Origin: Streptomyces sp. NBC_00237 | Lineage (GTDB): Bacteria > Actinomycetota > Actinomycetes > Streptomycetales > Streptomycetaceae | Reading direction: 5' to 3' | Length of the DNA stretch: 64,000 bases | Assembly: GCF_026342435.1 (NCBI RefSeq) | Contig: NZ_JAPEMT010000002.1 | Coordinates: 2,790,001 to 2,854,000 of the forward strand | Shown here: piece after piece, positions 1 to 64,000 of the stretch | Layout: every line of letters starts with the position of its first letter | Numbering within the stretch: the first letter of the stretch is position 1 | Position numbers and translations under genes: made by a program | The notes under the pieces: model-generated | Databases searched by the model: none | What the model was told of the DNA's origin: nothing | The model's input: the letters and a program-made list of their open reading frames with translations, nothing else

Positions 1-208
1 TGGCCATGCCGAAGCGGCCGGGATCGACGCACGACAGGGCGGGGATGTACGCGGCGACCTGCCCCTCCCCGATCTGCGGCCGTACGTCGGCCTCGATCTG
101 CCGCAGGATGCCCTGGAAGTCGAAGTCGACGGGCTGCTCCAGCTCGGACTCCCGCCCGAACTCGGACTCGGACCCGGACTCCGGCCCCCCGGCTCCCGGC
201 GCACTCAT
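1..208 (-). CDS. glsA: Glutaminase, N-terminal part (runs off window)
   Basis: Only the first 69 codons are present; the rest lies left of the window. The visible protein has an acidic, Ser/Pro/Gly-rich N-terminal extension of about 25 residues, then the conserved start of serine-dependent beta-lactamase-fold glutaminases (glutamine to glutamate plus ammonia): an ILRQIEADVRP helix, GEGQVAAYIPALS, and DPGRFGMA. The catalytic Ser-x-x-Lys is outside the window, so activity cannot be judged. The ATG at 206-208 overlaps the menG stop by one base (TGATG), so the two genes are probably translationally coupled. Confidence 0.85.
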   Translation of the reverse strand, partial: MSAPGAGGPESGSESEFGRESELEQPVDFDFQGILRQIEADVRPQIGEGQVAAYIPALSCVDPGRFGMA

Positions 209-900
209 CAGACCCGCACGCCCCGGTGCAGGGCCACGACGCCGCCGGTCAGGTTGCGCCAGGCGACCTTCGACCAGCCCGCCTCCTGGAGCTTCTTGGC
301 GAGTCCTGCCTGGTCGGGCCAGGCGCGGATGGACTCGGCGAGGTAGACGTACGCGTCGGGGTTGGAGGACACGGCGCGGGCGGTCGGCGGCAGTGCCCGC
401 ATCAGGTACTCGGTGTAGACGGTCCTGAACGGTGCCCAGGTGGGGTGCGAGAACTCGCAGATCACCACCCGCCCGCCCTTCTTCGTCACCCGGAACAGCT
501 CCTTCAGCGCGGCCTCGGTGTCGACGACGTTCCGCAGCCCGAAGGAGTTGGTGACGACGTCGAAGGACTCGTCCTTGAAGGGCAGCCGCATCGCGTCACC
601 GGCGGTGAGCGGCAGGTGCGGGTGCTTGCGCTTGCCCTCGCGGAGCATGCCCAGCGAGAAGTCGCAGGGGACCACGTACGCGCCGGTGGCGGCGAAGGGG
701 AGGGAGGAGGTGGCGGTGCCGGCGGCCAGGTCGAGGACCTTCATTCCGGGGCGCGCGTCCACCGCCCTGGCCACTTCCTTGCGCCAGGCGCGGTCCTGGC
801 CCAGGGAGAGGACGGTGTTGGTGAGGTCGTAGTTCGCCGCCACTCCGTCGAACATCGACGCGACTTCGTGCGGCTGCTTGTCCAGGGATGCTCGGGTCAC
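208..900 (-). CDS. menG: Demethylmenaquinone methyltransferase
   Basis: A 230-residue class I SAM-dependent methyltransferase of the UbiE/MenG family, which methylates demethylmenaquinone in the last step of menaquinone synthesis. The family start motif ([12 protein letters not shown], about residues 18-29) is followed by the SAM-binding loop [12 protein letters not shown], the acidic strand PCDFS, the NSFGLRNV motif and [11 protein letters not shown] before the last Rossmann strand. The GTG at 900 is chosen because the conserved family N-terminus ([14 protein letters not shown]) begins there; the open frame upstream is Arg/Pro-rich and looks non-coding. The gene is directly upstream of and overlapping the glutaminase gene. 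Because these bacteria lack ubiquinone, the substrate is taken to be demethylmenaquinone. Confidence 0.93.
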
Positions 901-995
901 GTGCCCATTGTGCCGGTAGGGGATGGATGCGTGCCGGTAGGGGGCGGGCGGGACCGGGGTGGCGCGGGGGACGCCGGTGGTGCGGGCGGAGCCCG

Positions 996-1541
996 TCACG
1001 CCCGGCGGAACACCAGCCGTCCGCCGATGACCGTCGCCAGGCACTCCCCCGACGGCTCCGCGAAGACCGCGAAGTCGGCGGCGGCGGAGGGGGTGAGCGC
1101 GTTCGGGCGGGGCGAGTGCAGGACGCGGACCGGGGAGCGGTCGACGGCGGTGCGTACCGCCGGGTGGGTGAAGGGGCCCGCGACGGCGGTCGTGCCGTGG
1201 GCGAGGAGGCGCTGCACGCCTCGGCGGGCGCTCGCGCCCCAGCGGGCGTCGGTCATGCCGAGGTCGTGCAGGGCGTGCCCGGAGAGGGGTTCGGTGCCGA
1301 GGAGGTCGGCCTCGCGGGGGTCGGGCCAGTAGTGGGCCTGGAGGAGGTCGACGGCGTCGGGTTCGAAACGGCCGGGGGTGAGATAGCCGTCCCATTCCCT
1401 GGTACGGGTGCCGGGGCCCGCGTGGGCCACCAGCTCCTCGTACGTACCGATGGAGGAAATGCGGTCGCCGTCCACGACGACCGCGTCCCCGGCCACCCCG
1501 TCCGCCTCCCGGACACCGAGGGCACGGTGGATCGTCAGCAT
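996..1541 (-). CDS. Short imidazolonepropionase/amidohydrolase-like protein
   Basis: A 181-residue protein that begins like a composite amidohydrolase: a beta-rich start ([27 protein letters not shown]), then [22 protein letters not shown] where active enzymes have the PG-x-x-x-x-H-x-H metal site. The HxH pair is absent; HGTTAV and a C-terminal GGRLVFRR strand remain. It is less than half the usual 380-450 residues, so it looks like a reduced, probably non-catalytic family member rather than a broken gene (the frame is intact). It starts 7 bp after mqnC, implying one transcript and a possible accessory role in the futalosine pathway. That role is inference from position only. Confidence 0.7.
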
Positions 1542-1548
1542 GCCACGC

Positions 1549-2745
1549 CTAGTTGGACGCGAGGAGCTTCAGCTCGGGGTGGGCCGTGCCGCCCTCGATC
1601 GCCGTGGAGGAGAGGTGCGAGACGACGTGGTCGTCGACCGGGTCGTTCGCCGGGTCGGTGTGCACGAGGAGGTGCTCGTAGGTGGTGGCGCGCTGGGCGG
1701 GGACGCGACCGGCCTTGCGGATGAGGTCGATGATCTCCATCCGGTTGGAGCGGTGCTTGGCTCCGGCGGAGGAGACGACGTTCTCTTCGAGCATGATCGA
1801 GCCGAGGTCGTCCGCGCCGTAGTGCAGGGACAGCTGGCCGACCTCCTTGCCCGTGGTCAGCCAGGAGCCCTGGATGTGGGCGACGTTGTCGAGGAAGATC
1901 CGGGAGATCGCGATGAGGCGCAGGTACTCGAAGAGGGTGGCCTGCGTGCGGCCCTTCAGCGCGTTGTTCTGCGGCTGGTAGGTGTACGGAATGAAGGCGC
2001 GGAAGCCTCCCGTACGGTCCTGGACGTCGCGGATCATGCTCAGGTGCTCGATGCGCTCGGCGTTCGTCTCGCCCGTGCCCATGAGCATGGTGGAGGTGGA
2101 TTCGACGCCCAGGCCGTGCGCCTCCTCCATGATCTCCAGCCAGCGCTCGCCGGACTCCTTGAGCGGCGCGATGGCCTTGCGGGGCCGGGCCGGGAGCAGC
2201 TCGGCGCCGGCGCCCGCGAAGGAGTCGAGACCGGCGGCGTGGATGCGCTGGATGGCCTCCTTGGTGGAGACCTTCGAGATGCGGGCCATGTGCTCGACCT
2301 CGGACGCGCCGAGGGAGTGGATGACCAGCTGCGGGTACGCCTTCTTGATCGCGGCGAAGTGCTCTTCGTAGTACTCGACGCCGTAGTCGGGGTGGTGGCC
2401 GCCCTGGAACATGATCTGGGTGCCGCCCAGCTCGACCGTCTCCGCGCAGCGGCGCAGGATGTCGTCGAGGTCGCGGGTCCACACGTCGGGGCTCTTCGGG
2501 GCGGCGAAGAAGGCGCAGAACTTGCACGCGGTGACGCACGAGTTCGTGTAGTTGATGTTGCGCTCGATGATGTACGTCGCGATGTGCTCGGTGCCCGCGT
2601 AGCGGCGGCGGCGCACGGCGTCGGCGGCCTGGCCGAGCGCGTGCAGCGGGGCGTCGCGGTACAGGGCGAGCGCTTCCTCGGGGGTGATGCGGCCACCCTC
2701 GGCGGCACGGTCAAGGACAGACTGGAGGTCGGCCTTCTCGGTCAC
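1549..2745 (-). CDS. mqnC: Cyclic dehypoxanthinyl futalosine synthase (radical SAM)
   Basis: A 398-residue radical SAM enzyme that cyclises dehypoxanthine futalosine to cyclic DHFL in the futalosine menaquinone pathway. The [4Fe-4S] cluster motif is C70-x3-C74-x2-C77 in the string NSCVTACKFCAF. Other MqnC-like features are YIIERNINYTN just before the cluster, MFQGGHHPD, HSLGASEV, GLDSFAGAGAE and MLMGTGET. Full length for the family. It is paralogous to mqnE at 59.5-60.6 kb, but the FAGAGAE and QGGHHPD sequences assign it to MqnC. It is followed after 7 bp by the amidohydrolase-like gene; other pathway genes are scattered through this window. Confidence 0.95.
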   Translation of the reverse strand: MTEKADLQSVLDRAAEGGRITPEEALALYRDAPLHALGQAADAVRRRRYAGTEHIATYIIERNINYTNSCVTACKFCAFFAAPKSPDVWTRDLDDILRRCAETVELGGTQIMFQGGHHPDYGVEYYEEHFAAIKKAYPQLVIHSLGASEVEHMARISKVSTKEAIQRIHAAGLDSFAGAGAELLPARPRKAIAPLKESGERWLEIMEEAHGLGVESTSTMLMGTGETNAERIEHLSMIRDVQDRTGGFRAFIPYTYQPQNNALKGRTQATLFEYLRLIAISRIFLDNVAHIQGSWLTTGKEVGQLSLHYGADDLGSIMLEENVVSSAGAKHRSNRMEIIDLIRKAGRVPAQRATTYEHLLVHTDPANDPVDDHVVSHLSSTAIEGGTAHPELKLLASN

Positions 2746-2860
2746 CGGGGCGGTTCCTTCCCAGAGGGGTGCGGGGTCGAACGTGTCCGTACGCGTCGTA
2801 CGTCAAGACCGGTCCAGCGTACGCCAGGGGGCACGGGCGGCTGCGGGCGGCGGGACCTCC

Positions 2861-5800
2861 TCACGCCGAGGCCGGCACCTCGCCGCGCCATCCCGGCAGC
2901 AGTTCGTCCAGGAGGGCCTCCGTGCGGGGCGGGATGCCGGACGGGCCGGAGCGGGAGGCCAGGTCGCGGACGGCCGCGCGGAGGCGGGGTTCGTCGCCCA
3001 GGGCGTGCAGGGCGCGCAGGAGCTCGTTCCAGAGGCGTTCGTCGGAGGGGGCCGTGGTGAGGCCCGTGTCGAGGGCTTCGACGGCGCGTTCCGGGCGGCC
3101 CCTTTCCCGGCGTGATTCCGCGAGGGAGAGGGCCACGTCCGCGACCATCAGGGGGAGCTGGGCGTCGACGATCTCATGGGTGAGCCAGGTGTAGCGGCCG
3201 GGGGTGCGGTCCGCGAGGAGGGGCCCCCGGGCAAGCCCCAGGGCGTCGGTCAGCAACCGCTCCCGCGTGCGGGGGTCCTCCGCACCTCGGCCCGCCGTCG
3301 CCTCGTGGTGGAGGGAGCGCAGCACGTCGAGGTCGGAGACGACGGACGGGGCGAGGGTGAGGCGGCCCGTGTCGTCCGTGGCCAGGCGGGCGGTGCCGTC
3401 CGGGTCCGTGCCGAGCCAGTCGCCGAGGCGGGCGATCAGGGCGTCCCGTACGTCGTCGGTGACGCCGCGCGGCCAGAGGGCCGAGGCCAGGACGCGGGGG
3501 TGGACGCCCTCGCGGTGGAGCAGGAGCAGGGCCAGGGCCTCGTACAGGAGGGGGCTGCGGGAGGCGTCGGGGGTCGTCTCGGGGCCGATGAGTTCGTACG
3601 GTCCCACCAGGCGCGCGTAGACGGCGGGGCGGCCCTGTTCGGTGAGGTCGACGAGGAAGGGGCGGGAGTCCGCGATCCCGTCCTCGGGGGCCGTGCGGGA
3701 GAAGAGCTCGACGACGGCCTCGCGCTGGGCGGTGGGGAGGAGCTGGGCCTTGAGGTCCAGGCCGAGGAGGGGGGCCAGCAGGCGGCCCCTGTCGGTGACC
3801 TCCAGTTGCCAGGTCGCGCCCGGGAGGTCGGGGTGGGAGGTGCCGACCAGGTAGCCGATGCCCAGCCTGCCGGAGTCGACGGCGAGTTGGGCGAGGTGGG
3901 CGGCTTCCTCTTCGGTCGGGTCGGTGGCCAGGAGGACCAGGTGCGGGGCCCACGGGGTGGGACGGCCCGCGGTGCTGCCACGGCCGGTGAGGACGGAGTC
4001 GTGGCCCGCGTTGCCGAGGGCGTGGGCGCGCTGGCGGCTCTCCGCGCCGAGCGTGTCGAGGAGGGCTTCGACGTCGTCGAGGTGGCGCAGGCGGGTCGGG
4101 GCGAGCGCGGTGAGTTCCGCGCCGAAGCCGACCAGGGTGACGGCCATCCGGTCCGCCCAGCCGCTGGTGGCGAGCTCGGCAGCGACGGAGGCGAGGACGG
4201 CGGTGCGGGAGGCGGCGGGTCCCGAGAGGGAGACCAGGCCGGGGAGCGCCTCCAGGTTCAGGAGGAGGCGGGCGTCGCCGCCGGTGCCCTCGCGGGTGCT
4301 CTCGCCGGTGTCCTTGCGGGTGCCCTCGCCGGTGCTCTCGCGGGTGCCGAAGGAGACGAGGCCCGGGTAGGGAGCGGGCGCGTCGGCGGTCGTCCCGGAG
4401 GTCTCGTACGCCTCCGCGTCGGGTCGGGTGATCATCCAGAAGGTGGGGTCCTGGCCGGTGCGCCACGGGGCCGGGGGTTCGCCGGACGGCTGGGCGAGCT
4501 GGATGTGGAGTTCGCCCTCGGTCAGCCAGGCGGCGTACGCGACGGGCAGCGGGCGGTGGGCTGCGGCCAGCGCGGCGGCGAGCCCGCGCAGCGCGCGGTC
4601 CAGGAAGGCGACGGCCTCCGGGTCGGCCCCGACGAGCAGCGCGTCCTGCGCGTCGGCGGCGGCCCCGGCCGGAACCGGCGGCTCCATCCCGCGCCGCGCC
4701 CGGCCCGCCGCCATCGCGGACTGCCAGAGCGCGGTACGCCGACGCCGCCCGAGCGCGGCGAGGAGACCGGCCGCCAGGAGCGGAGAGGCGAGGAGGGCTT
4801 CGGGCAGGCCGAAGGAGGACGCCTCCGCTGCGGGCTGCTCGTGCGCGGGAGCGGGGGCGGGGGCGGGGGCGGGGGCGGCCACCTCCGGCACGGAGGGTTT
4901 CGCCGGACGCCGCGAGGGGATGGCGATCTGGCGGGTGTCGTCGTCGAGGCGGCCGGGCGACGCGGCCGAACCGTTCGCCCCCGTACGGGACGTGTCGTAC
5001 TGGGCGATCTGCTCGGCGAGCTTCCCCGACGCGTCCGGAACCTCTGGCGACGCGGTCTGCGGAGACTTCGGGGAGGCGGGCATCTCCACCAGTTCGCCGC
5101 CCCGCGCGTCCCCCGGCATCTCCATGATCCAGCCGGGGCGGATCAAGCTGGCCCGGGAGAGCTTGGAGCCGTCGGGCTGTTCGCGGTCCTTGTTGAGCCG
5201 GTAGATCTCGCCGTAGCGGCGGCCGTCGCCGAGGTGGCGTTCGGCGATCTCCCAGAGGGAGTCGTGGTGGCGGCCCTCGGGCGGCTGGATGCGGTAGAAC
5301 TTCGTGCTTCCCCGAGGGGCCTGCCCGCTCGCCTTCAGCGCCGCATCGGCCTGCGCCCGCACCGCCTCCGCCGCCGCACGCTCCCCGGCTTCCGCCCCCG
5401 GCGACTGCTGCGCCGATACGGCGACGGGCGCGCGGACCTGTTCCGGCCCTTCGCCGAGCTGTCCGACGCCCGGGGCGAAGCCCGCCGCGCCCGCGCTCAA
5501 CAGCAGTACGGCGGCGACCAGCTGGCGGGCCAGGGCCTGGCTGGCGCCCGCGCCCGGCACCCGGGACGGCATGCCGACCCCGGAGACCGCCGCCTTGACC
5601 TCGACCAGTACGCACGCCGTGAACTGCGCCCAGGCCAGCCACACCACCACCGTCAGCGCCCCGATGAACGTGTTCACCGAGATCTCGCTGCGCAGCACGT
5701 CCAGCGACGGCACCTCGTGGGGCAGCGGCCAGCCGAAGACCGAGGCCAGCGCCACGGGCACGCCGACGACCAGCGCCGCGAGCGCCACGAAGGCGAGGAA

Positions 5801-5887
5801 CGCCTTGACGAAGTCTCCGAAGCCGCGCCGGGGGCGCGGCGGGGACGCCGGGCGGGTGGTGGGAGGGGTGGTCGTGGTGCGTGCCAT
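2861..5887 (-). CDS. Large membrane protein with LysM and BTAD domains, end of Tad operon
   Basis: A 1008-residue protein. A Thr/Pro-rich head is followed by three predicted membrane segments (about residues 26-46, 66-95 and 115-140). Next comes a LysM domain (about 192-250, motif DSLWEIAERHLGDG) that should sit outside the membrane near peptidoglycan, Pro/Ala-rich linkers, a cytoplasm-like mixed region, and a C-terminal bacterial transcriptional activator domain (BTAD, helical repeats, about 790-1000). Around 4277-4370 tandem short repeats encode Gly-Thr/Glu-rich units. The ATG at 5885-5887 starts a plausible membrane topology and follows the upstream gene by 47 bp. It has no visible DNA-binding HTH, so despite the family name a role in transcription is doubtful; coupling the cell wall to Tad pilus assembly is inference. 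Confidence 0.85.
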   Translation of the reverse strand: MARTTTTPPTTRPASPPRPRRGFGDFVKAFLAFVALAALVVGVPVALASVFGWPLPHEVPSLDVLRSEISVNTFIGALTVVVWLAWAQFTACVLVEVKAAVSGVGMPSRVPGAGASQALARQLVAAVLLLSAGAAGFAPGVGQLGEGPEQVRAPVAVSAQQSPGAEAGERAAAEAVRAQADAALKASGQAPRGSTKFYRIQPPEGRHHDSLWEIAERHLGDGRRYGEIYRLNKDREQPDGSKLSRASLIRPGWIMEMPGDARGGELVEMPASPKSPQTASPEVPDASGKLAEQIAQYDTSRTGANGSAASPGRLDDDTRQIAIPSRRPAKPSVPEVAAPAPAPAPAPAHEQPAAEASSFGLPEALLASPLLAAGLLAALGRRRRTALWQSAMAAGRARRGMEPPVPAGAAADAQDALLVGADPEAVAFLDRALRGLAAALAAAHRPLPVAYAAWLTEGELHIQLAQPSGEPPAPWRTGQDPTFWMITRPDAEAYETSGTTADAPAPYPGLVSFGTRESTGEGTRKDTGESTREGTGGDARLLLNLEALPGLVSLSGPAASRTAVLASVAAELATSGWADRMAVTLVGFGAELTALAPTRLRHLDDVEALLDTLGAESRQRAHALGNAGHDSVLTGRGSTAGRPTPWAPHLVLLATDPTEEEAAHLAQLAVDSGRLGIGYLVGTSHPDLPGATWQLEVTDRGRLLAPLLGLDLKAQLLPTAQREAVVELFSRTAPEDGIADSRPFLVDLTEQGRPAVYARLVGPYELIGPETTPDASRSPLLYEALALLLLHREGVHPRVLASALWPRGVTDDVRDALIARLGDWLGTDPDGTARLATDDTGRLTLAPSVVSDLDVLRSLHHEATAGRGAEDPRTRERLLTDALGLARGPLLADRTPGRYTWLTHEIVDAQLPLMVADVALSLAESRRERGRPERAVEALDTGLTTAPSDERLWNELLRALHALGDEPRLRAAVRDLASRSGPSGIPPRTEALLDELLPGWRGEVPASA

Positions 5888-5934
5888 GAGGACGAGTCCC
5901 GGGGTGAGGAGGGGGTGGGGCGGGGGCGGGCGGG

Positions 5935-6963
5935 TCAGCGGTTGACGGCCTGAACCTCCTGGACGGGGACGTCCGTGATGCCGCCGAAGCTCCCGTCGGG
6001 CAGTGCGCCGCCCTGGCCGTTGGTGCTGTTCCAGGTGATCTCCCAGGTGAGAGTCGCCTTGAGCGGGTACGTGGTGTCGCCGGACGCCCGCCGGTAGGTG
6101 ACGCCACACGCGGGCGTCCGCCCGGCCGAGCCCCTGACGTACGGAGCGCCGATCGAGCCGTCCGCGTTCACCGGGCACTGTCCGGAGGCGGGGTGGAGCG
6201 TCGCGTCGTCGGTGCCCGCGTCGAGGGTGAGGCCGACGGGCTTGGCGGTGGTGGTGGCGGAGAGGCCGGTGCCGGGGAGGGTCGCGGTGACCGACACCGG
6301 CTTGAACCTCGCCTTGTCCAGCCAGACGTAGGTGGGCACGTTGACGGTCGACCTGCCGTTCGGGGCGGTGGTCACCTGGGTGTCCGGGACGGGCAGTTCG
6401 TCGTACGCGTACGCGGCGAGGGTCTTGGGCGTGACGGCGAGGGGTTCCTCGGGGACGGCTCCCTCGTCGACCCAGAAGGGGGGCTTGTCGCAGGCGTTCG
6501 CGCCGGGCTCGTCCTTGCGGTTGGGGTTGACGACCGCCGCCCAGAACATGCCCTTGCCCTGCTTGTCGAGGTTGTAGTTCTTGTACGTGCCGTCCTTGTA
6601 GTAGCCGTCGAGCATGTCGCCGACGGTGTCGCCGATGCCGACGGGGAAGAACGGCATGCCGACGTCGATCGCCCGGAACGCCAGCACCTGGGCCCGGATC
6701 TGCCGCGGTGTGAAGGCGGGCTCGTACCAGCAGGCGGGCGGGGTCCAGTTGGTGTCGGCGGAGGTGAGACCGCCGGTCCTGGTGCCGCCCCGGCTCCCTG
6801 CGACGGTGGTCTGGATCTTGGTGGTGGCGGTGATGTTGTTGCCTTTCGCGCCACCGGTCGCCTGTTGCTCGCCGCCGCCCCTGCCACCACCGGCGTGGGC
6901 GGCCGGGGTCGCTGCCGCGAGGGCGACGACGGCCAGGGCTGCGGCGGTGGTGCGCCTGCTCAC
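5935..6963 (-). CDS. Secreted protein, partner of Tad-locus lipoprotein (paralogue at 21.4 kb)
   Basis: A 342-residue secreted protein of unknown function. A signal peptide (SRRTTAAALAVVALAAATPAAHA, cleavage before GG) precedes a Gly-rich stretch and a conserved body: WTPPACWYEP, CDKPPFWVDEG, YVWLDKARFKPVSVTA, DATLHPASGQCP, ASGDTTYPLKATLTWEI and LPDGSFGG. The four or five cysteines suggest disulfides. The GTG at 6963 overlaps the upstream lipoprotein stop by four bases (GTGA). A clear paralogue with the same motifs and the same GTGA overlap is encoded at 21445-22461 in the T7SS locus. It belongs to no family I can name. Confidence 0.85.
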   Translation of the reverse strand: MSRRTTAAALAVVALAAATPAAHAGGGRGGGEQQATGGAKGNNITATTKIQTTVAGSRGGTRTGGLTSADTNWTPPACWYEPAFTPRQIRAQVLAFRAIDVGMPFFPVGIGDTVGDMLDGYYKDGTYKNYNLDKQGKGMFWAAVVNPNRKDEPGANACDKPPFWVDEGAVPEEPLAVTPKTLAAYAYDELPVPDTQVTTAPNGRSTVNVPTYVWLDKARFKPVSVTATLPGTGLSATTTAKPVGLTLDAGTDDATLHPASGQCPVNADGSIGAPYVRGSAGRTPACGVTYRRASGDTTYPLKATLTWEITWNSTNGQGGALPDGSFGGITDVPVQEVQAVNR

Positions 6964-7619
6964 GGCATGCACTGCTTGGCTCCCTCGGTCGACTGGACGG
7001 TGACCGTCTGCCACACGCCCTTGGCGTTCTTCCTGAGGCCGGTGCGGTAGTGCACGTAGTCGCTCGGGGACCCGGCCGGGTGCGAGACCTTCTGGGTCTT
7101 GCGGTCCTTCGGGTAGGTCTTGGACGCGTCCAGGCAGTACGTCACCTCGGCGGCGGTGCCCTTGAGGGAGGTGACTTCGCGGTCGTAGAAGCGGGTGGTG
7201 CCCGTGAAGGTCTTGCCGTCCTTGTAGAAGGAGGTGATGTAGTTCGTGGCGGTGATCAACGCGTCGCCGGACGAGTAGAACGTGACCGCCTCGCCGGTCT
7301 TCCCGCCGATCGTGATGGCGGCGTCGACGGAGTTGACCCGCCGTTCGCTGTCCGCGAGGACCGCGTCCTTCGCCGGGTCGCCGGTGGGGCCGTCCTCGAA
7401 GACGTTCCGCACGTCCTCGGGCAGCACGATCTTCGGCCGCCCCGCCACCGGGTCCGCCTTCGTGCTCGGCGCGGCCTTCGGCTTCCCCGCGTCCGCCCCG
7501 GCGATCTTGTCGGACTTCCCGGACGGCTCCGCGCCGGAACCCCCGCAGGCCGTGACGGCCAGTGCCGTGGCACCAACGAGAGCCAGCGCGGCGGCAGTTC
7601 GGTAAACGTGGTGGTGCAT
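6960..7619 (-). CDS. Lipoprotein of Tad locus (paralogue at 20.8 kb)
   Basis: A 219-residue predicted lipoprotein. The lipobox is LAVTAC with Cys25 after a short hydrophobic signal, followed by a Gly/Ser/Lys-rich linker. The C-terminal domain (about 80-219) holds NVFEDGPTGDPAKDAVLAD, TGTTRFYDREVTSLKG, a YC half-cystine and GVWQTVTVQ. The same blocks occur in the lipoprotein at 20783-21448, and weaker matches in that at 22649-23440. ATG 7619 is used because it begins the signal peptide; residues upstream in the same frame are hydrophilic. It sits between tadG and the secreted partner. The function is unknown; an envelope accessory of pilus assembly is inferred from position. Confidence 0.85.
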   Translation of the reverse strand: MHHHVYRTAAALALVGATALAVTACGGSGAEPSGKSDKIAGADAGKPKAAPSTKADPVAGRPKIVLPEDVRNVFEDGPTGDPAKDAVLADSERRVNSVDAAITIGGKTGEAVTFYSSGDALITATNYITSFYKDGKTFTGTTRFYDREVTSLKGTAAEVTYCLDASKTYPKDRKTQKVSHPAGSPSDYVHYRTGLRKNAKGVWQTVTVQSTEGAKQCMP

Positions 7620-7660
7620 GGTGTGCGTCTCCTCGTAGGTAACAGGGGCTTCGGGGGGGC

Positions 7661-8140
7661 TCACCCCGCCACGGACTCCGCCACCGCCGTGCCCGTCACG
7701 GTGATCGCGCCGCCGTAGAACATGCCGGTCAGGATCGGCCGGTACGTGAGCTGGATGGTGGCCTCGACCTGCTGCGCGTCCGCGTCGACGCAGCCGGAGG
7801 CCGCGATGTCCGGGCCCGACATCTCCATCTCCCGCGCGAAGGCCCTCACCCGGTCCGCGCAGTTCGCGAAGTTGATCGGCGCGGGCCCGCCCTCGTCGAC
7901 GTACAGCGCCTCCAGGTCGACGTCCTGCGCCGCGTACCTGGCGGCCTGCTCGGCGATGTCGGCGGCGCGTTCGCGCTGCGAGATCGACAGGCCGCCGTCG
8001 ACGACGAACGCCGCCAGCGCCAGGAACACGAACGCGAAGATCAGTACGGCGGCGGCCCCGGACCCCCGGTCGTCGGCGGCCCGCACCCGGCGCGCCAGCC
8101 AGTCCCTCGCCGTTCCCCTCACCGTTGCGAAAGTCCTCAA
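7661..8140 (-). CDS. TadG-like pilus assembly protein
   Basis: A 159-residue TadG-type minor pseudopilin. After a basic N-terminus comes DRGSGAAAVLIFAFVFLALA, a single membrane helix (about 26-48), then DGGLSISQRERAADIAEQAARYA, typical of the Tad/TadE-TadG group. The periplasmic/outer part has two cysteines (NCADR, SGCVDA) that could form a disulfide. Actinobacterial members are shorter than proteobacterial TadG, which carries a vWA domain missing here. Its start (ATG at 8138-8140) overlaps the stop of the preceding TadE-like gene by 4 nt, so the two are co-translated. The symbol is left blank because the assignment is to the family only. Confidence 0.82.
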   Translation of the reverse strand: MRTFATVRGTARDWLARRVRAADDRGSGAAAVLIFAFVFLALAAFVVDGGLSISQRERAADIAEQAARYAAQDVDLEALYVDEGGPAPINFANCADRVRAFAREMEMSGPDIAASGCVDADAQQVEATIQLTYRPILTGMFYGGAITVTGTAVAESVAG

Positions 8141-8640
8141 CTCTTCCTCCGGTACGGGTCGATGGGCGAGGTCGAACGACCGCTCAGCTCCGCCGGGATG
8201 TCCAGGCCGAGCAGGGCGAGCCCCCGGATGCGGCAGCTCACCTCGACCGAGAAGAACTCCGCTTCGGCGTACGCCCCGCTGGTCTGCCGTACGGTTACGG
8301 GCCCCGCGCAGACGTCCGCGAGGTCCGCTTCCGCCGCCCGTTCCGCCTCGGCGACGGCCTGTCCGCCGTCCTTCTGGAGGGACCCGGCGCGCGCGGCGTC
8401 GCGGGCCGCGCCGTCGACCGCGCCGCGCCCGTCGACGAGCTGCCCGAGCCCGACCAGGATCAGCAGGAAGAGGATCATCACGGGCGCGAGGATCACCACC
8501 TCGACGGTGGAGAGCCCCCGGTCCTGGCCCTGGCCCCGGCCGCGTGCCGCTTCAGCACGCCGCCGCAGTCCGTCCCGTACACGGGAGTCCCGTATGCGGA
8601 AGTCCTGTATGCGGAAGTCCCGTACGCGAGAGAGCACCAT
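8137..8640 (-). CDS. TadE-like pseudopilin 2
   Basis: A 167-residue TadE-family protein. The class III prepilin motif is G-LSTVEVVILAPVMI: cleavage after Gly, Glu at +5, then a hydrophobic helix. An ectodomain with two cysteines follows. The N-terminus before the motif is unusually long and repetitive: four 15-bp units (8572-8631) encode Arg/Asp-rich pentads. The ATG at 8638-8640 overlaps the upstream stop (TGATG). TadE proteins are minor pilins needed for Flp pilus biogenesis in other bacteria; here the role is inferred from family and operon. Confidence 0.85.
   Translation of the reverse strand: MVLSRVRDFRIQDFRIRDSRVRDGLRRRAEAARGRGQGQDRGLSTVEVVILAPVMILFLLILVGLGQLVDGRGAVDGAARDAARAGSLQKDGGQAVAEAERAAEADLADVCAGPVTVRQTSGAYAEAEFFSVEVSCRIRGLALLGLDIPAELSGRSTSPIDPYRRKS
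8572..8631. repeat. Four 15-bp tandem units in the TadE-like 2 N-terminus
   Basis: Units begin at 8572, 8587, 8602 and 8617, each a variant of GTCCCGTATGCGGAA. Being 15 bp they keep frame and encode five-residue repeats just before the prepilin cleavage site. Copy number changes would lengthen the leader without a frameshift. Confidence 0.75.
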
Positions 8641-9161
8641 CACCCCTCCCCGTCCGGCACGAACCGCTCCACCGGCCCCTGCGACTCGGCGTGCACGGTG
8701 AGGTCGAGTCCGGGGAAGACGGTGGGGACGCGGGCGGTGATCTCCACGCCGACCGTGTTCTGTCCCGGCTGGAGCGTCGCCACCTCGGGCCCGATGAGCA
8801 ACTGCGGCCCCAGCTGGGCGACATAGCTCTCGGCGACCTCGCGGGCCGCGCCCTGCCACTCCCCCGGGTTGCGGTCGGCGGTGGCGCGCGCCTTGCGGGC
8901 ACCGGCCTGAACGGATGCCTGCGCGACGTGGTCCGCGAAGGAGTACAGACCGAACTGCACCGTCGCGAAGATCATGAAGAAGAGCACCGGGGTGAGCAGC
9001 ACGAACTCGATCGCGGTCATGCCCTCGTCCCCGGAACCACCGGAACCCGCCCGCACGGCCGTGCCGGACGCGGCGCGCCGCCCCGGCGCCCCGCGCCGGC
9101 GTGCGTACGCCTCTGCCCACTCGTTCACGCCGTTCACACCGTTCAGGCCGTTCACCCGCAT
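8640..9161 (-). CDS. TadE-like pseudopilin 1
   Basis: A 173-residue TadE-family minor pilin. The leader contains an Asn/Gly/Val repeat (VNGLNGVNGVNEW), then DEG-MTAIEFVLLTPVLFFMIF: cleavage after Gly, Glu at +5, and a membrane helix. The ectodomain (FADHVAQASVQAGARKARA, then a beta-rich tail) lacks cysteines. ATG 9161 lies 26 bp after the pilin stop, and the stop overlaps the next TadE gene. The two adjacent TadE-like genes differ strongly after the helix, so they are probably distinct subunits rather than a recent duplication. Confidence 0.85.
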   Translation of the reverse strand: MRVNGLNGVNGVNEWAEAYARRRGAPGRRAASGTAVRAGSGGSGDEGMTAIEFVLLTPVLFFMIFATVQFGLYSFADHVAQASVQAGARKARATADRNPGEWQGAAREVAESYVAQLGPQLLIGPEVATLQPGQNTVGVEITARVPTVFPGLDLTVHAESQGPVERFVPDGEG

Positions 9162-9187
9162 CGCGCCCCCGCCTCCCGAGCCGTCGC

Positions 9188-9454
9188 TCAGCAGGTGCTT
9201 CCGGCGTTGGCGCCCGCGATGCAGTCGCCGACCTTCTCCGCGCCGTTCGTCAGTGCGGCGTTGATGATCGCGGCGACGACGCCGACGATCGCCACGACCA
9301 CCGCCGAGATGATCACCCACTCGACGGCCGAGGCCCCCCGGTCGGTCTCCTCGGAGCGGGCCCGCTCCACGCGGGACGCCAGGAAGGTCACCAGAAGGGC
9401 GACGGCGGGCTGGTTCGCCACCTGCGTGGTGAGGAACTTCTTGATCGGAGACAT
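9188..9454 (-). CDS. Flp-like major pilin candidate
   Basis: An 88-residue protein. About 40 residues of leader end in ETDRG, followed by ASAVEWVIISAVVVAIVGVV, i.e. cleavage after Gly, Glu at +5 and a long hydrophobic helix. A short tail has two cysteines (GDCIAGANAGSTC). The mature chain would be under 50 residues, in the range of Flp pilins, so this is the best candidate for the main pilus subunit. ATG 9454 is chosen because a purine-rich AAAGGA site lies about 10 nt upstream; the in-frame TTG at 9463 has no better site. It is between tadC and the TadE genes. Confidence 0.85.
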   Translation of the reverse strand: MSPIKKFLTTQVANQPAVALLVTFLASRVERARSEETDRGASAVEWVIISAVVVAIVGVVAAIINAALTNGAEKVGDCIAGANAGSTC

Positions 9455-9508
9455 GAGGGTCAATTCCTTTCGGAGGATGGTGAGTTACGGGTTCAACGGG
9501 CGAGGGCG

Positions 9509-10456
9509 TCACACCTGGAACACCCGCATCGCCGCCGGATAGATGAGGAACACCAGGAACCCCGCACACAGCAGCAGCTGCGCGACGAGCATCGACTGCG
9601 ACTTCTCGCCCGCGCTGCCCTCGATCTCGGCCAGCTCGCGGTGGCGCATCGTCTCGGCGCGGGACGCCAGGGACTCCCGCACCTTCGCGCCGTCGTCCGC
9701 GACCAGCGCGAGCGAGGCGGAGAGGTCCTTCAGTTCCTCGATGCCCAGCTCCTCGCCGAGCCGTCCGAGCGCCGCCCACTGGCTGATGCCGCTGATCCGG
9801 GCGTCGGCGAGGGTGCCCTTGATGCGGCGCAGCGCCCACCCGTCGCTCACGTCGGCGGCGGCCATCAGCGCCTCCGGCAGCCCCCGCCCGCCCGCCAGGT
9901 TCATGGCGACGAGGTCGAGGTACGCGCCGATGACGCGCCGCAGGTCGCGCCGCTTGGCAGCGGCGTCGCGCCGTACCTCCAGGTCGGGCAGGCAGAAGAA
10001 GCCCGCACCGCAGGCCAGCGCCAGCCACAGCGGGACGGCCGGGCTGCTGCCGAGACCGAGCGTCCACCCGACGACGAAGAGCAGCGGCCCGAAGAAGAGC
10101 CCCGCGACACCGAGCAGCAGCTTGGTGGCGAGGAAGGACTCCCACCCCCGCTCCAGGACGTTCAAGTCGGCCCGCAGGGAACGGAGTTCCCATCCCTGCC
10201 GCCGGTAGAGGTCCCCGACCCGCTTGCCCGCGCGCGCCCGCAGGGCGGCACTCCTGCCGGGCTTCCTGCCGTCGCCGGAGGCGGAGCGGTCGTACTGGCT
10301 CTCGTACGGGAAGGAGCCGTGCACGCCCCGCGCCCGCAGCGCGTCGATCTGCGCGACCCGGGAGACGGAGCCCTGCCGGGACGGCAGCAGCGCGCGGACC
10401 AGGACGTACAGGCCGAGCCCGAGGACGGCACCGAGGATCACCGTGGTCGTCGTCAT
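9509..10456 (-). CDS. tadC: Pilus assembly inner-membrane protein TadC
   Basis: A 315-residue type II secretion F-domain protein. N-terminal helix ILGAVLGLGLYVLVRAL, then a basic cytoplasmic region, two central helices (about 122-165), the conserved F-domain with DLVAMNLAGGRGLPEAL and GEELGIEELKDL, and a final helix (LVAQLLLCAGFLVFLIYPAAM). The pair TadB/TadC forms the inner-membrane platform on which the TadA ATPase acts. Its ATG overlaps the tadB stop by 4 nt. Confidence 0.9.
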   Translation of the reverse strand: MTTTTVILGAVLGLGLYVLVRALLPSRQGSVSRVAQIDALRARGVHGSFPYESQYDRSASGDGRKPGRSAALRARAGKRVGDLYRRQGWELRSLRADLNVLERGWESFLATKLLLGVAGLFFGPLLFVVGWTLGLGSSPAVPLWLALACGAGFFCLPDLEVRRDAAAKRRDLRRVIGAYLDLVAMNLAGGRGLPEALMAAADVSDGWALRRIKGTLADARISGISQWAALGRLGEELGIEELKDLSASLALVADDGAKVRESLASRAETMRHRELAEIEGSAGEKSQSMLVAQLLLCAGFLVFLIYPAAMRVFQV

Positions 10457-11406
10457 CGGACAGCCGCCTTCTCTTCGGTGCGGGGCGTGAACGCGGGTGT
10501 GGTGTGGGCCGGTTGCTCGGCGCGGACCAGGAAGCGGTCCGGCGTCTCGATCCGCGACAGCTTGCGCAGCCACCAGAACCCGAGCGCGAACAGCCCGCAC
10601 ACGCACGCCAGGACGAGCTGCCCGGCGGGCGTGCCGTACGGAGCCACGAACTCCCGGTTGAAGACCGCGAGCCCGAGCACGAACGCCACGGACACCCCCA
10701 CCACGATCTGCACGCTGCGCCGGGTGCTCGCCCGCTGGGCCATGACGCGCTGGCGCATGTCGACTTCTTCGCGGGCGGACTTGGCGAGCGCGCCCAGCAC
10801 TTCCCGCAAACCGGGGCCGCGCAGCCGGGAGTTGAGGATGAGGGCGGCGACGATGATGTCGGCGGACGCGTCGTCGATCTCGTCGGCGAGGAGCTGGAGT
10901 GCTTCGGGCAGTGGCGTACGGGAGCGGAGCCGGTCGACCAGGGCTTCGAGGTGGGGCCGAAGCGCGGGGGCGGCGGCCCGCGCGGACGCCGGGATCGCCT
11001 GCTCCAGGCCCACCGCGCCCGCGATGGTGTCGCGCAGGGACTCCGTCCAGGCGGCCAGCGCCTCGACGCGCCGCATCTGGGCGCGCTCCTCGGCGGCCCC
11101 GCCGAACAGCCGCTCCCAGAAGAACACCAGCACTCCGGCCGCGACCGCGAGGACCACCCACCGCGAGAAGAGCAGCACGAGCATGCCGATCCCGATGGCG
11201 AGGGACCCGCGCCGCCCGGCGAAGGCGGCCAGCTCCGCCATCCGCTTCCCGGCCTTCGCCTTCTCGGCGGGGGGCTTCGCGGGCAGCCCGCGCACGGCGA
11301 CGATCAGGAGGGCGAGGCCGCCGCCGACGGCGACGCCGCACAGCAGGACGCACAAGGTGGACAGACTGAACAGCCCACCCAGGGAACCGAGTTGCGAGAG
11401 TCCCAT
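10453..11406 (-). CDS. tadB: Pilus assembly inner-membrane protein TadB
   Basis: A 317-residue T2SSF-domain membrane protein. Hydrophobic helices lie at about 10-42 and 68-92. The F-domain carries AWTESLRDTIAGAVGLEQAI, DEIDDASADIIVAALIL and LREVLGALAKSAREEVDMRQRV, and two C-terminal helices end the fold. ATG 11406 follows the tadA stop by 9 bp and the stop overlaps tadC. Role as for TadC: platform protein of the Flp pilus. Confidence 0.9.
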   Translation of the reverse strand: MGLSQLGSLGGLFSLSTLCVLLCGVAVGGGLALLIVAVRGLPAKPPAEKAKAGKRMAELAAFAGRRGSLAIGIGMLVLLFSRWVVLAVAAGVLVFFWERLFGGAAEERAQMRRVEALAAWTESLRDTIAGAVGLEQAIPASARAAAPALRPHLEALVDRLRSRTPLPEALQLLADEIDDASADIIVAALILNSRLRGPGLREVLGALAKSAREEVDMRQRVMAQRASTRRSVQIVVGVSVAFVLGLAVFNREFVAPYGTPAGQLVLACVCGLFALGFWWLRKLSRIETPDRFLVRAEQPAHTTPAFTPRTEEKAAVR

Positions 11407-11415
11407 GATCTTGCC

Positions 11416-12723
11416 TCAGCCCCAGTTCCCGGACGGCCGGTAGCCGTACGCACTCAGTTCGTCGAGGCAGGCGAGCGGCGCGTGCGGGAGGACCCGCCCG
11501 TCGGCCGTCTCGGCGAAGACCTCGCTGGACAGGACGCGTCCGTCGACGCCGTTGACCTCGCGGACGGAGGTGACGACGCGGCGTAGCCGTCCGCCGCGCT
11601 GGTAGTCGTTGCGGCGCTCGACGAAGACGACGAAGTTGATGGCCCCGGCGATGAGCATCTGGCTGGCCTCGATGGGGAGGCGCTCGTTGGCCTGGAGGGC
11701 GTAGGTGGAGATGCGGTTGAAGACTTCGCTGGAGCTGTTGGCGTGGATGGTGGACAGCGACCCGTCGTTGCCCTGCGACATGGCGTTGAGCATGGTGACG
11801 ATCTCGTCGCCGAGGACTTCGCCGACGATGACGCGGGACGGGTTCATCCGCAGTGACCTGCGGACCAGCTCGGACATGGCGATGGAGCCGTGCCCCTCGG
11901 AGTTGGGCAGCCGCTCCTCGAAGGCGACGACGTTGGGGTGGATCTCGGGAAACTGATCGAGTCCCAGCTCCAGCGCCCGCTCGACCGTGATCAGCCGCTC
12001 CTGCGGCGGGATCTCGTTCGCGAGCGCCCGCAGCAGGGTCGTCTTCCCGGCGTTCGTCGCGCCCGCGATCATGATGTTCTTGCGGGCGCGGACGGCGCAG
12101 GCCAGGAAGTGGCCGAGTTCCGGGGTGAGGGTGTGGTTGCCGACCATGTCCGACATGAAGACCTTGCCCATCCGGGCGCGCCGGATGGAGAGGGCGGGGC
12201 GGCGGGTGACGTCCATGACGGCGGAGAGCCGGGAGCCGTCGGGCAGCCGCAGGTCGAGCTGGGGGTTGGCGGAGTCGAAGGGCCTGGACGAGAGACCGCT
12301 GTACGCGCCGAGGACCTGGATCAGCTCCACGAGTTCCTCGTCGGTCTCGGCGACGGGCTCCCCGGCCTCCTCCCGTCCGTCCGCGTATCCGATGAAGACC
12401 TGGTCACAGCCGTTGATGTCGATGTTCTCGACCTCGGGGTCGTCGAGCAGCGGCTGAAGCCGTCCGACACCGAAGAGCGCGGCGTGCACGGCGGCCGCGT
12501 ACCCCTCCTCGGTCTCCGCGTCGAGGGGGGTGCGCCCGGCGTTAACCTCGGCGCGGGCGTACGCCTCCAGTATTTGCGCGATGACGGCGCGGGCGTACTG
12601 GCGCTCGTCCTCGCCCGTCATGGCGGCGATGCCGGACGCCTGGTCGATGCGGCGCTGTTCGGCGATGCGGTCGCCCGCCTCCTGCCGGAAGCGTTTGACG
12701 AGCTGGTGGTCGACGGTGCTCAT
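11416..12723 (-). CDS. tadA: Pilus assembly ATPase TadA/CpaF
   Basis: A 435-residue secretion ATPase of the TadA/CpaF/VirB11 group that powers Flp pilus assembly. An N-terminal helical domain (1-130) precedes the ATPase core. Walker A is GATNAGKTT at 221-229; the Asp box ERLITVERALELGLDQ, the conserved SELVRRSLRMNPSRVIVGEVLGDE stretch (Walker B region) and the TIHANS His box follow. All catalytic motifs are intact. Its ATG overlaps the stop of the CpaE-like gene. Family length is typical. Confidence 0.95.
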   Translation of the reverse strand: MSTVDHQLVKRFRQEAGDRIAEQRRIDQASGIAAMTGEDERQYARAVIAQILEAYARAEVNAGRTPLDAETEEGYAAAVHAALFGVGRLQPLLDDPEVENIDINGCDQVFIGYADGREEAGEPVAETDEELVELIQVLGAYSGLSSRPFDSANPQLDLRLPDGSRLSAVMDVTRRPALSIRRARMGKVFMSDMVGNHTLTPELGHFLACAVRARKNIMIAGATNAGKTTLLRALANEIPPQERLITVERALELGLDQFPEIHPNVVAFEERLPNSEGHGSIAMSELVRRSLRMNPSRVIVGEVLGDEIVTMLNAMSQGNDGSLSTIHANSSSEVFNRISTYALQANERLPIEASQMLIAGAINFVVFVERRNDYQRGGRLRRVVTSVREVNGVDGRVLSSEVFAETADGRVLPHAPLACLDELSAYGYRPSGNWG

Positions 12724-13553
12724 CGGCTTGCCCCCGAGGCTGCCGGTGCGGCCGACCAGCCCGCGCCGAACTGCTGGTGGAGGTCGACGGCGACCTTGCG
12801 GGCCGACCGTACGAGGAGCGACTTGTCGAGCCTTCCCCGCTTACGGCCTGCCAACTGGGCTGCGCCGGAAGGGTCGTGGGCGACGACCCCGAGGACACGC
12901 GCCCCGGTCCTGGCGGCGAGGAGCATCTCGTTCACCTGATGGGCGAGCTTGCCGGACTCGGCGGGGTCGGCCACCAGGAGCACGCCGACGGTGGTGTGCG
13001 CGAGGACGCCCGCACCGCGCCCGGACCCGCTGAGGCGCTGGGCGAGGGCGGCGGCCCTGTCGCGTACCCGGGCGAGGTGCTCGGGTTCGGTACGGGTGAG
13101 GAGGAGGGCGAGGTCGGCGTGCGGAAGGAGGTCGAGGGTGGGCGAGCCCGCGCCGATCCGGCCGCAGTCGGCGATGACGTCGGCGGCACCGTACGGGGAG
13201 TCGGCGAGGGCGGCGAAGGCGGAGCCCAGCATGGCCCACTGCCCGGCGAGCCCGGCGGCCTGCTCGGAGCTGCCGAGCCCGGCGAGCACGTCGAGCCCGC
13301 CGCTCAACTGCTGGGCGTGGTCCCACAGTTGCTCGGCCGCCAGCCCCCTTCGGGCGGTGGCGGCGATGGACAGCAGTCCGGTGTTGGGGTCGAGGGGCCC
13401 GCCGTGGGCGGCGCTGGAACGGTAGACGAGGTCGCCGCCGGAGGGGTCGGCCTCGGCAAGCAGGACGCGACGGGGCCAGACGGCGGCGAGGGCGGTGGCG
13501 GTGGTGGTGACGCCGGGGGATCCCTTGTCGGCGAGGAGGGTGATGAGGGCCAT
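12720..13553 (-). CDS. CpaE/TadZ-like MinD-family protein
   Basis: A 277-residue protein with the MinD/ParA fold, in the place of TadZ/CpaE, which positions Tad pili at the pole in other bacteria. The N-terminal loop is DKGSPGVTTTATALA: the usual KGG-x-GKTT is altered, with the P-loop Lys replaced by Val, so ATP binding may be weak or different. LLAEADPSGGD corresponds to the Walker A-prime/switch region. ATG 13553 gives the fold its first strand (ALITLLADKG) exactly. It is separated from the CpaB-like gene by about 280 bp of repeat-rich DNA, so it may have its own promoter. Confidence 0.8.
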   Translation of the reverse strand: MALITLLADKGSPGVTTTATALAAVWPRRVLLAEADPSGGDLVYRSSAAHGGPLDPNTGLLSIAATARRGLAAEQLWDHAQQLSGGLDVLAGLGSSEQAAGLAGQWAMLGSAFAALADSPYGAADVIADCGRIGAGSPTLDLLPHADLALLLTRTEPEHLARVRDRAAALAQRLSGSGRGAGVLAHTTVGVLLVADPAESGKLAHQVNEMLLAARTGARVLGVVAHDPSGAAQLAGRKRGRLDKSLLVRSARKVAVDLHQQFGAGWSAAPAASGASR

Positions 13554-13834
13554 GGCTGGGCCTGCGATCCGTTTCGTGTGGGGGGACTTCAGCCCGTCCG
13601 GCGCTTGAGGACGTGCGGGCGCGGGCCGGGCGTTCTCAGCCCCGCCGGCGTTTGAGGTGTGGGGGTCCGGGGGCAGCGCCCCTGGCAGTAACCCCAGCCA
13701 CCCCAAGCGCCGCGGGGTTGAGGTGAAGGGGCGGGGTTGGGGTGCCCGCCGCAGGCGCGCCCGGGTGTGGGCCGCTGGCGCACCCGGGCGCGGGCCGCAG
13801 GCGAACCCGAGTGCGGGCTGCCGGGCCCGAGAGG
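13554..13834. other. Repeat-rich intergenic stretch inside the Tad locus
   Basis: No credible gene. It holds two copies of a dispersed element (13591-13613 and 13637-13656, the pattern AGCCCGTCCGGCGYTTGAGG) and a second element starting with AGGTGAAGGGGCGGGGTTGG at 13721. Both recur at 63000 and 63091, and partly, inverted, at 51.47-51.57 kb. Such elements are common between Streptomyces genes. Confidence 0.7.
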
Positions 13835-14644
13835 TCAGCCCGAGCCGCCGCTCGATCCGCCGCTCGACCCGCCCCCGGACGACGCCGAAGCGGGCACGAC
13901 CACCAACGCGACTTCACCCGAAGCCGCCGCATCCGCGACCTCATCCGCATCCGCCCGGTCGACGACGACCGAAACCGGCAGCGCACCGCTCCCGATCGTC
14001 CCCTCCTTGGGCCGCGCCACGTCCTGCACCTTCGCCTCACGCACGAGCTGAGCATCACGGGCCGCAGCCCCAGAACCGGAACCAGCACCGGCACCGGCAC
14101 CAGCCCCGGCAGCCGAGCCGGCCCCCGCCCCCGCCCCACCGGCGGACCCCCGCTTCGCCCCGACCCGATACACGGCCACCGTCGCCCCCGGCTCGATGTT
14201 CGCCGGATACTGCCCCGCCTTCAGCGAAAGCCCGACCGCCGCCTTCCCCGCCGGAAGCCCGCTACGGGTGGTGAGCATCCCTCCGATGAGCAACGTCCCG
14301 GGCACCAGATCCGCCACCGCACGGTGCTTCGCCAGCAACCCCACCTGGCTGTACTTCACGTACTTGATCGCCTCGTCCTCCGCGACCAGCACGCTCTGCA
14401 CGTCGTCCCGCCCGATCACCTTCCCCGCCGAAACGGGGTTCTTGACCTGGACGACCTCGATCCGCTCACCGGCCCGCAGCACGAGCACGGTGGTCCCGAG
14501 CGCCCCCACGAGCACCAGCAGTACAGCGAGCGCCGCCAGCGCTGGTTTGCGTTCGCGAGGAGTCGAGGGCAGCCGCTCACCCACCGGCGCGGTGGGCAGC
14601 GGAACCCGACTGTTCGCCGATTCCGCACGCTCCTGGATCTTCAC
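13835..14644 (-). CDS. CpaB-like SAF-domain membrane protein
   Basis: A 269-residue protein with one membrane helix (about 34-56) and a SAF domain (VQVKNPVSAGKVIGRDDVQ, about 66-130), as in RcpC/CpaB, the Tad protein thought to act at the envelope. A long Gly/Ala/Ser-rich linker (about 180-212) and a Ser/Gly-rich tail flank a second beta segment. The GTG at 14644 is preceded by GGGGAG at a 5-nt spacing. It is the first gene of the minus-strand Tad cluster, so the operon promoter should lie in 14645-15127. Confidence 0.8.
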   Translation of the reverse strand: MKIQERAESANSRVPLPTAPVGERLPSTPRERKPALAALAVLLVLVGALGTTVLVLRAGERIEVVQVKNPVSAGKVIGRDDVQSVLVAEDEAIKYVKYSQVGLLAKHRAVADLVPGTLLIGGMLTTRSGLPAGKAAVGLSLKAGQYPANIEPGATVAVYRVGAKRGSAGGAGAGAGSAAGAGAGAGAGSGSGAAARDAQLVREAKVQDVARPKEGTIGSGALPVSVVVDRADADEVADAAASGEVALVVVPASASSGGGSSGGSSGGSG

Positions 14645-15127
14645 ACCACTCCCCGTGCATATCGCCCCGAACAAGGGCATTTGCCGCGACTTCATCAAGC
14701 GGCCGATCGTCAAGGCATCGCACGCTATCAGCAGCGCATAAGCGCCTCAACGCAAAGAATCGATCATGAACTGCCGCTATCAATTCGACATTTGAGCCAA
14801 CTTCGCCCGAAATCTTCACCCTCAACAGGGAGCCCGCTGCACCTCACCCCTCCCACCCCTGCCACCTCCACCGAACTCCGCACCACACCTACGCCGTTGC
14901 CGCCCGCACGAGAGCCACCCGACCTCCACCACCCCTCCCCGAGCCCCCGCACACCCACAACGCAAACCCCTTCCCTTGCACACGCAATCTTCACTCGATC
15001 CCCTCGCGGGACGCGAGAAGGCCCTCACCGATCCCGCACCGACCGCCTCCTCGCGCAACCGCCACAAGCCCCTCCACCCAGCCCCACCCCGTACGCTGCC
15101 CGGAATCACACCTCCCCCGGAGCACCC
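14645..15127. other. Divergent intergenic region between Tad operon and membrane-protein gene
   Basis: About 480 bp with lower GC near 14690-14830 (for example ATCGATCATGAACTGC), which fits a promoter region for the Tad operon. I could not pick convincing -35/-10 pairs. Open frames crossing it are Pro/Ser/Thr-rich and lack ribosome binding sites. Confidence 0.5.
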
Positions 15128-16033
15128 ATGACCTCCCACCGGGCCACGGCGCCCGCCACCCCCGCCGCCCTCCCCATAACCGGCGACGTCATCCGCGACT
15201 CCCCCGCCCTCCACGCCGACGTCCAGCTGCTCTCCGCCCAGTACGGCGTGGACTTCACGGACGACGCGTCGATACGCCCCCTCCTCGCCCGCCACAAGGA
15301 AGCGGTCCACCGCCTCCGCCACAGCCCCAAGGCGTGGGTGGGCGGCATTTCCCTCCTGCTGGCGGTCTGCCTCCCCTTCGCCACCCTCACGGCCCTGGGC
15401 CCACCCGACCTGGCAGAGGCCCCCCGCTCCCTGGCCGTGCACATCGCCCCGGGCCTCGCCCTCTTCGCCTTCGGCCTCACGCTCCTCATCCAGTCCCACC
15501 GCAGGGCGGTCCGCCGCATGAACCACCCGGAACTGGTCGGCTACCGCATGGTGTTGGCGACTGCAACGGCCCACCGGGTCCCCGTCCCCGCAGCCCCGGC
15601 CTGGCTGGTGGGCCGCGACTCCACCACCGACAAGGAGACCCACCCCCTCCCCGAACTCCCCCTGAAGCCCCACCCGACCCCTACCGAAGCCCCCCTCGCC
15701 CCTCCCGTACCGCAGAAGCCATACGACGTGATCCAGTACGAGTCCCTCGGCGGCGAGGGCGGCTGGCACGACGAAGCGGGCTTCGGCCTCGTCCTGGCGG
15801 GCGGCATCGCCGCCGTCTGGGCCACCTCCGAGGGCGAACCGGCCGGGTACGCCCTGGCCGCAGCCCTCGCACTCCTCGGCATCCGGACCTGGCTCGCAGG
15901 CCGCCGCCAGGGCAACCGCCACCGGGCCCTGCGCGATGCGGCGCAGCGGTACGTGGCGGAGGTGACGGCGGCGCAGCGTGCGGGGGCCCAGGTCCCGGAG
16001 CTCTCCGAGAAGCTCCGGAAGCTCATCGTCTGA
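15128..16033 (+). CDS. Hypothetical two-region membrane protein
   Basis: A 301-residue protein of no family I recognise. A soluble N-terminus (1-65) contains SAQYGVDFTDD, then a pair of hydrophobic helices (about 72-125), a Pro-rich cytoplasmic or external loop (to about 205), and a second hydrophobic pair (about 218-258) ending in a basic helix with a coiled-coil look. ATG 15128 has CCGGAG 6-7 nt upstream. It is transcribed toward the T7SS cluster and away from the Tad operon; it could belong to either neighbourhood or neither. Confidence 0.75.
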   Translation: MTSHRATAPATPAALPITGDVIRDSPALHADVQLLSAQYGVDFTDDASIRPLLARHKEAVHRLRHSPKAWVGGISLLLAVCLPFATLTALGPPDLAEAPRSLAVHIAPGLALFAFGLTLLIQSHRRAVRRMNHPELVGYRMVLATATAHRVPVPAAPAWLVGRDSTTDKETHPLPELPLKPHPTPTEAPLAPPVPQKPYDVIQYESLGGEGGWHDEAGFGLVLAGGIAAVWATSEGEPAGYALAAALALLGIRTWLAGRRQGNRHRALRDAAQRYVAEVTAAQRAGAQVPELSEKLRKLIV

Positions 16034-16088
16034 GGCCGTGAAACGCGCGAGACCCCTCACACGGTCGTCGCTCCGTCATCACGTCCGC

Positions 16089-16144
16089 ACGACAATTACA
16101 CATTCGCTCCAGCTAACTCGCACACTCTCGCGCTTAACGTCAGT
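16089..16144 (+). promoter_or_regulatory. Promoter-like block shared with 20691-20746
   Basis: Aligns without gaps over 56 bp with the block upstream of the second T7SS unit, about 40 positions identical. Shared islands include AATxACAC, TTCxCTCC, CGCACAC and TAACGTC. TAACGT (16135-16140) could be a -10 (TANNNT), placing the transcript start near 16147. No standard -35 is seen, so an activator or alternative sigma factor is possible. Confidence 0.6.
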
Positions 16145-16147
16145 CGC

Positions 16148-16227
16148 GGACGTACTCCCCGCCGTACGTACTCGTCGCCGTACGTACTCCTCGCCTGACG
16201 TACTCCTCGCCTGACGTACTCCTCGCC
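16148..16227 (+). repeat. Five 16-bp tandem repeats in the leader of the T7SS cargo operon
   Basis: Units start at 16148, 16164, 16180, 16196 and 16212; consensus GTACGTACTCCTCGCC. They end just before the AAGGAG ribosome binding site at 16232-16237, so the untranslated leader would be made almost wholly of repeats. The GTAC palindromes could fold or bind protein. Confidence 0.8.
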
Positions 16228-16246
16228 GTACAAGGAGCAATCGAAC

Positions 16247-16576
16247 GTGTCGGACCTGCAAGCCGATCTCGAACGGATCAAGAAGTTCTCGAAGGACCTG
16301 GGCGCGATCCACACCGAGTTCACCCAGGAGTCGAACCCCGCCGACGGCTACGGGACACAGGAGCTCGGCTCCAGGACGGTCGTCGACGCGTTCGGGGACT
16401 TCAGCAGCAACTGGAAGATCCACCGGGAGCGGCTCACCGACGAGCTGAAGATCCTGCGCGACCTCTCGGCTGCCGCTGCCGAGAACTTCGAGGCCATCGA
16501 CAAGGCACTGGCCGACGCCCTCCGCGGCGAGGACAAGAAGAACAGCAAGCCCCGCACCCCGCAAGGACCCCGCTAG
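16247..16576 (+). CDS. Small helical ESX/WXG100-like protein, first gene of T7SS operon
   Basis: A 109-residue, mostly helical protein, the size of an ESX-family partner. Two long amphipathic helices (MSDLQADLERIKKFSKDLG and RERLTDELKILRDLSAAAAE) flank a loop with GYGTQELG; a canonical W-x-G is not present, the nearest Trp being in FSSNWKIH. The GTG start has AAGGAG 9 nt upstream. Its TAG overlaps the GTG of the following large cargo gene (TAGTG), so the two are coupled, as expected for a chaperone-like ESX partner of a T7SS substrate. Assignment is by size, helices and context. Confidence 0.65.
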   Translation: MSDLQADLERIKKFSKDLGAIHTEFTQESNPADGYGTQELGSRTVVDAFGDFSSNWKIHRERLTDELKILRDLSAAAAENFEAIDKALADALRGEDKKNSKPRTPQGPR

Positions 16577-18039
16577 TGGCCAGGCCAGGCGCCCACGAGT
16601 GGGACGTGCTCGGACACGACTCCGATCCGGTGCCCGGAAACCCGGAGAGCGTCGCCAGGCTCGGCCGGGAACTGCGGAAGACCGCCGACGCGATTCGGCG
16701 GCAGGCAGGCGAGATCCGCGCGCTCAGCAAGGTGGACTCCTGGAAGGGCGAGGCCGCCGACTCCTTCCGCAAGGAGGCCGAGGAGGCGGACGGCAAGCTC
16801 CAGAAGGCGTTCAAGCGGTACGACGTCGCTTCCCGCGCCATGGGCACCGAGGTACGCGAAGGACAGGACGAGTCGGGCGAGTTCGCGAGCGAACTGAACC
16901 GGGCGCAGAAGGCCGCGGACAAGGCGCTGCGGGCGGCGCAGGAGGCCGACCAGGAGGCTTCCGGCGCGAAGAAGGCACTGGACGGCCAGAAGAAGGACAC
17001 CCCGAAGGACGATCCCGCCCGGGTGAGGCTGGAAGGCAGGCAGGACGCCGCCGACTCGGCGCTCACCCAGGCCAGGAAGGACCTGGACGCGGCGATCCTC
17101 ATCCGTAAGAACGCCGAGGAAGCCGCTGCGAAGAAGATCCGGGACGTGATCGACGACGACGGCCTGAAGGACGGCACCTGGGACAAGTTCAAGGACTGGG
17201 TGCACGACAACGCCGACCTCCTCAAGAAGATCGGCGACGTCGCGGGGTGGGTGGCCACGGCGGCGGGCGGCCTGGCGCTGGTGGTCGGCTGGATTCCGGT
17301 CATCGGGCAGGCGCTCGCAGGCGTCCTCGGCACGATCGCGCTCATGGCCACCGCGGTGTCCCTGGTGACACACGTGATGCTGGCGCTGGCGGGAGAGGGC
17401 GGCTGGTTCGACGTGGCCCTGGACGTGGTGGGGCTGGCGACCTTCGGTATCGGCCGGGCCGCGATCGGCGGTGCGAAGGCGGCGGGGGCCGGTACGAAGG
17501 CGGCCGCCCGCTCCAGCCTGTACCAGAAGGAGATGGCCAAGCACGCGGGCAAGAAGCTCAGCAAGAACGCTCTCAACAGGGCTGAGGAAAAGGCGTGGAA
17601 GGCGGCGCGGAAGGGAAGTGCGGATGCCCCGAGGGGCAAGGCTTCCGCCGAGGCGATGAAGAACGCACCGAGCGGCTGGTTCCCCGGCAAGCAGGCGGTG
17701 TTCGACGCGTTCAACCCGAAGAAGATCGTGGGGGACAGCGTGGACAGCGTGAAGGACCTCAAGGCGCTCAAGGACGCACCCGACCTGCTGCGGGGGGAGA
17801 CCTGGCGGGGGGTCGGAAAGCACTCCGTGGACGGTGGTCTCGACGACATCGGACGGCAGGTGGACACCATCGACGATGCGGTCAAGGGCAGTGCCGGCGT
17901 GAAGTCGGCCATGAACGGGCTCGACGCCCAGACGAAGCTCTGGTCCGGCACGACCGCGGTCGCCACGACCGTCGACGGCTCGGACAAGTTCGGCGTCTAC
18001 GACCCGCTCAAGGACGCCACCACGGTGGGGAACGGCTGA
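16576..18039 (+). CDS. Putative T7SS-secreted protein with WXG100-like N-terminus
   Basis: A 487-residue protein. Residues 1-110 form a WXG100-like hairpin with W56-K-G58 in VDSWKGEAADSF, the pattern of actinobacterial putative T7SS-secreted proteins. A long Lys/Ala-rich coiled coil (110-195) follows. Two or three Gly-rich hydrophobic segments (about 218-300, e.g. VGWIPVIGQALAGVLGTIALMA) precede a basic C-terminal domain with no toxin fold I can name. The hydrophobic centre resembles LXG/WXG polymorphic effectors, so membrane insertion or a C-terminal effector is possible but unproven. It overlaps the small upstream gene and is 4 bp from the next. Confidence 0.75.
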   Translation: MARPGAHEWDVLGHDSDPVPGNPESVARLGRELRKTADAIRRQAGEIRALSKVDSWKGEAADSFRKEAEEADGKLQKAFKRYDVASRAMGTEVREGQDESGEFASELNRAQKAADKALRAAQEADQEASGAKKALDGQKKDTPKDDPARVRLEGRQDAADSALTQARKDLDAAILIRKNAEEAAAKKIRDVIDDDGLKDGTWDKFKDWVHDNADLLKKIGDVAGWVATAAGGLALVVGWIPVIGQALAGVLGTIALMATAVSLVTHVMLALAGEGGWFDVALDVVGLATFGIGRAAIGGAKAAGAGTKAAARSSLYQKEMAKHAGKKLSKNALNRAEEKAWKAARKGSADAPRGKASAEAMKNAPSGWFPGKQAVFDAFNPKKIVGDSVDSVKDLKALKDAPDLLRGETWRGVGKHSVDGGLDDIGRQVDTIDDAVKGSAGVKSAMNGLDAQTKLWSGTTAVATTVDGSDKFGVYDPLKDATTVGNG

Positions 18040-18043
18040 ACCC

Positions 18044-19426
18044 ATGGCGTACGAGACACCTCCTGCCGGGGCGATGCGCCCCCTGGGCAACCGGCCTCCC
18101 GGCCTCGACATCGTCCGCCGCACCCGGCTCTTCGCGACGGAAGGAAAGACGGACGGAAAGCTCGTTCTGACGTCCCGCGACGGCACCGCGCGGGAGTTCC
18201 CCGTGGGCCCCGGGGGAATCACGCGTGCCGTGCACATCGACATCCTCGGCCCTGAGGCGGCGAAGCGGATGCCGCCTTCCGGTTCCTGGGGAGCGATCGA
18301 ATTCCAGCGGGCCGACGGCAGCCGGGTGCTGCGGGTCCCTCTGGGCGAGTGGCTTCCCGAGGTGTCCTCGCTCACCGCCCGGGTGGGCGGCCGTGAACTC
18401 CTGGAACTCACCGGCGCTGCCGACCTGTTGCGCGAGCTCCGCGTACCCGTGGTCACGGTCCGCTCCTTCGAGGACCCCGCCCTGGAGAACTCGGCCACCG
18501 GCCCCGGTACCGACCTGTGCGTCAGTGCGGTGCTCCCCGTGTGGCACCACGCGGTGCGGGCGGGGCAGCTCGGCTGGTTCGCCCTCATGGCCGTCGCGCT
18601 GATCGCACCCGGCACCCAGTCCTGGTCGGGCCCGCTGGCCGGGCTCTTCCTCCTCTCGTACACGGGGACCGACCTCTTCTTCTGGGCGAAGGGCAAGCGG
18701 CAGCAGCGAGGCGAACTCCCGGGCGTGATACTGAAGTTGCGCCCCGAAGCCGCCCACCACCACGCCGTCAGCCGCCGCTTCTCCGAGGTGTCCGCGCTGT
18801 ACGTGCTGGCCGACGACATCGTCGTACGGGACTCCACGGGCCGGGAGCGCTGGTTCGCCCGGGCAGGCACCCATGCGGTGACCCGTGTCGTACGACGCGA
18901 ACCGACGAGGCCCGCCACGCCCCGGGGGCCGGAGCCCGGCCGCCCCCTGGCCGTCGAGCTCCGGGGCCCGGGCGGGATCACGCGTGCCGTACTCCCCTGG
19001 GAATGGTGGTTCGGCGGCGACGAGGGCGAGCGCAACTGGCAGGCACTCGCGGCGGCCGTCGGCGATGCGGCGACGGAGACCGCGCCTGCCGACCGCGCGG
19101 ACGACCGGGACCGCCATCGCGGCCTCGACCGGCGCGACTCCGCCTTCCTGGCGCCGCTGAAGCCGCGAACGGCCCGGTCCCTCACCGGCTTCCAGTCCTC
19201 CGTCGTGAAGAACGTGAGCCCGCAGGCGGTGTACGTCTTCCTCCTCTTCACCCTCCTGCTGGGTCACACGGCCGCCGGACCGCTCACCACCGGTGTCGCC
19301 ATCGCCGCCCTGCTGGCCGCCCTCCTGCCCGCCGTGGCGGACTCCGCGACCAGCAGGCTCGCCCTCGACCGCCCGCCGAGGCAGACGCCTCCCCGGCAGC
19401 ACAGCCCGGAAGGAGTCTCCCGATGA
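18044..19426 (+). CDS. Hypothetical membrane protein with duplicated module, T7SS operon
   Basis: A 460-residue protein of unknown family. Two soluble modules share the string GPGGITRAV (about residues 56-64 and 308-316), each ahead of a strand with PLGEW or PWEWW, so the protein looks internally duplicated. A helical hairpin (about 178-215) separates the modules and a second hydrophobic pair (about 400-440) is near the C-terminus. It could be a membrane component or an immunity/anchor partner of the preceding cargo. The stop overlaps the next ATG by 4 nt. Confidence 0.75.
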   Translation: MAYETPPAGAMRPLGNRPPGLDIVRRTRLFATEGKTDGKLVLTSRDGTAREFPVGPGGITRAVHIDILGPEAAKRMPPSGSWGAIEFQRADGSRVLRVPLGEWLPEVSSLTARVGGRELLELTGAADLLRELRVPVVTVRSFEDPALENSATGPGTDLCVSAVLPVWHHAVRAGQLGWFALMAVALIAPGTQSWSGPLAGLFLLSYTGTDLFFWAKGKRQQRGELPGVILKLRPEAAHHHAVSRRFSEVSALYVLADDIVVRDSTGRERWFARAGTHAVTRVVRREPTRPATPRGPEPGRPLAVELRGPGGITRAVLPWEWWFGGDEGERNWQALAAAVGDAATETAPADRADDRDRHRGLDRRDSAFLAPLKPRTARSLTGFQSSVVKNVSPQAVYVFLLFTLLLGHTAAGPLTTGVAIAALLAALLPAVADSATSRLALDRPPRQTPPRQHSPEGVSR

Positions 19427-20028
19427 CCCCGCCCAGCGACTACGTCCTCAGGCTCCCCGAGGGCTGGTTCCGGGTGCATCTCGACCCCGACCGCCGCAGG
19501 AAGTCCGTCGACGCCCTGGTCGAGAGGCAGTTCGCAGGCGCCGACGACCTCCCCCACCTCAAGAAGGAGGCCAGGTCCGAGCTCCTGGCCCGAGCCAGGA
19601 AGGCGTACAAGAACGGCGGTGTGGAGCTCTACCTGAGTCTCCAGAAGGCCGGCCGTCTCACCATTCCGGCATCGCTCCTGATCACGCTCGTCCCGCCGCG
19701 GACCGCACAGGGACTGCCGCTCGACGCCCTGGCGGAGCACCTCGCCGCCAACGGTCCGCTGGAGCAGGAGGTCTCCCTGGAAGAGCTCCCGGCCGGGAAC
19801 TCCTGTCGCGTGCGGGCCCGCAGAGCCCTGGAGGAGCCGGCGGGGGAACCGCACCCCGAGGAGCTCGCCGAACTCTCCTCCGCCCCTGCCACCTCCGTCG
19901 ACCATTACATCGAGATCCCCGGCAGCCGGGCCCTCCTGCTGCTCTCCTTCTCGACCCCGCTGGACCCGATCGCCGACGCGATGGCCGAGCTCTTCGACGC
20001 CGTCGCCCATTCTCTGACCTGGACCTGA
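19423..20028 (+). CDS. Hypothetical protein, T7SS operon
   Basis: A 201-residue soluble alpha/beta protein of no family I recognise. It starts VLRLPEGWFRVHLDPDRRRKSV, has a Lys/Arg-rich helix (DLPHLKKEARSELLARARKAY), and ends with beta-rich YIEIPGSRALLLLSFSTPLD. The general layout (positively charged helix, later IPGS strand, terminal helix) is shared with the next gene's product in outline only. ATGA overlap with the membrane-protein gene implies coupled translation. Confidence 0.75.
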   Translation: MTPPSDYVLRLPEGWFRVHLDPDRRRKSVDALVERQFAGADDLPHLKKEARSELLARARKAYKNGGVELYLSLQKAGRLTIPASLLITLVPPRTAQGLPLDALAEHLAANGPLEQEVSLEELPAGNSCRVRARRALEEPAGEPHPEELAELSSAPATSVDHYIEIPGSRALLLLSFSTPLDPIADAMAELFDAVAHSLTWT

Positions 20029-20037
20029 GGACCTCCC

Positions 20038-20637
20038 ATGGCGCACATCACCGACTGCGACCTCGGCCTCCACGACGGCTGGGTGGTGCTCCCGCTGGAC
20101 CCCGACGCCGACGTCTCGGGCTGGGCCGATGCCACGGCGCGGGAACTGGCGGAACGGGCCTCCGCCGAGGGCTCGTCCTTCCGCCTGGACCTCCTGCGCC
20201 AAGAGCTCCGCGAGCAGGCCGCCGACAGCCGCGAGCGCTCCCCCGTCCTGGCCGCCGCGCTCTACCTGAACGGGTTCGAGTCCGCCGCGGTGGTGCTGGA
20301 GGCGGACTTCGTCCTCCCGTCGGAGGAGGTCCCCGTCATCACGTCCGACTGGTTCGTACGGAACTTCAGCGACGCCGCCCTCGGCACGCCGGACGTGTCG
20401 CACGGGGAGGTCCCGGCGGGCCCCTGCACCCGTATCAAGCAGCTCCTCGCCGGGCCCCGCGCCGACCAGGACGGCGCACGCCCCCTGCTGGAGACGATCG
20501 CCTACGCGGTCTTCCCGGAGAACACCCGGAGCGCGGTGCTCGTCCTCTTCTCCTGGACCGGCGCGGGCGTCGAGGAGTCCGTCCAGCGGATGGCGACGGA
20601 CATCGTGGCTTCGCTGACCGTGGAACTCTCCGCCTGA
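20038..20637 (+). CDS. Hypothetical protein, last gene of T7SS cargo operon
   Basis: A 199-residue acidic soluble protein without recognised domains. It begins ITDCDLGLHDGWVVLPLDPDADV, which mirrors the opening of the preceding protein (LPEGWFRVHLDPDR), and ends AVLVLFSWTGAG plus a terminal helix like the preceding protein's LLLLSFSTPLD. The two may therefore be distant paralogues forming a pair. ATG 20038 follows GAGGACCTCCC, a good ribosome binding site. The next gene has its own promoter-like block. Confidence 0.75.
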   Translation: MAHITDCDLGLHDGWVVLPLDPDADVSGWADATARELAERASAEGSSFRLDLLRQELREQAADSRERSPVLAAALYLNGFESAAVVLEADFVLPSEEVPVITSDWFVRNFSDAALGTPDVSHGEVPAGPCTRIKQLLAGPRADQDGARPLLETIAYAVFPENTRSAVLVLFSWTGAGVEESVQRMATDIVASLTVELSA

Positions 20638-20690
20638 CCCGCCTGGCCCGCCTGACCCGGCTCCCCGGGCCGGGAAACACCTCACCCCAC

Positions 20691-20746
20691 ACGAGAATGA
20701 CACGTTCACTCCGGCGAATCCGCACACCCGGGTGCCTAACGTCGTT
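20691..20746 (+). promoter_or_regulatory. Promoter-like block shared with 16089-16144
   Basis: Second copy of the 56-bp conserved block described at 16089-16144. TAACGT is at 20737-20742; the GTG of the lipoprotein gene follows 41 bp later. Conservation outside coding sequence at two starts of the same locus argues for co-regulation. Confidence 0.6.
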
Positions 20747-20782
20747 CCCCGATACCCCAACGGCCCGCCGGGAGTTCCACCT

Positions 20783-21448
20783 GTGAACCTTCGCAATTCA
20801 CCCTTTGCCACAGCATGCGCCGCAATCGCTGCAGCCCTCCTCCTGACGTCCTGCGGAGGTGAGGGGAAGGACGCGGCCAAACCCTCGGGCGCGATCGACG
20901 GGGCGGATGCGGACACCGCCGCGAAGAAACCGTCGGCCCCGGGCACTCCGGCCCCGGGCTCCGCCGCCCGTCCCCCGGTCAACCTCCCCGCCGACGTCAA
21001 GAACGTCTTCGAGGGCCAGAAGAGCGGGGACCCGACGAAGGACGCCGTGCTCGCCGACAACGCGGAACGCATCAACGCGGTCGACGACGCCATCGTGCGC
21101 GGCACCGCCGACGCGAAGGGGCTGGGCTTCTACAACGACGGCGACGCCCTGGGAACTTCGGTGACCTTCGTCCAGGGCTACGTGGACAAGAAGCTCACCT
21201 GGACGGGCACCACCCGCTACTTCGACCGGCAGGTGACGTCCCTGAAGGGGGGAACCGCCACGGTCGCCTACTGCTCCGACGAGAGCAGGTCGTTCCTGAA
21301 GAACCGCATGACCGGAAAACTCGACAGGACGCCGACCAGCGCGGACAGCTACGTCTTCTACAACACCCAGTCGAAGAAGAACGCACAGGGCGTGTGGCAG
21401 ACCACGCGCGTGATCTCGCAACGGGGAGCCGCGAAGTGCCAGCCGTGA
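20783..21448 (+). CDS. Lipoprotein of T7SS locus (paralogue of Tad-locus lipoprotein)
   Basis: A 221-residue predicted lipoprotein: lipobox LLTSC with Cys24, then an acidic/Ala/Pro linker. The domain at about 75-221 matches the Tad-locus lipoprotein in order: NVFEGQKSGDPTKDAVLAD, TGTTRYFDRQVTSLKGG, VAYCSDESRSF and GVWQTTRVI, ending in a Cys-x-Pro. GTG 20783 has GGGAG 8 nt upstream. Its stop overlaps the secreted-protein GTG by 4 nt, the same junction as in the Tad locus. The function is unknown. Confidence 0.87.
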   Translation: MNLRNSPFATACAAIAAALLLTSCGGEGKDAAKPSGAIDGADADTAAKKPSAPGTPAPGSAARPPVNLPADVKNVFEGQKSGDPTKDAVLADNAERINAVDDAIVRGTADAKGLGFYNDGDALGTSVTFVQGYVDKKLTWTGTTRYFDRQVTSLKGGTATVAYCSDESRSFLKNRMTGKLDRTPTSADSYVFYNTQSKKNAQGVWQTTRVISQRGAAKCQP

Positions 21449-22461
21449 GCCCGAAGAACCGCAGGCCCGTCCTCCTCGCCGCCCTGGTCTGCCTCGGCGT
21501 ACTGACTCCGGCCACGGCCCACGCGGGCGGCCGTGGCGGCGCGGGCACCGACGGCGCGGAGCAGACGGGTGGCGCCGCCGACGGAAAGATCTCCGCCGGA
21601 GTCGTCTTCGACCGCTCGAAGAACGGCACCGGAACCACCTCGGGACCGGTCACACCCGTCTCCGACTGGACCCCGCCCGCCTGCTACTACGCCCCCCGGT
21701 ACAGCCCGGACCAACTGCAGAAGTACCTGGAGCCGATCTGGGCCGTCGACTCGACGGGCGCGCAGTGGGACCTGGAGCAGCGGAACCGCTACGTCAACGG
21801 CAAGCCGTACAAGGACTTCAACAAGTCCAAAGCGGGCAAGGGGCATTGGTGGGACAGCTTCATCCCCGACGGCCGTGAGGGAGATCCCCGGGCCTTCGAC
21901 TGCGACAAGCCCTACTTCTGGGTCGACAAGGGCGACCCGCCACCGGCGGACGTCCCCGAGGCCGTCACCCCCGAACGCCTCGCCCAACTCGCCTACGCCG
22001 AGATCCGCATTCCCGGCACCGCCATCGCCCTTGCCCCGCAGGCCGAGTCCAAGGTGAACCTCCCCACCTGGGCGTGGCTCGACAAGGCCGCCTTCAAGCC
22101 GGTGTCGGTCACGGCCTCCGTACCCGCTATCGGCATCGAGGCGACGACCACTGCCGAGCCGGTCTCCCTGAAGCTCGAACCCGGCACACCCGACGCCACG
22201 CTCCACCCGGCCTCGGGCGAGTGCCCGATCACAGGCGGCCGCATCGGCGAGCCGTACGCCAAGGGAAAGGCCCACCGCACCCCGCCCTGCGGCCTCACCT
22301 ACCTCCGCGCCTCCGGCGACAAGCCGTACTCCCTCCAGGCCACCATCACCTGGAAGATCCACTGGACGGGTACCGGAGGCGCGGGCGGAGACCTCCCCGA
22401 CGGGGCCTTCGGGGCGGTGCAGGACATCACCGTCCAGGAAATCCAGGCCATCAATCGCTGA
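21445..22461 (+). CDS. Secreted protein of T7SS locus (paralogue of Tad-locus secreted protein)
   Basis: A 338-residue secreted protein. Signal peptide with PVLLAALVCLGVLTPATAHA, cleavage before GG. The body shares with the protein at 5935-6963 the blocks WTPPACYY, DFNKSKAGKGHWW, CDKPYFWVDKG, WAWLDKAAFKPVSVTA, DATLHPASGECP, TPPCGLTYLRASGD and LPDGAFG, ending in a near-identical VQEIQAINR. The GTG at 21445 is chosen because it begins the signal peptide and reproduces the GTGA overlap of the paralogous pair. No enzyme motif is visible. Confidence 0.87.
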   Translation: MSPKNRRPVLLAALVCLGVLTPATAHAGGRGGAGTDGAEQTGGAADGKISAGVVFDRSKNGTGTTSGPVTPVSDWTPPACYYAPRYSPDQLQKYLEPIWAVDSTGAQWDLEQRNRYVNGKPYKDFNKSKAGKGHWWDSFIPDGREGDPRAFDCDKPYFWVDKGDPPPADVPEAVTPERLAQLAYAEIRIPGTAIALAPQAESKVNLPTWAWLDKAAFKPVSVTASVPAIGIEATTTAEPVSLKLEPGTPDATLHPASGECPITGGRIGEPYAKGKAHRTPPCGLTYLRASGDKPYSLQATITWKIHWTGTGGAGGDLPDGAFGAVQDITVQEIQAINR

Positions 22462-22576
22462 AGGCGAGGAGTAACGGATTCAGCTGGCCACCAGGAATCG
22501 GGCAGAACTCATCGAGATGGTGAAGACGCTGAGAATGCGCCCTGGTGTGCAATACCCCCATGAATAAGGCCCGTTG

Positions 22577-22595
22577 GCGGAATTGTGCATTCCGC
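22577..22595. promoter_or_regulatory. Perfect inverted repeat upstream of the third lipoprotein gene
   Basis: GCGGAAT, 5-nt spacer, ATTCCGC, about 55 bp before the GTG at 22649. It could be an operator, or a weak hairpin closing the previous unit; no T-run follows. Confidence 0.45.
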
Positions 22596-22648
22596 AGATA
22601 GCTTCGATGTTCTCGCATCCCACCCGCCGCAACAGGAGTAGTTGACAC

Positions 22649-23440
22649 GTGAACCGTCGCCGCCCCATAACCACAGCCGCCGCCTGCACCGTGGCCGCCG
22701 CCCTGCTGCTGAGCGCCTGCGGAGGCGACGGGGACGGCAAGAAGCCCGCCTCGGGCGCGGCTCCCGGTGCCGCCCGTCCGGCGAAGGACTCGCCGGACGC
22801 CCCGGCGCCCGGGCCGCAGCGGCCCGACATCGGCCTGGGCGGCGGCCACAAGGTGACCTTCGACTTCGCGCGGCCCGCCGATCCCGGAGAGGCCGCCGCC
22901 CTCGCCGACTCCTCGCGCTTCGTGCAGGCGATCTGGCACGGGATCCTCGCGCAGGACGCCAACGACCCGGCGTACCGGTTCTACTCGCGCAAGGACGCGA
23001 CCGCCTTCGGCAAGAGCCGGATCGAGGCGGAGCTGAAGGGCGGCTGGACGCCCTCCGGAACGGATCGCTACTACAACGCCAGCACGGTCGCAGGGGACGC
23101 GAAGTCCGTGCGGGTCACGTTCTGCCACGACGGGTCGAAGGCGTTCAGCAAGGCGAAGAAGACCGGCAAGCGCCGCACCGCGAAGCCGAACCCGGACAAC
23201 TTCCAGAAGTACAGCGTGCTGATGCGCCCTTCGCCCGCCCTCCCCCAGGGATGGGTGGCCGAACAGGTCCAGGTCCAGGAGCGGGCGACTGCGGAATGCC
23301 GCGTCACCAAGTCCTCGGAGGCCAAGAAGCGCCCTGCCAGGAGCACCCCGCCCGCCGGACACCGCAAGGAGAACCCGCCGCGCAAGTCCGACAGCGGCAG
23401 CGGCAGCAAGACCAAGAAGCCCCGGACCTCCCGGCACTGA
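22649..23440 (+). CDS. Lipoprotein, diverged third paralogue in T7SS locus
   Basis: A 263-residue predicted lipoprotein (LLSAC, Cys24). The central domain resembles the other two lipoproteins: YRFYSRKDA, SGTDRYYNAST, VRVTFCHDGSKAFSKAKKTGK (compare YCLDASKTYPKDRKTQK in the Tad copy), then VAEQVQVQE and a late Cys. It lacks the NVFE block and has a long Lys/Pro/Ser-rich basic tail (about 225-263) absent from the others. GTG 22649 has AGGAG about 9 nt upstream. It has no secreted partner downstream. Confidence 0.8.
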   Translation: MNRRRPITTAAACTVAAALLLSACGGDGDGKKPASGAAPGAARPAKDSPDAPAPGPQRPDIGLGGGHKVTFDFARPADPGEAAALADSSRFVQAIWHGILAQDANDPAYRFYSRKDATAFGKSRIEAELKGGWTPSGTDRYYNASTVAGDAKSVRVTFCHDGSKAFSKAKKTGKRRTAKPNPDNFQKYSVLMRPSPALPQGWVAEQVQVQERATAECRVTKSSEAKKRPARSTPPAGHRKENPPRKSDSGSGSKTKKPRTSRH

Positions 23441-23579
23441 GGATCCAGGCCGGACCGCGCGGAACGGGTGGCCGAGGTACGGCGCGGGAGGCGCACACGC
23501 TCGCGGCCAGAGCGACCAGAGCGATGGGTCCACGATGAGCCCCAGCAGGCCGGGAACCGCCGCCGGTGCGGGCGGTGGT

Positions 23580-23617
23580 CCCGGGGCGGGGGCGGGCGCG
23601 CAGGCCCGCCCCCCGGG
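23580..23617. terminator. GC-rich hairpin between convergent lipoprotein and WXG100 genes
   Basis: CCCGGGG-rich arm pairs with GCCCGCCCCCCGGG, with a small bulge; no T-tract. Its position between two converging genes suggests a two-way terminator. Confidence 0.4.
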
Positions 23618-23641
23618 CCGTGCGGAGGTCCGGCGTCCGGG

Positions 23642-23941
23642 CTACTTCTTCGCCGCCCGGCCCAACTCCTCGTCGATCGACTGGAACTTGTCCGCCGCCG
23701 TCGTCAGGTAGTCGCCGATGCCGTCGAGACCGCCGATGGTCTCCTTCGCGCCGGTCGTGAACTCCTCGAAGTTCTGGTCGAAAGCCTTGGAGGCGGACTT
23801 CGTGACGAAGCCCGTGTTGACCAGGTTGTCGATGTACTTCTTCAGGCCGTTGAGCTTCTCGTTGAGCTTTTCCTTCTCCTTGACGATGTACTTCGCCGCA
23901 TTGCGCATGTCGTCATAAGTGACATCCAGGTCTTTTGCCAT
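23642..23941 (-). CDS. WXG100/ESAT-6-like protein
   Basis: A 99-residue helical hairpin protein of WXG100 size. Helix 1 (VTYDDMRNAAKYIVKEKEKLNEKLNGLKKY is the continuous first part) and helix 2 (TGAKETIGGLDGIGDYLTTAADKFQSIDEELGR) surround a turn reading TGFVTKSASKAF where W-x-G-x-A-x-x-F is usual; the Phe is kept and Trp-x-Gly is replaced. GGAGGAGAG lies 5-6 nt before ATG 23941. It is divergent from the EssC-like ATPase gene and is the best candidate for its small secreted substrate. Confidence 0.8.
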   Translation of the reverse strand: MAKDLDVTYDDMRNAAKYIVKEKEKLNEKLNGLKKYIDNLVNTGFVTKSASKAFDQNFEEFTTGAKETIGGLDGIGDYLTTAADKFQSIDEELGRAAKK

Positions 23942-24218
23942 GAAAGCTCTCCTCCGTAAGGGGGCACGCGCAGGCCCGTAAGTAAGCAGTGCCGTACCGG
24001 CGTTCGCAGCAGCTTACGAAAGGAATTCGGCGGGGCAAGCGGCGGGAAAGGCGTGTGAAGAGGGGGTGCAGGGCAGGCCATTGCCGGTGTCCTGGGGGTT
24101 GTGGATAGGGTCGCCGTGCGCGTTCAAGGGGGGCGGTTGCAGGTTCCGCTTGGCATCTGCGCATTTGCTCCACACTTTTCTACTGCATGCCCACCGGACT
24201 TCCACGGGGAGGATGCCC

Positions 24219-27200
24219 ATGCGCCTGACTCTGACCGTCGTCGACCCGTTCGCCGGGTCCAGCACCGATGTCGTACTCGACGCCGACGCCGAGTCGACCG
24301 TCGCCGACGTGGCGAGTGAGCTGGGCGAGCGCGTGGGCACCCCGATGGCCGGACGCGTGGCCGGACACGTGACCGGAAGCGCGGACGCCCGCGTCGTCGT
24401 CCCGATCGGCAGCGGCAGGCGCGGCGTCGTCGACACACCGCCGCCGCCACTGCTGTACGTCGACGGGGTCCCACTCGACCCGTCGGCCCCGCTCCTCTCC
24501 TCCCCGCTCCGCGAAGGCGCGGTCGTCAGCCTCGGCGACCCCGTCGGCTGCGCGCCGGGCGAGCCCACCGGCCTCGTCGAACTGCGCGTGGTGGGCGGCC
24601 CGGCAGCCGGGGCCGTGCACCGGCTCGGCGTCGGGCGGTACGCGATCGGCAGCGGGCCCGGCCGCCAGATCCGTATCGAGGACGACCCGGAACTCCCCGA
24701 GCACGCCCTCACCCTCTCCGTGGCCATCGACGGCACCTGCACCATGCTGCTCCCCAAACCCGAACCCAAACCCAAACCCGAACCCGACCACGACCCCGCC
24801 GCCGCCCGCCTCGACGGCGAGGAAATCGCGGAGGGTGCCGACCGGGACTGGCCCCTGAACGCCCAACTCACCCTCGGCAACACCCTCTTCGAGCTGGCCC
24901 GTTACTCACCCCCGGACGCCGCCCTCAAGTGGTCCGACGACGGAGCCGCCTTCGACTACAACCGGCCGCCCCGCCTGCGCCCCGCCGACCGCGAGACCAC
25001 GTTCCGGCTGCCCGCCCCGCCCCGCGAGCCCGACCCCCGCCCGCTGCCCTGGCTGATGGCCGTCTTCCCGCTCGTCTCGGCCATCGTGATGTGCCTGGTC
25101 TTCAACCGCTGGTACTACATGATCATGGCCGTGTTCAGCCCGGTCATCCTGTTCGCGAACTACTTCATGGACAAGAAGAACGGCCGGAAATCGCACGCCA
25201 AGCTGCTCAAGGAGTACGAGGAGCACAAGGCCCGCATCGAGCAGGACGCCCAGGACGCGCTGACCGCCGAGCGCGCCGACCGCCGCCGGGCCGTGCCCGA
25301 CCCCGCGTCCGTCCTCACCTTCGGCACCGGCCCCCGCACCCGGCTCTGGGAGCGCCGCCGCACCGACGCCGACCACCTCCTCCTGCGGGTCGGCACGGGG
25401 CTGCTGCCCTCCGACGTCGTACTCGACGACCCCGAGAAGGACGAGCACCGGCGCAAGGTCACCTGGGAGATCCCCGACGCCCCGGTCGCCCTCCCGCTCC
25501 GTACGCTCGGCGTGATCGGCTTGGCCGGGCCAGGCGATTGCGCGACGGCGCTCGGACGGTGGGCGGTCGCCCAGACGGCGACCCTGCACAGCCCGATGGA
25601 CGTACAGCTCTACGTCCTCACCGAGCAGGCAGGGCAAGGCAGTTGGGACTGGCTCCGCTGGCTCCCCCACTCCCGGCCGACCGGCGGCCAGGACGCCCAT
25701 TCCCTTCTCGGTACGGACGCGGAGACCGTCGGCGCGCGGATCGGCGAGCTGACGCAGATCCTGGACGCCCGCACCAAGGCCGCCAAGGAGCGCGGCAACC
25801 AGCCGGGTCCCGCCTTCACCGATCCCGACCTGGTCCTCGTCTGGGACGGCTCCCGCCGCCTCCGCTCCATGCCGGGCGTGGTCCGCCTGCTCCGCGAGGG
25901 CCCCTCCGTCCAGATGTACTCCCTCTGCCTCGACGCCGAAGAACGCTTCCTCCCCGGCGAATGCCAAGCCGTCGTCGTCGCCGAACCCGTGGGGGCGGCC
26001 CCCGGCGGAGCGGAACCCCTCGCTCCCGCGCCGCCCAGCACCACCTCCGGCTTCCCCTCCTTCAGCAACTGGCACACCGCCCAAGCCACCGCCCCCGACA
26101 CCCCGGAAGCCTTCCGCCTCCGCGTCGAGCAGGCCAACACCGCCCGCATCCCCTCCGTCCGCCCCGACTTCGTCACCCCCGCCTACTGCCTCCGCCTCGC
26201 CCGCTCCCTCGCCCCCCTCCGCGACATCAGCGGCGAGACCGAGGACTCCGCCCTCCCGGCGGCGAGCCGCCTCCTCGACGTCCTCCAGCTCGAACCCCCC
26301 ACCGGCGAAGCCGTCGCCGCCCGCTGGCGCACCGGCGGCCAGTCCACCCTGGCCGTCGTCGGGGAGTCGTACGACGGCCCCTTCGGCATCGACATCCGCC
26401 GCGACGGCCCGCACGGCCTGATCGCCGGAACCACCGGTTCCGGCAAGTCGGAGCTGCTCCAGACCATCGTCGCCGCGCTCGCCGTCGCGAACACGCCCGA
26501 GTCGATGACCTTCGTGCTCGTCGACTACAAGGGCGGTTCCGCCTTCAAGGACTGCGTGAAGCTCCCGCACACCGTCGGCATGGTCACCGACCTCGACGCA
26601 CACCTCGTCGAGCGCGCCCTCGAATCCCTCGGGGCCGAGCTGAAGCGCCGCGAGCACATCCTCGCCGCCGCTGACGCGAAGGACATCGAGGACTACCAGG
26701 ACCTGATCCGACGGAACCCCGGATCACTCGCCCCCGTCCCCCGCCTCCTCATCGTCATCGACGAGTTCGCCTCGATGGTCCGCGACCTCCCCGACTTCGT
26801 GACCGGCCTGGTCAACATCGCCCAGCGCGGCCGTTCCCTCGGCATTCACCTCCTCCTGGCCACCCAGCGCCCCTCCGGCGTCGTGTCCCCCGAGATCCGC
26901 GCCAACACCAACCTCCGCATCGCCCTGCGCGTCACCGACGGCAGCGAGTCCAGCGACGTCATCGACTCCCCCGAGGCCGGAAACATCAACAAGTCGACAC
27001 CCGGACGGGCCTACGTCCGCCTCGGCGCGGCCTCCCTCGTCCCCTTCCAGTCGGGCCGCGTCGGCGGCCGTCGCCCCGGCGCGGCGGACTCCCGGGTCGC
27101 CGCCCCCTGGTCGGCCGTACTCGACTGGTCGGAGCTGGGCCGTTCCGCCCTCACCCGGCCGCCCGCCGCCGCCCGCGAGGAGGAGGAGATCACCGACCTC

Positions 27201-28856
27201 AAGGTCCTGGTCGACGCCGTCCGCGACGCCAACGAGCGGCTCGCCATCCCCGCCCAGCACAGCCCCTGGCTCCCCCCGCTGGACGAACAGCTCCTCCTCG
27301 ACAGCATCACCGGCGTCCCCGCGCAAGGCGCCCTGCCCGCCGCCCCGTACGGCGTCGAGGACATCCCCGCCCAGCAGGAACGCCGCCCCGTCACCGTCGA
27401 CTTCGCGACCTTCGGCCACCTCCACATCGCGGGCTCCCCCCGCTCGGGACGCTCCCAGGTCCTCCGTACGATCGCCGCGTCGCTGGCCCGTACGCACTCC
27501 GTCGCCGACGTCCACCTGTACGGCATCGACTGCGGCAACGGCGCGCTGAACGCCCTCACCGCGCTCCCGCACTGCGGAGCCGTCGTCGGCCGCGCCCAGA
27601 CCGAGCGCGCGACCCGCCTGATCAGCCGCCTCGACGCCGAACTCACCCGGCGTCAGGACCTGCTCGCCGAGCGCGGCATCGCCGACATCGGCGAGCAGCG
27701 CGCAGCGGCGGCCGACCCCGCCGAACGCCTCCCCCACCTCGTGGTCCTCATCGACCGCTGGGAGGGCTGGCTGACCTCGCTCGGCGAGATCGACCACGGC
27801 GAACTCACCGACCAACTCGTCGTGTTGATGCGCGAGGGGGCCAGCGTCGGCATTCACATCGTCATCACCGGCGACCGCCAGCTCGCCTCCGGGCGCCTCG
27901 CGTCGCTCACCGAGGACAAGCTCGGTCTGCGCCTCGCCGACCGTACCGACTTCTCCCTCATCGGCATCCCGACCCGCAAGGTCCCCGAGGAGATCCCGCC
28001 GGGCCGCGCCTTCCGCGCGGAGACGGCGACGGCGGTGCAGTTCGCGCTGCTGAGCGAGGACGCAACGGGCCAGGGCCAGGCGGCGGCGATCAACGCCGTC
28101 GGAGCCGAGACGACGGCTCGGGAAGCCGAAGTCCCGCGCGCACAGCGCCCGTTCCGCGTCGACACGCTTCCCTCCCGCATCACCTTCCCCGACGCGTGGG
28201 CGCTCCGCGACGCCGAGGCTTCCCGCTCCCCCCTCTGGGCGCTGGTCGGCGTCGGCGGCGACGAACTCACCGGCTACGGACCCGACCTGGCGACCGGCGT
28301 CCCGGCCTTCGTCGTCGCGGGCCCCGCCAAGTCCGGGCGTTCCACCACCCTCCTGAACATGGCCCGCTCCTTCCTCTCCCAGGGCGTACGCCTCGTCGTC
28401 GCCGCCCCGCGCACCTCGCCGCTGCGTGAACTCGACTGCACCGAGGGGGTGTTGAAGATCTTCACGGACGACGACATCGAGAGCGACGAACTGGAGGAGT
28501 TCACCGAACTGGCGTCTCCCGAGGAGCCGGTCGTCGTGATCGTCGACGACGCCGAGATGCTGGAGGACTGCGACGCGGCCCCCGTCTTCAGGCGCATCCT
28601 GCAACGCGGCACCGACCAGGGCCTGGCCCTGGTCCTCGGCGGTGACGAGGAGGACGTGTGCAGCGGCTTCAGCGGCTGGCAGGTCGACGTGAAGAAGGCC
28701 CGCCGGGGCCTCCTGCTCTCCCCGCAGGACACCACCAGCGGCGAACTCATCGGCATCCGTACCACCCGGGGCATGGTCGGCGGCCCGATCGCCCCGGGCA
28801 CGGGCATGCTCCACCTGGGCACGGGCGAGCACCGGACCGTCGTGACTCCCGTATAG
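24219..28856 (+). CDS. T7SS motor ATPase, EssC/EccC type with FHA-like N-terminus
   Basis: A 1545-residue FtsK/SpoIIIE-family ATPase. The N-terminus (1-215) contains ubiquitin-like/FHA-like segments (VELRVVGGPAAG, GVGRYAIGSG) as in EssC, with a Pro-Lys-Glu repeat near 190. Two membrane helices lie at about 275-318. Three ATPase modules follow: module 1 has an intact Walker A GTTGSGKS (about 736-743) and LLIVIDEFASM as Walker B, while modules 2 (GSPRSGRS, about 1071) and 3 (GPAKSGRS, about 1365) have Arg instead of the P-loop Lys. ATG 24219 is preferred over ATG 24213 because GGGGAGG lies 6 nt upstream. No EccB/D/E or mycosin gene accompanies it. Confidence 0.92.
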   Translation: MRLTLTVVDPFAGSSTDVVLDADAESTVADVASELGERVGTPMAGRVAGHVTGSADARVVVPIGSGRRGVVDTPPPPLLYVDGVPLDPSAPLLSSPLREGAVVSLGDPVGCAPGEPTGLVELRVVGGPAAGAVHRLGVGRYAIGSGPGRQIRIEDDPELPEHALTLSVAIDGTCTMLLPKPEPKPKPEPDHDPAAARLDGEEIAEGADRDWPLNAQLTLGNTLFELARYSPPDAALKWSDDGAAFDYNRPPRLRPADRETTFRLPAPPREPDPRPLPWLMAVFPLVSAIVMCLVFNRWYYMIMAVFSPVILFANYFMDKKNGRKSHAKLLKEYEEHKARIEQDAQDALTAERADRRRAVPDPASVLTFGTGPRTRLWERRRTDADHLLLRVGTGLLPSDVVLDDPEKDEHRRKVTWEIPDAPVALPLRTLGVIGLAGPGDCATALGRWAVAQTATLHSPMDVQLYVLTEQAGQGSWDWLRWLPHSRPTGGQDAHSLLGTDAETVGARIGELTQILDARTKAAKERGNQPGPAFTDPDLVLVWDGSRRLRSMPGVVRLLREGPSVQMYSLCLDAEERFLPGECQAVVVAEPVGAAPGGAEPLAPAPPSTTSGFPSFSNWHTAQATAPDTPEAFRLRVEQANTARIPSVRPDFVTPAYCLRLARSLAPLRDISGETEDSALPAASRLLDVLQLEPPTGEAVAARWRTGGQSTLAVVGESYDGPFGIDIRRDGPHGLIAGTTGSGKSELLQTIVAALAVANTPESMTFVLVDYKGGSAFKDCVKLPHTVGMVTDLDAHLVERALESLGAELKRREHILAAADAKDIEDYQDLIRRNPGSLAPVPRLLIVIDEFASMVRDLPDFVTGLVNIAQRGRSLGIHLLLATQRPSGVVSPEIRANTNLRIALRVTDGSESSDVIDSPEAGNINKSTPGRAYVRLGAASLVPFQSGRVGGRRPGAADSRVAAPWSAVLDWSELGRSALTRPPAAAREEEEITDLKVLVDAVRDANERLAIPAQHSPWLPPLDEQLLLDSITGVPAQGALPAAPYGVEDIPAQQERRPVTVDFATFGHLHIAGSPRSGRSQVLRTIAASLARTHSVADVHLYGIDCGNGALNALTALPHCGAVVGRAQTERATRLISRLDAELTRRQDLLAERGIADIGEQRAAAADPAERLPHLVVLIDRWEGWLTSLGEIDHGELTDQLVVLMREGASVGIHIVITGDRQLASGRLASLTEDKLGLRLADRTDFSLIGIPTRKVPEEIPPGRAFRAETATAVQFALLSEDATGQGQAAAINAVGAETTAREAEVPRAQRPFRVDTLPSRITFPDAWALRDAEASRSPLWALVGVGGDELTGYGPDLATGVPAFVVAGPAKSGRSTTLLNMARSFLSQGVRLVVAAPRTSPLRELDCTEGVLKIFTDDDIESDELEEFTELASPEEPVVVIVDDAEMLEDCDAAPVFRRILQRGTDQGLALVLGGDEEDVCSGFSGWQVDVKKARRGLLLSPQDTTSGELIGIRTTRGMVGGPIAPGTGMLHLGTGEHRTVVTPV

Positions 28857-28892
28857 CCAGCCGCTCCTGCCTAGCCAGCCACTCCCGTACCG

Positions 28893-30587
28893 CTAGCGCT
28901 TCTTGAGGGTTCCGTACGGCTTGCCCTGCTCGGCGGAAGGCGACGTGTAGCGGAGCGTGCCGTCCGGGTTGCGGGTGAGGATCAGTTCGCTGGACTCGCC
29001 GGAGCACAGGAGCGGGGTGGAGGGGCGCGCGGGGTCGGTGCGGTCCTCGACGACGACCTTGTCGTCGGTGGCCGACACCAGCTTGCCGACGCCGTAACAC
29101 TTGACGCCGAGCAGGTCGTACGACGACTTCAGTACGTCCTCGCCCTTGCCGCCCCGGACGAGGGTAACCGTGATCGTGCCGTGCGGCTGGTTGGTGGTGG
29201 CCTCGGTGAGGCTGCCGGTCCAGGTCCCGACGAAGCTCTCCGGCACGACGCCGCGCCCCGGCGTCTCCGGGGCCGAGGAGTGCGCCCCGGGCTGCTGGCT
29301 GTCCTTGCCGGCGCCGCTTCCGGCCTTGTCGCCGCCACCGCCGCCCAGCAGTCCCGGCAGGAAGGCGATGCCCAGCGTCACCCCGGCCAGCGCCCCCGCG
29401 ACCGCGAGCACCAGGGTGCAGCTGCGCCGCCTGCCCCGCCCGTCCGCAGGCCCGGAGGGTGTGTTCTCGGTGGCGAAGGACACCGAGAGGCCGGGCCGCT
29501 GGCCGGGCACCTCGGGCTGCCCGTGCGAAGCCGGAGGCGTCCCGTGCGAAGCCGCAGGCGCCCCGTACGAGGCCGGAGGCGGCCCGAATTCCCCGGGCCC
29601 GGGTACGGACACAGGCACAGGCACGCCCCCGCTGCCCACCACCCCGTGCGTGAAGGGCACGGGCCCCGAGGCCATCCCCTCGGCCGGAGCCGCGGGCTCC
29701 ATCTCCAGCAGCCGTACGGCACTGCGCCCCGCCTCCGCCACCAGGTCCCCCGGCAGCCACCCCGCCGCGACGTCGGCGGCCGCCCCGCCCGGGGCCAGCC
29801 GCTCGCCGAGTTCCCGGGGGGTCGGCCGGTCGGCGGCGGACTTGGCGAGGCAGGACCGCACCAGATCCCTCAAGTCACCCGACAGGGAGCCGAGTTCGGG
29901 CTCCTCGTGCACGACCTTGTACAACAGGGAAGCCGCCGAGTCCCCCGGAAAGGGAGAGGCCCCCGTCGCCGCGTACGCCAGCACCGCCCCCAGCGAGAAG
30001 ACGTCGGCCGCAGCCGTGACGCCCTTCCCGAGGATCTGCTCGGGCGACATGTAGCCGGGCGACCCGACCGAGACTCCCGTCGAGGTCAGGGATGCCGTGG
30101 CGTCCGCCGCGCGCGCGATCCCGAAGTCGATCAGCCGGGGCCCGTCCAGGGTGAGCAGCACGTTCGACGGCTTCACGTCCCGGTGGACGAGTCCCAGGGC
30201 GTGCACCGCCGTGAGCGCTTCCGCGAGCCCCGCGCCCAGCACCCGTACCGACGGGTCCGGCAGCGGCCCGTGCGCGGCGACCGCCTGCGTCAACGAGGGG
30301 CCCGCCACGTAACCCGTGGCCACCCACGGCACCGGAGCCTCGGCGTCCGCGTCCAGGACGGGCGCGGTCCACGCCCCGCCGACCTTCCTGGCGGCCTCCA
30401 CCTCGCGCCGGAAACGGGCCCTGAACTCCTCGTCCTGCGCGAAGTGCGGATGCACCACCTTGACCGCGACCGTACGGCCCCCGGCACTGCGCCCGAGGTA
30501 CACCCGGCCCATGCCGCCGGACCCCAGCCGTCCGAGCAATCGGTAGTCACCGATATTCTGCGGTTCGCCCGCTTCCAGCGGCTGCAT
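28893..30587 (-). CDS. Membrane Ser/Thr protein kinase (PknB-like)
   Basis: A 564-residue kinase. The Gly loop GSGGMGRVY, Lys43 in VAVKVV, the catalytic HRDVKPSN (Asp137), IDFG (Asp154) and GSPGYMSPEQ are all present, so it should be active. The juxtamembrane region is Pro/Gly-rich; one membrane helix (CTLVLAVAGALAGVTLGIAFL) lies near 410-430, and an outer domain with WTGSLTEATTNQPHGTI and two cysteines follows, a small beta domain rather than PASTA repeats. ATG 30587 has GGGGAG 9 nt upstream. Convergent with the EssC-like gene, it may phosphorylate T7SS components (FHA is a phosphothreonine reader), but this is inference. Confidence 0.9.
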   Translation of the reverse strand: MQPLEAGEPQNIGDYRLLGRLGSGGMGRVYLGRSAGGRTVAVKVVHPHFAQDEEFRARFRREVEAARKVGGAWTAPVLDADAEAPVPWVATGYVAGPSLTQAVAAHGPLPDPSVRVLGAGLAEALTAVHALGLVHRDVKPSNVLLTLDGPRLIDFGIARAADATASLTSTGVSVGSPGYMSPEQILGKGVTAAADVFSLGAVLAYAATGASPFPGDSAASLLYKVVHEEPELGSLSGDLRDLVRSCLAKSAADRPTPRELGERLAPGGAAADVAAGWLPGDLVAEAGRSAVRLLEMEPAAPAEGMASGPVPFTHGVVGSGGVPVPVSVPGPGEFGPPPASYGAPAASHGTPPASHGQPEVPGQRPGLSVSFATENTPSGPADGRGRRRSCTLVLAVAGALAGVTLGIAFLPGLLGGGGGDKAGSGAGKDSQQPGAHSSAPETPGRGVVPESFVGTWTGSLTEATTNQPHGTITVTLVRGGKGEDVLKSSYDLLGVKCYGVGKLVSATDDKVVVEDRTDPARPSTPLLCSGESSELILTRNPDGTLRYTSPSAEQGKPYGTLKKR

Positions 30588-30861
30588 GGTGATGTGCTCC
30601 CCCGAGACGTCGTGAACTCGCCGTCGACCCTCTCCCACAGTAGGGCCGACGTGTGCGGGATCACTGGGACAAGTCGGACACGGAACGAACCGATGTCCCC
30701 CGGACCGCATCTCCTTGTACGGAACGCGTACGGAGCACGACCGCCCCGCGCACGGAACGCGCACGGAAACGGGTGTCCCGCACCGCCCTTCCGCCCACCG
30801 TCCGCCCCTTCCCCCGCCGCCCGCCCGCCGCCTGCTCTCCCACCCGCCCCGGAGCCCTCGT

Positions 30862-31893
30862 ATGAATCGCCTGCCGAGCCGCCGCCTGATAGCCACCGCC
30901 CTGCTCGGGTCCACCCTGCTGCTCGCGGTGACCGCCTGCTCGGACGAGGGCAATCCGTACGACTTCAACTCGGCCGGATCCGGGACCGGTTCGATCCAGC
31001 GCAACGATCTCCAGCAGACGCTGGCCAAGGGCGACGCGGGCACGCTCATGCCGCGCGGTCCGCGCTCGGAGTTCTCCGTGTTCCGCACCCTGGACGACGG
31101 CACGAAGGTCGCGCAGACCACGCTGTCCGGGGCGAAGTCCGGGTTCACCGGCAAGGTGTGGGTGTGGGCGCCGAAGCAGTACTTCGACCCGAAGTACGCG
31201 ACGAGCGGCTTTCCGGTGCTGATCGCGCTCCCGGGTTCGTACGGATACGACAACAACTACTGGACCCAGGAGAAGAAGCAGTTCCTGGAGAAGGTCGCCG
31301 ACATGTCCCAGAAGGGCACGAGCCTGCCGTTCCTCGTGGTGATGCCGGTACTCAATCCCGAGAAGAAGTACTACGACGGGAGCGACATTCCGGGGCGGCC
31401 GAAAATGGGCACCTGGATGACGGAGGACGTTCCGGATTTCGTCAAGTCGAATTTCCGCACGTTTCGCTCGCGCGACGGCTGGGCTTTCATGGGTTCGTCG
31501 TCCGGCGGATTCGTCGCACTGAAATCGGTACTGAAGTACCCGGACCGGTTCAAGGCGGTTATCTCGTCCGGACCGGACATCGTTCCGGACTCCCCGATGT
31601 GGAAGGGCCACCCGCAGGAGAAGCTGGCGAACAATCCGCGCAAGCTGGCCGCCGACCTGATCAAGCGGCCGGACGCCCCGAAGGTCTATGTGGCGTTCCA
31701 GGTCGGCTCCAAGGAGAGCCTGATCCCGCGCGTGAACCGCTTCATGCAGGAGTACGGCAAGGGCCCGATCAAGACGCGCCTCCAGGTGATCCCGGACGGC
31801 ATCCACAACCCGGCGACGTACGTCCGGGGCATGGAGTCGGGCAGCCTCACCTGGCTCAGCTCGCACCTGAAGGCGCCCGTCCCCACTCCCTGA
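30862..31893 (+). CDS. Lipoprotein esterase (alpha/beta hydrolase, esterase D/antigen 85-like)
   Basis: A 343-residue predicted lipoprotein hydrolase: lipobox LAVTAC (Cys26), then an esterase fold. VLIALPGSYGYDNNYW gives the oxyanion region; the nucleophile elbow is G211-S-S213-S-G215; a late DGIHNPATY provides the likely catalytic His. Similar actinobacterial proteins are annotated as putative esterases or mycolyltransferase-like; the substrate is unknown and Streptomyces make no mycolic acids. GGAG about 8 nt before ATG 30862 supports the start. Confidence 0.85.
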   Translation: MNRLPSRRLIATALLGSTLLLAVTACSDEGNPYDFNSAGSGTGSIQRNDLQQTLAKGDAGTLMPRGPRSEFSVFRTLDDGTKVAQTTLSGAKSGFTGKVWVWAPKQYFDPKYATSGFPVLIALPGSYGYDNNYWTQEKKQFLEKVADMSQKGTSLPFLVVMPVLNPEKKYYDGSDIPGRPKMGTWMTEDVPDFVKSNFRTFRSRDGWAFMGSSSGGFVALKSVLKYPDRFKAVISSGPDIVPDSPMWKGHPQEKLANNPRKLAADLIKRPDAPKVYVAFQVGSKESLIPRVNRFMQEYGKGPIKTRLQVIPDGIHNPATYVRGMESGSLTWLSSHLKAPVPTP

Positions 31894-31908
31894 GGGACCC
31901 CTCGGGGA

Positions 31909-32790
<882 letters not shown>

Positions 32791-33008
32791 CTAGACCCGC
32801 CGGGTGCGGAGGGCCCCTCCGGGGGTCCGGGCGGGGGCTCGTGGAGGTTCTGGTCCCCCCCTCGGAAGCGCCTCTCAGAACCCTCTCGGCGTCAGCCGAC
32901 ACGCCCGTGTCAAACATCCGGGTGACGTGATCTTTCCCTCTACCGCTTGCCCAAAGGTGCATGCTAGGCTCGCCCGCAAGTTGCAGTTTGGTTTCCCTTG
33001 CAGTACAG

Positions 33009-33044
33009 AGCCTGCGGAGCATGTAACCCGCAGGCTTTTGTTTT
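33009..33044 (+). promoter_or_regulatory. Attenuator-like hairpin in the cold-shock gene leader
   Basis: A perfect 9-bp stem (33009-33017 with 33028-33036), 10-nt loop, immediately followed by TTTTGTTTT (33036-33044): an intrinsic terminator, rare in Streptomyces, placed about 55 bp before the csp start codon. A TAGGCT at 32965-32970 may be the -10 of the transcript. Between hairpin and gene, CCCTTTGGCCCATGGGAGGG can fold to mask the GGAGGG ribosome binding site (33091-33096). Confidence 0.65.
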
Positions 33045-33099
33045 CAGACTTCCTTGTAGGTTCTGGAGCAGGGCAACCCTTTGGCCCATGGGAGGGCTT

Positions 33100-33303
33100 A
33101 TGGCTACCGGAACCGTCAAGTGGTTCAACGCTGAAAAGGGCTTCGGCTTCATCGCCCAGGACGGCGGCGGCCCGGATGTCTTCGTCCACTACTCCGCGAT
33201 CAACGCGTCTGGTTTCCGCTCGCTTGAGGAGAACCAGCTCGTGAACTTCGACGTCACGCAGGGCCCGAAGGGCCCGCAGGCGGAGAACGTCACCCCCGCC
33301 TAA
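33100..33303 (+). CDS. Cold-shock protein (CspA family)
   Basis: A 67-residue single cold-shock domain, acting as an RNA chaperone. RNP1 is KGFGFIAQ and RNP2 is VFVHYSAI; the start [15 protein letters not shown] and the end [10 protein letters not shown] are family hallmarks. GGAGGG 3 nt before ATG 33100 is a strong ribosome binding site. The long leader with a terminator-like hairpin suggests control at transcript elongation or by RNA folding. A strong terminator follows the gene. Confidence 0.96.
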
Positions 33304-33357
33304 GTCCTCGGACTTAACTGGGAAACGACCGATCGCGGTCGTTGAACGCAGTACCCA

Positions 33358-33393
33358 AGGAGCCCCGTTCCGATGCGTCGGAACGGGGCTCCT
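33358..33393. terminator. Strong bidirectional terminator after csp
   Basis: Perfect 16-bp stem (AGGAGCCCCGTTCCGA pairs with its complement) with TGCG loop, followed by GCCTTTCC on the plus strand. Lies between csp (plus) and the converging acyl-CoA ligase gene (minus). Confidence 0.85.
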
Positions 33394-33430
33394 GCCTTTC
33401 CACGGTTACCTCTGCGGTTTACCTGCACGG

Positions 33431-35464
33431 TTACCGATAAAGCTCCTCGATTTCCGCCGCATAGCGCTCCAGAACCGCTTTCCGCCGCACTTTCAGCGTC
33501 GGCGTGAGCGTGCCGTCCGCGATGCTGAGGTCCTCGTCCAGTACGGCGAAGGCCCGGAGGCGGGCGGGCCGGGACACCTGGGCGTTCGCCGCCTCGACGG
33601 CCTCGCGCACCAGCTCCCGCACGGCGGGGTGTCTCCCCGGTCGCTCGCCAAGCTCGTGCCCCTCCCTGGCCGCCCACGCCGCGATCTCCTCCGCGTCCAG
33701 CGTGATCAGTGCGACCGGGTGCGGGCGCCGGTCTCCGGCCATGACGGCGTACGAGACGTACCGGGACTGCTGGACGGCGTGCTCGACGAGGGAGGGCGTG
33801 AGGTTCTTCCCGGCGGACGTGATGATCAGGTCCTTCTTGCGCCCGGTGATGGTGAGATACCCGTCCTCGTCGAGAACCCCCAGGTCACCGGTGTGCAGCC
33901 AGCCGTCCGCGTCGAGGACTTCCCGGCTGGCGTCCGCATTCCCCTCGTACCCGGGGAAGACCATTCCGCCGCGCGCCAGCACCTCCCCGTCACCCTCCGC
34001 GATCCGGATCTCGCACCCGGGGTAGGCCCGCCCGACGCTCCCGTACCGCACGGCCCCCGGCCGGTTGAGCGAGATCACCCCGCCCGACTCGGTCATCCCG
34101 TACCCCTCGTAGACCGGGATCCCGCAGGCGCGCAGGAAGTCGAGGGTCTGCGGGGCGATCGGGGCGGCCCCGGTGAGGGCCCAGCGCACGCGCCCCCCGA
34201 AGGCGGCGCGCACGAGCCCGTACAGCGACTCCTCAGCAGCCTCGTACGCCTCCCTGTCGCTTTCCGGAAGCCTCCCCTCCGCAGCCAGGACCCCGATCCT
34301 CACCGCCTCCTCGAACCGCTCCCTGCCGCCCTCCTGTGCCTCCGCGAGCCCCAGCACCGTCGCGTGGACCTTCTCGAAGAAGCGGGGCACGGAGGGCAGG
34401 TGCGTGGGCCGCACCTCGGCCAGCTCTCCGATCACGTCCTCGATCCGCCCCCCGAAGTAGCACAACTCGCCGCCGAACATGAGGGTGTTGAGCTCGATGA
34501 GCTGTGCGAGGAGGTGGGCGAGAGGAAGGTAGAGGTACGTGACGTCGCCCGGCCCGCCCCGGATCATCTCGGCCCCGCCGTCCAGGACGGCCGCGAAGTT
34601 GGCATGGGTGAGCCGACACCCCTTGGGCGGCCCGGTGGTCCCGGACGTGTACACGATCGACGCCAGGTCCTCAGCCCGTACGCCCTCCCCCCGCCCAAGG
34701 AAGTCCTCCACGGTGACCCCGTGGACGGGCAGCCCCACAAGCTCCCCCAACAACACGGTCCGCACCCCTCCCCCCACCCCAGCCCCCTCGCCCAGCCGCC
34801 CCACCCCCTCCGCTCGCCCAGCCCCCTTGGGCGGCGGGGCCACCCCCTCCGCTCGCCCAGCCTCCTTGGGCGGCGGGGCCGCCCCCCGGGGGCGGGACGG
34901 GCGGGCAAGGGGGCGGCCCCCTCGCTCCGGGCCCACCCCGGAGCGCCCCCGCCCCACCCTGGTACCGCCTGCCCTCTCCGGAGAGGCCCCCGCCCCGACC
35001 CCGGTACCGCCCACCCCCTCCGGAGAGGCCCCAGCCCCGCTACCGCCCGCACCCTCCGCAGGGGCCCCCGTCACCGCACGCACCCGCTCCGCCTGGCTCG
35101 CGGTCTGGCAGAGCACCAGTGCCGCACCCGAGTCACCCAAGACCCAGGCCACCTCGTCGTCCCCCGCCGTCGGGTAGACGGGTACCACCACACCCCCCAC
35201 CGCCAGCACCGCGAAGTGCGCGTACGTCCAGTCGGCGCAGGTCTCCCCGAGGATGCCCACCCGGTCACCGGCCGAGACCCCGGCCGCCATCAGCCCGCGC
35301 CCGGCTTCCCGCACCCGCTCCCGGAACCTGGCGTACGAGACGGGGCCCGCCCCCTTCTCACGCAACGCGGGAAGATCCCCGTACCGCGCCCCCACCCACT
35401 CGGCGAACCCGGACAGTGCCGCAGGGCGCGGCCTCACCTCAGGCGTGTCAACCGTATCCGTCAT
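33431..35464 (-). CDS. Long-chain fatty acid-CoA ligase with an in-frame repeat insertion
   Basis: A 677-residue AMP-forming ligase of the FadD15-like group: fatty acid, ATP and CoA to acyl-CoA. The AMP motif is YTSGTTGPPKGC; YGMTESGGV and GWLHTGDLG with GRKKDLIITSAGKN form the adenylate and hinge motifs, and the C-terminal Lys (TLTPTLKVRRK) is present. About 100 residues (roughly 131-232) of Gly/Ala/Pro/Arg-rich sequence interrupt the N-terminal domain. That segment is encoded by DNA containing a dispersed intergenic repeat (see 34797-34960) and is not part of the fold. ATG 35464 is taken as the start; the gene is divergent from the AraC regulator. Confidence 0.9.
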   Translation of the reverse strand: MTDTVDTPEVRPRPAALSGFAEWVGARYGDLPALREKGAGPVSYARFRERVREAGRGLMAAGVSAGDRVGILGETCADWTYAHFAVLAVGGVVVPVYPTAGDDEVAWVLGDSGAALVLCQTASQAERVRAVTGAPAEGAGGSGAGASPEGVGGTGVGAGASPERAGGTRVGRGRSGVGPERGGRPLARPSRPRGAAPPPKEAGRAEGVAPPPKGAGRAEGVGRLGEGAGVGGGVRTVLLGELVGLPVHGVTVEDFLGRGEGVRAEDLASIVYTSGTTGPPKGCRLTHANFAAVLDGGAEMIRGGPGDVTYLYLPLAHLLAQLIELNTLMFGGELCYFGGRIEDVIGELAEVRPTHLPSVPRFFEKVHATVLGLAEAQEGGRERFEEAVRIGVLAAEGRLPESDREAYEAAEESLYGLVRAAFGGRVRWALTGAAPIAPQTLDFLRACGIPVYEGYGMTESGGVISLNRPGAVRYGSVGRAYPGCEIRIAEGDGEVLARGGMVFPGYEGNADASREVLDADGWLHTGDLGVLDEDGYLTITGRKKDLIITSAGKNLTPSLVEHAVQQSRYVSYAVMAGDRRPHPVALITLDAEEIAAWAAREGHELGERPGRHPAVRELVREAVEAANAQVSRPARLRAFAVLDEDLSIADGTLTPTLKVRRKAVLERYAAEIEELYR
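34797..34960. repeat. Dispersed repeat inserted in the acyl-CoA ligase coding region
   Basis: Positions 34864-34920 (57 bp) are identical to 51364-51420 in an intergenic region, and similarity continues on both sides with one substitution and one 1-bp indel over about 82 bp. Just upstream a 39-bp unit ending in CCTTGGGCGGCGGGGCC is repeated in tandem, as also near 51.25-51.36 kb. Arms related to GCCCCCTTG and CAAGGGGGC make the element self-complementary. Confidence 0.85.
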
Positions 35465-35499
35465 GACCCGACGGTAAGTAGCCATCCCTCCACGGGAGA

Positions 35500-35514
35500 T
35501 GACGGGAAACGTCA
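35500..35514. promoter_or_regulatory. Inverted repeat between acyl-CoA ligase and AraC genes
   Basis: TGACG, GGAAA spacer, CGTCA in the 92-bp divergent gap. A candidate operator for the adjacent AraC-family regulator; no experimental basis. Confidence 0.4.
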
Positions 35515-35556
35515 CCCCCACTGACCCACGCGCTCACAGCGACTACCTTCCCCTCC

Positions 35557-36600
35557 ATGGGCAAGCGGACGATCACCGTGCACCACGTACGGGCCGTACT
35601 GCGCGGCGCCGAGCGCGCCGGGAAGGACACGGTCCCGCTCCTCCAGGCCGCCCAGATCCCGCCCCTCCTGCTGGGCGACGACCGCGCCCGCGTGACGAGC
35701 ACCCAATTCGCCCGCCTCTTTAGGGCGTTGTACCGGACCACACAGGACGAGTTCCTGGGCCTGGCCACCGCCCCCAGCCGCCCCGGGACCTTCGCGATGA
35801 TGTGTTACGCGGCGATGGCCTGCCCTGATCTCGGCCGGGCGATGGAACGCGGCACCGCCTTCTACGCCCTCTTCGACGGCGGCCCCCGCCTCTCCCTCAC
35901 CCGTACGCCCGCCGAGGCGGTCTTCACCGTGCACAACCAACTCGGCGCGGCGGAGAGCCGGTTCGAGGACCGGTTCCTCAGCGAGTGCATGGTGATCATC
36001 TGGCACCGGCTGTGCAGCTGGCTGACCGGCAGCCGGATCCCGCTCCGCTGGGCGGAGTTCGCCTACCCTCCCCCTCCCCACGAGGACGAGTACGGGAGCC
36101 TCTTCGGCTGCCCGGTCCGTTTCGGGGCCGCCCGCACGGCGGCGGGCTTCGACGCCCACTGGCTCTCGGCCCCGCTCGTCCAGGACGAGGAGTCCCTCGA
36201 CGCCCTGCTGCACCGCGCCCCCTTCGACCTCCTCACCCGCCGCGAGTACGGCACGACGGTCGCCGAGCAGGTCCGCCGCTCCCTCGCCCAGGCGCTCCGG
36301 GCGTCCCCCCGTCTCCCCTCCCTCACCGAGACGGCGGCCCGCCTCGCCGTCAGCCCCGCGACGCTCCGCCGCCGCCTGGACCGGGAGGGCACGAGCTTCC
36401 AGCAGCTCAAGGACGCGGTGCGGCGGGACGCGGCCATCGCGGGCCTGACGGAGGGCAGCGAACCGATAGCGGAGCTGGCGGCACGGCTCGGCTTCTCGGA
36501 GGACACGAGCTTCCACCGGGCGTTCCGCCGGTGGACGGGGACGACGCCGGGGGCGTACCGGGTGGCGGCACACGACGCCTGCGAGACGCCGGGCCCGTGA
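35557..36600 (+). CDS. AraC-family regulator (OruR/ArgR-like)
   Basis: A 347-residue regulator. An N-terminal arabinose-binding-type domain of the ornithine-utilisation regulator group (about 20-200) is followed by a C-terminal double HTH (about 250-340) with LAVSPATLRRRLDREGTSFQQLKD and IAELAARLGFSEDTSFHRAFRRWTGTTPGAYR. Divergent from the fatty acyl-CoA ligase gene, which it plausibly controls in response to a lipid or amino-acid ligand. The last codons (ACETPGP) are drawn from the first, degenerate unit of the downstream 33-bp repeat array, so the C-terminus was probably reshaped by it. Confidence 0.9.
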   Translation: MGKRTITVHHVRAVLRGAERAGKDTVPLLQAAQIPPLLLGDDRARVTSTQFARLFRALYRTTQDEFLGLATAPSRPGTFAMMCYAAMACPDLGRAMERGTAFYALFDGGPRLSLTRTPAEAVFTVHNQLGAAESRFEDRFLSECMVIIWHRLCSWLTGSRIPLRWAEFAYPPPPHEDEYGSLFGCPVRFGAARTAAGFDAHWLSAPLVQDEESLDALLHRAPFDLLTRREYGTTVAEQVRRSLAQALRASPRLPSLTETAARLAVSPATLRRRLDREGTSFQQLKDAVRRDAAIAGLTEGSEPIAELAARLGFSEDTSFHRAFRRWTGTTPGAYRVAAHDACETPGP

Positions 36601-36740
36601 ATCACCAGCCCTCGTGAGACACCGGGCCCCTGAAGCACAAGCCCTCGTGAGACACCGGGCCCCTGAAGCACAAGCCTTCGTGACACGCCGAGTCCCTGAA
36701 GCACCGGCCCTCGTGAGACGCCGCGTCAGTGAAGCTGAGC
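36577..36740. repeat. 33-bp minisatellite starting in the AraC gene end
   Basis: Units begin at 36609, 36642, 36675 and 36708 (consensus CCCTCGTGAGACACCGGGCC plus 13 bp), the first two nearly identical. A degenerate fifth unit, 36577-36608, contains the AraC stop codon. The array fills most of the gap to the lipase gene. 33 bp is a multiple of three, but no gene there has a ribosome binding site. Confidence 0.85.
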
Positions 36741-36840
36741 GTTCCGGTCAGAGCGTTTCTTACTCGCCGGTCACTAGGTTCTCCGGACGAACGCGCACTC
36801 CGCGTTTCGCGCACCCCCCACCCGCCCGTAGGGAGAGCCC

Positions 36841-38004
36841 ATGTCCGTACGTACCAGAGTGCTCGCGGCAGCCGCAGCCCTCGCCCTGTCCGCAGCCCTG
36901 CCGACGGCGGCGACCGCCACCGCCGAACCCTCCGCCGCAGACGCCCCCGGCACCCTCCTCTCCGCCTCCCCCACCTCCTTCCACCCCCTCCCCCTCCAGC
37001 CCACCAACACCGACGCCTGGCACATCAACTACCGCTCCACGACCGCGAAGGGCGCGGCCAACACCGTCTCGGGCACGGTCATCGTCCCGAAGGACGGCCG
37101 GAAGGGCCCTCGCCCCCTCGTCACGTACGCCGTCGGCACGGTCGGCATGGGCGACCAGTGCGCCCCCAGCGCGGGCTTCCCGTACGGCACGACGGTCGAG
37201 GCCACCCTCATCAACGCGGTCGTGCAGCGCGGCTGGGCGGTCGCCGTCACGGACTACGAGGGCCTCGGCACGCCGGGCGACCACACGTACACGGTGGGCC
37301 GCGCGGAGGGCCAGGCCGTCCTGGACGCGGCGCGCGCGGCGATGAAGCTCCCGGCCTCGCAGACGGGGCTGACCCCGGACTCCCCCGTCGGCATCATGGG
37401 CTACTCGCAGGGCGGCCAGGCCAGCAGTTGGGCGGCCGAACTCCACGACTCGTACGCCCCTGAGCTGAACGTGAAGGGCACGGCGACCGGCGGCGTCCCC
37501 GCCGACCTGATGGAGGTCGCCAAGTTCAACGACGGCAACCTCGGCGCGGGCCTGATACTGATGGCAGCCGCGGGCCACGACACGGCCTACCCGGAGCTGA
37601 AGCTCGACTCCTACCTCAACCAGCAGGGCAAGGCGTACGTCGACTTCATGCGCAAGAACTGCGTGGCGATCAACGCGATCTCCGCCCCCTTCAAGCGCAT
37701 CAGCGAGGTGACGACCACCAACCCCCTCGAATCCCCCGCCTGGCAAGCGAAGTTGGCGGCTTCGAGGCTCGGCACGCACGCCCCCGACCACCCGGTCTAC
37801 CTCTACCACGGCGGCCTCGACGAGCTGATCCCGTACAAGATGGGCACCCAGCTCAGGGCCGATTGGTGCGCGCGGGGCGCGAAGGTGCAATGGCGCTCGC
37901 ACCCGCTCCTGGAGCACATCGGCGGGGTGACGGTCGGGGCGTTCCCGGCGATGGACTGGCTGGGCGACCGCTTCGCCGGCAGGCCGGCGACCGGCAACTG
38001 CTGA
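36841..38004 (+). CDS. Secreted lipase (secretory lipase family)
   Basis: A 387-residue secreted alpha/beta hydrolase. Signal peptide ends near ATATAEP. The nucleophile is Ser189 in GYSQGG; the late YLYHGGLDELIPY supplies the acid and HPLLEHIGG the His region. Resembles fungal/actinobacterial secretory lipases acting on triacylglycerols or esters. Cysteines at QCAPSAG, KNCVAIN, DWCARG and the terminal GNC suggest disulfides. GGGAGAG before ATG 36841 is a good binding site. A second family member lies at 38755-40038 in the opposite direction. Confidence 0.9.
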   Translation: MSVRTRVLAAAAALALSAALPTAATATAEPSAADAPGTLLSASPTSFHPLPLQPTNTDAWHINYRSTTAKGAANTVSGTVIVPKDGRKGPRPLVTYAVGTVGMGDQCAPSAGFPYGTTVEATLINAVVQRGWAVAVTDYEGLGTPGDHTYTVGRAEGQAVLDAARAAMKLPASQTGLTPDSPVGIMGYSQGGQASSWAAELHDSYAPELNVKGTATGGVPADLMEVAKFNDGNLGAGLILMAAAGHDTAYPELKLDSYLNQQGKAYVDFMRKNCVAINAISAPFKRISEVTTTNPLESPAWQAKLAASRLGTHAPDHPVYLYHGGLDELIPYKMGTQLRADWCARGAKVQWRSHPLLEHIGGVTVGAFPAMDWLGDRFAGRPATGNC

Positions 38005-38030
38005 CCTCCGCGTGAACCCCACGCACGACA

Positions 38031-38066
38031 GGGGCCCAGCCGCGATCTCAGGAGCGGCCGGGCCCC
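38031..38066. terminator. Hairpin after the secreted lipase gene
   Basis: GGGGCCC pairs with GGGCCCC and CCGC with GCGG around a 10-nt loop. Located 27 bp past the lipase stop; no T-run. Confidence 0.6.
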
Positions 38067-38072
38067 ACGCCC

Positions 38073-38123
38073 GTAAACGATCTGTCCCCGCAAACGATCT
38101 GTCCCCGTAAATGACCTGGCGGG
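38073..38123. repeat. Three 17-bp direct repeats before the DinB-like gene
   Basis: Units at 38073, 38090 and 38107 (GTAAACGATCTGTCCCC, the third diverged). They sit 30-80 bp upstream of the next ATG and may be binding sites. Confidence 0.6.
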
Positions 38124-38151
38124 ACGGCCTTTCACGCACGACGATGACCTC

Positions 38152-38715
38152 ATGACTGATCAACCCGCACGATGGACCCAGGCGACCGTCTACCCCGACA
38201 TGTGGGTGAACCCGGACGACGACCCGCGCGACAGCGACCAGGACAGCCCCGAGGGCGAACTCGACACGCTCCTCGACTTCATCCGGAACTATCGCCTCAC
38301 CCTCCGCATGAAGTGCGAGGGCCTGACCCCGGAACAGCTCGCCCTGCGCTCCGTCCCCCCGTCGACGATGTCCCTCCTGGGCCTGGTCCGCCATCTCGCG
38401 GAGGTGGAGCGCGACTGGCTCAACTGGATCACGCACGGCGACCCGCTCCCCAAGCTGTACGGGAAGCGGGACGCGGACTTCGACGAGGCGGTCGGGACCG
38501 AGGCGGAGGTGTCCGCCGCCTTCGCCGACCTTGAGCGGGAACAGGCCGCCACGGACGCCGAGTTGGAGAAGTACTACGACAACCTCGGCGAGCACGTCGG
38601 CCGCGAGGAGATCGCGGTGCGCGAGCTGATGGTGCACATGGTGGACGAGTACGCCCGCCACTGCGGCCACGCGGACCTGCTGCGGGAGTGCGTGGACGGG
38701 CGGGTCGGCCAGTAG
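38152..38715 (+). CDS. DinB-like protein (DUF664)
   Basis: A 187-residue four-helix-bundle protein of the DinB/YfiT group, many of which are thiol (mycothiol)-dependent metal proteins. MSLLGLVRHLAEVERDW provides one His; VHMVDEYARHCGHADLLRE provides the two C-terminal His residues of the usual three-His metal site. Length and pattern fit the family. The substrate is unknown. It lies between two secreted lipase genes; no functional link is evident. Confidence 0.88.
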   Translation: MTDQPARWTQATVYPDMWVNPDDDPRDSDQDSPEGELDTLLDFIRNYRLTLRMKCEGLTPEQLALRSVPPSTMSLLGLVRHLAEVERDWLNWITHGDPLPKLYGKRDADFDEAVGTEAEVSAAFADLEREQAATDAELEKYYDNLGEHVGREEIAVRELMVHMVDEYARHCGHADLLRECVDGRVGQ

Positions 38716-38754
38716 GCCGGGCCACCGGCCCGCACCCGGCGGCCCGAGCCCCGG

Positions 38755-40038
38755 TCAGCCGGTCTTCGCCGACGCGTCGAAGAAGCGGATGATCCGGGGC
38801 ACGGCCTCCCGCACCGAGTCGCTGTGGTCGTAGCCGTCCAGCTCGATCACCCGGCTCGCGGCGCCGTTGCGCGTCAACTGGCCTTCGCAGTAGCGGGCGT
38901 GACTGATGTTGACGTCCCTGTCGCCCCCGCCGTGGAAGATCTCCACCGGTACGTTCGGACGCCAGTCGCACGTGGTGTCCACCGCGCGCAGCTTCTCCTT
39001 CAGGACGCCTTCGGGCTTGCGGATCCTGTTCAGGAAGTCCTCGTGGAACAGGTCCTTGGACTTCATCGTGAGCCCCTTCATGATCTCGTCGGTGGTGTGA
39101 TGGCCGTCGAAGAGGGCCTCCACCCCGGCGGCGTAAGGGGCTTTGAAGACCTCGTCGGAGGACCCGTACAGGCCGTACGTCTTGTTCCAGGCGGTGGCGA
39201 AGTAGGCGAGGTAGATGCCTGACTTCTCGATCGTGTCGTTGGCGGCGGCGGCCTCGAAGGCCGAGAGGTCGAAGGGGCCGCCGACCGGGGCGAGCGCGCC
39301 GAGCCGGAAGTAGCGGTCGGCACCCTCCTGCTGGAGGGCCCGGCCCACCATCATGGTCGCGGGGCCGCCCTGCGAGAAGCCACTGACCTGCACCTTCCGT
39401 GCCAGTTCCCGGCCACTGCGGTGGGCGAAGGTCCTGGCGGCGCGCAGGCCGTCCACCGAGGCCGCGACCGTGGCCCGGGGGTCGCCGTACGGGTGGAAGC
39501 CCGGGCCCGCGCCGAGGCCCACGTAGTCGGGCGCCGACACGGCCCGGCCGGTCGAGGCGAAGAGCAGGGAGACGAGCCGGTCGGTGGACTTCGGGTTCTC
39601 CGATGCGACGTCCTTGCGGTAGGCGGTGGTGCCGTGCAGCCAGGAGACGGTTTGCAGGTGGCGCGCCCGGCTCTTGGGCAGAACGACGAGCTGGCTCGCG
39701 GTGGTGGGGGCGCCCGCGCTGTTGGTGGTGCGGTAGACGACCTGGTAGGCGGTCACGCCGTAGCGGACCTGGGCCGTGGCGAGCGTGCCGCGGAGTTCGG
39801 CGATCACTTGCTCGGCCGTGAAGTCGGCCACCTGCTTGACGGAGACGAGGGTTCCGCCGTGCGACCGCTCGACGCGGGAGTCGGCCGCCGAAGCGGAAGC
39901 GGAAGCCGAGGCCGTCGACGGAGCCGAAGCCGTCGACGGGGTCGAGGCCACCGCCGACACCGGGGCCAGCAGGGCGGACACTCCTCCAAGTACCGCCGCA
40001 CCAGAGAGAGTTCGTAACTTTGCTCGCCGTGAGTTCAT
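38755..40038 (-). CDS. Secreted lipase, second family member
   Basis: A 427-residue secreted hydrolase. The N-terminus has a Tat/Sec-like signal (NSRRAKLRTLSGAAVLGGVSALLAPVSAVAS) followed by an Ala/Ser/Thr repeat linker. Core motifs: SWLHGTTAY, SAPDYVGLG, Ser222 in GFSQGG, VEIFHGGGDRDVNI (acid) and DGYDHSD (His). Related to secretory lipases but only distantly to the one at 36.8 kb. The stop is 39 bp from the converging DinB-like gene. ATG 40038 is the best start, although no strong ribosome binding site precedes it. Confidence 0.88.
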   Translation of the reverse strand: MNSRRAKLRTLSGAAVLGGVSALLAPVSAVASTPSTASAPSTASASASASAADSRVERSHGGTLVSVKQVADFTAEQVIAELRGTLATAQVRYGVTAYQVVYRTTNSAGAPTTASQLVVLPKSRARHLQTVSWLHGTTAYRKDVASENPKSTDRLVSLLFASTGRAVSAPDYVGLGAGPGFHPYGDPRATVAASVDGLRAARTFAHRSGRELARKVQVSGFSQGGPATMMVGRALQQEGADRYFRLGALAPVGGPFDLSAFEAAAANDTIEKSGIYLAYFATAWNKTYGLYGSSDEVFKAPYAAGVEALFDGHHTTDEIMKGLTMKSKDLFHEDFLNRIRKPEGVLKEKLRAVDTTCDWRPNVPVEIFHGGGDRDVNISHARYCEGQLTRNGAASRVIELDGYDHSDSVREAVPRIIRFFDASAKTG

Positions 40039-40179
40039 GGATGGATCATGCCCATCGGCCGCCCCGCCGGGACATGGGACGCCCACCCCGAACCGCACGG
40101 GGGGAAGCCCCCCAAGACCCATAGGGGAGACCCGACACCCACCCGTCTCACCCTCTCCGATGTGACCTGCGCCACAAGC

Positions 40180-40206
40180 TGTCACAGCCCCGGACCCTCC
40201 GGTGTC
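40180..40206 (+). promoter_or_regulatory. Candidate ECF41 promoter
   Basis: TGTCACA (40180-40186), 16-bp spacer, TGTC (40203-40206). As I recall, ECF41 sigma factors use TGTCACA and CGTC at about this spacing; one base differs in the -10. It precedes the flavoprotein gene whose downstream neighbour is an ECF41 sigma gene. TGTGAC at 40161-40166 forms an inverted repeat with GTCACA. Confidence 0.6.
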
Positions 40207-40245
40207 TTGTGATCGAACCCCCCTTCGAGCGCAGGAGAGAACACC

Positions 40246-41490
40246 ATGAACGAGAACACCGTGACCGGCGCGCACACCGAGATCGTCGTCATCGGTGGCG
40301 GCTACGCAGGCGTCATGGCCGCCAACCGCCTCACCCAGCGCCCCGACGTCACCGTCACCCTCGTCAACCCCCGCCCCACCTTCATCCACCGCATCCGCCT
40401 CCACCAGCAGGTCGGCGACACCGGCAACGCGGTCGTCGCGTTCGCGGACGTCCTCGCCGAGCGCGTCCGGCTGCTCGTCGGCTCGGTGGAGCGCATCGAC
40501 GCCGACGCGCGCAGCCTCGCGCTGGAGTCAGGCGAGACGGTCCGTTACGACTACCTCGTGTACGCCGTCGGCAGCGGCAGCGCCGATCCGAGCGTCCCGG
40601 GCGCCGCCGAGTTCGCCTACCCGATCGCCACCTTCGAGGAGGCGGAGCGCCTGCGTCCGGTACTGGCGGCAGCAGGCCCGCAGGCGGCCGTCACCGTCGT
40701 CGGCTCGGGCCCCACCGGCATCGAGACCGCCGCCGAACTCGCCGAGGCGGGCCGGAAGGTGACCCTGGTCTGTGGCGGCGAGCTGAACCCGTACCTCCAC
40801 CCGCGTGGCCGCCGCTCGGTCGCCAAGCGCCTCGCCCGCCTCGGCGTGACGGTCGTCGACGGGGCCGGGAGCCGGGCCGCCGCCGTCACCCGCGACGCCG
40901 TCCGCCTCGCCGACGGCCGCGAGCTCCCCAGCGCCGTGACCATCTGGACCGTCGGCTTCGGCGTCCCCGACCTGGCCGTACGCAGCGGCCTGAGCACCGA
41001 CGCCCTCGGCCGACTCCTCACCGACGAGACCCTGACCAGCGTCGACGACGACCGCATCCTCGCCGCAGGCGACTCGGCCGCCCCCTCGAACCTGCCCATG
41101 CGCATGAGCTGCCAGGCCGCGATGCCGCTGGGTGCGCGCGCCGCCGACACCCTCCTCAGCCGGATCGCGGGCGAGCGGCCGGAGCCGGTCGGCCAGCCGT
41201 TCGGCGCGCAGTGCATCAGCCTGGGGCGGCGCGACGGGATCTTCCAGTTCGCCAACAAGGCGGACGTCGCGATCTGGTTCAACGTCGACGGCGCTCCCGG
41301 TGCGAAGCTGAAGGAGCTGGTGTGCACGTTCGTGGTCAAGCACTTGGCGAGCGAGGGGAAGAAGCCCGGTTCGTACGGCCTGCACCGCGCCAAGGGCGGG
41401 GCCGCCCAGCGCCAACTGCGCCTGCGCACCGAGCAGAAGGAGACCGCACCTGCTCCCGCATCTGCCCCCGCCCTCGACCGCGCCGCCTGA
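40246..41490 (+). CDS. NDH-2-like FAD-dependent pyridine nucleotide oxidoreductase
   Basis: A 414-residue two-dinucleotide-binding-fold protein like type II NADH dehydrogenases. FAD site VVIGGGYAGVMAANRL (about 14-29), NAD site VTVVGSGPTGIETAAELAEAG, and the second FAD motif RILAAGDSAAP are intact. No membrane helix is obvious, so membrane association would be peripheral. GGAGAGAACACC precedes the ATG. The gene lies 41 bp before an ECF41 sigma gene; ECF41 factors are usually linked to an oxidoreductase, decarboxylase or epimerase, and this is the oxidoreductase case. Confidence 0.9.
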   Translation: MNENTVTGAHTEIVVIGGGYAGVMAANRLTQRPDVTVTLVNPRPTFIHRIRLHQQVGDTGNAVVAFADVLAERVRLLVGSVERIDADARSLALESGETVRYDYLVYAVGSGSADPSVPGAAEFAYPIATFEEAERLRPVLAAAGPQAAVTVVGSGPTGIETAAELAEAGRKVTLVCGGELNPYLHPRGRRSVAKRLARLGVTVVDGAGSRAAAVTRDAVRLADGRELPSAVTIWTVGFGVPDLAVRSGLSTDALGRLLTDETLTSVDDDRILAAGDSAAPSNLPMRMSCQAAMPLGARAADTLLSRIAGERPEPVGQPFGAQCISLGRRDGIFQFANKADVAIWFNVDGAPGAKLKELVCTFVVKHLASEGKKPGSYGLHRAKGGAAQRQLRLRTEQKETAPAPASAPALDRAA

Positions 41491-41531
41491 CCGGTCCATG
41501 ATCAGCGGCAGTCGACGATAAGGACCGTGCC

Positions 41532-42473
41532 GTGACACCCGAAACGCCCGCCCCACCGGCGACCGCCACCGACCCCGCCACCGACCCCGCGACCGAAGCC
41601 TTCGTCGCCCACCGGAACCTCCTCTTCACGGTCGCGTACGAGATGCTCGGCTCCGCCGCCGACGCGGAGGACGTGCTCCAGGAGACCTGGCTCCGCTGGG
41701 TCAAGGTCGACCTGTCCCAAGTGACCGAGCAACGCGCCTACTTGGTACGGATCACCACCCGCCAGGCCCTCAACCGCCTGCGCACTCTCCAGCGCCGCAA
41801 GGAGTCGTACGTCGGCCCGTGGCTCCCCGAGCCGATGCTCACCGCCCCGGACGTGGCGGAGGACGTCGAGCTGGCCGAGAGCGTCTCCACGGCCATGCTC
41901 CTCGTCCTGGAAACCCTCTCCCCCACCGAACGCGCCGTCTTCGTCCTCCGCGACATCTTCGACGTCGAGTACGACGAGATCGCGGCGGCCCTCGACAAGA
42001 CCCCGGCGGCGGTCCGCCAGATCGCCCACCGCGCCCGTAACCACGTCCAGGCCCGCCGACCCCGCCAGACGGTGCCCGCGAGCATGACCAGGGCCGCCCT
42101 CGCCTCGTTCCAACGCGTGCTGGAGACCGGCGACTTGCAGGGCCTCCTGGACGTACTCGCCCCGGACGTGGTCCTCCTCGGCGACGGCGGCGGCATCAAG
42201 CAAGCCTCCCTCCGCCCGACGGTGGGCGCGGTCAAGGTGGCCCGCTTCATGCTCGGCGGCATCGGCAAGCACATCGAGGGCAAGGGCTCCTCGATGTCCA
42301 TCGCCCCCACGGTGGTCAACGGCGCCCCGGCCCTGGTCATCCACGTGGACGGCGAGCTGGACGGCGTCATGACCGCCCGCGTGGAGGACGCCCGCATCAC
42401 GGGCCTCTACTACGTCCGCAACCCCGAAAAGCTCCACCGCACGGAGTCCGAGACCACCCTCACCCTCCGCTGA
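41532..42473 (+). CDS. ECF41-type sigma factor (SigJ-like)
   Basis: A 313-residue extracytoplasmic-function sigma factor with a fused SnoaL-like C-terminal domain (about 190-313). Region 2 is HRNLLFTVAYEMLGSAADAEDVLQETWLRW; region 4 is LSPTERAVFVLRDIFDVEYDEIAAALDKTPAAVRQIAHRAR. The linker WLPEP and the C-terminal signatures DGGGI (for DGGGK) and NPEKL are ECF41 marks; the C-terminal domain replaces a separate anti-sigma factor. GTG 41532 has AAGGA 8 nt upstream. Its last 14 bp overlap the tail of sdpB on the other strand. Confidence 0.92.
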   Translation: MTPETPAPPATATDPATDPATEAFVAHRNLLFTVAYEMLGSAADAEDVLQETWLRWVKVDLSQVTEQRAYLVRITTRQALNRLRTLQRRKESYVGPWLPEPMLTAPDVAEDVELAESVSTAMLLVLETLSPTERAVFVLRDIFDVEYDEIAAALDKTPAAVRQIAHRARNHVQARRPRQTVPASMTRAALASFQRVLETGDLQGLLDVLAPDVVLLGDGGGIKQASLRPTVGAVKVARFMLGGIGKHIEGKGSSMSIAPTVVNGAPALVIHVDGELDGVMTARVEDARITGLYYVRNPEKLHRTESETTLTLR

Positions 42474-43458
42474 CCCCCACCCTCTCCGGGCGAGCCTCAC
42501 CGACGACGGCTCGCCCGCCGTCGGTGCCCCTCGCACGGCGTGGGAGGAGCGACGTGAAGCGCGGTGCGTACGTGTCGATGCCCCGGGATGCCGCGCAGAC
42601 CACCGCGCCCACCATGATGAAGCCGAAGGACACGATGCCGATCTGCACGATGATCAGTACGTGCAGAGCCCCGCTGATCAGCGCGGCCAGCGCCTGCCGG
42701 GAGCCGCGCCGCACCAGGAACACCGCGATCAGCGTCTCCGCGAGGATCGTGCCCCACGTGGACAGCAGGGCGATGATCGTTATCCCGGTCGTCCAGCGGA
42801 ACAGCTCGTCGAGCAGACCGGCGGCCCCGAAGTTCTCCATGCGGGCGACGTAGTACGTCGCGCTGCCCTCCGACCACGGGCCGACCGGCAGCTTCGCCAG
42901 GGCGCTGTTGAGGTAGATGTACGCCACCTGGAGCCGCACGCCCCACCATCCGGCCCACGCCAGCCCCTGCCAGACCGAGCCCTTCCGCAGCTCGTCCCGG
43001 GGCCCGGTCCGTGACCGTTGCCAGTGCCACGTACGCCGGTCGTTGGCGCAGGCGAGGACGAGGAAGAAAGTGACGACCTGCGCCACGGCGTCGCCCCCGT
43101 CGGGCAGGGAGATCGACTGGCCGATGGAGAGGGACGCCCAGAAGTGCAGGACGGTCGTGTAGCGGGGCAGGATTCCGCTGGCGACGATCAGGAGCAGGGC
43201 CAGCAGCACCCAGTTGAGGAACTGCCGGTCGGCGGATTCCGCCAGGCAGTACAGGGACAGCGACTGGACCGGTGGTGTGCAGGACACCTCGGTTTCGGCG
43301 CCGCCCACCGGCACGAAGAGATGGGACGCCGGAGTGAAGAGCAGGATCGACGCCTGAGCGAGGGCGATGGTCGTCCGGCCCGCTCCGAGAGCCCTGGATT
43401 CGGCCGGGAAACGACGGACCGACCTTTCCATCCTCACCGCTATTCGCTTTGCGAACAC
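42460..43458 (-). CDS. sdpB: SdpB-like membrane protein (antimicrobial peptide maturation)
   Basis: A 332-residue polytopic membrane protein of the HTTM/SdpB type, with about seven hydrophobic segments and a large loop with RTWHWQRSRTGPRDEL. Family features include SLSIGQSISLPDGGDAVAQ and QVAYIYLNSALAKLPVGPWSEGSA followed by YVARMENFG. In Bacillus SdpB is needed with SdpA to mature the SDP toxin from SdpC. GTG 43458 has GGAGG 4 nt upstream and overlaps the sdpA end by 19 bp. The 3' end overlaps the sigma gene on the other strand. Confidence 0.85.
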   Translation of the reverse strand: MFAKRIAVRMERSVRRFPAESRALGAGRTTIALAQASILLFTPASHLFVPVGGAETEVSCTPPVQSLSLYCLAESADRQFLNWVLLALLLIVASGILPRYTTVLHFWASLSIGQSISLPDGGDAVAQVVTFFLVLACANDRRTWHWQRSRTGPRDELRKGSVWQGLAWAGWWGVRLQVAYIYLNSALAKLPVGPWSEGSATYYVARMENFGAAGLLDELFRWTTGITIIALLSTWGTILAETLIAVFLVRRGSRQALAALISGALHVLIIVQIGIVSFGFIMVGAVVCAASRGIDTYAPRFTSLLPRRARGTDGGRAVVGEARPERVGVSGG

Positions 43459-44195
43459 TTCGCCTCCACCAGAGCGGCCCTCTTGTCGAGACGCCAGCCT
43501 TCGTACTTGTCACGGAACTTCCACGGCACCGGCCTCGTCTCGACAAGTACCAGTCGCCCGCAGAGAGTTGGCACCGGAGAAGTGTTCTCCACGGAAACGG
43601 GAACGGGAACAGAAACGGGCTCATTTGCAGGTCCGGAACCGCGACCGGGACCGGAATTAGCGGCCCCGGAAGCCGAGGACCCGGCGACCACCGCCGGACA
43701 ATCTCCCTCTGCCTCCTCGCAGTTCTTCCACTTCTGCACCTGGTTCGCCATCGCAGCAACCTCGGGCCCCTGCGCACGCTGACGCCGCGAGAGGCCGTAC
43801 AGATTGTCCGGACGCGAATTCGGCAGGCGCGCCGCATAGGCGACACCGTCGTCGTTCACGACGTACGGAACGAATTCGGGGTCGCTCGGAGGCTTCGTGA
43901 AGAACGCCCAACTCTGGGGAAGGAACCGGGCCGAGAAGGCCCGGAGGTCTCCCCCGTCGCGCGTGGAAAGCACATTGCTCGGCAGGGAGAAGAAGATGGA
44001 ACCGGCCAGCAGGGCTCCGGTCACGAGGATGCCGACCACGGCGGAGACCAGTCCCGGTACGGAACGGACCTCCCCGGACTCTCCCCCATCGGTGACCACC
44101 CCGGGGTCTCCCCCGTCGGTGACCGCCCCGGGGTCTCCCCCGTCGGTGACCGCCCCGGCCGTCTGCTGCTCGGTGGTCGCCGGGTCCCGCCTCAC
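43440..44195 (-). CDS. sdpA: SdpA-like protein (antimicrobial peptide maturation)
   Basis: A 251-residue SdpA-family protein. The hallmark LPQSWAFFTKPPSDPEFVPY follows a membrane helix (about 47-70). The N-terminus consists of three 9-residue VTDGGDPGA-type repeats from 27-bp tandem DNA. A middle region with KWKNCEEAEGDCP and a low-complexity Ser/Pro/Gly segment precede a final conserved part (LCGRLVLVETRPVPWKFRD). GTG 44195 overlaps the sdpC stop (GTGA), giving tight coupling. The extra repeats and the mid-protein Gly/Pro stretch make it longer than the Bacillus protein (about 158). Confidence 0.87.
   Translation of the reverse strand: MRRDPATTEQQTAGAVTDGGDPGAVTDGGDPGVVTDGGESGEVRSVPGLVSAVVGILVTGALLAGSIFFSLPSNVLSTRDGGDLRAFSARFLPQSWAFFTKPPSDPEFVPYVVNDDGVAYAARLPNSRPDNLYGLSRRQRAQGPEVAAMANQVQKWKNCEEAEGDCPAVVAGSSASGAANSGPGRGSGPANEPVSVPVPVSVENTSPVPTLCGRLVLVETRPVPWKFRDKYEGWRLDKRAALVEAKCSQSE
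44081..44160. repeat. Three 27-bp tandem repeats in the sdpA 5' end
   Basis: Units at 44081, 44108 and 44135, consensus CTCCCCCGTCGGTGACCGCC plus 7 bp, coding on the minus strand for VTDGGDPGA. Units two and three are identical except at the end. Confidence 0.85.
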
Positions 44196-44884
44196 GTCAG
44201 CGCGGAGGTCAGGGCTTCGACGAACGCGTCCCGCTCGATGCCCGAACCGGTCGGGCTGCCGTCCTCCAGGTACCACGTGACGACCACGAGGGTGGCGAGG
44301 GCGTTGGTGGCGACCCCCGCGTTCGTGTACGCGACGGCGTTGGCGGCGCCCACGGCGTTCACGTAGATGGCCACGTAGGCGCCCATCCAGAACCAGCCCT
44401 TGGCCTGCGCCACCGCCTCGGGCTTCTTGCCCTCGACCGGCTGCGACGTCGCCTTCAGCCACTTGTTGAAGGAGATCGAGAAGTCACGCAGCGCGGCGTC
44501 CACACGCACCGGGTCACCGGTGTGGAACGGAACCGCCATCTCCTGGTGGAAGTTGGGGTGCGCGCCCAGGTATCCCGCGATGACCTTCCCCAACGCCCCT
44601 TCGTCGGTCTGGGGCTTGTCCGGGTTGAAGCCGAGCATCTGCTTCAACTCCGGGTGTGCTTCCGCGATAGGCCCCTGAGCGGCCAGCAGCAGTTGCAGAA
44701 GATCCGTGTCGCTGTACTTGACGGTCTCCTTCGCCGCCTTCTTGAGCTGCGCCTTGCCCGGCGCGGCGGCTGCCCCGCTGCCGCCCCCGTCGTTCGCGAA
44801 GGCGCTCTGGGCGGTGACTCCCCCCGCTACGAGAATCGAACTGACCACAGCCGTGGCCACCATTTTCCTGGACCTGAACTTCAC
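44192..44884 (-). CDS. sdpC: SdpC-like antimicrobial peptide precursor
   Basis: A 230-residue secreted precursor of the SdpC family. The signal peptide MKFRSRKMVATAVVSSILVA continues to a likely cleavage at AFA-ND (30/31). A soluble propeptide domain (60-160; LLLAAQGPIAEAHPELK) is followed by a strongly hydrophobic Ala/Val/Tyr-rich segment at about 163-206, in the position of the 42-residue SDP toxin, then an acidic tail. No cysteine occurs, unlike Bacillus SDP, which has a disulfide. GTG 44884 is chosen because GGGGAGG lies 5 nt upstream; the ATG at 44902 has none. Confidence 0.87.
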   Translation of the reverse strand: MKFRSRKMVATAVVSSILVAGGVTAQSAFANDGGGSGAAAAPGKAQLKKAAKETVKYSDTDLLQLLLAAQGPIAEAHPELKQMLGFNPDKPQTDEGALGKVIAGYLGAHPNFHQEMAVPFHTGDPVRVDAALRDFSISFNKWLKATSQPVEGKKPEAVAQAKGWFWMGAYVAIYVNAVGAANAVAYTNAGVATNALATLVVVTWYLEDGSPTGSGIERDAFVEALTSALT

Positions 44885-44928
44885 GCTGTCCTCCCCTGAC
44901 ATGCGAGTTCAGCTCACCGAGAGCTGAA

Positions 44929-45315
44929 CTATCTATCGGAATTGCCGACTGCACGCGCAGCCGTGTTTGCTGCGACCGAAGCTGCGACGAGGAGCCCGAG
45001 AACCACGACGAGTCCGCACAGAGGGACGACGATGACAGCCGCATTCGCGCTGTCACTCACCATCATCACCACACCGAGCACCACCGAAATGGCCCCCGCC
45101 GCATAGGCGGTGAGAAAGGTCGCCGTCAGCATCGGCGCCGATGCTGCATGCCCTCTCTCCCACGCGGCGTCCGAGGCCATCGTGGCTTTGGTTCTGATGC
45201 CGATCGCGGAATTGCGCTGGATGTTGCCGCTCGCGACCTGCTTCTTCATGTACTGAATCAACAGGCCCAGAGTGAGCAGCCCTACTCCGAACACCAATCC
45301 CGCAGCCGGGTCCAT
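44929..45315 (-). CDS. sdpI: SdpI-like immunity protein
   Basis: A 128-residue membrane protein with three predicted helices (about 3-22, 58-86, 92-115). The loop after helix 1 has the SdpI signature N35-SAIGIRTKATMASDAAWERGH, i.e. N, GIRT, T and W-x3-H. In Bacillus SdpI protects the producer from SDP and signals to the SdpR repressor; this protein is a one-domain form and no sdpR is adjacent. ATG 45315 has GGAGG 7 nt upstream. It is first in the operon, 44 bp before sdpC. Confidence 0.85.
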   Translation of the reverse strand: MDPAAGLVFGVGLLTLGLLIQYMKKQVASGNIQRNSAIGIRTKATMASDAAWERGHAASAPMLTATFLTAYAAGAISVVLGVVMMVSDSANAAVIVVPLCGLVVVLGLLVAASVAANTAARAVGNSDR

Positions 45316-45359
45316 TGCTCGTCCTCCAAGGACATAGACGTCATCGGTACACCTCTGGA

Positions 45360-45372
45360 GGCGCATTGCGCC
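45360..45372. promoter_or_regulatory. Perfect palindrome upstream of the sdp-like operon
   Basis: GGCGCA-T-TGCGCC, 45 bp before the sdpI ATG: a candidate operator for the operon. No SdpR-like regulator is encoded nearby. Confidence 0.4.
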
Positions 45373-45497
45373 CCTGCTCGCTCGCAATGGCGGTAAGCCG
45401 TCGCGCAGAAACGATCTTGATAAGACTGGACCATCCCCGCCCCGTTCTTCACTGCCGGTTCCCGGCAGACTCAGAGGCAATCTCCTTGCCGGAGCCT

Positions 45498-45911
45498 TCA
45501 AAACCCAGCAAGGAACCCGTGCAGCCCTTGGATTCGGAAGGCTTCCGCGTCCCACGTGTCCTGCCGCACGCCCGTGCCCGTGCCCGTGCCCGCGCCCACC
45601 CAGACGTACGTCCAGCCCCGCACCCCGCCCTCCAGCGCGATCCGGCGCAGCTCGTACTCGTCGCCCTCGTACTCGTCCAGGACTCGCCACTCCCGTACGG
45701 TCAGGTCCCCCAGCAGCACCCCGCGCGCGACGCCCCCCGAGGCGGCGACGAGGCCGGGGTAGGGGCGGCCCTCCAGAGCCGCCGCACGCCAGCCCGGCGC
45801 ACTGGTGGCGACACCGGCCGGCACCCGGCCGAGAAGCACCCCGAGAACCTCCGGAAACTGGAGAGTTCCGTACACGAAGAGCACGTCGGGGAGGACGGGT
45901 CGTTCAGTCAT
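45498..45911 (-). CDS. Gamma-glutamylcyclotransferase-like protein
   Basis: A 137-residue GGCT/AIG2-fold protein. The binding loop VYGTLQFPEV at the start, the GWRAAALEGRPYPGLVA strand pair, and the catalytic Glu in LDEYEGDEYEL are the family pattern (gamma-glutamyl amine or peptide to 5-oxoproline). A GTGTGTG run (V/G/T-rich, about 105-113) is a small expanded loop. ATG 45911. Its stop is about 180 bp from the sdpI gene, with a separate promoter likely for each. Confidence 0.88.
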   Translation of the reverse strand: MTERPVLPDVLFVYGTLQFPEVLGVLLGRVPAGVATSAPGWRAAALEGRPYPGLVAASGGVARGVLLGDLTVREWRVLDEYEGDEYELRRIALEGGVRGWTYVWVGAGTGTGTGVRQDTWDAEAFRIQGLHGFLAGF

Positions 45912-45949
45912 GTGCGGAGTCTCCCGGGTTCCGGAGCGAAGGGCACCGT

Positions 45950-46375
45950 TCATCCTGCCCCGGGCCACCTCAGCTCCGCCCACACCGTCTTTCCGGGACC
46001 GTCCTCCGTGACCCCCCACCGCTCCGTCAGCTCCTCCACCAGCACCAGCCCGAGCCCGCCCTCCGCGATCCCCGGCATCTCCCGCTGCCGCGCCGGTCTG
46101 CACTTGCCCCGCGCGTCCCCCACCTCGATCCGCAGTACGTCCCCGAGCGCGAGCCGCAGCGAGAAGTCCTCGCCCTCCACCCGCCCGTGCAGTACGGCGT
46201 TGGCGGCCAGCTCCGCCACCACCGTCGCCACCGCGTCCGCGAACTCGCACCCGTACGGCACCCCCCACTCCTGGATCTGCCGCTCCGCCAGCAGCCGGGC
46301 CAACCGGGCTCCCCTGCGCGTGGAACTGATCCGCTGCTCGAACTCCACGCTCAACGTGGGGATTTCCTTGTTCAT
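45950..46375 (-). CDS. ATP-binding protein (RsbW-like HATPase)
   Basis: A 141-residue GHKL ATPase of the Streptomyces anti-sigma-like group. The N box AELAANAVLHGR and the later GDARGK and AEGGLGLVLVEELTERWGV loops bind ATP/Mg. Such genes are often next to XRE and DUF397 genes, as here, divergent from 46499. Partners may be anti-sigma or anti-anti-sigma systems, but no sigma target is identifiable here. Confidence 0.88.
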   Translation of the reverse strand: MNKEIPTLSVEFEQRISSTRRGARLARLLAERQIQEWGVPYGCEFADAVATVVAELAANAVLHGRVEGEDFSLRLALGDVLRIEVGDARGKCRPARQREMPGIAEGGLGLVLVEELTERWGVTEDGPGKTVWAELRWPGAG

Positions 46376-46498
46376 GTGACAGAGCGTGGTCGGTCCGCTC
46401 TACCCTGACCAGGTGCGGACCGGCGACCGTGGGTAGTTGTACGGGTGCGTGACGCGCGCTGTACGTCCTGTCGACCGTGACTCAGAAGGCGGCCCTGA

Positions 46499-47368
46499 GT
46501 GATCCCGAACCAGGAGCAGGAAGCGACCCCCGAGATCCCGTCCCAGGAGGACGGAACCGCCCATCTCTTCCGCGCCCTGGGCAAGCAGATCAAGACGCTT
46601 CGGGAGCATCGGGGCATGAAGCAGACGGAGTTGGCCCTCGCCGTCAACTTCGGCCCGGACCTCATCTCTGCGGTCGAGAGGGGCACGCGGACCCCTCAGC
46701 CCTCGCTCTTGGAGGCCGCCGACCCCGTACTCGGCGCACACGGGACCCTCATCGCGGCCATCCCCGACGTCGAAGAAGCACTCACGCGCAGCCGGACCCG
46801 GCATCCGCACTGGTACCGGGATTACGCGGGGCTGGAGAAGCAGGCCCTGGAGATCCACCACTACGGCAACCAGGTCGTGCACGGCCTGCTCCAGACGGAG
46901 GCGTACGCGCGGGCCATCTTTACGTGGTGGAGGCCGCTGCTGAGCGAGGAGACCGTGGAGAAGCGAGTGGCCGACCGGCTGTCACGACAGGTGGTACTGG
47001 AGAAGTGGCCGCCCTCGCAGTTCGGCTTCATCTTCGAGGAGGTAGTCCTGCGGCGGCCCATCGGCGGACGCGCCGTGCACCATGAACAGCTGCGGCGTCT
47101 ACTGGAAGCCGGGAACCAGCGCAACATCACGATCCAGGTGATCGAGACCGAGTGCGGGGAACACCCCAACTCTGGCGGTGCGTTCAACCTGCTGACCGCG
47201 AAGAACGAGCAACGCGTCGCCTATACAGAGGTCCAAGGGCACCCTCGCCTGATCACTGACCCTCGCGAGGTCAGGGAGATGCAGGATCGCTATGGAATCA
47301 TGCAGACACTGGCTCTCAGGCCCGACGCCTCCAGGGCCCTGATCGAGAGAATTCTGGGAGACCGATGA
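46499..47368 (+). CDS. XRE-family regulator with DUF5753
   Basis: A 289-residue regulator. HTH at about 24-80 (LGKQIKTLREHRGMKQTELALAVNFGPDLISAVERG), then the DUF5753 sensor/effector domain with HWYRDYAGLEKQALEIHHYG, QTEAYARAIF and EVREMQDRYGIMQTLAL. The GTG start has AAGGCGG upstream, a modest site. ATGA overlap with the following DUF397 gene is the classic module, whose members affect development and antibiotic production in Streptomyces. The ligand is unknown. Confidence 0.9.
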   Translation: MIPNQEQEATPEIPSQEDGTAHLFRALGKQIKTLREHRGMKQTELALAVNFGPDLISAVERGTRTPQPSLLEAADPVLGAHGTLIAAIPDVEEALTRSRTRHPHWYRDYAGLEKQALEIHHYGNQVVHGLLQTEAYARAIFTWWRPLLSEETVEKRVADRLSRQVVLEKWPPSQFGFIFEEVVLRRPIGGRAVHHEQLRRLLEAGNQRNITIQVIETECGEHPNSGGAFNLLTAKNEQRVAYTEVQGHPRLITDPREVREMQDRYGIMQTLALRPDASRALIERILGDR

Positions 47369-47679
47369 ATAACGCGGCGCTCAACTGGTTCAAGTCGAGC
47401 TACAGCGACGGATCGGGCGGCGATTGCATCGAAGTCGCGTACGAGTGGCGCAAGTCGAGCTACAGCAGTGGCGAGGGCGGCGAGTGCCTTGAGGTCGCCT
47501 ACGACTGGTGCAAGTCGAGCTACAGCAGCGGCGAAGGCGGGGACTGCGTCGAGGTCGCCGCCCACCCCACCACCATCCACATCCGCGACTCCAAGCTTGC
47601 CGAAGCCAGCCCCCACCTCGGGATCTCTCCCGCCGCCTGGACCGCGTTCGTCGCGTACGCCCCGCAGATTCCCAAGTAA
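47365..47679 (+). CDS. DUF397 protein with triplicated motif
   Basis: A 104-residue DUF397 protein. The defining W-x-KSSYS-x-G-x-GG-x-C-x-EVA motif occurs three times in 20-residue steps (W8, W28, W48), where the family normally has one; the usual HIRDSK follows once (about 72-77) and the C-terminal W-x-x-F helix is present. DNA units are 60 bp (47386, 47446, 47506). Each unit keeps its Cys. The upstream XRE regulator is the expected partner. Confidence 0.92.
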   Translation: MNNAALNWFKSSYSDGSGGDCIEVAYEWRKSSYSSGEGGECLEVAYDWCKSSYSSGEGGDCVEVAAHPTTIHIRDSKLAEASPHLGISPAAWTAFVAYAPQIPK

Positions 47680-47698
47680 CCACGCAGAGTACCCATTT

Positions 47699-47735
47699 GA
47701 TGCGGTAGCGTGATCGCGTCATCACGCTCTGCATC
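47699..47735. promoter_or_regulatory. Interrupted inverted repeat upstream of the HTH protein gene
   Basis: Inner arms AGCGTGAT (47707-47714) and ATCACGCT (47721-47728), outer arms GATGC (47699-47703) and GCATC (47731-47735). Either an operator or an RNA hairpin about 90 bp before the start codon. Confidence 0.5.
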
Positions 47736-47826
47736 TCATGCGGAACGTAAAGCGGCCCCCGCAGGTGCTACCAACACCAGACGCGAGGGCCTCACCCCAA
47801 AAAGGCTTACTCAAGGAGCCCCAGGA

Positions 47827-48840
47827 ATGTTCCTGCATGTTATCTCCCCCTCGCGCGCCTTCACGAAGGTTCCCAACGCCCTGTTCCGCAACAAGGCACT
47901 GAACCCCGCCGCCCGCCTCCTCCTCGGATACCTCGGCGGCCTCACGGGCGACGAACGGCGCAAGCCCCTGAGCGCGCACGCCGAGGAAATCGGCCTGAAG
48001 CAGAGCACGTTCAAGAGGGCCAAGAAGGAACTCGTCCAGTACGGCTACGTCCACGACTACCGCGCACAGGACGCGGACGGACGCTGGTACACGGACCAGC
48101 GGGTGAGCACCGTACCCCTGACGGAAGCCGAGTTCACCGCCCTGCGCGCCGGAACGGCCTCTCCCGGTGTGCCGAAACCGACCGTCGGTGAGCCGAGTGG
48201 TCCGCCCGTCGGCCGCTCTACCGGTACTTCTCAGACGAACAGCAAGACATCTCCCACCCGCCCACCCAAAGACACCCCGGTGAAGGCAGCTTCGGCGGCA
48301 GACGCGAACACCCCCCGGACCGAAGCCCCGGACGCGGACACCGAACGCCACTTCGCCCTCGCCGAACGCATCCTGCGGGACTTGGGAACCGTACGCAGGG
48401 ACCTCGCCCTGAGCGTGCGCAACATGCGATATCTGGCCTCGGGCATCGCCGCCAAGCTCCAACGCGGCGTCCCCGCCTGGGAGATCCACAGCGCGCTCAC
48501 GCACGGCCTGCCGTCCGAACCCATCCTGAACGCGGCCGGGTTCATCACCCACCGCCTCACGACGAAGGTCCCGGACGCGGCCGACCTCGCCGCCGCCGAG
48601 ACGGCCAGACGTACGGCTGCGGCGGAACGGACCGCTTCCGCTCCCACTCCCCGCAAGGCCCTCATCGAGTGCCGGGGGCCGGGACGCCCCGGGGCCCACG
48701 TGCTCCGCCCCGTGGGCGACGAGACGTACTGCGACCCGTGCCGCCGCGAGTACCCGAGCCTGGCCGCCCTGTCCGAGGAGGAACACGGCGGAGCCTGGGC
48801 CCCGTTGACCGCGCCGGACTACCCGGACCCGGTCTTCTGA
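47827..48840 (+). CDS. Helix-turn-helix protein of unknown role
   Basis: A 337-residue protein. The N-terminal winged-HTH-like domain (FTKVPNALFRNKALNPAARLLLGYLGG, then SAHAEEIGLKQSTFKRAKKELVQYGYV) resembles those of plasmid or phage replication/regulatory proteins in Streptomyces. A Ser/Thr/Pro linker (110-165) leads to a helical domain (RHFALAERILRDLGTVRRDL) and a C-terminal CRGPGRPG / CDPCR part with three cysteines, possibly a metal site. ATG 47827 with AAGGAG 8 nt upstream. No other mobile-element gene lies beside it. Confidence 0.8.
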   Translation: MFLHVISPSRAFTKVPNALFRNKALNPAARLLLGYLGGLTGDERRKPLSAHAEEIGLKQSTFKRAKKELVQYGYVHDYRAQDADGRWYTDQRVSTVPLTEAEFTALRAGTASPGVPKPTVGEPSGPPVGRSTGTSQTNSKTSPTRPPKDTPVKAASAADANTPRTEAPDADTERHFALAERILRDLGTVRRDLALSVRNMRYLASGIAAKLQRGVPAWEIHSALTHGLPSEPILNAAGFITHRLTTKVPDAADLAAAETARRTAAAERTASAPTPRKALIECRGPGRPGAHVLRPVGDETYCDPCRREYPSLAALSEEEHGGAWAPLTAPDYPDPVF

Positions 48841-48853
48841 CGGCGGCACGGGC

Positions 48854-48885
48854 GCTCCCGGGACCCCTCGCGGAGCCCCGGGAGC
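48854..48885. terminator. Hairpin between convergent HTH and SH3-like genes
   Basis: GCTCCCGGG pairs with CCCGGGAGC (9 bp, 14-nt loop). Position between converging stops suits a bidirectional terminator. Confidence 0.6.
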
Positions 48886-48905
48886 CATGCGGTCGAGGCG
48901 GGTGA

Positions 48906-49232
48906 TCAGCAGGGGGCGCTGATGTTCCCGCAGTAGATCCAGCCGTAGGCGGGGGACGTGACGTGGTACCAGCGGTTGCCTGCGGAGTTGTACTTCCTGG
49001 AGTCCCAGTAGACGTCCTGCCCGTACGACGTCTGGTACACGACGCCGCAACTGGCCGCCGCACAGCTCCTGATGGGACCGCCGATCGACATGACCCAGCC
49101 CGCCGCCGCCCCGGTGGCGGACGCCTGGACGGGCACGGTCCGGGCAGGTGCCGCCTGGGCGGGAACCACCGTGGTCGCGGTCAGTGCGGCGCCGGCGAGA
49201 ATTCCCGCCGCTGCGAACATACGGATGCGCAT
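48906..49232 (-). CDS. Small secreted SH3-like protein
   Basis: A 108-residue secreted protein. Signal peptide MRIRMFAAAGILAGAALTAT ends near AQAAPA. The mature part has four cysteines (SCAAASC, YCGN, APC) and a bacterial SH3-like pattern: VVYQTSYGQDVYW, NRWYHVTSPAYGWIYCGN. Such domains often bind cell wall. ATG 49232 has GGAG upstream. Divergent from the ALF-repeat gene, with the ACATGT-type site array between. Confidence 0.85.
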   Translation of the reverse strand: MRIRMFAAAGILAGAALTATTVVPAQAAPARTVPVQASATGAAAGWVMSIGGPIRSCAAASCGVVYQTSYGQDVYWDSRKYNSAGNRWYHVTSPAYGWIYCGNISAPC

Positions 49233-49334
49233 GAAGGCTCCTCTGTCGCGAGTGGGTCCCGGTGACGCCGGGACCTGACAGGGCGTCACTCTTCTCGGTC
49301 ACCGGGAAGCAGCTCAAGACGGATCCTGTCCGGG

Positions 49335-49385
49335 ACACGTTCCGAACATGTTCCAGACATGTCCGAATGCGTTGAGACATGTCCG
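49335..49385. promoter_or_regulatory. Four helically phased ACAYGTYCS sites
   Basis: Sites begin at 49335, 49346, 49357 and 49377: spacings 11, 11 and 20 bp, about one, one and two helical turns, so all lie on one face. They sit between two divergent secreted-protein genes and are likely operators. Confidence 0.6.
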
Positions 49386-49479
49386 AACGGGACCGGTGGA
49401 GGGGTGTTGAGTGGCTCGATGAAGATCGACTTACCATGTCCCGACCAGTTCTGCACATCTTCATTACATCGGGGAACCA

Positions 49480-50400
49480 ATGAAGTACACGCGTATATCG
49501 GTGCTCGTCGCGGCTGCGGCCGTCGCACCGGCCCTCCTGTTCACGTCGTCGGCGCACGCAGCTCCGGCCCAGGCCGCCCACGTCAAGACGTCCTTCGCCG
49601 CCGCGCCGCAGGCCCCCATCCCGTCCTCGGAGGCCGACCAGCGCGTCGAGGTCGTCCGCATCTACGGGTCCAAGGACTCGGGCCCGGGTGTGAAGGCGGC
49701 GGCCCTCAAGGCACTCAAGGGCACCCCGGCCGACATCCGGGAGTTCCTGGAGAAGGGCCAGCACGAGGAGCGCATCACCGACAACCGGGTGCGCACCGGC
49801 CAGATCCACAGCACGGGCGGCCCGTCCGTGAAGGCAGCCGCCAAGAAGGCGCTCCTGGGCACGCCGGAGGACGTCCAGAAGTTCCTGGACAAGGGGCAGT
49901 TCGAGGCCCGGAACATCGACAACCAGGTGCTGGTCAGCAAGATCATCAACACCGGGGGCCCGCACACGAAGGAAGCGGGGAAGAAGGCTCTGAAGGGCAC
50001 GCCGGAGGACATACAGGCGTTCCTGGACAAGGGCCAGCACGAGGCCCGCAAGCAGGACGAGGCCGACGCGGCGGGCTCGAAGGACAAGCCCACCCCGAAG
50101 CCCTCCAAGGACGCTCCGTCCAACGGCGGCGGCAACGCGGGCGGCACCGGCCCGTCCACCCCGCCCGGCGACAAGGACAAGCCCGCCCCGAACCCCTCCA
50201 CGGGCAGCTCCGTCGCCCCCTCCGCCAAGCCGGTGACGGACGGCGGCAACACCCCGGCCCCCGCCTCGGGCGGCACGGACCTCGCCGAGACCGGCGCGGG
50301 CTCCACGCTCCCGTGGGCAGCGGGCGGCACCGCCGTGGCCCTGGCCGCAGGCGCGGCCATCCTGGTGGCCACCCGCCGCCGCCGCTCCGCCGAGGGCTGA
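49480..50400 (+). CDS. ALF-repeat surface protein with LAETG sortase signal
   Basis: A 306-residue cell-wall protein. Signal peptide (to about AHA-AP, residue 27), then three ALF repeats of about 45 residues (KAALKALKGTPADIREFLEKGQ and two similar; conserved GT-P-x-D-x-x-x-FL-x-KGQ). A Lys/Pro/Asp linker is followed by LAETG (268-272), a hydrophobic helix and an RRRR tail: the sortase-E-type LAxTG anchor used in Streptomyces aerial growth. ATG 49480. Its role is unknown; ALF repeats often occur next to toxin domains, which are absent here. Confidence 0.9.
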   Translation: MKYTRISVLVAAAAVAPALLFTSSAHAAPAQAAHVKTSFAAAPQAPIPSSEADQRVEVVRIYGSKDSGPGVKAAALKALKGTPADIREFLEKGQHEERITDNRVRTGQIHSTGGPSVKAAAKKALLGTPEDVQKFLDKGQFEARNIDNQVLVSKIINTGGPHTKEAGKKALKGTPEDIQAFLDKGQHEARKQDEADAAGSKDKPTPKPSKDAPSNGGGNAGGTGPSTPPGDKDKPAPNPSTGSSVAPSAKPVTDGGNTPAPASGGTDLAETGAGSTLPWAAGGTAVALAAGAAILVATRRRRSAEG

Positions 50401-50412
50401 GCCCCCACGCAC

Positions 50413-50452
50413 GGGTGGCCCCGCGCCCCTTCCCAGGGACGCGGGGCCACCC
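50413..50452 (+). terminator. Terminator after the ALF-repeat gene
   Basis: Perfect 13-bp stem (GGGTGGCCCCGCG and complement), 14-nt loop, then GCCCGCTTTT on the plus strand. Confidence 0.8.
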
Positions 50453-50563
50453 GCCCGCTTTTGCCTCCGCTCCCTCGGGAGCGGGCCTGCGGTGCTTCGC
50501 CGCACCCGCACCCTCTATGTAATCTGTTGATGCGACCTGTTGCTCATCAACATGGAGGGCCCC

Positions 50564-50785
50564 ATGAGCCTGACCACGATTGATCTTGACGACGAGGCCC
50601 TGGCCGAGGCCATGCGCGTGTCCGGCATAAGGACCAAGAAGGAAGCGGTGAACACCGCTCTGCGCGAGTTCACCGAGCGCCACCGGCGCATCGCCGCCCT
50701 GGAGCACTACGCGGGGGTCGCACAGACCTGGGACTACGAGTCCTGGGAGCGGCGACATGCGGCGGAGAAGAGTGCCGGACAGTAA
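50564..50785 (+). CDS. VapB-family antitoxin
   Basis: A 73-residue ribbon-helix-helix-like antitoxin. LTTIDLDDEALAEAMRVSG and TKKEAVNTALREFTERH form the DNA-binding half; the C-terminal YAGVAQTWDYESWERR should wrap the toxin. ATG 50564 has GGAGG upstream. Its stop overlaps the toxin ATG (TAATG). Confidence 0.88.
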   Translation: MSLTTIDLDDEALAEAMRVSGIRTKKEAVNTALREFTERHRRIAALEHYAGVAQTWDYESWERRHAAEKSAGQ

Positions 50786-51204
50786 TGATTCCGCGCTATC
50801 TCATCGACTCCTCGGCGCTCTGGCGTCTGCAACGCGACAAGACACTGCTGAGCGCCTGGAGCGAGGTCATCGGCAACGGAGCCGTCGGCTCCTGCGCTCC
50901 GCAGCGCAGCGAGTTCCGGGCCTCGGCGCGGAACCGGCACGAGTACGACGACATGACCGAGATGTTCGCGGTCCTCTATTCGGACGTCGCCGTACCCAAG
51001 TCCGGCTGGCAGTGGATCGAATCCGCGCAGTACAAGCTGGCGGCATCCGGGGAGCACCGTGGCCTGTCGGTTGTGGACCTCCTCGTGTCCGCCACCGCCG
51101 CTCACCACGGGCTGACCGTGCTCCACGACGACAACGACTTCTCGACCGTCGCCCGCACCACTCGTGACCTGCGCGAACGCAGCATCCACAACCTCCCGGG
51201 CTGA
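50785..51204 (+). CDS. VapC-family PIN-domain toxin ribonuclease
   Basis: A 139-residue PIN domain. Acidic residues Asp8 (LIDSSAL), Glu43 (RSEFRA), Asp98 (VVDLLVSATA) and Asp115/116 (LHDDNDF) make the metal centre; all are in place. VapC toxins cut RNA, often tRNA, when free of VapB. Coupled to the antitoxin by a 1-nt overlap. Downstream is 500 bp of repeats. Confidence 0.9.
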   Translation: MIPRYLIDSSALWRLQRDKTLLSAWSEVIGNGAVGSCAPQRSEFRASARNRHEYDDMTEMFAVLYSDVAVPKSGWQWIESAQYKLAASGEHRGLSVVDLLVSATAAHHGLTVLHDDNDFSTVARTTRDLRERSIHNLPG

Positions 51205-51358
51205 ACCACACCCCCTGCGGCTCCCCCTTCACCCAGCCCCCTCGGCCTCCGCCCTCCGCTTCCGCCTAGCCCCCTTGGGCGGCGGGGCCTTTGCCTCGTC
51301 CCCTCGGGCGGCAGGGCCAGCCCCCTCCGCTTCCGCCTAGCCCCTTTGGGTTCCGCCT

Positions 51359-51420
51359 AGCCCCCTTGGGCGGCGGGGCCGCCCCCCGGGGGCGGGACGG
51401 GCGGGCAAGGGGGCGGCCCC
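51359..51420. repeat. Self-complementary element shared with 34.86-34.92 kb
   Basis: GCCCCCTTG and GCAAGGGGGC arms around a GC core; 51364-51420 is identical to 34864-34920. Confidence 0.85.
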
Positions 51421-51588
51421 TCTCGCTCCGGGCCCACCCCGGTGCCGCCCGCCGTTACCTCCGCCTATAGGTGCGCCGCACCAGGGTGCGCCTGCGGCGG
51501 GCTGCCCCAGACCCTTCCCCAAGCTCTCAACTTCGTTCGAGCAGGGGAGACCCCACCCTTCACCTAAACTCGCGAGGCTTGAGGGTTC

Positions 51589-51635
51589 GGACGTGCGGGT
51601 GCGTCGTGGCTGGTCGCGCAGTTCCCCGCGCCCCT
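51589..51635. repeat. 47-bp dispersed repeat, copy 1
   Basis: Includes GGCTGGTCGCGCAGTTCCCC; identical to 62895-62941. From memory this string is very frequent in Streptomyces intergenic DNA. Confidence 0.85.
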
Positions 51636-51721
51636 AAAGGGGCGCACCCTCCCAGCCCCAGCGGAGCCGGGAGCGCCCACGCGGCGGAGCCGCACAGGGA
51701 CACAGCCCCGCGCGGAAGCCC

Positions 51722-52282
51722 CTACCCGTGGGGCCTGTTGAGGACCAGGTCGCTCACCCACGTCAGGACCTGCTCACGCGTACGCCCCTCATGCGTCGCA
51801 GGCAGAAAGTGCTGGCCGATCGCCACACAGAAAGCGATCATGCTGCGCGCCTCGACCTCGTCCGGGTCGTCGCAGTACATCGCGAACATCTCCCGCACCA
51901 GCCCCATCCGCCGGTCGTCGACCCCGCGCAGCCGCTCCGCGACCGCCTCGTCGCGCCGGGCCCAGTTGCGTACCGCGAGGTCGATGGGGAGCAGCCGGTC
52001 CCCGGAGAACGTGAGCGCGCCCGCCAGTTGCGCCTTCTCCATCGGAGTACCGCCCTCCCGCTCGACGCGCTCCAGCACCTCGTCGACGCACTCCCGCTCC
52101 CAGGCGTCCAGGATCGCCTGGAGAAGGGCCTCCCGGTCGGCGAAGTAGCCGTAGAAGCCGCCCTTCGTGACCCCGATCCGCTTCGCCAGCACCTCCACCC
52201 GTACGGCGTCCGGGCCGCCCTCGGCCAGCACTTGCAGCCCTTCCTCCACCCACCTCTCACGCGGTGTGCGAGCAGCGCCCAC
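51722..52282 (-). CDS. TetR-family regulator
   Basis: A 186-residue TetR regulator. HTH with ERWVEEGLQVLAEGGPDAVRVEVLAKRIGVTKGGFYGYF (about residues 8-48) and a helical ligand domain. The GTG at 52282 is favoured because GAGGTGGG sits 7 nt upstream; the GTG at 52303 is an alternative without a site. Two 7-2-7 palindromes lie in the gap to the divergent membrane gene, so the regulator probably represses itself and that gene. Confidence 0.88.
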   Translation of the reverse strand: MGAARTPRERWVEEGLQVLAEGGPDAVRVEVLAKRIGVTKGGFYGYFADREALLQAILDAWERECVDEVLERVEREGGTPMEKAQLAGALTFSGDRLLPIDLAVRNWARRDEAVAERLRGVDDRRMGLVREMFAMYCDDPDEVEARSMIAFCVAIGQHFLPATHEGRTREQVLTWVSDLVLNRPHG

Positions 52283-52311
52283 GATGTGTCCCACCTCACT
52301 CACTCGTCGAA

Positions 52312-52327
52312 TATACGGAACCGTATA
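52312..52327. promoter_or_regulatory. TetR operator candidate 1
   Basis: TATACGG-AA-CCGTATA, perfect arms. Confidence 0.75.
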
Positions 52328-52347
52328 GCGCGGTCTAACCTGACTCT

Positions 52348-52363
52348 TATACGCCAGCGTATA
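52348..52363. promoter_or_regulatory. TetR operator candidate 2
   Basis: TATACGC-CA-GCGTATA, perfect arms; 36 bp after copy 1 centre to centre. Shared core TATACG-N4-CGTATA. Confidence 0.75.
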
Positions 52364-52406
52364 GCAGGCGGGGCAGAGCGAAACGGCCACAGAGGAGCGG
52401 GCAGCC

Positions 52407-52892
52407 ATGGCAGCATCCAGCACCACGAGCACACCTGAAACCACCGACACCAGCAGCACGACCAAAGCCAGCACACCCGGCCTGCCCCACCCCAAACTCA
52501 CCCGCACCGCAGGCTGGATCGCCGCCGCATTCGGCCTCGTGCACATCGCGGTCGCCCCGATCGGCAACGCCGACGACTGGGCGGCGATCTTCCAGCAGGG
52601 CCCCTGGAACACCCTCTCCCTGGACGTCACCGCCGAGAACCTCCGCTACTCCAACGCCTTCTGGGTCTCCCCCGGGAGCTTCGGCGTGCCGATGCTGCTG
52701 GTCGGCGCCTTCATCCTGTGGGCCGCCAAGCGGGGCCAGCGGGTGCCCGCCGGATTCGGGTGGACGATGACCGTCTGGGGAGCCCTCCTGTCCGCCCTGC
52801 TCCCGGCGTCCCCCGCGTGGGCCCTGCTGGCGGTCGGCGCACTCCTGCTGCTGGCGGCGCGCCACAACGCCCCCACCACGAAGGCCAGTTGA
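52407..52892 (+). CDS. Four-helix membrane protein (DUF6463-like), TetR target
   Basis: A 161-residue membrane protein. A Ser/Thr-rich N-terminus (1-25) precedes four hydrophobic segments (about 36-52, 94-108, 117-133, 137-152). WIAAAFGLVHIAVAPIG and a loop with FWVSPGSFGVPMLLVGAF are recurrent in this small family. GAGGAG before the ATG. Divergent from the TetR gene and next to its operators. The function is unknown; export or sensing of the TetR ligand is conjecture. Confidence 0.8.
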   Translation: MAASSTTSTPETTDTSSTTKASTPGLPHPKLTRTAGWIAAAFGLVHIAVAPIGNADDWAAIFQQGPWNTLSLDVTAENLRYSNAFWVSPGSFGVPMLLVGAFILWAAKRGQRVPAGFGWTMTVWGALLSALLPASPAWALLAVGALLLLAARHNAPTTKAS

Positions 52893-53183
52893 CCTCCGTC
52901 CAACCAAGCCCACCGAGTCCGCGCCGCACCACGGGGGCGGCGCGGCCTCGGTGACCACCGCCTGGCCGCGCCCTCACCGCTGGCCGAAAGCGCGTTGATC
53001 ATCGCCACCCGGTCCGGGGCCGGACGCCCTTCCCACGTGCCGACCACCTCCGCCGCACGGGCAAGAGGCCCGCCCCCGGGGCTCCACTCTTTTGGCCGAA
53101 CATCGCATAGACCCTGTAGGTGCCTCGGGCATCTAGTGGAGAGTGATCGGTAGAGGTCGCTCCACTTACCTGTGAGGTCGTCC

Positions 53184-54419
53184 ATGGCTGAACCGTCCAC
53201 CGCCACGCAGCCCACCGCCCCCGGCCCCTTCGGCACCGAATCCGTCGTCTTCCCGCAGAACCGCACCTGCCCGTACGACCCGCCCTCCGGCTACGACCCC
53301 GTGCGCGCGGCGGACCGCCCCGTCACCCGTATCCAGATCTTCGACGGCACCGAGGTCTGGATGGTGAGCGGCCTCGCGGAAGCCCGCGCACTCCTCGCCG
53401 ACCAGCGGCTTTCGGCGGACCGCACCCGGCCGGAGTTCCCCGTGTTCGCCCAGCGGCTGGTGGGCATCGAACGGCGGCGGGTCGAGCTGCTCGGCGTCGA
53501 CGACCCCGAACACAACGTGCAGCGACGGAAGTTGATCCCCGGCTTCACCCTCAAGCGCACGGCAGGACTGCGCCCGGCGATCCAGGAGACGGTGGACCGG
53601 CTGCTCGATGCGATGGCCGAGCTCCCCGAACCCTCGACGGACCTGGTCAGCGCGTTCGCACTGCCGGTGCCCTCGATGGTGATCTGCGCACTCCTCGGCG
53701 TCCCGTACGAGGACCACGACTTCTTCGAGGAGCAGTCCCGGCGGCTGCTGCGCGGGCCGGAGAAGGCGGACGTGGAGGCGGCCCGGGACGCGCTGGACGC
53801 ATATCTGGGCAGCTTGGTTGACCGTAAAAAGGCCGAGGAGCCCGGACTGCCGGTCGGTCTGCTCGACGACATGATCGAAGTCTTCGACGACCGGGAAGAA
53901 CTGATCAACCTCGCCCTGATCCTGCTCCTCGCCGGGCACGAGACGACGGCGAACATGATCGCGCTGGGCACCTACACCCTCCTGGAGCACCCGGAACAGC
54001 TGGAGCGGTTCCGCACGGCGGACACGGCGGGTGTGGCGGCGGCCTGTGAGGAGCTGCTCCGCTTCCTGTCCATCGCCGACGGGATGTCACGGCTGGCGAC
54101 GGAGGACATCGAGATCGCCGGGGTGACGATCCGCGCGGGAGAGGCGGTCATCCTCTCGACGTCGCTGATCAACCGCGACCCGGAGGTCTTCACGGACCCG
54201 GACGCCCTCGATCTCGAACGCGGCGAACGGCACTTGGCGTTCGGCTTCGGCATCCACCAGTGCCTCGGCCAGAACCTGGCCCGGGCGGAGCTGGAGATCG
54301 CCCTCCCCACCCTCTTCCGCCGCCTGCCGGGACTGCGCCTCGCCGCCCCCGCGTCGGAGATCCCGTGCAAGCCGGGGGACACGATTCAGGGATTCGCGGA
54401 ACTGCCGGTGGCGTGGTGA
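53184..54419 (+). CDS. Cytochrome P450 (CYP105-like)
   Basis: A 411-residue P450 monooxygenase. Oxygen-binding I-helix AGHETT (250-255), ExxR in ACEELLRF, and heme loop FGFGIHQCLGQ with Cys360 are intact. Streptomyces CYP105-type enzymes commonly have a small ferredoxin directly downstream, as here. The substrate cannot be told. ATG 53184 has GAGG 6 nt upstream; GTG 53172 is a weaker alternative. Confidence 0.93.
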   Translation: MAEPSTATQPTAPGPFGTESVVFPQNRTCPYDPPSGYDPVRAADRPVTRIQIFDGTEVWMVSGLAEARALLADQRLSADRTRPEFPVFAQRLVGIERRRVELLGVDDPEHNVQRRKLIPGFTLKRTAGLRPAIQETVDRLLDAMAELPEPSTDLVSAFALPVPSMVICALLGVPYEDHDFFEEQSRRLLRGPEKADVEAARDALDAYLGSLVDRKKAEEPGLPVGLLDDMIEVFDDREELINLALILLLAGHETTANMIALGTYTLLEHPEQLERFRTADTAGVAAACEELLRFLSIADGMSRLATEDIEIAGVTIRAGEAVILSTSLINRDPEVFTDPDALDLERGERHLAFGFGIHQCLGQNLARAELEIALPTLFRRLPGLRLAAPASEIPCKPGDTIQGFAELPVAW

Positions 54420-54439
54420 GTGCGGAGAGGACGGCGAAC

Positions 54440-54652
54440 ATGGCCGAACTGATCAAGGTCGACAAGGACGTCTGCATCGGCGCAGGTCAGTGCGTACTGG
54501 TCGCACCGGAGGTGTTCACGCAGGACGACGACGGATTCTCGGAGGTACTGGAGGGGATGGAGGACGGCGGCGGCAGCGGCAGGGTGAAGGAGGCGGTACG
54601 GGCCTGCCCGGTGGGGGCGATCTCACTGGGCCCCGTTCGCCCGGCGCCGTAG
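54440..54652 (+). CDS. [3Fe-4S] ferredoxin, partner of the P450
   Basis: A 70-residue ferredoxin with three cluster cysteines: Cys12, Cys18 (CIGAGQC) and Cys56 (ACPVGAI); a fourth is missing, which gives a [3Fe-4S] cluster as in SoyB/SuaB. It passes electrons to the P450. ATG 54440 with AGAGG upstream; an in-frame GTG at 54416 overlaps the P450 stop and is possible. Confidence 0.92.
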   Translation: MAELIKVDKDVCIGAGQCVLVAPEVFTQDDDGFSEVLEGMEDGGGSGRVKEAVRACPVGAISLGPVRPAP

Positions 54653-54677
54653 GGAAGGAGCCGCCTATCCTGGAGGC

Positions 54678-55241
54678 ATGACCGAGGAGACGATCTACCG
54701 GCACCTGCGGGACTTCGCGGACCACTTCGAGCCGCCCGCGCCGTTCAGCCCTCACGTCGAGATCAGCAACGGCCAGCTGGTCATAATGATGAGCCCGTCG
54801 GGAGCGCATGATCTGAACGCGGGACGCATCACCAAGCAACTCGCCGCACAGATCGAGGACGGCTTGTTCGTCTACACCGCCGACATCGAACACCCTCTGG
54901 CCGCCAAGATGCGACGACCCGACGTCGTCGTCCTCGAAGAAGCAGCAATGCAGACGACCGGCGCGGTCGATGCCGAAGCGGTCGCGCTCGTCGTCGAAGT
55001 CGTCTCCCCCTCCAACCCCGAGAACGACTACGTCGACAAGCTCCGCGACTACCCGGTCATGGGGATCCCGCACTACCTGATCGTCGACCCCCGCGAATCG
55101 ACCTGCGTGCACTACTGGGACCCGCAGGCGGGCGCGTACAACAACACCGTCCACTACGTCTTCGGCGACACCATCCCCCTCGGGAAGTGGTCCTTGGACA
55201 CGACCGCACTCACGCCGTATTCGCAGGCGGCAGGCTCGTAG
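54678..55241 (+). CDS. Uma2-family endonuclease-like protein
   Basis: A 187-residue Uma2/DUF820 protein, PD-(D/E)xK-like fold. The core is RRPDVVVLEE (Asp), then ALVVEVVSPSNPENDY and a KLRDYPVMGIPHYLIVDP segment with the Lys. These proteins are abundant in Streptomyces and cyanobacteria; nuclease activity is assumed from fold only. Start ATG 54678 with AAGGAG about 19 nt upstream, plus GGAGG at 7 nt. Confidence 0.9.
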   Translation: MTEETIYRHLRDFADHFEPPAPFSPHVEISNGQLVIMMSPSGAHDLNAGRITKQLAAQIEDGLFVYTADIEHPLAAKMRRPDVVVLEEAAMQTTGAVDAEAVALVVEVVSPSNPENDYVDKLRDYPVMGIPHYLIVDPRESTCVHYWDPQAGAYNNTVHYVFGDTIPLGKWSLDTTALTPYSQAAGS

Positions 55242-55251
55242 AGGGAAGGAG

Positions 55252-55968
55252 TCAGCGGAGCCCGGTGGCCGCTGACGGGGACCAGCGGGCGCCCTTCATC
55301 AGGTTCTCCAGGCCCGCCCAGGCGAAGTTCATGAGGGTGGAGGCTGCTTCCCTGGCGGAGACGCCGGGGGTGTCGTTCGCCCAGTCCGCGAGGGACTCGG
55401 CCGCGCCGACCAGCGCCTGGGCGAGACCGGCGACCTCGCCGTCGGCGAAGTCCGGATCGCAGCGGGCCTCGCGGGCGGCGTCGCCGATCAGGTGGTTCAC
55501 GAAAGCGGTGATCTCCTGGCGCAGCGCGGTGACTTCGGCGGCGAAGGGCTCACCGTGCGTACGGGCCTGCCGGTGCAGCACCGACCAGCCGTCGGGGTTC
55601 TCGGCGGTGTGCGCGAAGAAGGCCGTGAGGCCGTCCCAGAGCTGCCGGTCCGCGGGGAGGCCGGGCTCGATCCCGGCCTGCACCGCCTGGACGAGTGCGG
55701 CTGCCTCGCGGCGGATGCAGGCCGTGAAGAGCTCGTCCTTGGAGTTGAGGTAGAGGTACACGAGGGGCTTGGACACCCCCGCCAGCTCGGCGATCTGGTC
55801 CATGGAGGCGGCCCGGTACCCGAGCCGGGCGAAGGTCTGGACGGCGGCGTCCAGCATCTGCTGTTCGCGGACGGCACGGGGCATGCGCCTGGTCCGGGCG
55901 GGGGTGGGTGCGGGGCGCCCCGCCGGGCGGGCCGGTTCGCCCGCGTTGCCTGCCTCGTCCGCCCCCAT
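55252..55968 (-). CDS. TetR-family regulator
   Basis: A 238-residue TetR regulator. A Pro/Ala-rich N-terminal arm (1-30) precedes the HTH (QQMLDAAVQTFARLGYRAASMDQIAELAGVSKPLVYLYLNSK). The C-terminal ligand domain is helical. ATG 55968 has GGGGA 9 nt upstream. Targets are unknown; no clear palindrome in the 120-bp gap to the next gene. Confidence 0.9.
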   Translation of the reverse strand: MGADEAGNAGEPARPAGRPAPTPARTRRMPRAVREQQMLDAAVQTFARLGYRAASMDQIAELAGVSKPLVYLYLNSKDELFTACIRREAAALVQAVQAGIEPGLPADRQLWDGLTAFFAHTAENPDGWSVLHRQARTHGEPFAAEVTALRQEITAFVNHLIGDAAREARCDPDFADGEVAGLAQALVGAAESLADWANDTPGVSAREAASTLMNFAWAGLENLMKGARWSPSAATGLR

Positions 55969-56090
55969 GTGCTGGTCCCCTTCGCGTGCCGCGGCTGCTT
56001 GGTGCTCGGTGCTTGCTGCTCGGTCAAGGGTACGGCGCTGGCGGGCCGCCGGGGTTCGGACCGCTGCGCGGGGCCGGGGCTGACCGACCC

Positions 56091-56588
56091 TCAGCACGCG
56101 TTCCACAGCGCGACCCCGACGGCCATCAACTCCCGTACGGCTGAAGCCTCTTCACCCGTCCACGCCTCGCACTCGCCGCCGAACAGCTTCTCGTACGCGC
56201 TGTTGTGGACCTCCCCCTGCACGGGCAGCAGCGCCACGGTGCCGACGCCCCGCCCCAGGTCCTCGAAGAAGTTCCACGCGTCCAGGACGGGCCCCGCCGG
56301 GACCCTGCGGCGCTCCGGCGCTTCGAGCCAGTACTGAACGCGCTCCAGGTCCAGCAGCGCCGACTGCGGCACCGGACGCCCGTGGCCCTGGCGGCGTTCG
56401 CTGGCGCGGGCCCGGCGGGCGGTGGTGAAGACCGGGACCCGGCGCGGGGCAGGTCCCGGCACGCTCACCACGGCGTCGGGGCCGTCGCCCACCCCGAGCT
56501 CCCAGAGCACGAGTCCGCCGCGCTCCCGGCCGCGTATCCGGTAGGCGTAGCGGGTGGCGCGGGGGCGGGGGGTGCGGTGGAAGGCCAT
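56091..56588 (-). CDS. Hypothetical protein
   Basis: A 165-residue protein with no recognised domain. A basic N-terminus (RTPRPRATRYAYRIRGRERGG) leads to a beta-rich part and a C-terminal helix-rich part with LDAWNFFEDLGRG, EVHNSAYEKLFGGECEAWTGEE. Two late cysteines. The conserved look of the C-terminus and correct codon bias argue for a real gene; the function is unknown. Confidence 0.7.
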   Translation of the reverse strand: MAFHRTPRPRATRYAYRIRGRERGGLVLWELGVGDGPDAVVSVPGPAPRRVPVFTTARRARASERRQGHGRPVPQSALLDLERVQYWLEAPERRRVPAGPVLDAWNFFEDLGRGVGTVALLPVQGEVHNSAYEKLFGGECEAWTGEEASAVRELMAVGVALWNAC

Positions 56589-56643
56589 GGGCCCATTCTT
56601 CCGGGGGGGTGGGAGGGGCGGCGGGCTGCGGTCGGCGGACGCG

Positions 56644-56680
56644 CGGGAGCCCCCGGCCCGGAGGGGGTCGGGGGCTCCCG
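56644..56680. terminator. Hairpin after the symporter gene
   Basis: Perfect 12-bp stem CGGGAGCCCCCG and complement, 13-nt loop, 25 bp past the symporter stop on the minus strand. Confidence 0.65.
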
Positions 56681-56704
56681 TACGTACGCCAGGACGGCTT
56701 GCGG

Positions 56705-58066
56705 TTACGCGGCGACCGTCACGCGCTCCTTCGACTCGGCGGGCGCCGACTCGTACTCGTCGACCGGGGAGGCCGAGGCCGAGTTGTACGCGTCGTGGTC
56801 GAGGATCTTCTCGCGGGCCGACACGATCACCGGGACCACTGCCTGACCGGCGACGTTCGTCGCGGTGCGCATCATGTCCAGGATCGGGTCGATCGCCATC
56901 AGGAGACCGACGCCCTCCAGGGGCAGGCCCAGGGTGGAGAGGGTCAGGGTCAGCATGACCGTCGCGCCGGTCAGACCCGCGGTGGCCGCGGAGCCGATGA
57001 CCGAGACGAAGACGATCAGGATGTACTCCTTGACGCCCAGCTGCACGTCGAAGATCTGCGCGATGAAGATCGCGGCGAGCGCCGGGTAGATCGCGGCGCA
57101 ACCGTCCATCTTCGTCGTCGCACCGAAGGGCACCGCGAAGGACGCGTACTCCTTCGGAACGCCGAGGCGCTCGGTGACCCGCTGGGTGACCGGCATGGTG
57201 CCGACCGAGGAGCGGGAGACGAAGGCCAGCTGGATCGCGGGCCAGGCGCCCTTGAAGAACTGGATCGGGTTGACCTTGGCGACCGTCGCCAGCAGCAACG
57301 GGTAGACGCCGAAGAGCACCAGGGCGCAACCGACGTAGATGTCGATCGTGAAGGTCGCGTACTTGCTGAGCAGGTCCCAGCCGTACTCGTAGATCGCGTT
57401 GCCGATGAGGCCGACGGTGCCGATCGGGGCGAGGCGGATGACCCACCACAGGGCCTTCTGGAGCAGCTCCAGGACCGAGGAGGAGAGAGTCAGGATCGGC
57501 TTGGCCTTCTCACCGAGGGCGAGGGCGGCGATGCCCGCGACGACCGCCAGGAAGACGATCTGGAGGACTTCCAGGTCCTTGAACGGCGTGATGATGTCCG
57601 TCGGGATGATGCCGGTGAGGAAGTCGATCCAGGAGCCCGCGTTCTTGGGCTTCTTACCGTCGGCCGGGGTCAGGCCCGTACCGGCGCCCGGGTTGGTGAC
57701 CAGGCCGATCACGATGCCGATCGCGACCGCGATCAGCGAGGTGATCATGAACCAGAGCAGGGTCCGCGACGCCAGCCGGGCCGCGTTGTTGACCTGGCGG
57801 AGGTTGGTGATCGAGACGAGGATGGCGAAGAAGACCAGCGGGGCCACGGCCAGCTTCAGCAGCTGGACGAAGAGACCGCCGACGGTGTCGAGGGTGGTGC
57901 CCAGACCGGTGAGGTCCTGGCTCTTGGCCAGCCAGCCGAGGAGGCCACCGAGGACCAGACCGGCGACGATCTGCACCCAGAACGGAATCCTGGCTATGAG
58001 GTTCTTCTTCTTGGGCTGCGCAGGCTGATCGGCCTGCTCGGCCTTCTGCGCGGGGGACGCGGACAC
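56705..58066 (-). CDS. Dicarboxylate/amino acid:cation symporter (DctA/GltP family)
   Basis: A 453-residue SLC1-type secondary transporter with eight helices and two re-entrant loops. The SRSSVGTMPVT serine-rich loop, NPGAGTGL, and FGATTKMDGCAAIYP correspond to the substrate/Na binding region, and the last helix has GVGLLMAIDPILDMMRTATNV. Substrate C4-dicarboxylate or glutamate/aspartate. GTG 58066 is favoured because GGAG lies 7 nt upstream; GTG 58072 would have only 1 nt. Confidence 0.92.
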   Translation of the reverse strand: MSASPAQKAEQADQPAQPKKKNLIARIPFWVQIVAGLVLGGLLGWLAKSQDLTGLGTTLDTVGGLFVQLLKLAVAPLVFFAILVSITNLRQVNNAARLASRTLLWFMITSLIAVAIGIVIGLVTNPGAGTGLTPADGKKPKNAGSWIDFLTGIIPTDIITPFKDLEVLQIVFLAVVAGIAALALGEKAKPILTLSSSVLELLQKALWWVIRLAPIGTVGLIGNAIYEYGWDLLSKYATFTIDIYVGCALVLFGVYPLLLATVAKVNPIQFFKGAWPAIQLAFVSRSSVGTMPVTQRVTERLGVPKEYASFAVPFGATTKMDGCAAIYPALAAIFIAQIFDVQLGVKEYILIVFVSVIGSAATAGLTGATVMLTLTLSTLGLPLEGVGLLMAIDPILDMMRTATNVAGQAVVPVIVSAREKILDHDAYNSASASPVDEYESAPAESKERVTVAA

Positions 58067-58261
58067 GGACACACTCCGGTGAAGGAAGCTGCGTGAGGCA
58101 GGGGAGGGGAAGAAAGAGGTCGCGCGAAACTTCAGACGGAGCGGCGACAAGCGGCCGAAACCCGGCGGCAGAGATCGACATGCAGGCGCGCCACGAGCGG
58201 GACGCTCATGGGGTTCTGGGGCGCGGCGGATGTCGTCATGTCACTCACGTTAACACCAGTA

Positions 58262-58278
58262 CTTTGAGAACATCAAAG
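58262..58278. promoter_or_regulatory. Inverted repeat upstream of the symporter gene
   Basis: CTTTGA, GAACA, TCAAAG in an AT-rich patch about 200 bp before the symporter start: a candidate operator. The remaining gap 58067-58332 shows no gene. Confidence 0.45.
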
Positions 58279-58332
58279 GTCTTCTTTGGGGAAGCCTGGG
58301 GCGGGTGTGGCGTGAAAAGGGTGAAAAACGGG

Positions 58333-58376
58333 CGGCGCCCCGGAAGTTGAGCCAGAGGCTCACTTCCGGGGCGCCG
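58333..58376. terminator. Long hairpin after the DUF4229 gene
   Basis: 20-bp stem with a single bulged T (CGGCGCCCCGGAAG plus TGAGCC arms). It lies about 90 bp past the DUF4229 stop on the minus strand and before the symporter promoter. Confidence 0.75.
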
Positions 58377-58463
58377 TCGAGTGTGACGCAGCTTACGCCG
58401 CGCTTACGCCGGGATCCCAGCAGCTGGGACGCCCGCACAGGACGTCCGCACCCGGGGAGGGAA

Positions 58464-58751
58464 TCAGGCCAGGTCCTCCTGCTTGCGGTTGGACTCAAGA
58501 CGGGCCTTCGTCTCGTCCACCTTCGCCACGATGCGCTCCGACATCGCGTCCCGCTGCTTCCTCAGTAGTACGAAGCTCAGGGGCGCGGAGACGACGATCG
58601 CGAGCAGCAGCACCCACAGCACGTTCGACATGCCGCCCAGGCTGGAGGGCAGGACGCGCAGGCTCACCAGGACCCACATCACCGCGAAGCAGGCGGCGAA
58701 GACACCCAGGCGCATGGCGGTGTAGCGGAGCGTGGCGTGCTTGGTGCTCAC
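58464..58751 (-). CDS. DUF4229 small membrane protein
   Basis: A 95-residue protein with two hydrophobic segments (about 14-32 and 41-60) and a charged C-terminal tail (MSERIVAKVDETKARLESNRKQE). Matches the actinobacterial DUF4229 pattern. GTG 58751 has AAGG 7 nt upstream. In the same transcription direction as mqnE but separated by the GNAT gene. The function is unknown. Confidence 0.82.
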   Translation of the reverse strand: MSTKHATLRYTAMRLGVFAACFAVMWVLVSLRVLPSSLGGMSNVLWVLLLAIVVSAPLSFVLLRKQRDAMSERIVAKVDETKARLESNRKQEDLA

Positions 58752-58860
58752 GGCGTGACCTTCTTCGTGGCGGTGACGGGGACGAAATCGGGCACTACCA
58801 GTACAGCACAGGGGCCCTGCGCCGCTGCCGGGCCCCTGCCCTTCGCGGTGCACACGGCCG

Positions 58861-59385
58861 TCAGCCCAGGTGCAGCAGCATGATCACGTCGTCCCGGTCG
58901 TCCCCGGGGGCGACCCGGATCGCGCCGGGCACCCGCCCGACCTCCTCGTACCCGCACGCCGTGTAGAAGGAGTCCGCCCCCGTGCCGCCCCGGCAGGTCA
59001 GCCGGATCGCCTCGACGCCGGGGAGGGTGCGGGCCGCGTCGGCGGCCGCTGCCAGCAGATCGCGGCCGTACCCCTTCCCCTGGTGCTTCGGGTGGACCAT
59101 CACCGTGTACAGCCAGACCCAGTGGGTCATGAGCCGGTGCCCGTTCAGGACCAGGAACGCGGTCGCGGCGACGGCCCCGTCCTCGTCGTACCCGACGAGC
59201 AGCCGCGTCCGCCCCTCCGCCATCGCGACGAGGTGCCGGACCAGCTCGGGCCGGATCTCCTCCGGGTCGGCGGGCGGTACGAAACCGACCGCGCCGCCCG
59301 CGTCGGTGACGTCGGCCCACAGGGCGATCAGCCCGTCGCGCAGCGCGGCGTCGACGGGCGGGTCCAGGCGGAAGGAAAGAGGCAT
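58861..59385 (-). CDS. GNAT-family N-acetyltransferase
   Basis: A 174-residue GNAT protein. Motif A is TVMVHPKHQGKGYGRDLL (acetyl-CoA pyrophosphate loop Q-G-x-G-x-G), with a later GADSFYTACGYEEVG. The substrate is unknown. ATG 59385 is preferred as the fold begins with FRLDPP; the ribosome binding site is weak. Confidence 0.88.
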   Translation of the reverse strand: MPLSFRLDPPVDAALRDGLIALWADVTDAGGAVGFVPPADPEEIRPELVRHLVAMAEGRTRLLVGYDEDGAVAATAFLVLNGHRLMTHWVWLYTVMVHPKHQGKGYGRDLLAAAADAARTLPGVEAIRLTCRGGTGADSFYTACGYEEVGRVPGAIRVAPGDDRDDVIMLLHLG

Positions 59386-59409
59386 GTCCCGCACGCTAAC
59401 CGAGACGCC

Positions 59410-59443
59410 GAGAGCCCCGGCCAAGGGGTCGGCCGGGGCTCTC
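59410..59443. terminator. Hairpin after mqnE
   Basis: Perfect 13-bp stem GAGAGCCCCGGCC and complement, 8-nt loop, 41 bp past the mqnE stop on the minus strand. Confidence 0.7.
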
Positions 59444-59483
59444 GCACATACGGAACGCGCACATCACGTACGGAACGCGCAGG

Positions 59484-60647
59484 TCAGACGCGCATGGCCT
59501 GCGGGCTCTCGCGGCGGTCGGGGTCCGGGCCCTCGTACTCCTTGATGATCTCGTAGCGCGTGTTGCGCTCGACCGGACGGAAGCCGGCGTCACGGATCAG
59601 TTCGAGGAGGTCGTCGCGGCCGAGCTTGTTCGGGGTGCCGTAGTCGTCCGCGTCGTGCGTGATCTTGTACTCGACGACCGAGCCGTCCATGTCGTCCGCG
59701 CCGTGCTGGAGGGCGAGCTGGGCGGTCTGCACGCCGTGCATGACCCAGAAGACCTTGACGTGCGGAACGTTGTCGAAGAGCAGTCGCGACACCGCGAAGG
59801 TCTTCAGCGCCTCGGCGCCCGTCGCCATCGTGGTCCGCGCCTGGAGCTTGTTGCGGACCTTGCCGTCCTTCATGTCGACGAAGTCGTGCTGGTAGCGCAG
59901 CGGGATGAAGACCTGGAAACCACCGGTCTCGTCCTGCATCTCACGCAGCCGCAGCACGTGGTCGACGCGGTGGCGGGGCTCCTCGATGTGCCCGTACAGC
60001 ATGGTCGCCGGGGTCTTGAGGCCCTTCTCGTGGGCGAGGCGGTGGATGCGCGACCAGTCCTCCCAGTGGGTGTTGTGGTCGACGATGTGCTGCCTCACCT
60101 CCCAGTCGAAGATCTCGGCGCCGCCGCCGGTCAGGGATTCGAGACCGGCCTCGATCAGCTCGTCGAGGATCTCGGAGGCGGACAGCCCGGAGATGGTCTC
60201 GAAGTGGTGGATCTCGGTGGCCGTGAACGCCTTCAGGGAGACCTGCGGGAGGGCTTCCTTGAGGGCGGACAGCGAGCGCGGGTAGTAGCGCCACGGGAGG
60301 GTCGGGTGCAGACCGTTGACGATGTGCAGCTCGGTGAGGTTCTCGTTCTCCATCGCCTTGGCGAGGCGGACGGCCTCTTCGATGCGCATCGTGTACGCGT
60401 CCTTCTCGCCCGGCTTGCGCTGGAACGAGCAGTAGGCGCAGGAGGCGGTGCACACGTTCGTCATGTTGAGGTGACGGTTGACGTTGAAGTGGACGACGTC
60501 GCCGTTCTTCCTCGTCCGCACCTCGTGGGCGAGACCGCCCAGCCAGGCCAGGTCGTCCGACTCGTAGAGCGCGATCCCGTCCTCGCGGCTCAGCCGCTCC
60601 CCGGCCCGGACCTTCTGCTCCAGCTCGCGCTTGAGTCCCGCGTCCAT
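59484..60647 (-). CDS. mqnE: Aminofutalosine synthase (radical SAM)
   Basis: A 387-residue radical SAM enzyme that joins SAM to 3-enolpyruvyl-benzoate to give aminofutalosine. The cluster motif is C66-x3-C70-x2-C73 in NVCTASCAYCSF. FNVNRHLNMTN precedes it; HIVNGLHPTLPWRYY, FTATEIHHFE, LTGGGAEIFDWEVR and MLYGHIEE follow, identifying MqnE and not MqnC. Full length. A hairpin terminator follows; the Lrp gene ends 53 bp upstream. Confidence 0.95.
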   Translation of the reverse strand: MDAGLKRELEQKVRAGERLSREDGIALYESDDLAWLGGLAHEVRTRKNGDVVHFNVNRHLNMTNVCTASCAYCSFQRKPGEKDAYTMRIEEAVRLAKAMENENLTELHIVNGLHPTLPWRYYPRSLSALKEALPQVSLKAFTATEIHHFETISGLSASEILDELIEAGLESLTGGGAEIFDWEVRQHIVDHNTHWEDWSRIHRLAHEKGLKTPATMLYGHIEEPRHRVDHVLRLREMQDETGGFQVFIPLRYQHDFVDMKDGKVRNKLQARTTMATGAEALKTFAVSRLLFDNVPHVKVFWVMHGVQTAQLALQHGADDMDGSVVEYKITHDADDYGTPNKLGRDDLLELIRDAGFRPVERNTRYEIIKEYEGPDPDRRESPQAMRV

Positions 60648-60700
60648 ACCCGGCCGCCTCCTATGTCTGTACGTAAACCAAGCTCAGCCCAACCGTACGC

Positions 60701-61156
60701 CTAGCCCTCTTCCGGAAGTTCCCCGACCCGGTTCTCCCACTTGGTGGAGAGCACGATGGTCGTACGGGTCCTGGAGACGCCGCGCGTCCCGCTCAGCCGC
60801 CGGATCGTCCGCTCCAGACCGTCCACGTCGCCCGCACGGATCTTGAGCATGAACGAGTCGTCGCCAGCGATGAACCAGCAGTCCTCGATCTCCTCCAGGT
60901 CCTTCAGCCGACGGGCCACGTCCTCGTGGTCGGCGGCGTCGGACAGCGAGATGCCGATCAGGGCGGTGACGCCGAGCCCGAGCGACTTGGCGTCGACGGT
61001 CGCGCGGTAGCCGGTGATGACGCCCGCCGATTCGAGGCGGTTGATGCGGTCGGTGACGCTCGGCCCCGAGAGCCCGACGAGCCGCCCGAGCTCGGCGTAC
61101 GAGGCCCTGCCGTTCTCCCGAAGTGCCTGGATGAGCTGCCTGTCCACGGCGTCCAT
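60701..61156 (-). CDS. Lrp/AsnC-family regulator
   Basis: A 151-residue Lrp regulator. N-terminal HTH (DAVDRQLIQALRENGRASYAELGRLVGLSGPSVTDRINRLE) and C-terminal RAM/ACT-like domain with GYRATVDAKSLGLGVTALIGI and DCWFIAGDDSFMLKI. ATG 61156 is chosen since it begins the conserved DAVDRQL; ATG 61174 adds six residues and has no binding site. Divergent from the 46-codon gene at 61299 and upstream of mqnE. Confidence 0.92.
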   Translation of the reverse strand: MDAVDRQLIQALRENGRASYAELGRLVGLSGPSVTDRINRLESAGVITGYRATVDAKSLGLGVTALIGISLSDAADHEDVARRLKDLEEIEDCWFIAGDDSFMLKIRAGDVDGLERTIRRLSGTRGVSRTRTTIVLSTKWENRVGELPEEG

Positions 61157-61201
61157 ATGCCTGAAGCCTTCCATTGTTCAGCGATACCGCGAGTTTACGT
61201 A

Positions 61202-61252
61202 TAGAATCTAAGGCACAGGGGCCGAATCCCCTGTGGATCTTTCATCAGATCC
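61202..61252 (+). promoter_or_regulatory. -10-like box and two leader hairpins before the 46-codon gene
   Basis: TAGAAT (61202-61207) could be a -10. Hairpin 1: CACAGGGG/CCCCTGTG (61214-61235, 6-nt loop). Hairpin 2: GGATCT/AGATCC (61235-61252), then AAGATTTTCTTTC. The second resembles a weak terminator; the two share a base and so compete slightly. Confidence 0.5.
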
Positions 61253-61298
61253 AAGATTTTCTTTCAGTTCTTCCTGACTCGACGGAGAGTGACCCACC

Positions 61299-61439
61299 GT
61301 GTACACGACCGAGATGGCCTATGTCCGCATGCGCGAACTTCAGGAACTGGCCAACCGCTCGCGTGCCCACAAGCCCACCGCCCCGACTGCTTCCGCGCGC
61401 GGCCTCAAGGCTCGCCTGAAGCGCTCCAAGCAGGGCTGA
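61299..61439 (+). CDS. 46-residue small basic protein
   Basis: GTG 61299 has GGAGAG 9 nt upstream; the frame runs 46 codons to TGA at 61437-61439. The product starts YTTEMAYVRMRELQELANRSRA (shown in part) and ends ARGLKARLKRSKQG: an amphipathic helix then a Lys/Arg-rich tail. Codon choice is strongly biased as in genes. No family I know. Too short for common gene finders, but the ribosome binding site and codon usage support it. Divergent from the Lrp gene and convergent with the ubiX-like gene. Confidence 0.7.
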   Translation: MYTTEMAYVRMRELQELANRSRAHKPTAPTASARGLKARLKRSKQG

Positions 61440-61460
61440 CCCACCCCCTCTTTCTCCTTA

Positions 61461-62144
61461 CTACGGGTTGCGGGAGCCTCCCCCGAGCTCTCCCTCCCAC
61501 CGGCGGTACAGCCCGTGCGGCACTCCTGCCGCGTCGAGCACCCGCCCCGCGACGAAGTCCACCAGATCCTGGATGTGCGTCGCACCGGCATAGAACGCAG
61601 GGGAGGCGGGCAGCACCACGGCGCCCGCCTCGTCCAGCGTCACCAGATGCTTCAGCGTCTGCCCGTTCAACGGCGTCTCCCTGACCGCCACCACCAGCTT
61701 CCGCCGCTCCTTGAGCGTGACGCTCGCGGCCCGCTGCAACAGATCCTTCGAGAGCCCCAGCGCGACTCCGGCGACACTCGCCGTCGAGGCCGGGACGATC
61801 AGCATCCCCTTCACGGCGTACGACCCGGACGACGGCCCGGCCGCCAGGTCCCCCGCACTCCAGTGACGTACGCCGGACAGGTCCAGGTCCTGGAAGGTGT
61901 CCGGCTTGCCGTCGGCTCCCCGTGCCAACCACACCGCGAGGTCCTCGCGCCAGTGGCTGTCGCGGTACGCGATGCCCGTCTCGTCGAGGATCGTCAGCCG
62001 GGACGCCCGGCTGACGACGAGGTCGACGGCCTCCCCCGCTGCCAGCAGACCGCGCAGTACGGCGGCGGCGTACGGAGTTCCGGAGGCACCCGAGACCCCT
62101 ACTACCCAGGGGGTTCGGCTACGTTCCACGGCGGGCTCAGTCAT
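61461..62144 (-). CDS. mqnM: UbiX-like flavin prenyltransferase (MqnM)
   Basis: A 227-residue UbiX/Pad1-like flavoprotein. VGVSGASGTPYAAAVLR is the FMN loop; MLIVPASTASVAGVALGLSKDLLQRAASVTLKERRKLVVAVRETPLN contains the conserved Ser/Arg/Glu set; FYAGATHIQDLVDFVAGR ends the fold. UbiX makes prenyl-FMN for a UbiD decarboxylase; in the futalosine pathway the UbiX/UbiD-like pair (MqnM/MqnL) decarboxylates the naphthoate. The UbiD partner is not in the window. ATG 62144. Confidence 0.88.
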   Translation of the reverse strand: MTEPAVERSRTPWVVGVSGASGTPYAAAVLRGLLAAGEAVDLVVSRASRLTILDETGIAYRDSHWREDLAVWLARGADGKPDTFQDLDLSGVRHWSAGDLAAGPSSGSYAVKGMLIVPASTASVAGVALGLSKDLLQRAASVTLKERRKLVVAVRETPLNGQTLKHLVTLDEAGAVVLPASPAFYAGATHIQDLVDFVAGRVLDAAGVPHGLYRRWEGELGGGSRNP

Positions 62145-62229
62145 GGGTCGGAGCTTATCGGGGGCCGGTTCGCGGGAACCGGGCAAGGTGCCCGGACGTT
62201 CCTATGGACAACAGGGGGTGAGGGACGAC

Positions 62230-62826
62230 ATGACGTACCTGCCAGAGACTCGACCGGCGCGGCCACCGGCCCGGGGAGCGCGCGTGCGGACGGCCGCCGG
62301 GGTGATGCTGGCGTGGGTCGCCCTGCTGTGGCTCCTCGAAGCGATCGACTCCGCGACCGGCGCCCTCGACACCTTCGGCCTCTCACCGCGCTCGCTCCCG
62401 GAGCTGCGGGACGTCCTCCCGATGGCCTTCCTGCACCACGGCTTCGACCACGTGGCGTCGAACACCCTCCCCCTCCTCGTCCTCGGCTTCATAGCCGCGC
62501 TGGGCGGGATACGCAGGTTCGCGGGCGTCATCCTGACGATCATGCTGGTCGGGGGGCTGGGGGTGTGGCTGACGGCCCCCGCGTACTCGAACACGGCGGG
62601 TGCGTCGGGCGTCGTCTTCGGCCTGTTCGGCTACCTGCTGATACGGGGCTTCGTGGACCGGAGGCCGTGGGACGTGGTGATCGGGGTGATCGTCGCGGCG
62701 GTGTACGGGTCGATCCTGTGGGGCGTGCTCCCGACGAACTCGGCGATCAGCTGGCAGGGCCACTTGTTCGGCCTGCTGGGCGGAGTGCTCGCGGCTTTCG
62801 CCTTCCGGCGGGGACGGGCGGCTTAG
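62230..62826 (+). CDS. Rhomboid-family intramembrane serine protease
   Basis: A 198-residue membrane protein with about six helices. Rhomboid marks are HHGFDHVASN (helix 2), GASGVVFGLFGYLL with the catalytic Ser, and WQGHLFGLLGG with the catalytic His. All key residues are present. Substrates are unknown. ATG 62230 has GAGGGA about 5 nt upstream. Located between two late menaquinone genes, with no obvious link. Confidence 0.88.
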   Translation: MTYLPETRPARPPARGARVRTAAGVMLAWVALLWLLEAIDSATGALDTFGLSPRSLPELRDVLPMAFLHHGFDHVASNTLPLLVLGFIAALGGIRRFAGVILTIMLVGGLGVWLTAPAYSNTAGASGVVFGLFGYLLIRGFVDRRPWDVVIGVIVAAVYGSILWGVLPTNSAISWQGHLFGLLGGVLAAFAFRRGRAA

Positions 62827-63159
62827 CCCGCCCCTGGGCGGGGGCGGGTGGCTTAGCCCTTCCCTGGGCGGGGGCGGCGGAGTGCCGCTGCGCGGGACGT
62901 GCGGGTGCGTCGTGGCTGGTCGCGCAGTTCCCCGCGCCCCTCAATGCCCCCTGCGGGGGCATTCCCTGCGGGGGCATCTCAGCCCGAGCGGGAAAATCCA
63001 GCCCGTCCGGCGTTTGAGGACGCGCGGCGGAGCCGTGCAGGGGGCGAGGGGCGTAGCCCCCATCCGTGACAGCAAGCCCCGTCAGGGTTTAGGTGAAGGG
63101 GCGGGGTTGGGGCAGCCCGCCGCAGGCGCACCCGGGCACGGACCACCCGGCCCGGGGGC
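62827..63159. other. Repeat-rich intergenic region
   Basis: About 330 bp without a gene. It has two GGCTTAGCCCxxCCCTGGGCGG units (62.82-62.88 kb), the 47-bp repeat 62895-62941, CTGCGGGGGCATT units, the AGCCCGTCCGGCG element (63000-63022) and the AGGTGAAGGGGCGG element (63091 on), all related to sites at 13.6 and 51.5 kb. Confidence 0.75.
62895..62941. repeat. 47-bp dispersed repeat, copy 2
   Basis: Identical to 51589-51635. Confidence 0.85.
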
Positions 63160-64000
63160 CTAGACCGTCAGTCCCCGCACCAGCAGATCCAGCAACGCGC
63201 ACGCGAACAGCGCGATCCCAATAAACCCGTTCACCTGGAAGAACGCCCGGTTCAACCGCGAAAGATCATGCGGCCGAACGATCGTGTGCTCGTACACAAA
63301 CGCCACGGCGACGATCACCATCCCGATCCAGAAGAAGATCCCGGCATCGGTACGGACCCCGTACCAGACCAGCAGAGCCGTCGTCAGCACGTGACACACA
63401 CGCGCCCCGTGCAACGCCGCCGGAATCCCGAACCGAGCGGGCACCGACTTCACCCCATGCGCCCGGTCCGCCTGAACATCCTGCGACCCGAAGATCAGGT
63501 CGAAGCCGCCGATCCAGACCCCGACCGCCAGCCCGAGCACGACCGCGTCGCCCGACCACTCCCCCGTGATCGCGATCCACGCCCCGACCGGCCCCATCGC
63601 CTGGGCCAACCCCAGAATCGCGTGCGGGAAGTTCGTGAACCGCTTCCCGTACGGGTACACGACCATCGGGATCACGGCCACCGGCGCGAGCGCCAGACAC
63701 AGCGGATTCAGCAGCGCCGCCGCCCCCAGGAAGAAGACGAGGGCGATCCCCGCCCCCGTCCACGCCGACTTCACACTCACCGCACCGGTCACGATCTCCC
63801 GGTTCGCGGTGCGCGGATTCCGCGCGTCGATCTCCCGGTCGATGATCCGGTTGGCCGCCATCGCGAAGGTCCGGAGCCCGACCATCGCGATCGTCACCAG
63901 GAGCAGCCGCCCCCAGTGGATGTTCTTGTCCAGCTGGAACATGGCCGTCAGCGCGGCGATGTACGCGAACGGCAGCGCGAAGACCGAGTGCTCGATGAGC
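63160..64000 (-). CDS. mqnP: UbiA-type prenyltransferase (MqnP), start beyond window
   Basis: About 280 residues visible; the N-terminus is off the right edge, as frame continues beyond ATG 63942 with IEHSVFALPFAYIAALTA. The first Asp-rich motif is NRIIDREIDARNPRT and the second is GSQDVQADRAHGVKSVPARFG; about seven membrane helices follow or surround them. In futalosine-pathway bacteria this UbiA member prenylates 1,4-dihydroxy-6-naphthoate (MqnP). Stop TAG at 63160-63162. Minus strand, upstream of the rhomboid and ubiX-like genes. Confidence 0.9.
   Translation of the reverse strand, partial: LIEHSVFALPFAYIAALTAMFQLDKNIHWGRLLLVTIAMVGLRTFAMAANRIIDREIDARNPRTANREIVTGAVSVKSAWTGAGIALVFFLGAAALLNPLCLALAPVAVIPMVVYPYGKRFTNFPHAILGLAQAMGPVGAWIAITGEWSGDAVVLGLAVGVWIGGFDLIFGSQDVQADRAHGVKSVPARFGIPAALHGARVCHVLTTALLVWYGVRTDAGIFFWIGMVIVAVAFVYEHTIVRPHDLSRLNRAFFQVNGFIGIALFACALLDLLVRGLTV

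Follow-up and report, generated by a model that had tools for sequence, protein, structure and literature searches.

Two promoter-like blocks before T7SS cargo and lipoprotein genes of a Streptomyces genome as probable copies of one promoter class

Within the window, a stretch of 64,000 nucleotides from Streptomyces sp. NBC_00237, one promoter-like block precedes a T7SS cargo operon (block 1) and another a lipoprotein gene pair (block 2). We consider it fairly probable that both are copies of one promoter class, in which a -10 of the principal-sigma type is combined with a non-standard -35 region read by an activator. Comparison among relatives shows a conserved TTCRCYCTGGYGW at the -35 region, 17-18 bp (19 in our blocks) and then TANCGT, and suggests that Streptomyces keep this class before T7SS-associated lipoprotein units and, less often, before cargo units. 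We propose that the -10 would be read by the HrdB holoenzyme, HrdB being the principal sigma factor, and that a dedicated activator would bind the -35 region, so that the lipoprotein pair, a third lipoprotein and the cargo operon would be switched on jointly; block 1 may be a lipoprotein promoter that reached the cargo operon by copying or capture and has diverged since. More tentatively, these units may form a dedicated, undescribed Streptomyces T7SS regulon, in which one activator, acting at a private -35 element, would drive cargo operons along with pairs of lipoprotein and secreted-protein genes. New cargo might join this regulon by capturing a lipoprotein promoter, either when the lipoprotein gene is lost or when promoter and leader are transferred.

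The features of the region are collected in Table 1. Their island includes a WXG100 gene (Pfam) and a gene that we take, from its sequence, to encode an EccC-like ATPase, a setting that invites comparison with the Streptomyces T7SS (ESX) and its EsxA/EsxB, reportedly described by Akpe San Roman in 2010 and Fyans in 2013. No Pfam family scored above cut-off in the product of the first cargo-operon gene; of 65 chosen genomes, 48 have a homologue of this gene (E<=1e-4). Most of this operon's predicted 5' leader is occupied by the 16-bp repeat array, and its RNA fold is not unusual (z 1.45). We set the lipoprotein start at 20783 because of the leader and start of its relatives (GGGAG..., GTGAACCGCC); the family occurs in 98 of 392 genomes of the genus, our own included (E<=1e-25). 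A scan of genome contigs with a 460-aa protein as query returned no relatives. The third site had been overlooked in the earlier note.

Table 1. Positions of the promoter-like elements and genes in the window.
Feature	Position	Strand	Remarks
Block 1, promoter-like element before cargo operon	16085..16150	+	TTCGCTCCAGCTA ... TAACGT; 48/66 identical to block 2
Block 1 -10-like hexamer TAACGT	16135..16140	+	predicted start near 16147
Tandem array, 5.1 copies of 16-bp repeat	16150..16231	+	Tandem Repeats Finder
Small gene, 109 aa, first of cargo operon	16247..16576	+	WXG-like by resemblance only
Cargo protein, 487 aa, with T7SS_signal domain	16576..18039	+	PF21725, 27.1 bits, cut-off 27
Block 2, promoter-like element of lipoprotein pair	20687..20752	+	TTCACTCCGGCGA-19-TAACGT
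Block 2 -10-like hexamer TAACGT	20737..20742	+	predicted start near 20749
Lipoprotein gene, 221 aa, first of pair	20783..21448	+	start by leader homology
Secreted partner gene of pair	21445..22461	+	predicted start, overlaps lipoprotein stop
Third site, before third lipoprotein gene	22565..22612	+	GTTGGCGG-18-TAGCTT
Lipoprotein paralogue, 263 aa, behind third site	22649..23440	+	31% identical to 20783 product

The ungapped likeness of 16089-16144 and 20691-20746, put at about 40 of 56 positions by the earlier note, came to 41 of 56. The best-scoring segment pair extends over 66 bp (score 30), a score reached by none of 2000 dinucleotide-preserving shuffles (mean 9.4, sd 1.3, maximum 15); when the two block regions were compared with 304 further window pieces of 206 bp, the top scores were 19 for block 1 and 15 for block 2. 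In the 9.2-Mb genome, the 5' core, with 19 specified positions and 3 mismatches allowed, matched the two blocks and no other place, and its reversed pattern had no match. By itself, the 3' half is not specific at 3 mismatches: its core (18 specified positions) matched ten further places, and the reversed control eight. The full pattern (37 specified positions, up to 3 mismatches) had no match in 294 other genomes of the genus, and within this sample the block sequences as such are private to their own genome. Both blocks had been described as non-coding, which agrees with the frames chosen by composition: these spare block 1 and reach block 2 only via 20732, a far start of the lipoprotein frame. 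The mechanical ORF list does include frames on either strand that overlap each block.

A 54-bp identity comparison of lipoprotein homologue loci with the blocks showed no likeness; the class emerged on side-by-side reading of upstream regions. We trained a motif, seeded with enriched words, on 86 regions upstream of 20783 homologues, all from other genomes, and obtained TTCRCYCTGGYGW, 17-18 bp and TANCGT. It reaches at least 20 bits in 62 of the 86 regions (including two, L068 and L082, that were miscut at contig ends during training and recut for this count); the other 24 are without it. Among 290,302 positions of our own genome, none reached 20 bits and two reached 18, namely block 2 and one in L146. 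In 48 aligned sites from other genomes, picked by motif score, which favours apparent constancy of the -10, the T, A, C and final T of TANCGT/TANCTT are invariant (48/48), in agreement with the earlier reading of TAACGT as a -10. The -35 region is nearly as constant (T 47/48, G 44/48, G 48/48), and its TGGYGW lies 17 bp from the -10 in 13 sites and 18 bp in 35.

Scored with this motif, which was trained without our own genome, block 2 is the best match in the window (19.7 bits) and the third site the second best (17.6 bits). Block 1 scores 6.1 bits and ranks 15 of about 128,000 window positions, in the same register as block 2. All three sites have a -10 of the class (TAACGT in both blocks, TAGCTT in the third site) and precede genes of the expected kind, the lipoproteins 20783 and 22649 and the cargo of 16247-18039. 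Their -35 regions vary: block 2 carries TTCACTCCGGCGA, with one C for T, and this C stands in both blocks where 47 of 48 aligned sites have T; block 1 keeps TTCGCTC and part of GGYG; and the third site has the TTGGCGG half only. The spacing is 18 bp in the third site, within the class range, and 19 bp in both blocks, a length seen in none of the 48 aligned sites. An Infernal model built without our own sites (R1), run on the window with filters off, placed an unrelated match first (6072-6097, 10.3 bits), the third site second (8.1 bits) and block 2 about sixth (5.9 bits); block 1 was absent from these matches, and in a genome-wide search none of the three was among the matches listed. The three sites are part of a second model (R2), whose match to them is therefore built in; it ranks them first to third genome-wide, block 1 being third, with no further convincing sites in our genome. 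Block 1 thus appears to be a weak, diverged class member, placed in the class chiefly by its resemblance to block 2.

Across 24 chosen genomes, R1 gave at least 56 matches at E<=0.05: at least 46 before a gene of the lipoprotein family, at least 5 before apparent T7SS cargo and at least 5 elsewhere, all lower bounds since the search scores 150 of thousands of first-look candidates. The 36 listed matches with E<=7e-4 all precede lipoprotein genes; 15 of them are in the R1 alignment and 21 outside it, one of the latter (L035) having been omitted as near-identical to a member. Twenty of 20 genomes without the lipoprotein family (E<=1e-10) had no R1 match among the matches listed. R1 did not match three lipoprotein loci in two Streptomyces strains found by scanning genome contigs with the lipoprotein (L223-L225), and L032, L033 and L034, which belong to the family but come from other genera, lack the class. 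On these counts the class is largely specific for lipoprotein and cargo genes in the searched genomes, a specificity that could partly reflect common descent of promoter and gene.

Common descent is central to an alternative that we regard as unlikely, in which block 2 and the third site are ordinary principal-sigma promoters that have no dedicated regulator, descended along with their gene family and were retained for their strength, whereas block 1 arose as a duplicate of block 2 and has been preserved without being controlled jointly with it. The concentration of R1 matches before one homologous family would fit, as would the -10. Passages of PMC4895711 give S. coelicolor promoters as -10 TANNNT with a weak -35 NTGACC, and these together with passages of PMC6344877 give a 15-20 nt spacer in 62% of the S. 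coelicolor promoters with both hexamers; TANNNT is found in 48/48 aligned class sites and all three of our own, and the class spacer of 17-19 lies within that range. Unlike those HrdB-type promoters, the class has TGGYGW preceded by a conserved TTCRCYC instead of NTGACC, and it is nearly confined to one gene group in the searched genomes. No TTGACA/TATAAT-type consensus promoter was found in 15900-23700, in line with the earlier remark that no standard -35 is visible. The missing -35 is compatible with HrdB, because in the published promoters, as far as the passages of PMC6344877 go, it is often weak or absent. However, the class -35 region is conserved even though the genes behind the aligned sites are mostly 40-60% identical to those of the window, and class sites also precede non-homologous cargo genes in other genomes, which speaks against this alternative.

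The earlier note left the choice between one regulator and one sigma factor. The -10 is of the general Streptomyces type, and its fit to an ECF consensus is poor. ECF sigma promoters have a GGAAC-type -35 and a conserved CGTC -10. That a dedicated sigma factor of this type reads the class through a GAAAC-like -35 and a CGTC-like -10 seems to us rather improbable: GAAAC does occur at the -35 region in 12 of the 48 sites, 11 of these with TANCGTC, but 36 lack it, and it is the T and A at the start of the -10 and the T at its end that are constant, whereas the following C is present in only 18.

In a further reading, which we find quite improbable, the -35 holds a tandem 11-bp repeat, with TCRCY occurring twice, 11 bp apart, to which a PhoB/OmpR-type response regulator (PhoP, AfsR-like) binds. 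The class shares with the S. coelicolor PHO motif, as given in passages of PMC4415409, a GTTCACC-like stretch (TTCRC) in its -35 region. However, PHO boxes have at least two 11-bp direct repeat units, and the class lacks a second well-matching one. Identity at offset 11 is 3.48 of 11 against a column expectation of 3.25, no clearer than at offset 9 (3.35/3.13) and less clear than at offset 18 (3.30/2.96). Scored against the 11-bp PHO unit, GTTCACTCCGG of block 2 matches at 10 of 11 positions; the second unit averages 5.6 of 11 in the class, where 4.5 (sd 1.5) would be random, and in each of our blocks it agrees at 3 of 11 positions. Finally, a 66-bp piece occurring twice in one region with abrupt ends could be a short repeat of intergenic DNA, or a mobile element, without promoter function, but this is hardly credible given two copies in 9.2 Mb and given that block 2 matches a class which many genomes carry in front of these same genes.

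Joint control of lipoprotein and cargo units, as the earlier note suggested, is supported in kind, since the class precedes both unit types in other genomes; within our own genome it would rest mainly on the resemblance of the two blocks, the class score of block 1 being poor. Behind class sites elsewhere, Pfam places T7SS_signal or WXG100_2 above cut-off in the cargo of L183, L186 and L191 and just under cut-off in L182, and detects no T7SS domain in that of L177. The closest homologues of gene 16247 (L193-L203) have no class site upstream, and among 70 regions upstream of 16247 homologues only 4 score at least 18 bits. By reading, the stub of a lipoprotein gene lies between promoter and cargo in four genomes (L216, L243, L218, L191), which suggests promoter capture and would be a plausible route for effector units to change control.

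In search of the putative activator, we compared 12 island pieces, using crude gene calls, for regulator genes that recur among them; no cluster present in at least 3 pieces looked regulator-like by eye. The Bacillus subtilis ESX system is reported to be under DegU-P control (PMC3701619), which would parallel our proposal of a T7SS under a specific activator, although in a different phylum. In the literature searched, including passages of PMC6262351 and PMC8401907, we found nothing on how the many Streptomyces T7SS lipoprotein and cargo units are switched on, and no description of a promoter or regulator that such units share. The class could therefore offer a first handle on the turning-on of Streptomyces T7SS: its short, specific signature would allow T7SS units to be listed from sequence alone and could serve as bait for the regulator, and shared control would link cargo with a lipoprotein family whose function is unknown.

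As a separate observation, inspection by eye shows TTACAC/TGACAC half sites in both blocks, upstream of the class element; the operator motifs of BldD and WhiA are a TNACNC palindrome or GACAC.

The earlier note had claimed about 40 of 56 ungapped identities between block 1, which lies before a cargo operon, and block 2, which lies before a lipoprotein gene. We count 41 of 56 for 16089-16144 against 20691-20746, places as it gave them, and the likeness is best over 16085-16150 against 20687-20752, where 48 of 66 positions are identical. This pair scores 30, against a maximum of 15 in 2000 dinucleotide-preserving shuffled pairs. The motif search that the note proposed, run over the whole 9.2-Mb genome with the 5' core pattern at up to three mismatches, returned the two blocks only. 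The 3' core pattern found ten more places at three mismatches in this genome, and its reversed control found eight.

Features around the blocks (positions in the window)
Feature	Position	Remark
Third lipoprotein paralogue with secreted partner	6960-7664	downstream of a TadE-like gene (so named from resemblance) and apparently part of that gene's operon; lacks a class promoter
16-bp tandem repeat (ACGTACTCCTCGCCGT), five copies	16150-16231	begins directly after the predicted transcript start of the cargo operon; most of its predicted leader
Cargo protein	16576-18039	second of the operon behind block 1; T7SS_signal, 27.1 (Pfam cut-off 27)
Lipoprotein gene	20783 (start)	behind block 2; secreted partner downstream
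WXG100 gene	23642-23941	adjoins the block 2 lipoprotein pair region
Presumed EccC-like ATPase gene, named from its sequence	24066-28856	likewise adjoins the block 2 lipoprotein pair region
GCATTTGCTCC, similar to CATTCGCTCC of block 1	24160-24190	upstream of the EccC-like gene; no fitting -10 by eye

The lipoprotein family is multi-copy and has a member in 98 of 392 genomes of the genus, this one included (E<=1e-25), the genus being taken as Streptomyces from the lipoprotein's only named relatives; the nearest lipoprotein beyond this genome is 60% identical, in a sample without close relatives. We gathered 86 upstream regions from foreign genomes and two from this one, 88 in all, and an unseeded search found ATAGCGT, GATAGCG, TTCGCTC and CTCTGGT among the enriched words. 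A two-box model was seeded with enriched words, with the 86 foreign regions as its training set. It converged on a 22-base box (AAATTCGCTCTGGTGTCACC..) followed after 11 or 12 bases by TAGCGT, a layout that about 75% of these regions have. Because neither block is among the training regions, a scan of the window with this motif is an independent test. Block 2 ranked first (19.7 bits), and second was a site absent from the earlier note's finding, 22565-22612, before the lipoprotein gene at 22649 (17.6 bits). The third-ranked score was 9.2 bits; block 1 came 15th with 6.1 bits, in the same register as block 2. The place of block 1 in the putative class depends on its resemblance to block 2.

A class score of at least 20 bits was reached by 60 of the 86 regions in their original cut, and by 62 once two were recut. 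Reading of the 24 motif-less regions showed that in nine a TadE-like, secreted-partner or lipoprotein gene on the same strand ends 53-159 nt before the match, so these nine family members may lie inside operons. By a scripted criterion, a gene ends within 75 nt in 3 of 27 motif-less regions, one of them the own-genome locus L037, against none of the 60 that carry the motif.

Specificity was assessed with R1, a sequence-only Infernal model of 48 foreign sites, on 24 chosen genomes, 20 with the lipoprotein family and four without. At E<=0.05 it gave 56 matches spread over 17 of the 20 family genomes, match counts being lower bounds as part of the first-look candidates was scored. None fell in the four genomes without the family, nor in 16 more such genomes. 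Assigned to genes by coordinates, tblastn and reading, 46 matches stand directly before a lipoprotein-family gene, five before apparent T7SS cargo and five elsewhere (L179, L185, L187, L188 and L192, all with E>0.01). All 36 matches with E<=7e-4 precede lipoprotein genes, 15 of them in the model alignment and 21 outside it. A separate scan of 45 loci added a class match at L222 (2010-2051, 24.9 bits) with a lipoprotein-family gene behind it; this gene reads in two frames.

Several results point the other way. With filters off, the top R1 match in the window lay at 6072-6097 (10.3 bits) and was unrelated; the 22575 site came second (8.1 bits), block 2 was about sixth (5.9 bits) and block 1 was not among the matches listed. 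None of the three own sites was among the matches listed in the genome-wide search, and R1 had no match in any of three lipoprotein-bearing loci from named Streptomyces. The -35 elements of the two blocks are degenerate (CAGCTA and CGGCGA) and stand 19 bp from the -10, a spacing seen in 0 of the 48 aligned sites, which were picked by score, a choice that overstates their conservation. Given this degeneracy and spacing, the two blocks may be weaker promoters or have greater need of an activator.

The five cargo-type R1 cases are L182, L183, L186, L191 and L177. T7SS_signal is above the Pfam cut-off behind the class in L183 and L186, as is WXG100_2 in L191; the L182 cargo reaches 25.3 for T7SS_signal (cut-off 27), and the putative cargo of L177 has neither domain by Pfam. 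Among homologues of the 109-aa gene at 16247, 4 of 70 upstream regions score at least 18 bits (L216, which is one place with L183, L217, L218 and L243), and none of the closest homologues (L193-L203) does. At L216 (1264-1500) and L243 we find the promoter, ribosome site and first codons of a lipoprotein (VKRHPLPVAIAL..., cf. VKRRTLPTAAAL), broken off before the cargo gene. Comparable stubs were read between promoter and cargo in L218 and L191, and by eye the L182 leader is lipoprotein-like as far as the ribosome site, with cargo behind. From these stubs and leaders, cargo units appear to have repeatedly taken over a class promoter that belonged to a lipoprotein gene. One such captured promoter may be block 1, but no lipoprotein stub was seen behind it, and its leader is occupied by the tandem repeat. 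The first cargo gene has several close homologues (L197-L203, L205) that are preceded by the tail of a TadE-like gene (AENEVG or the like), so that cargo and pilus genes may share one transcript there.

Comparison between genomes shows the layout of this predicted promoter class and its specificity. A literature search, judged short of full texts, found no published account of it. S. coelicolor promoters, according to published data (PMC4895711, PMC6344877), carry TANNNT plus a weak -35. The -10 of the class would most likely be read by the principal sigma factor, and its conserved, non-standard -35 region would be contacted by a dedicated activator. Class sites hold a weak dyad around TGGYG.nnCC, its five pairs being complementary in 17, 30, 28, 9 and 24 of 48 sites (expected 8.8, 16.1, 16.4, 10.6 and 16.1), and a weak 11-bp repeat; neither decides which kind of protein is involved. 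Members with the 11-base gap (L021, L028, L038, L076, L085 and others) have in common a long leader, TTGGTTCGCTCAAGAGAAGCCTCGCC, right behind the -10, possibly a second site or a leader signal.
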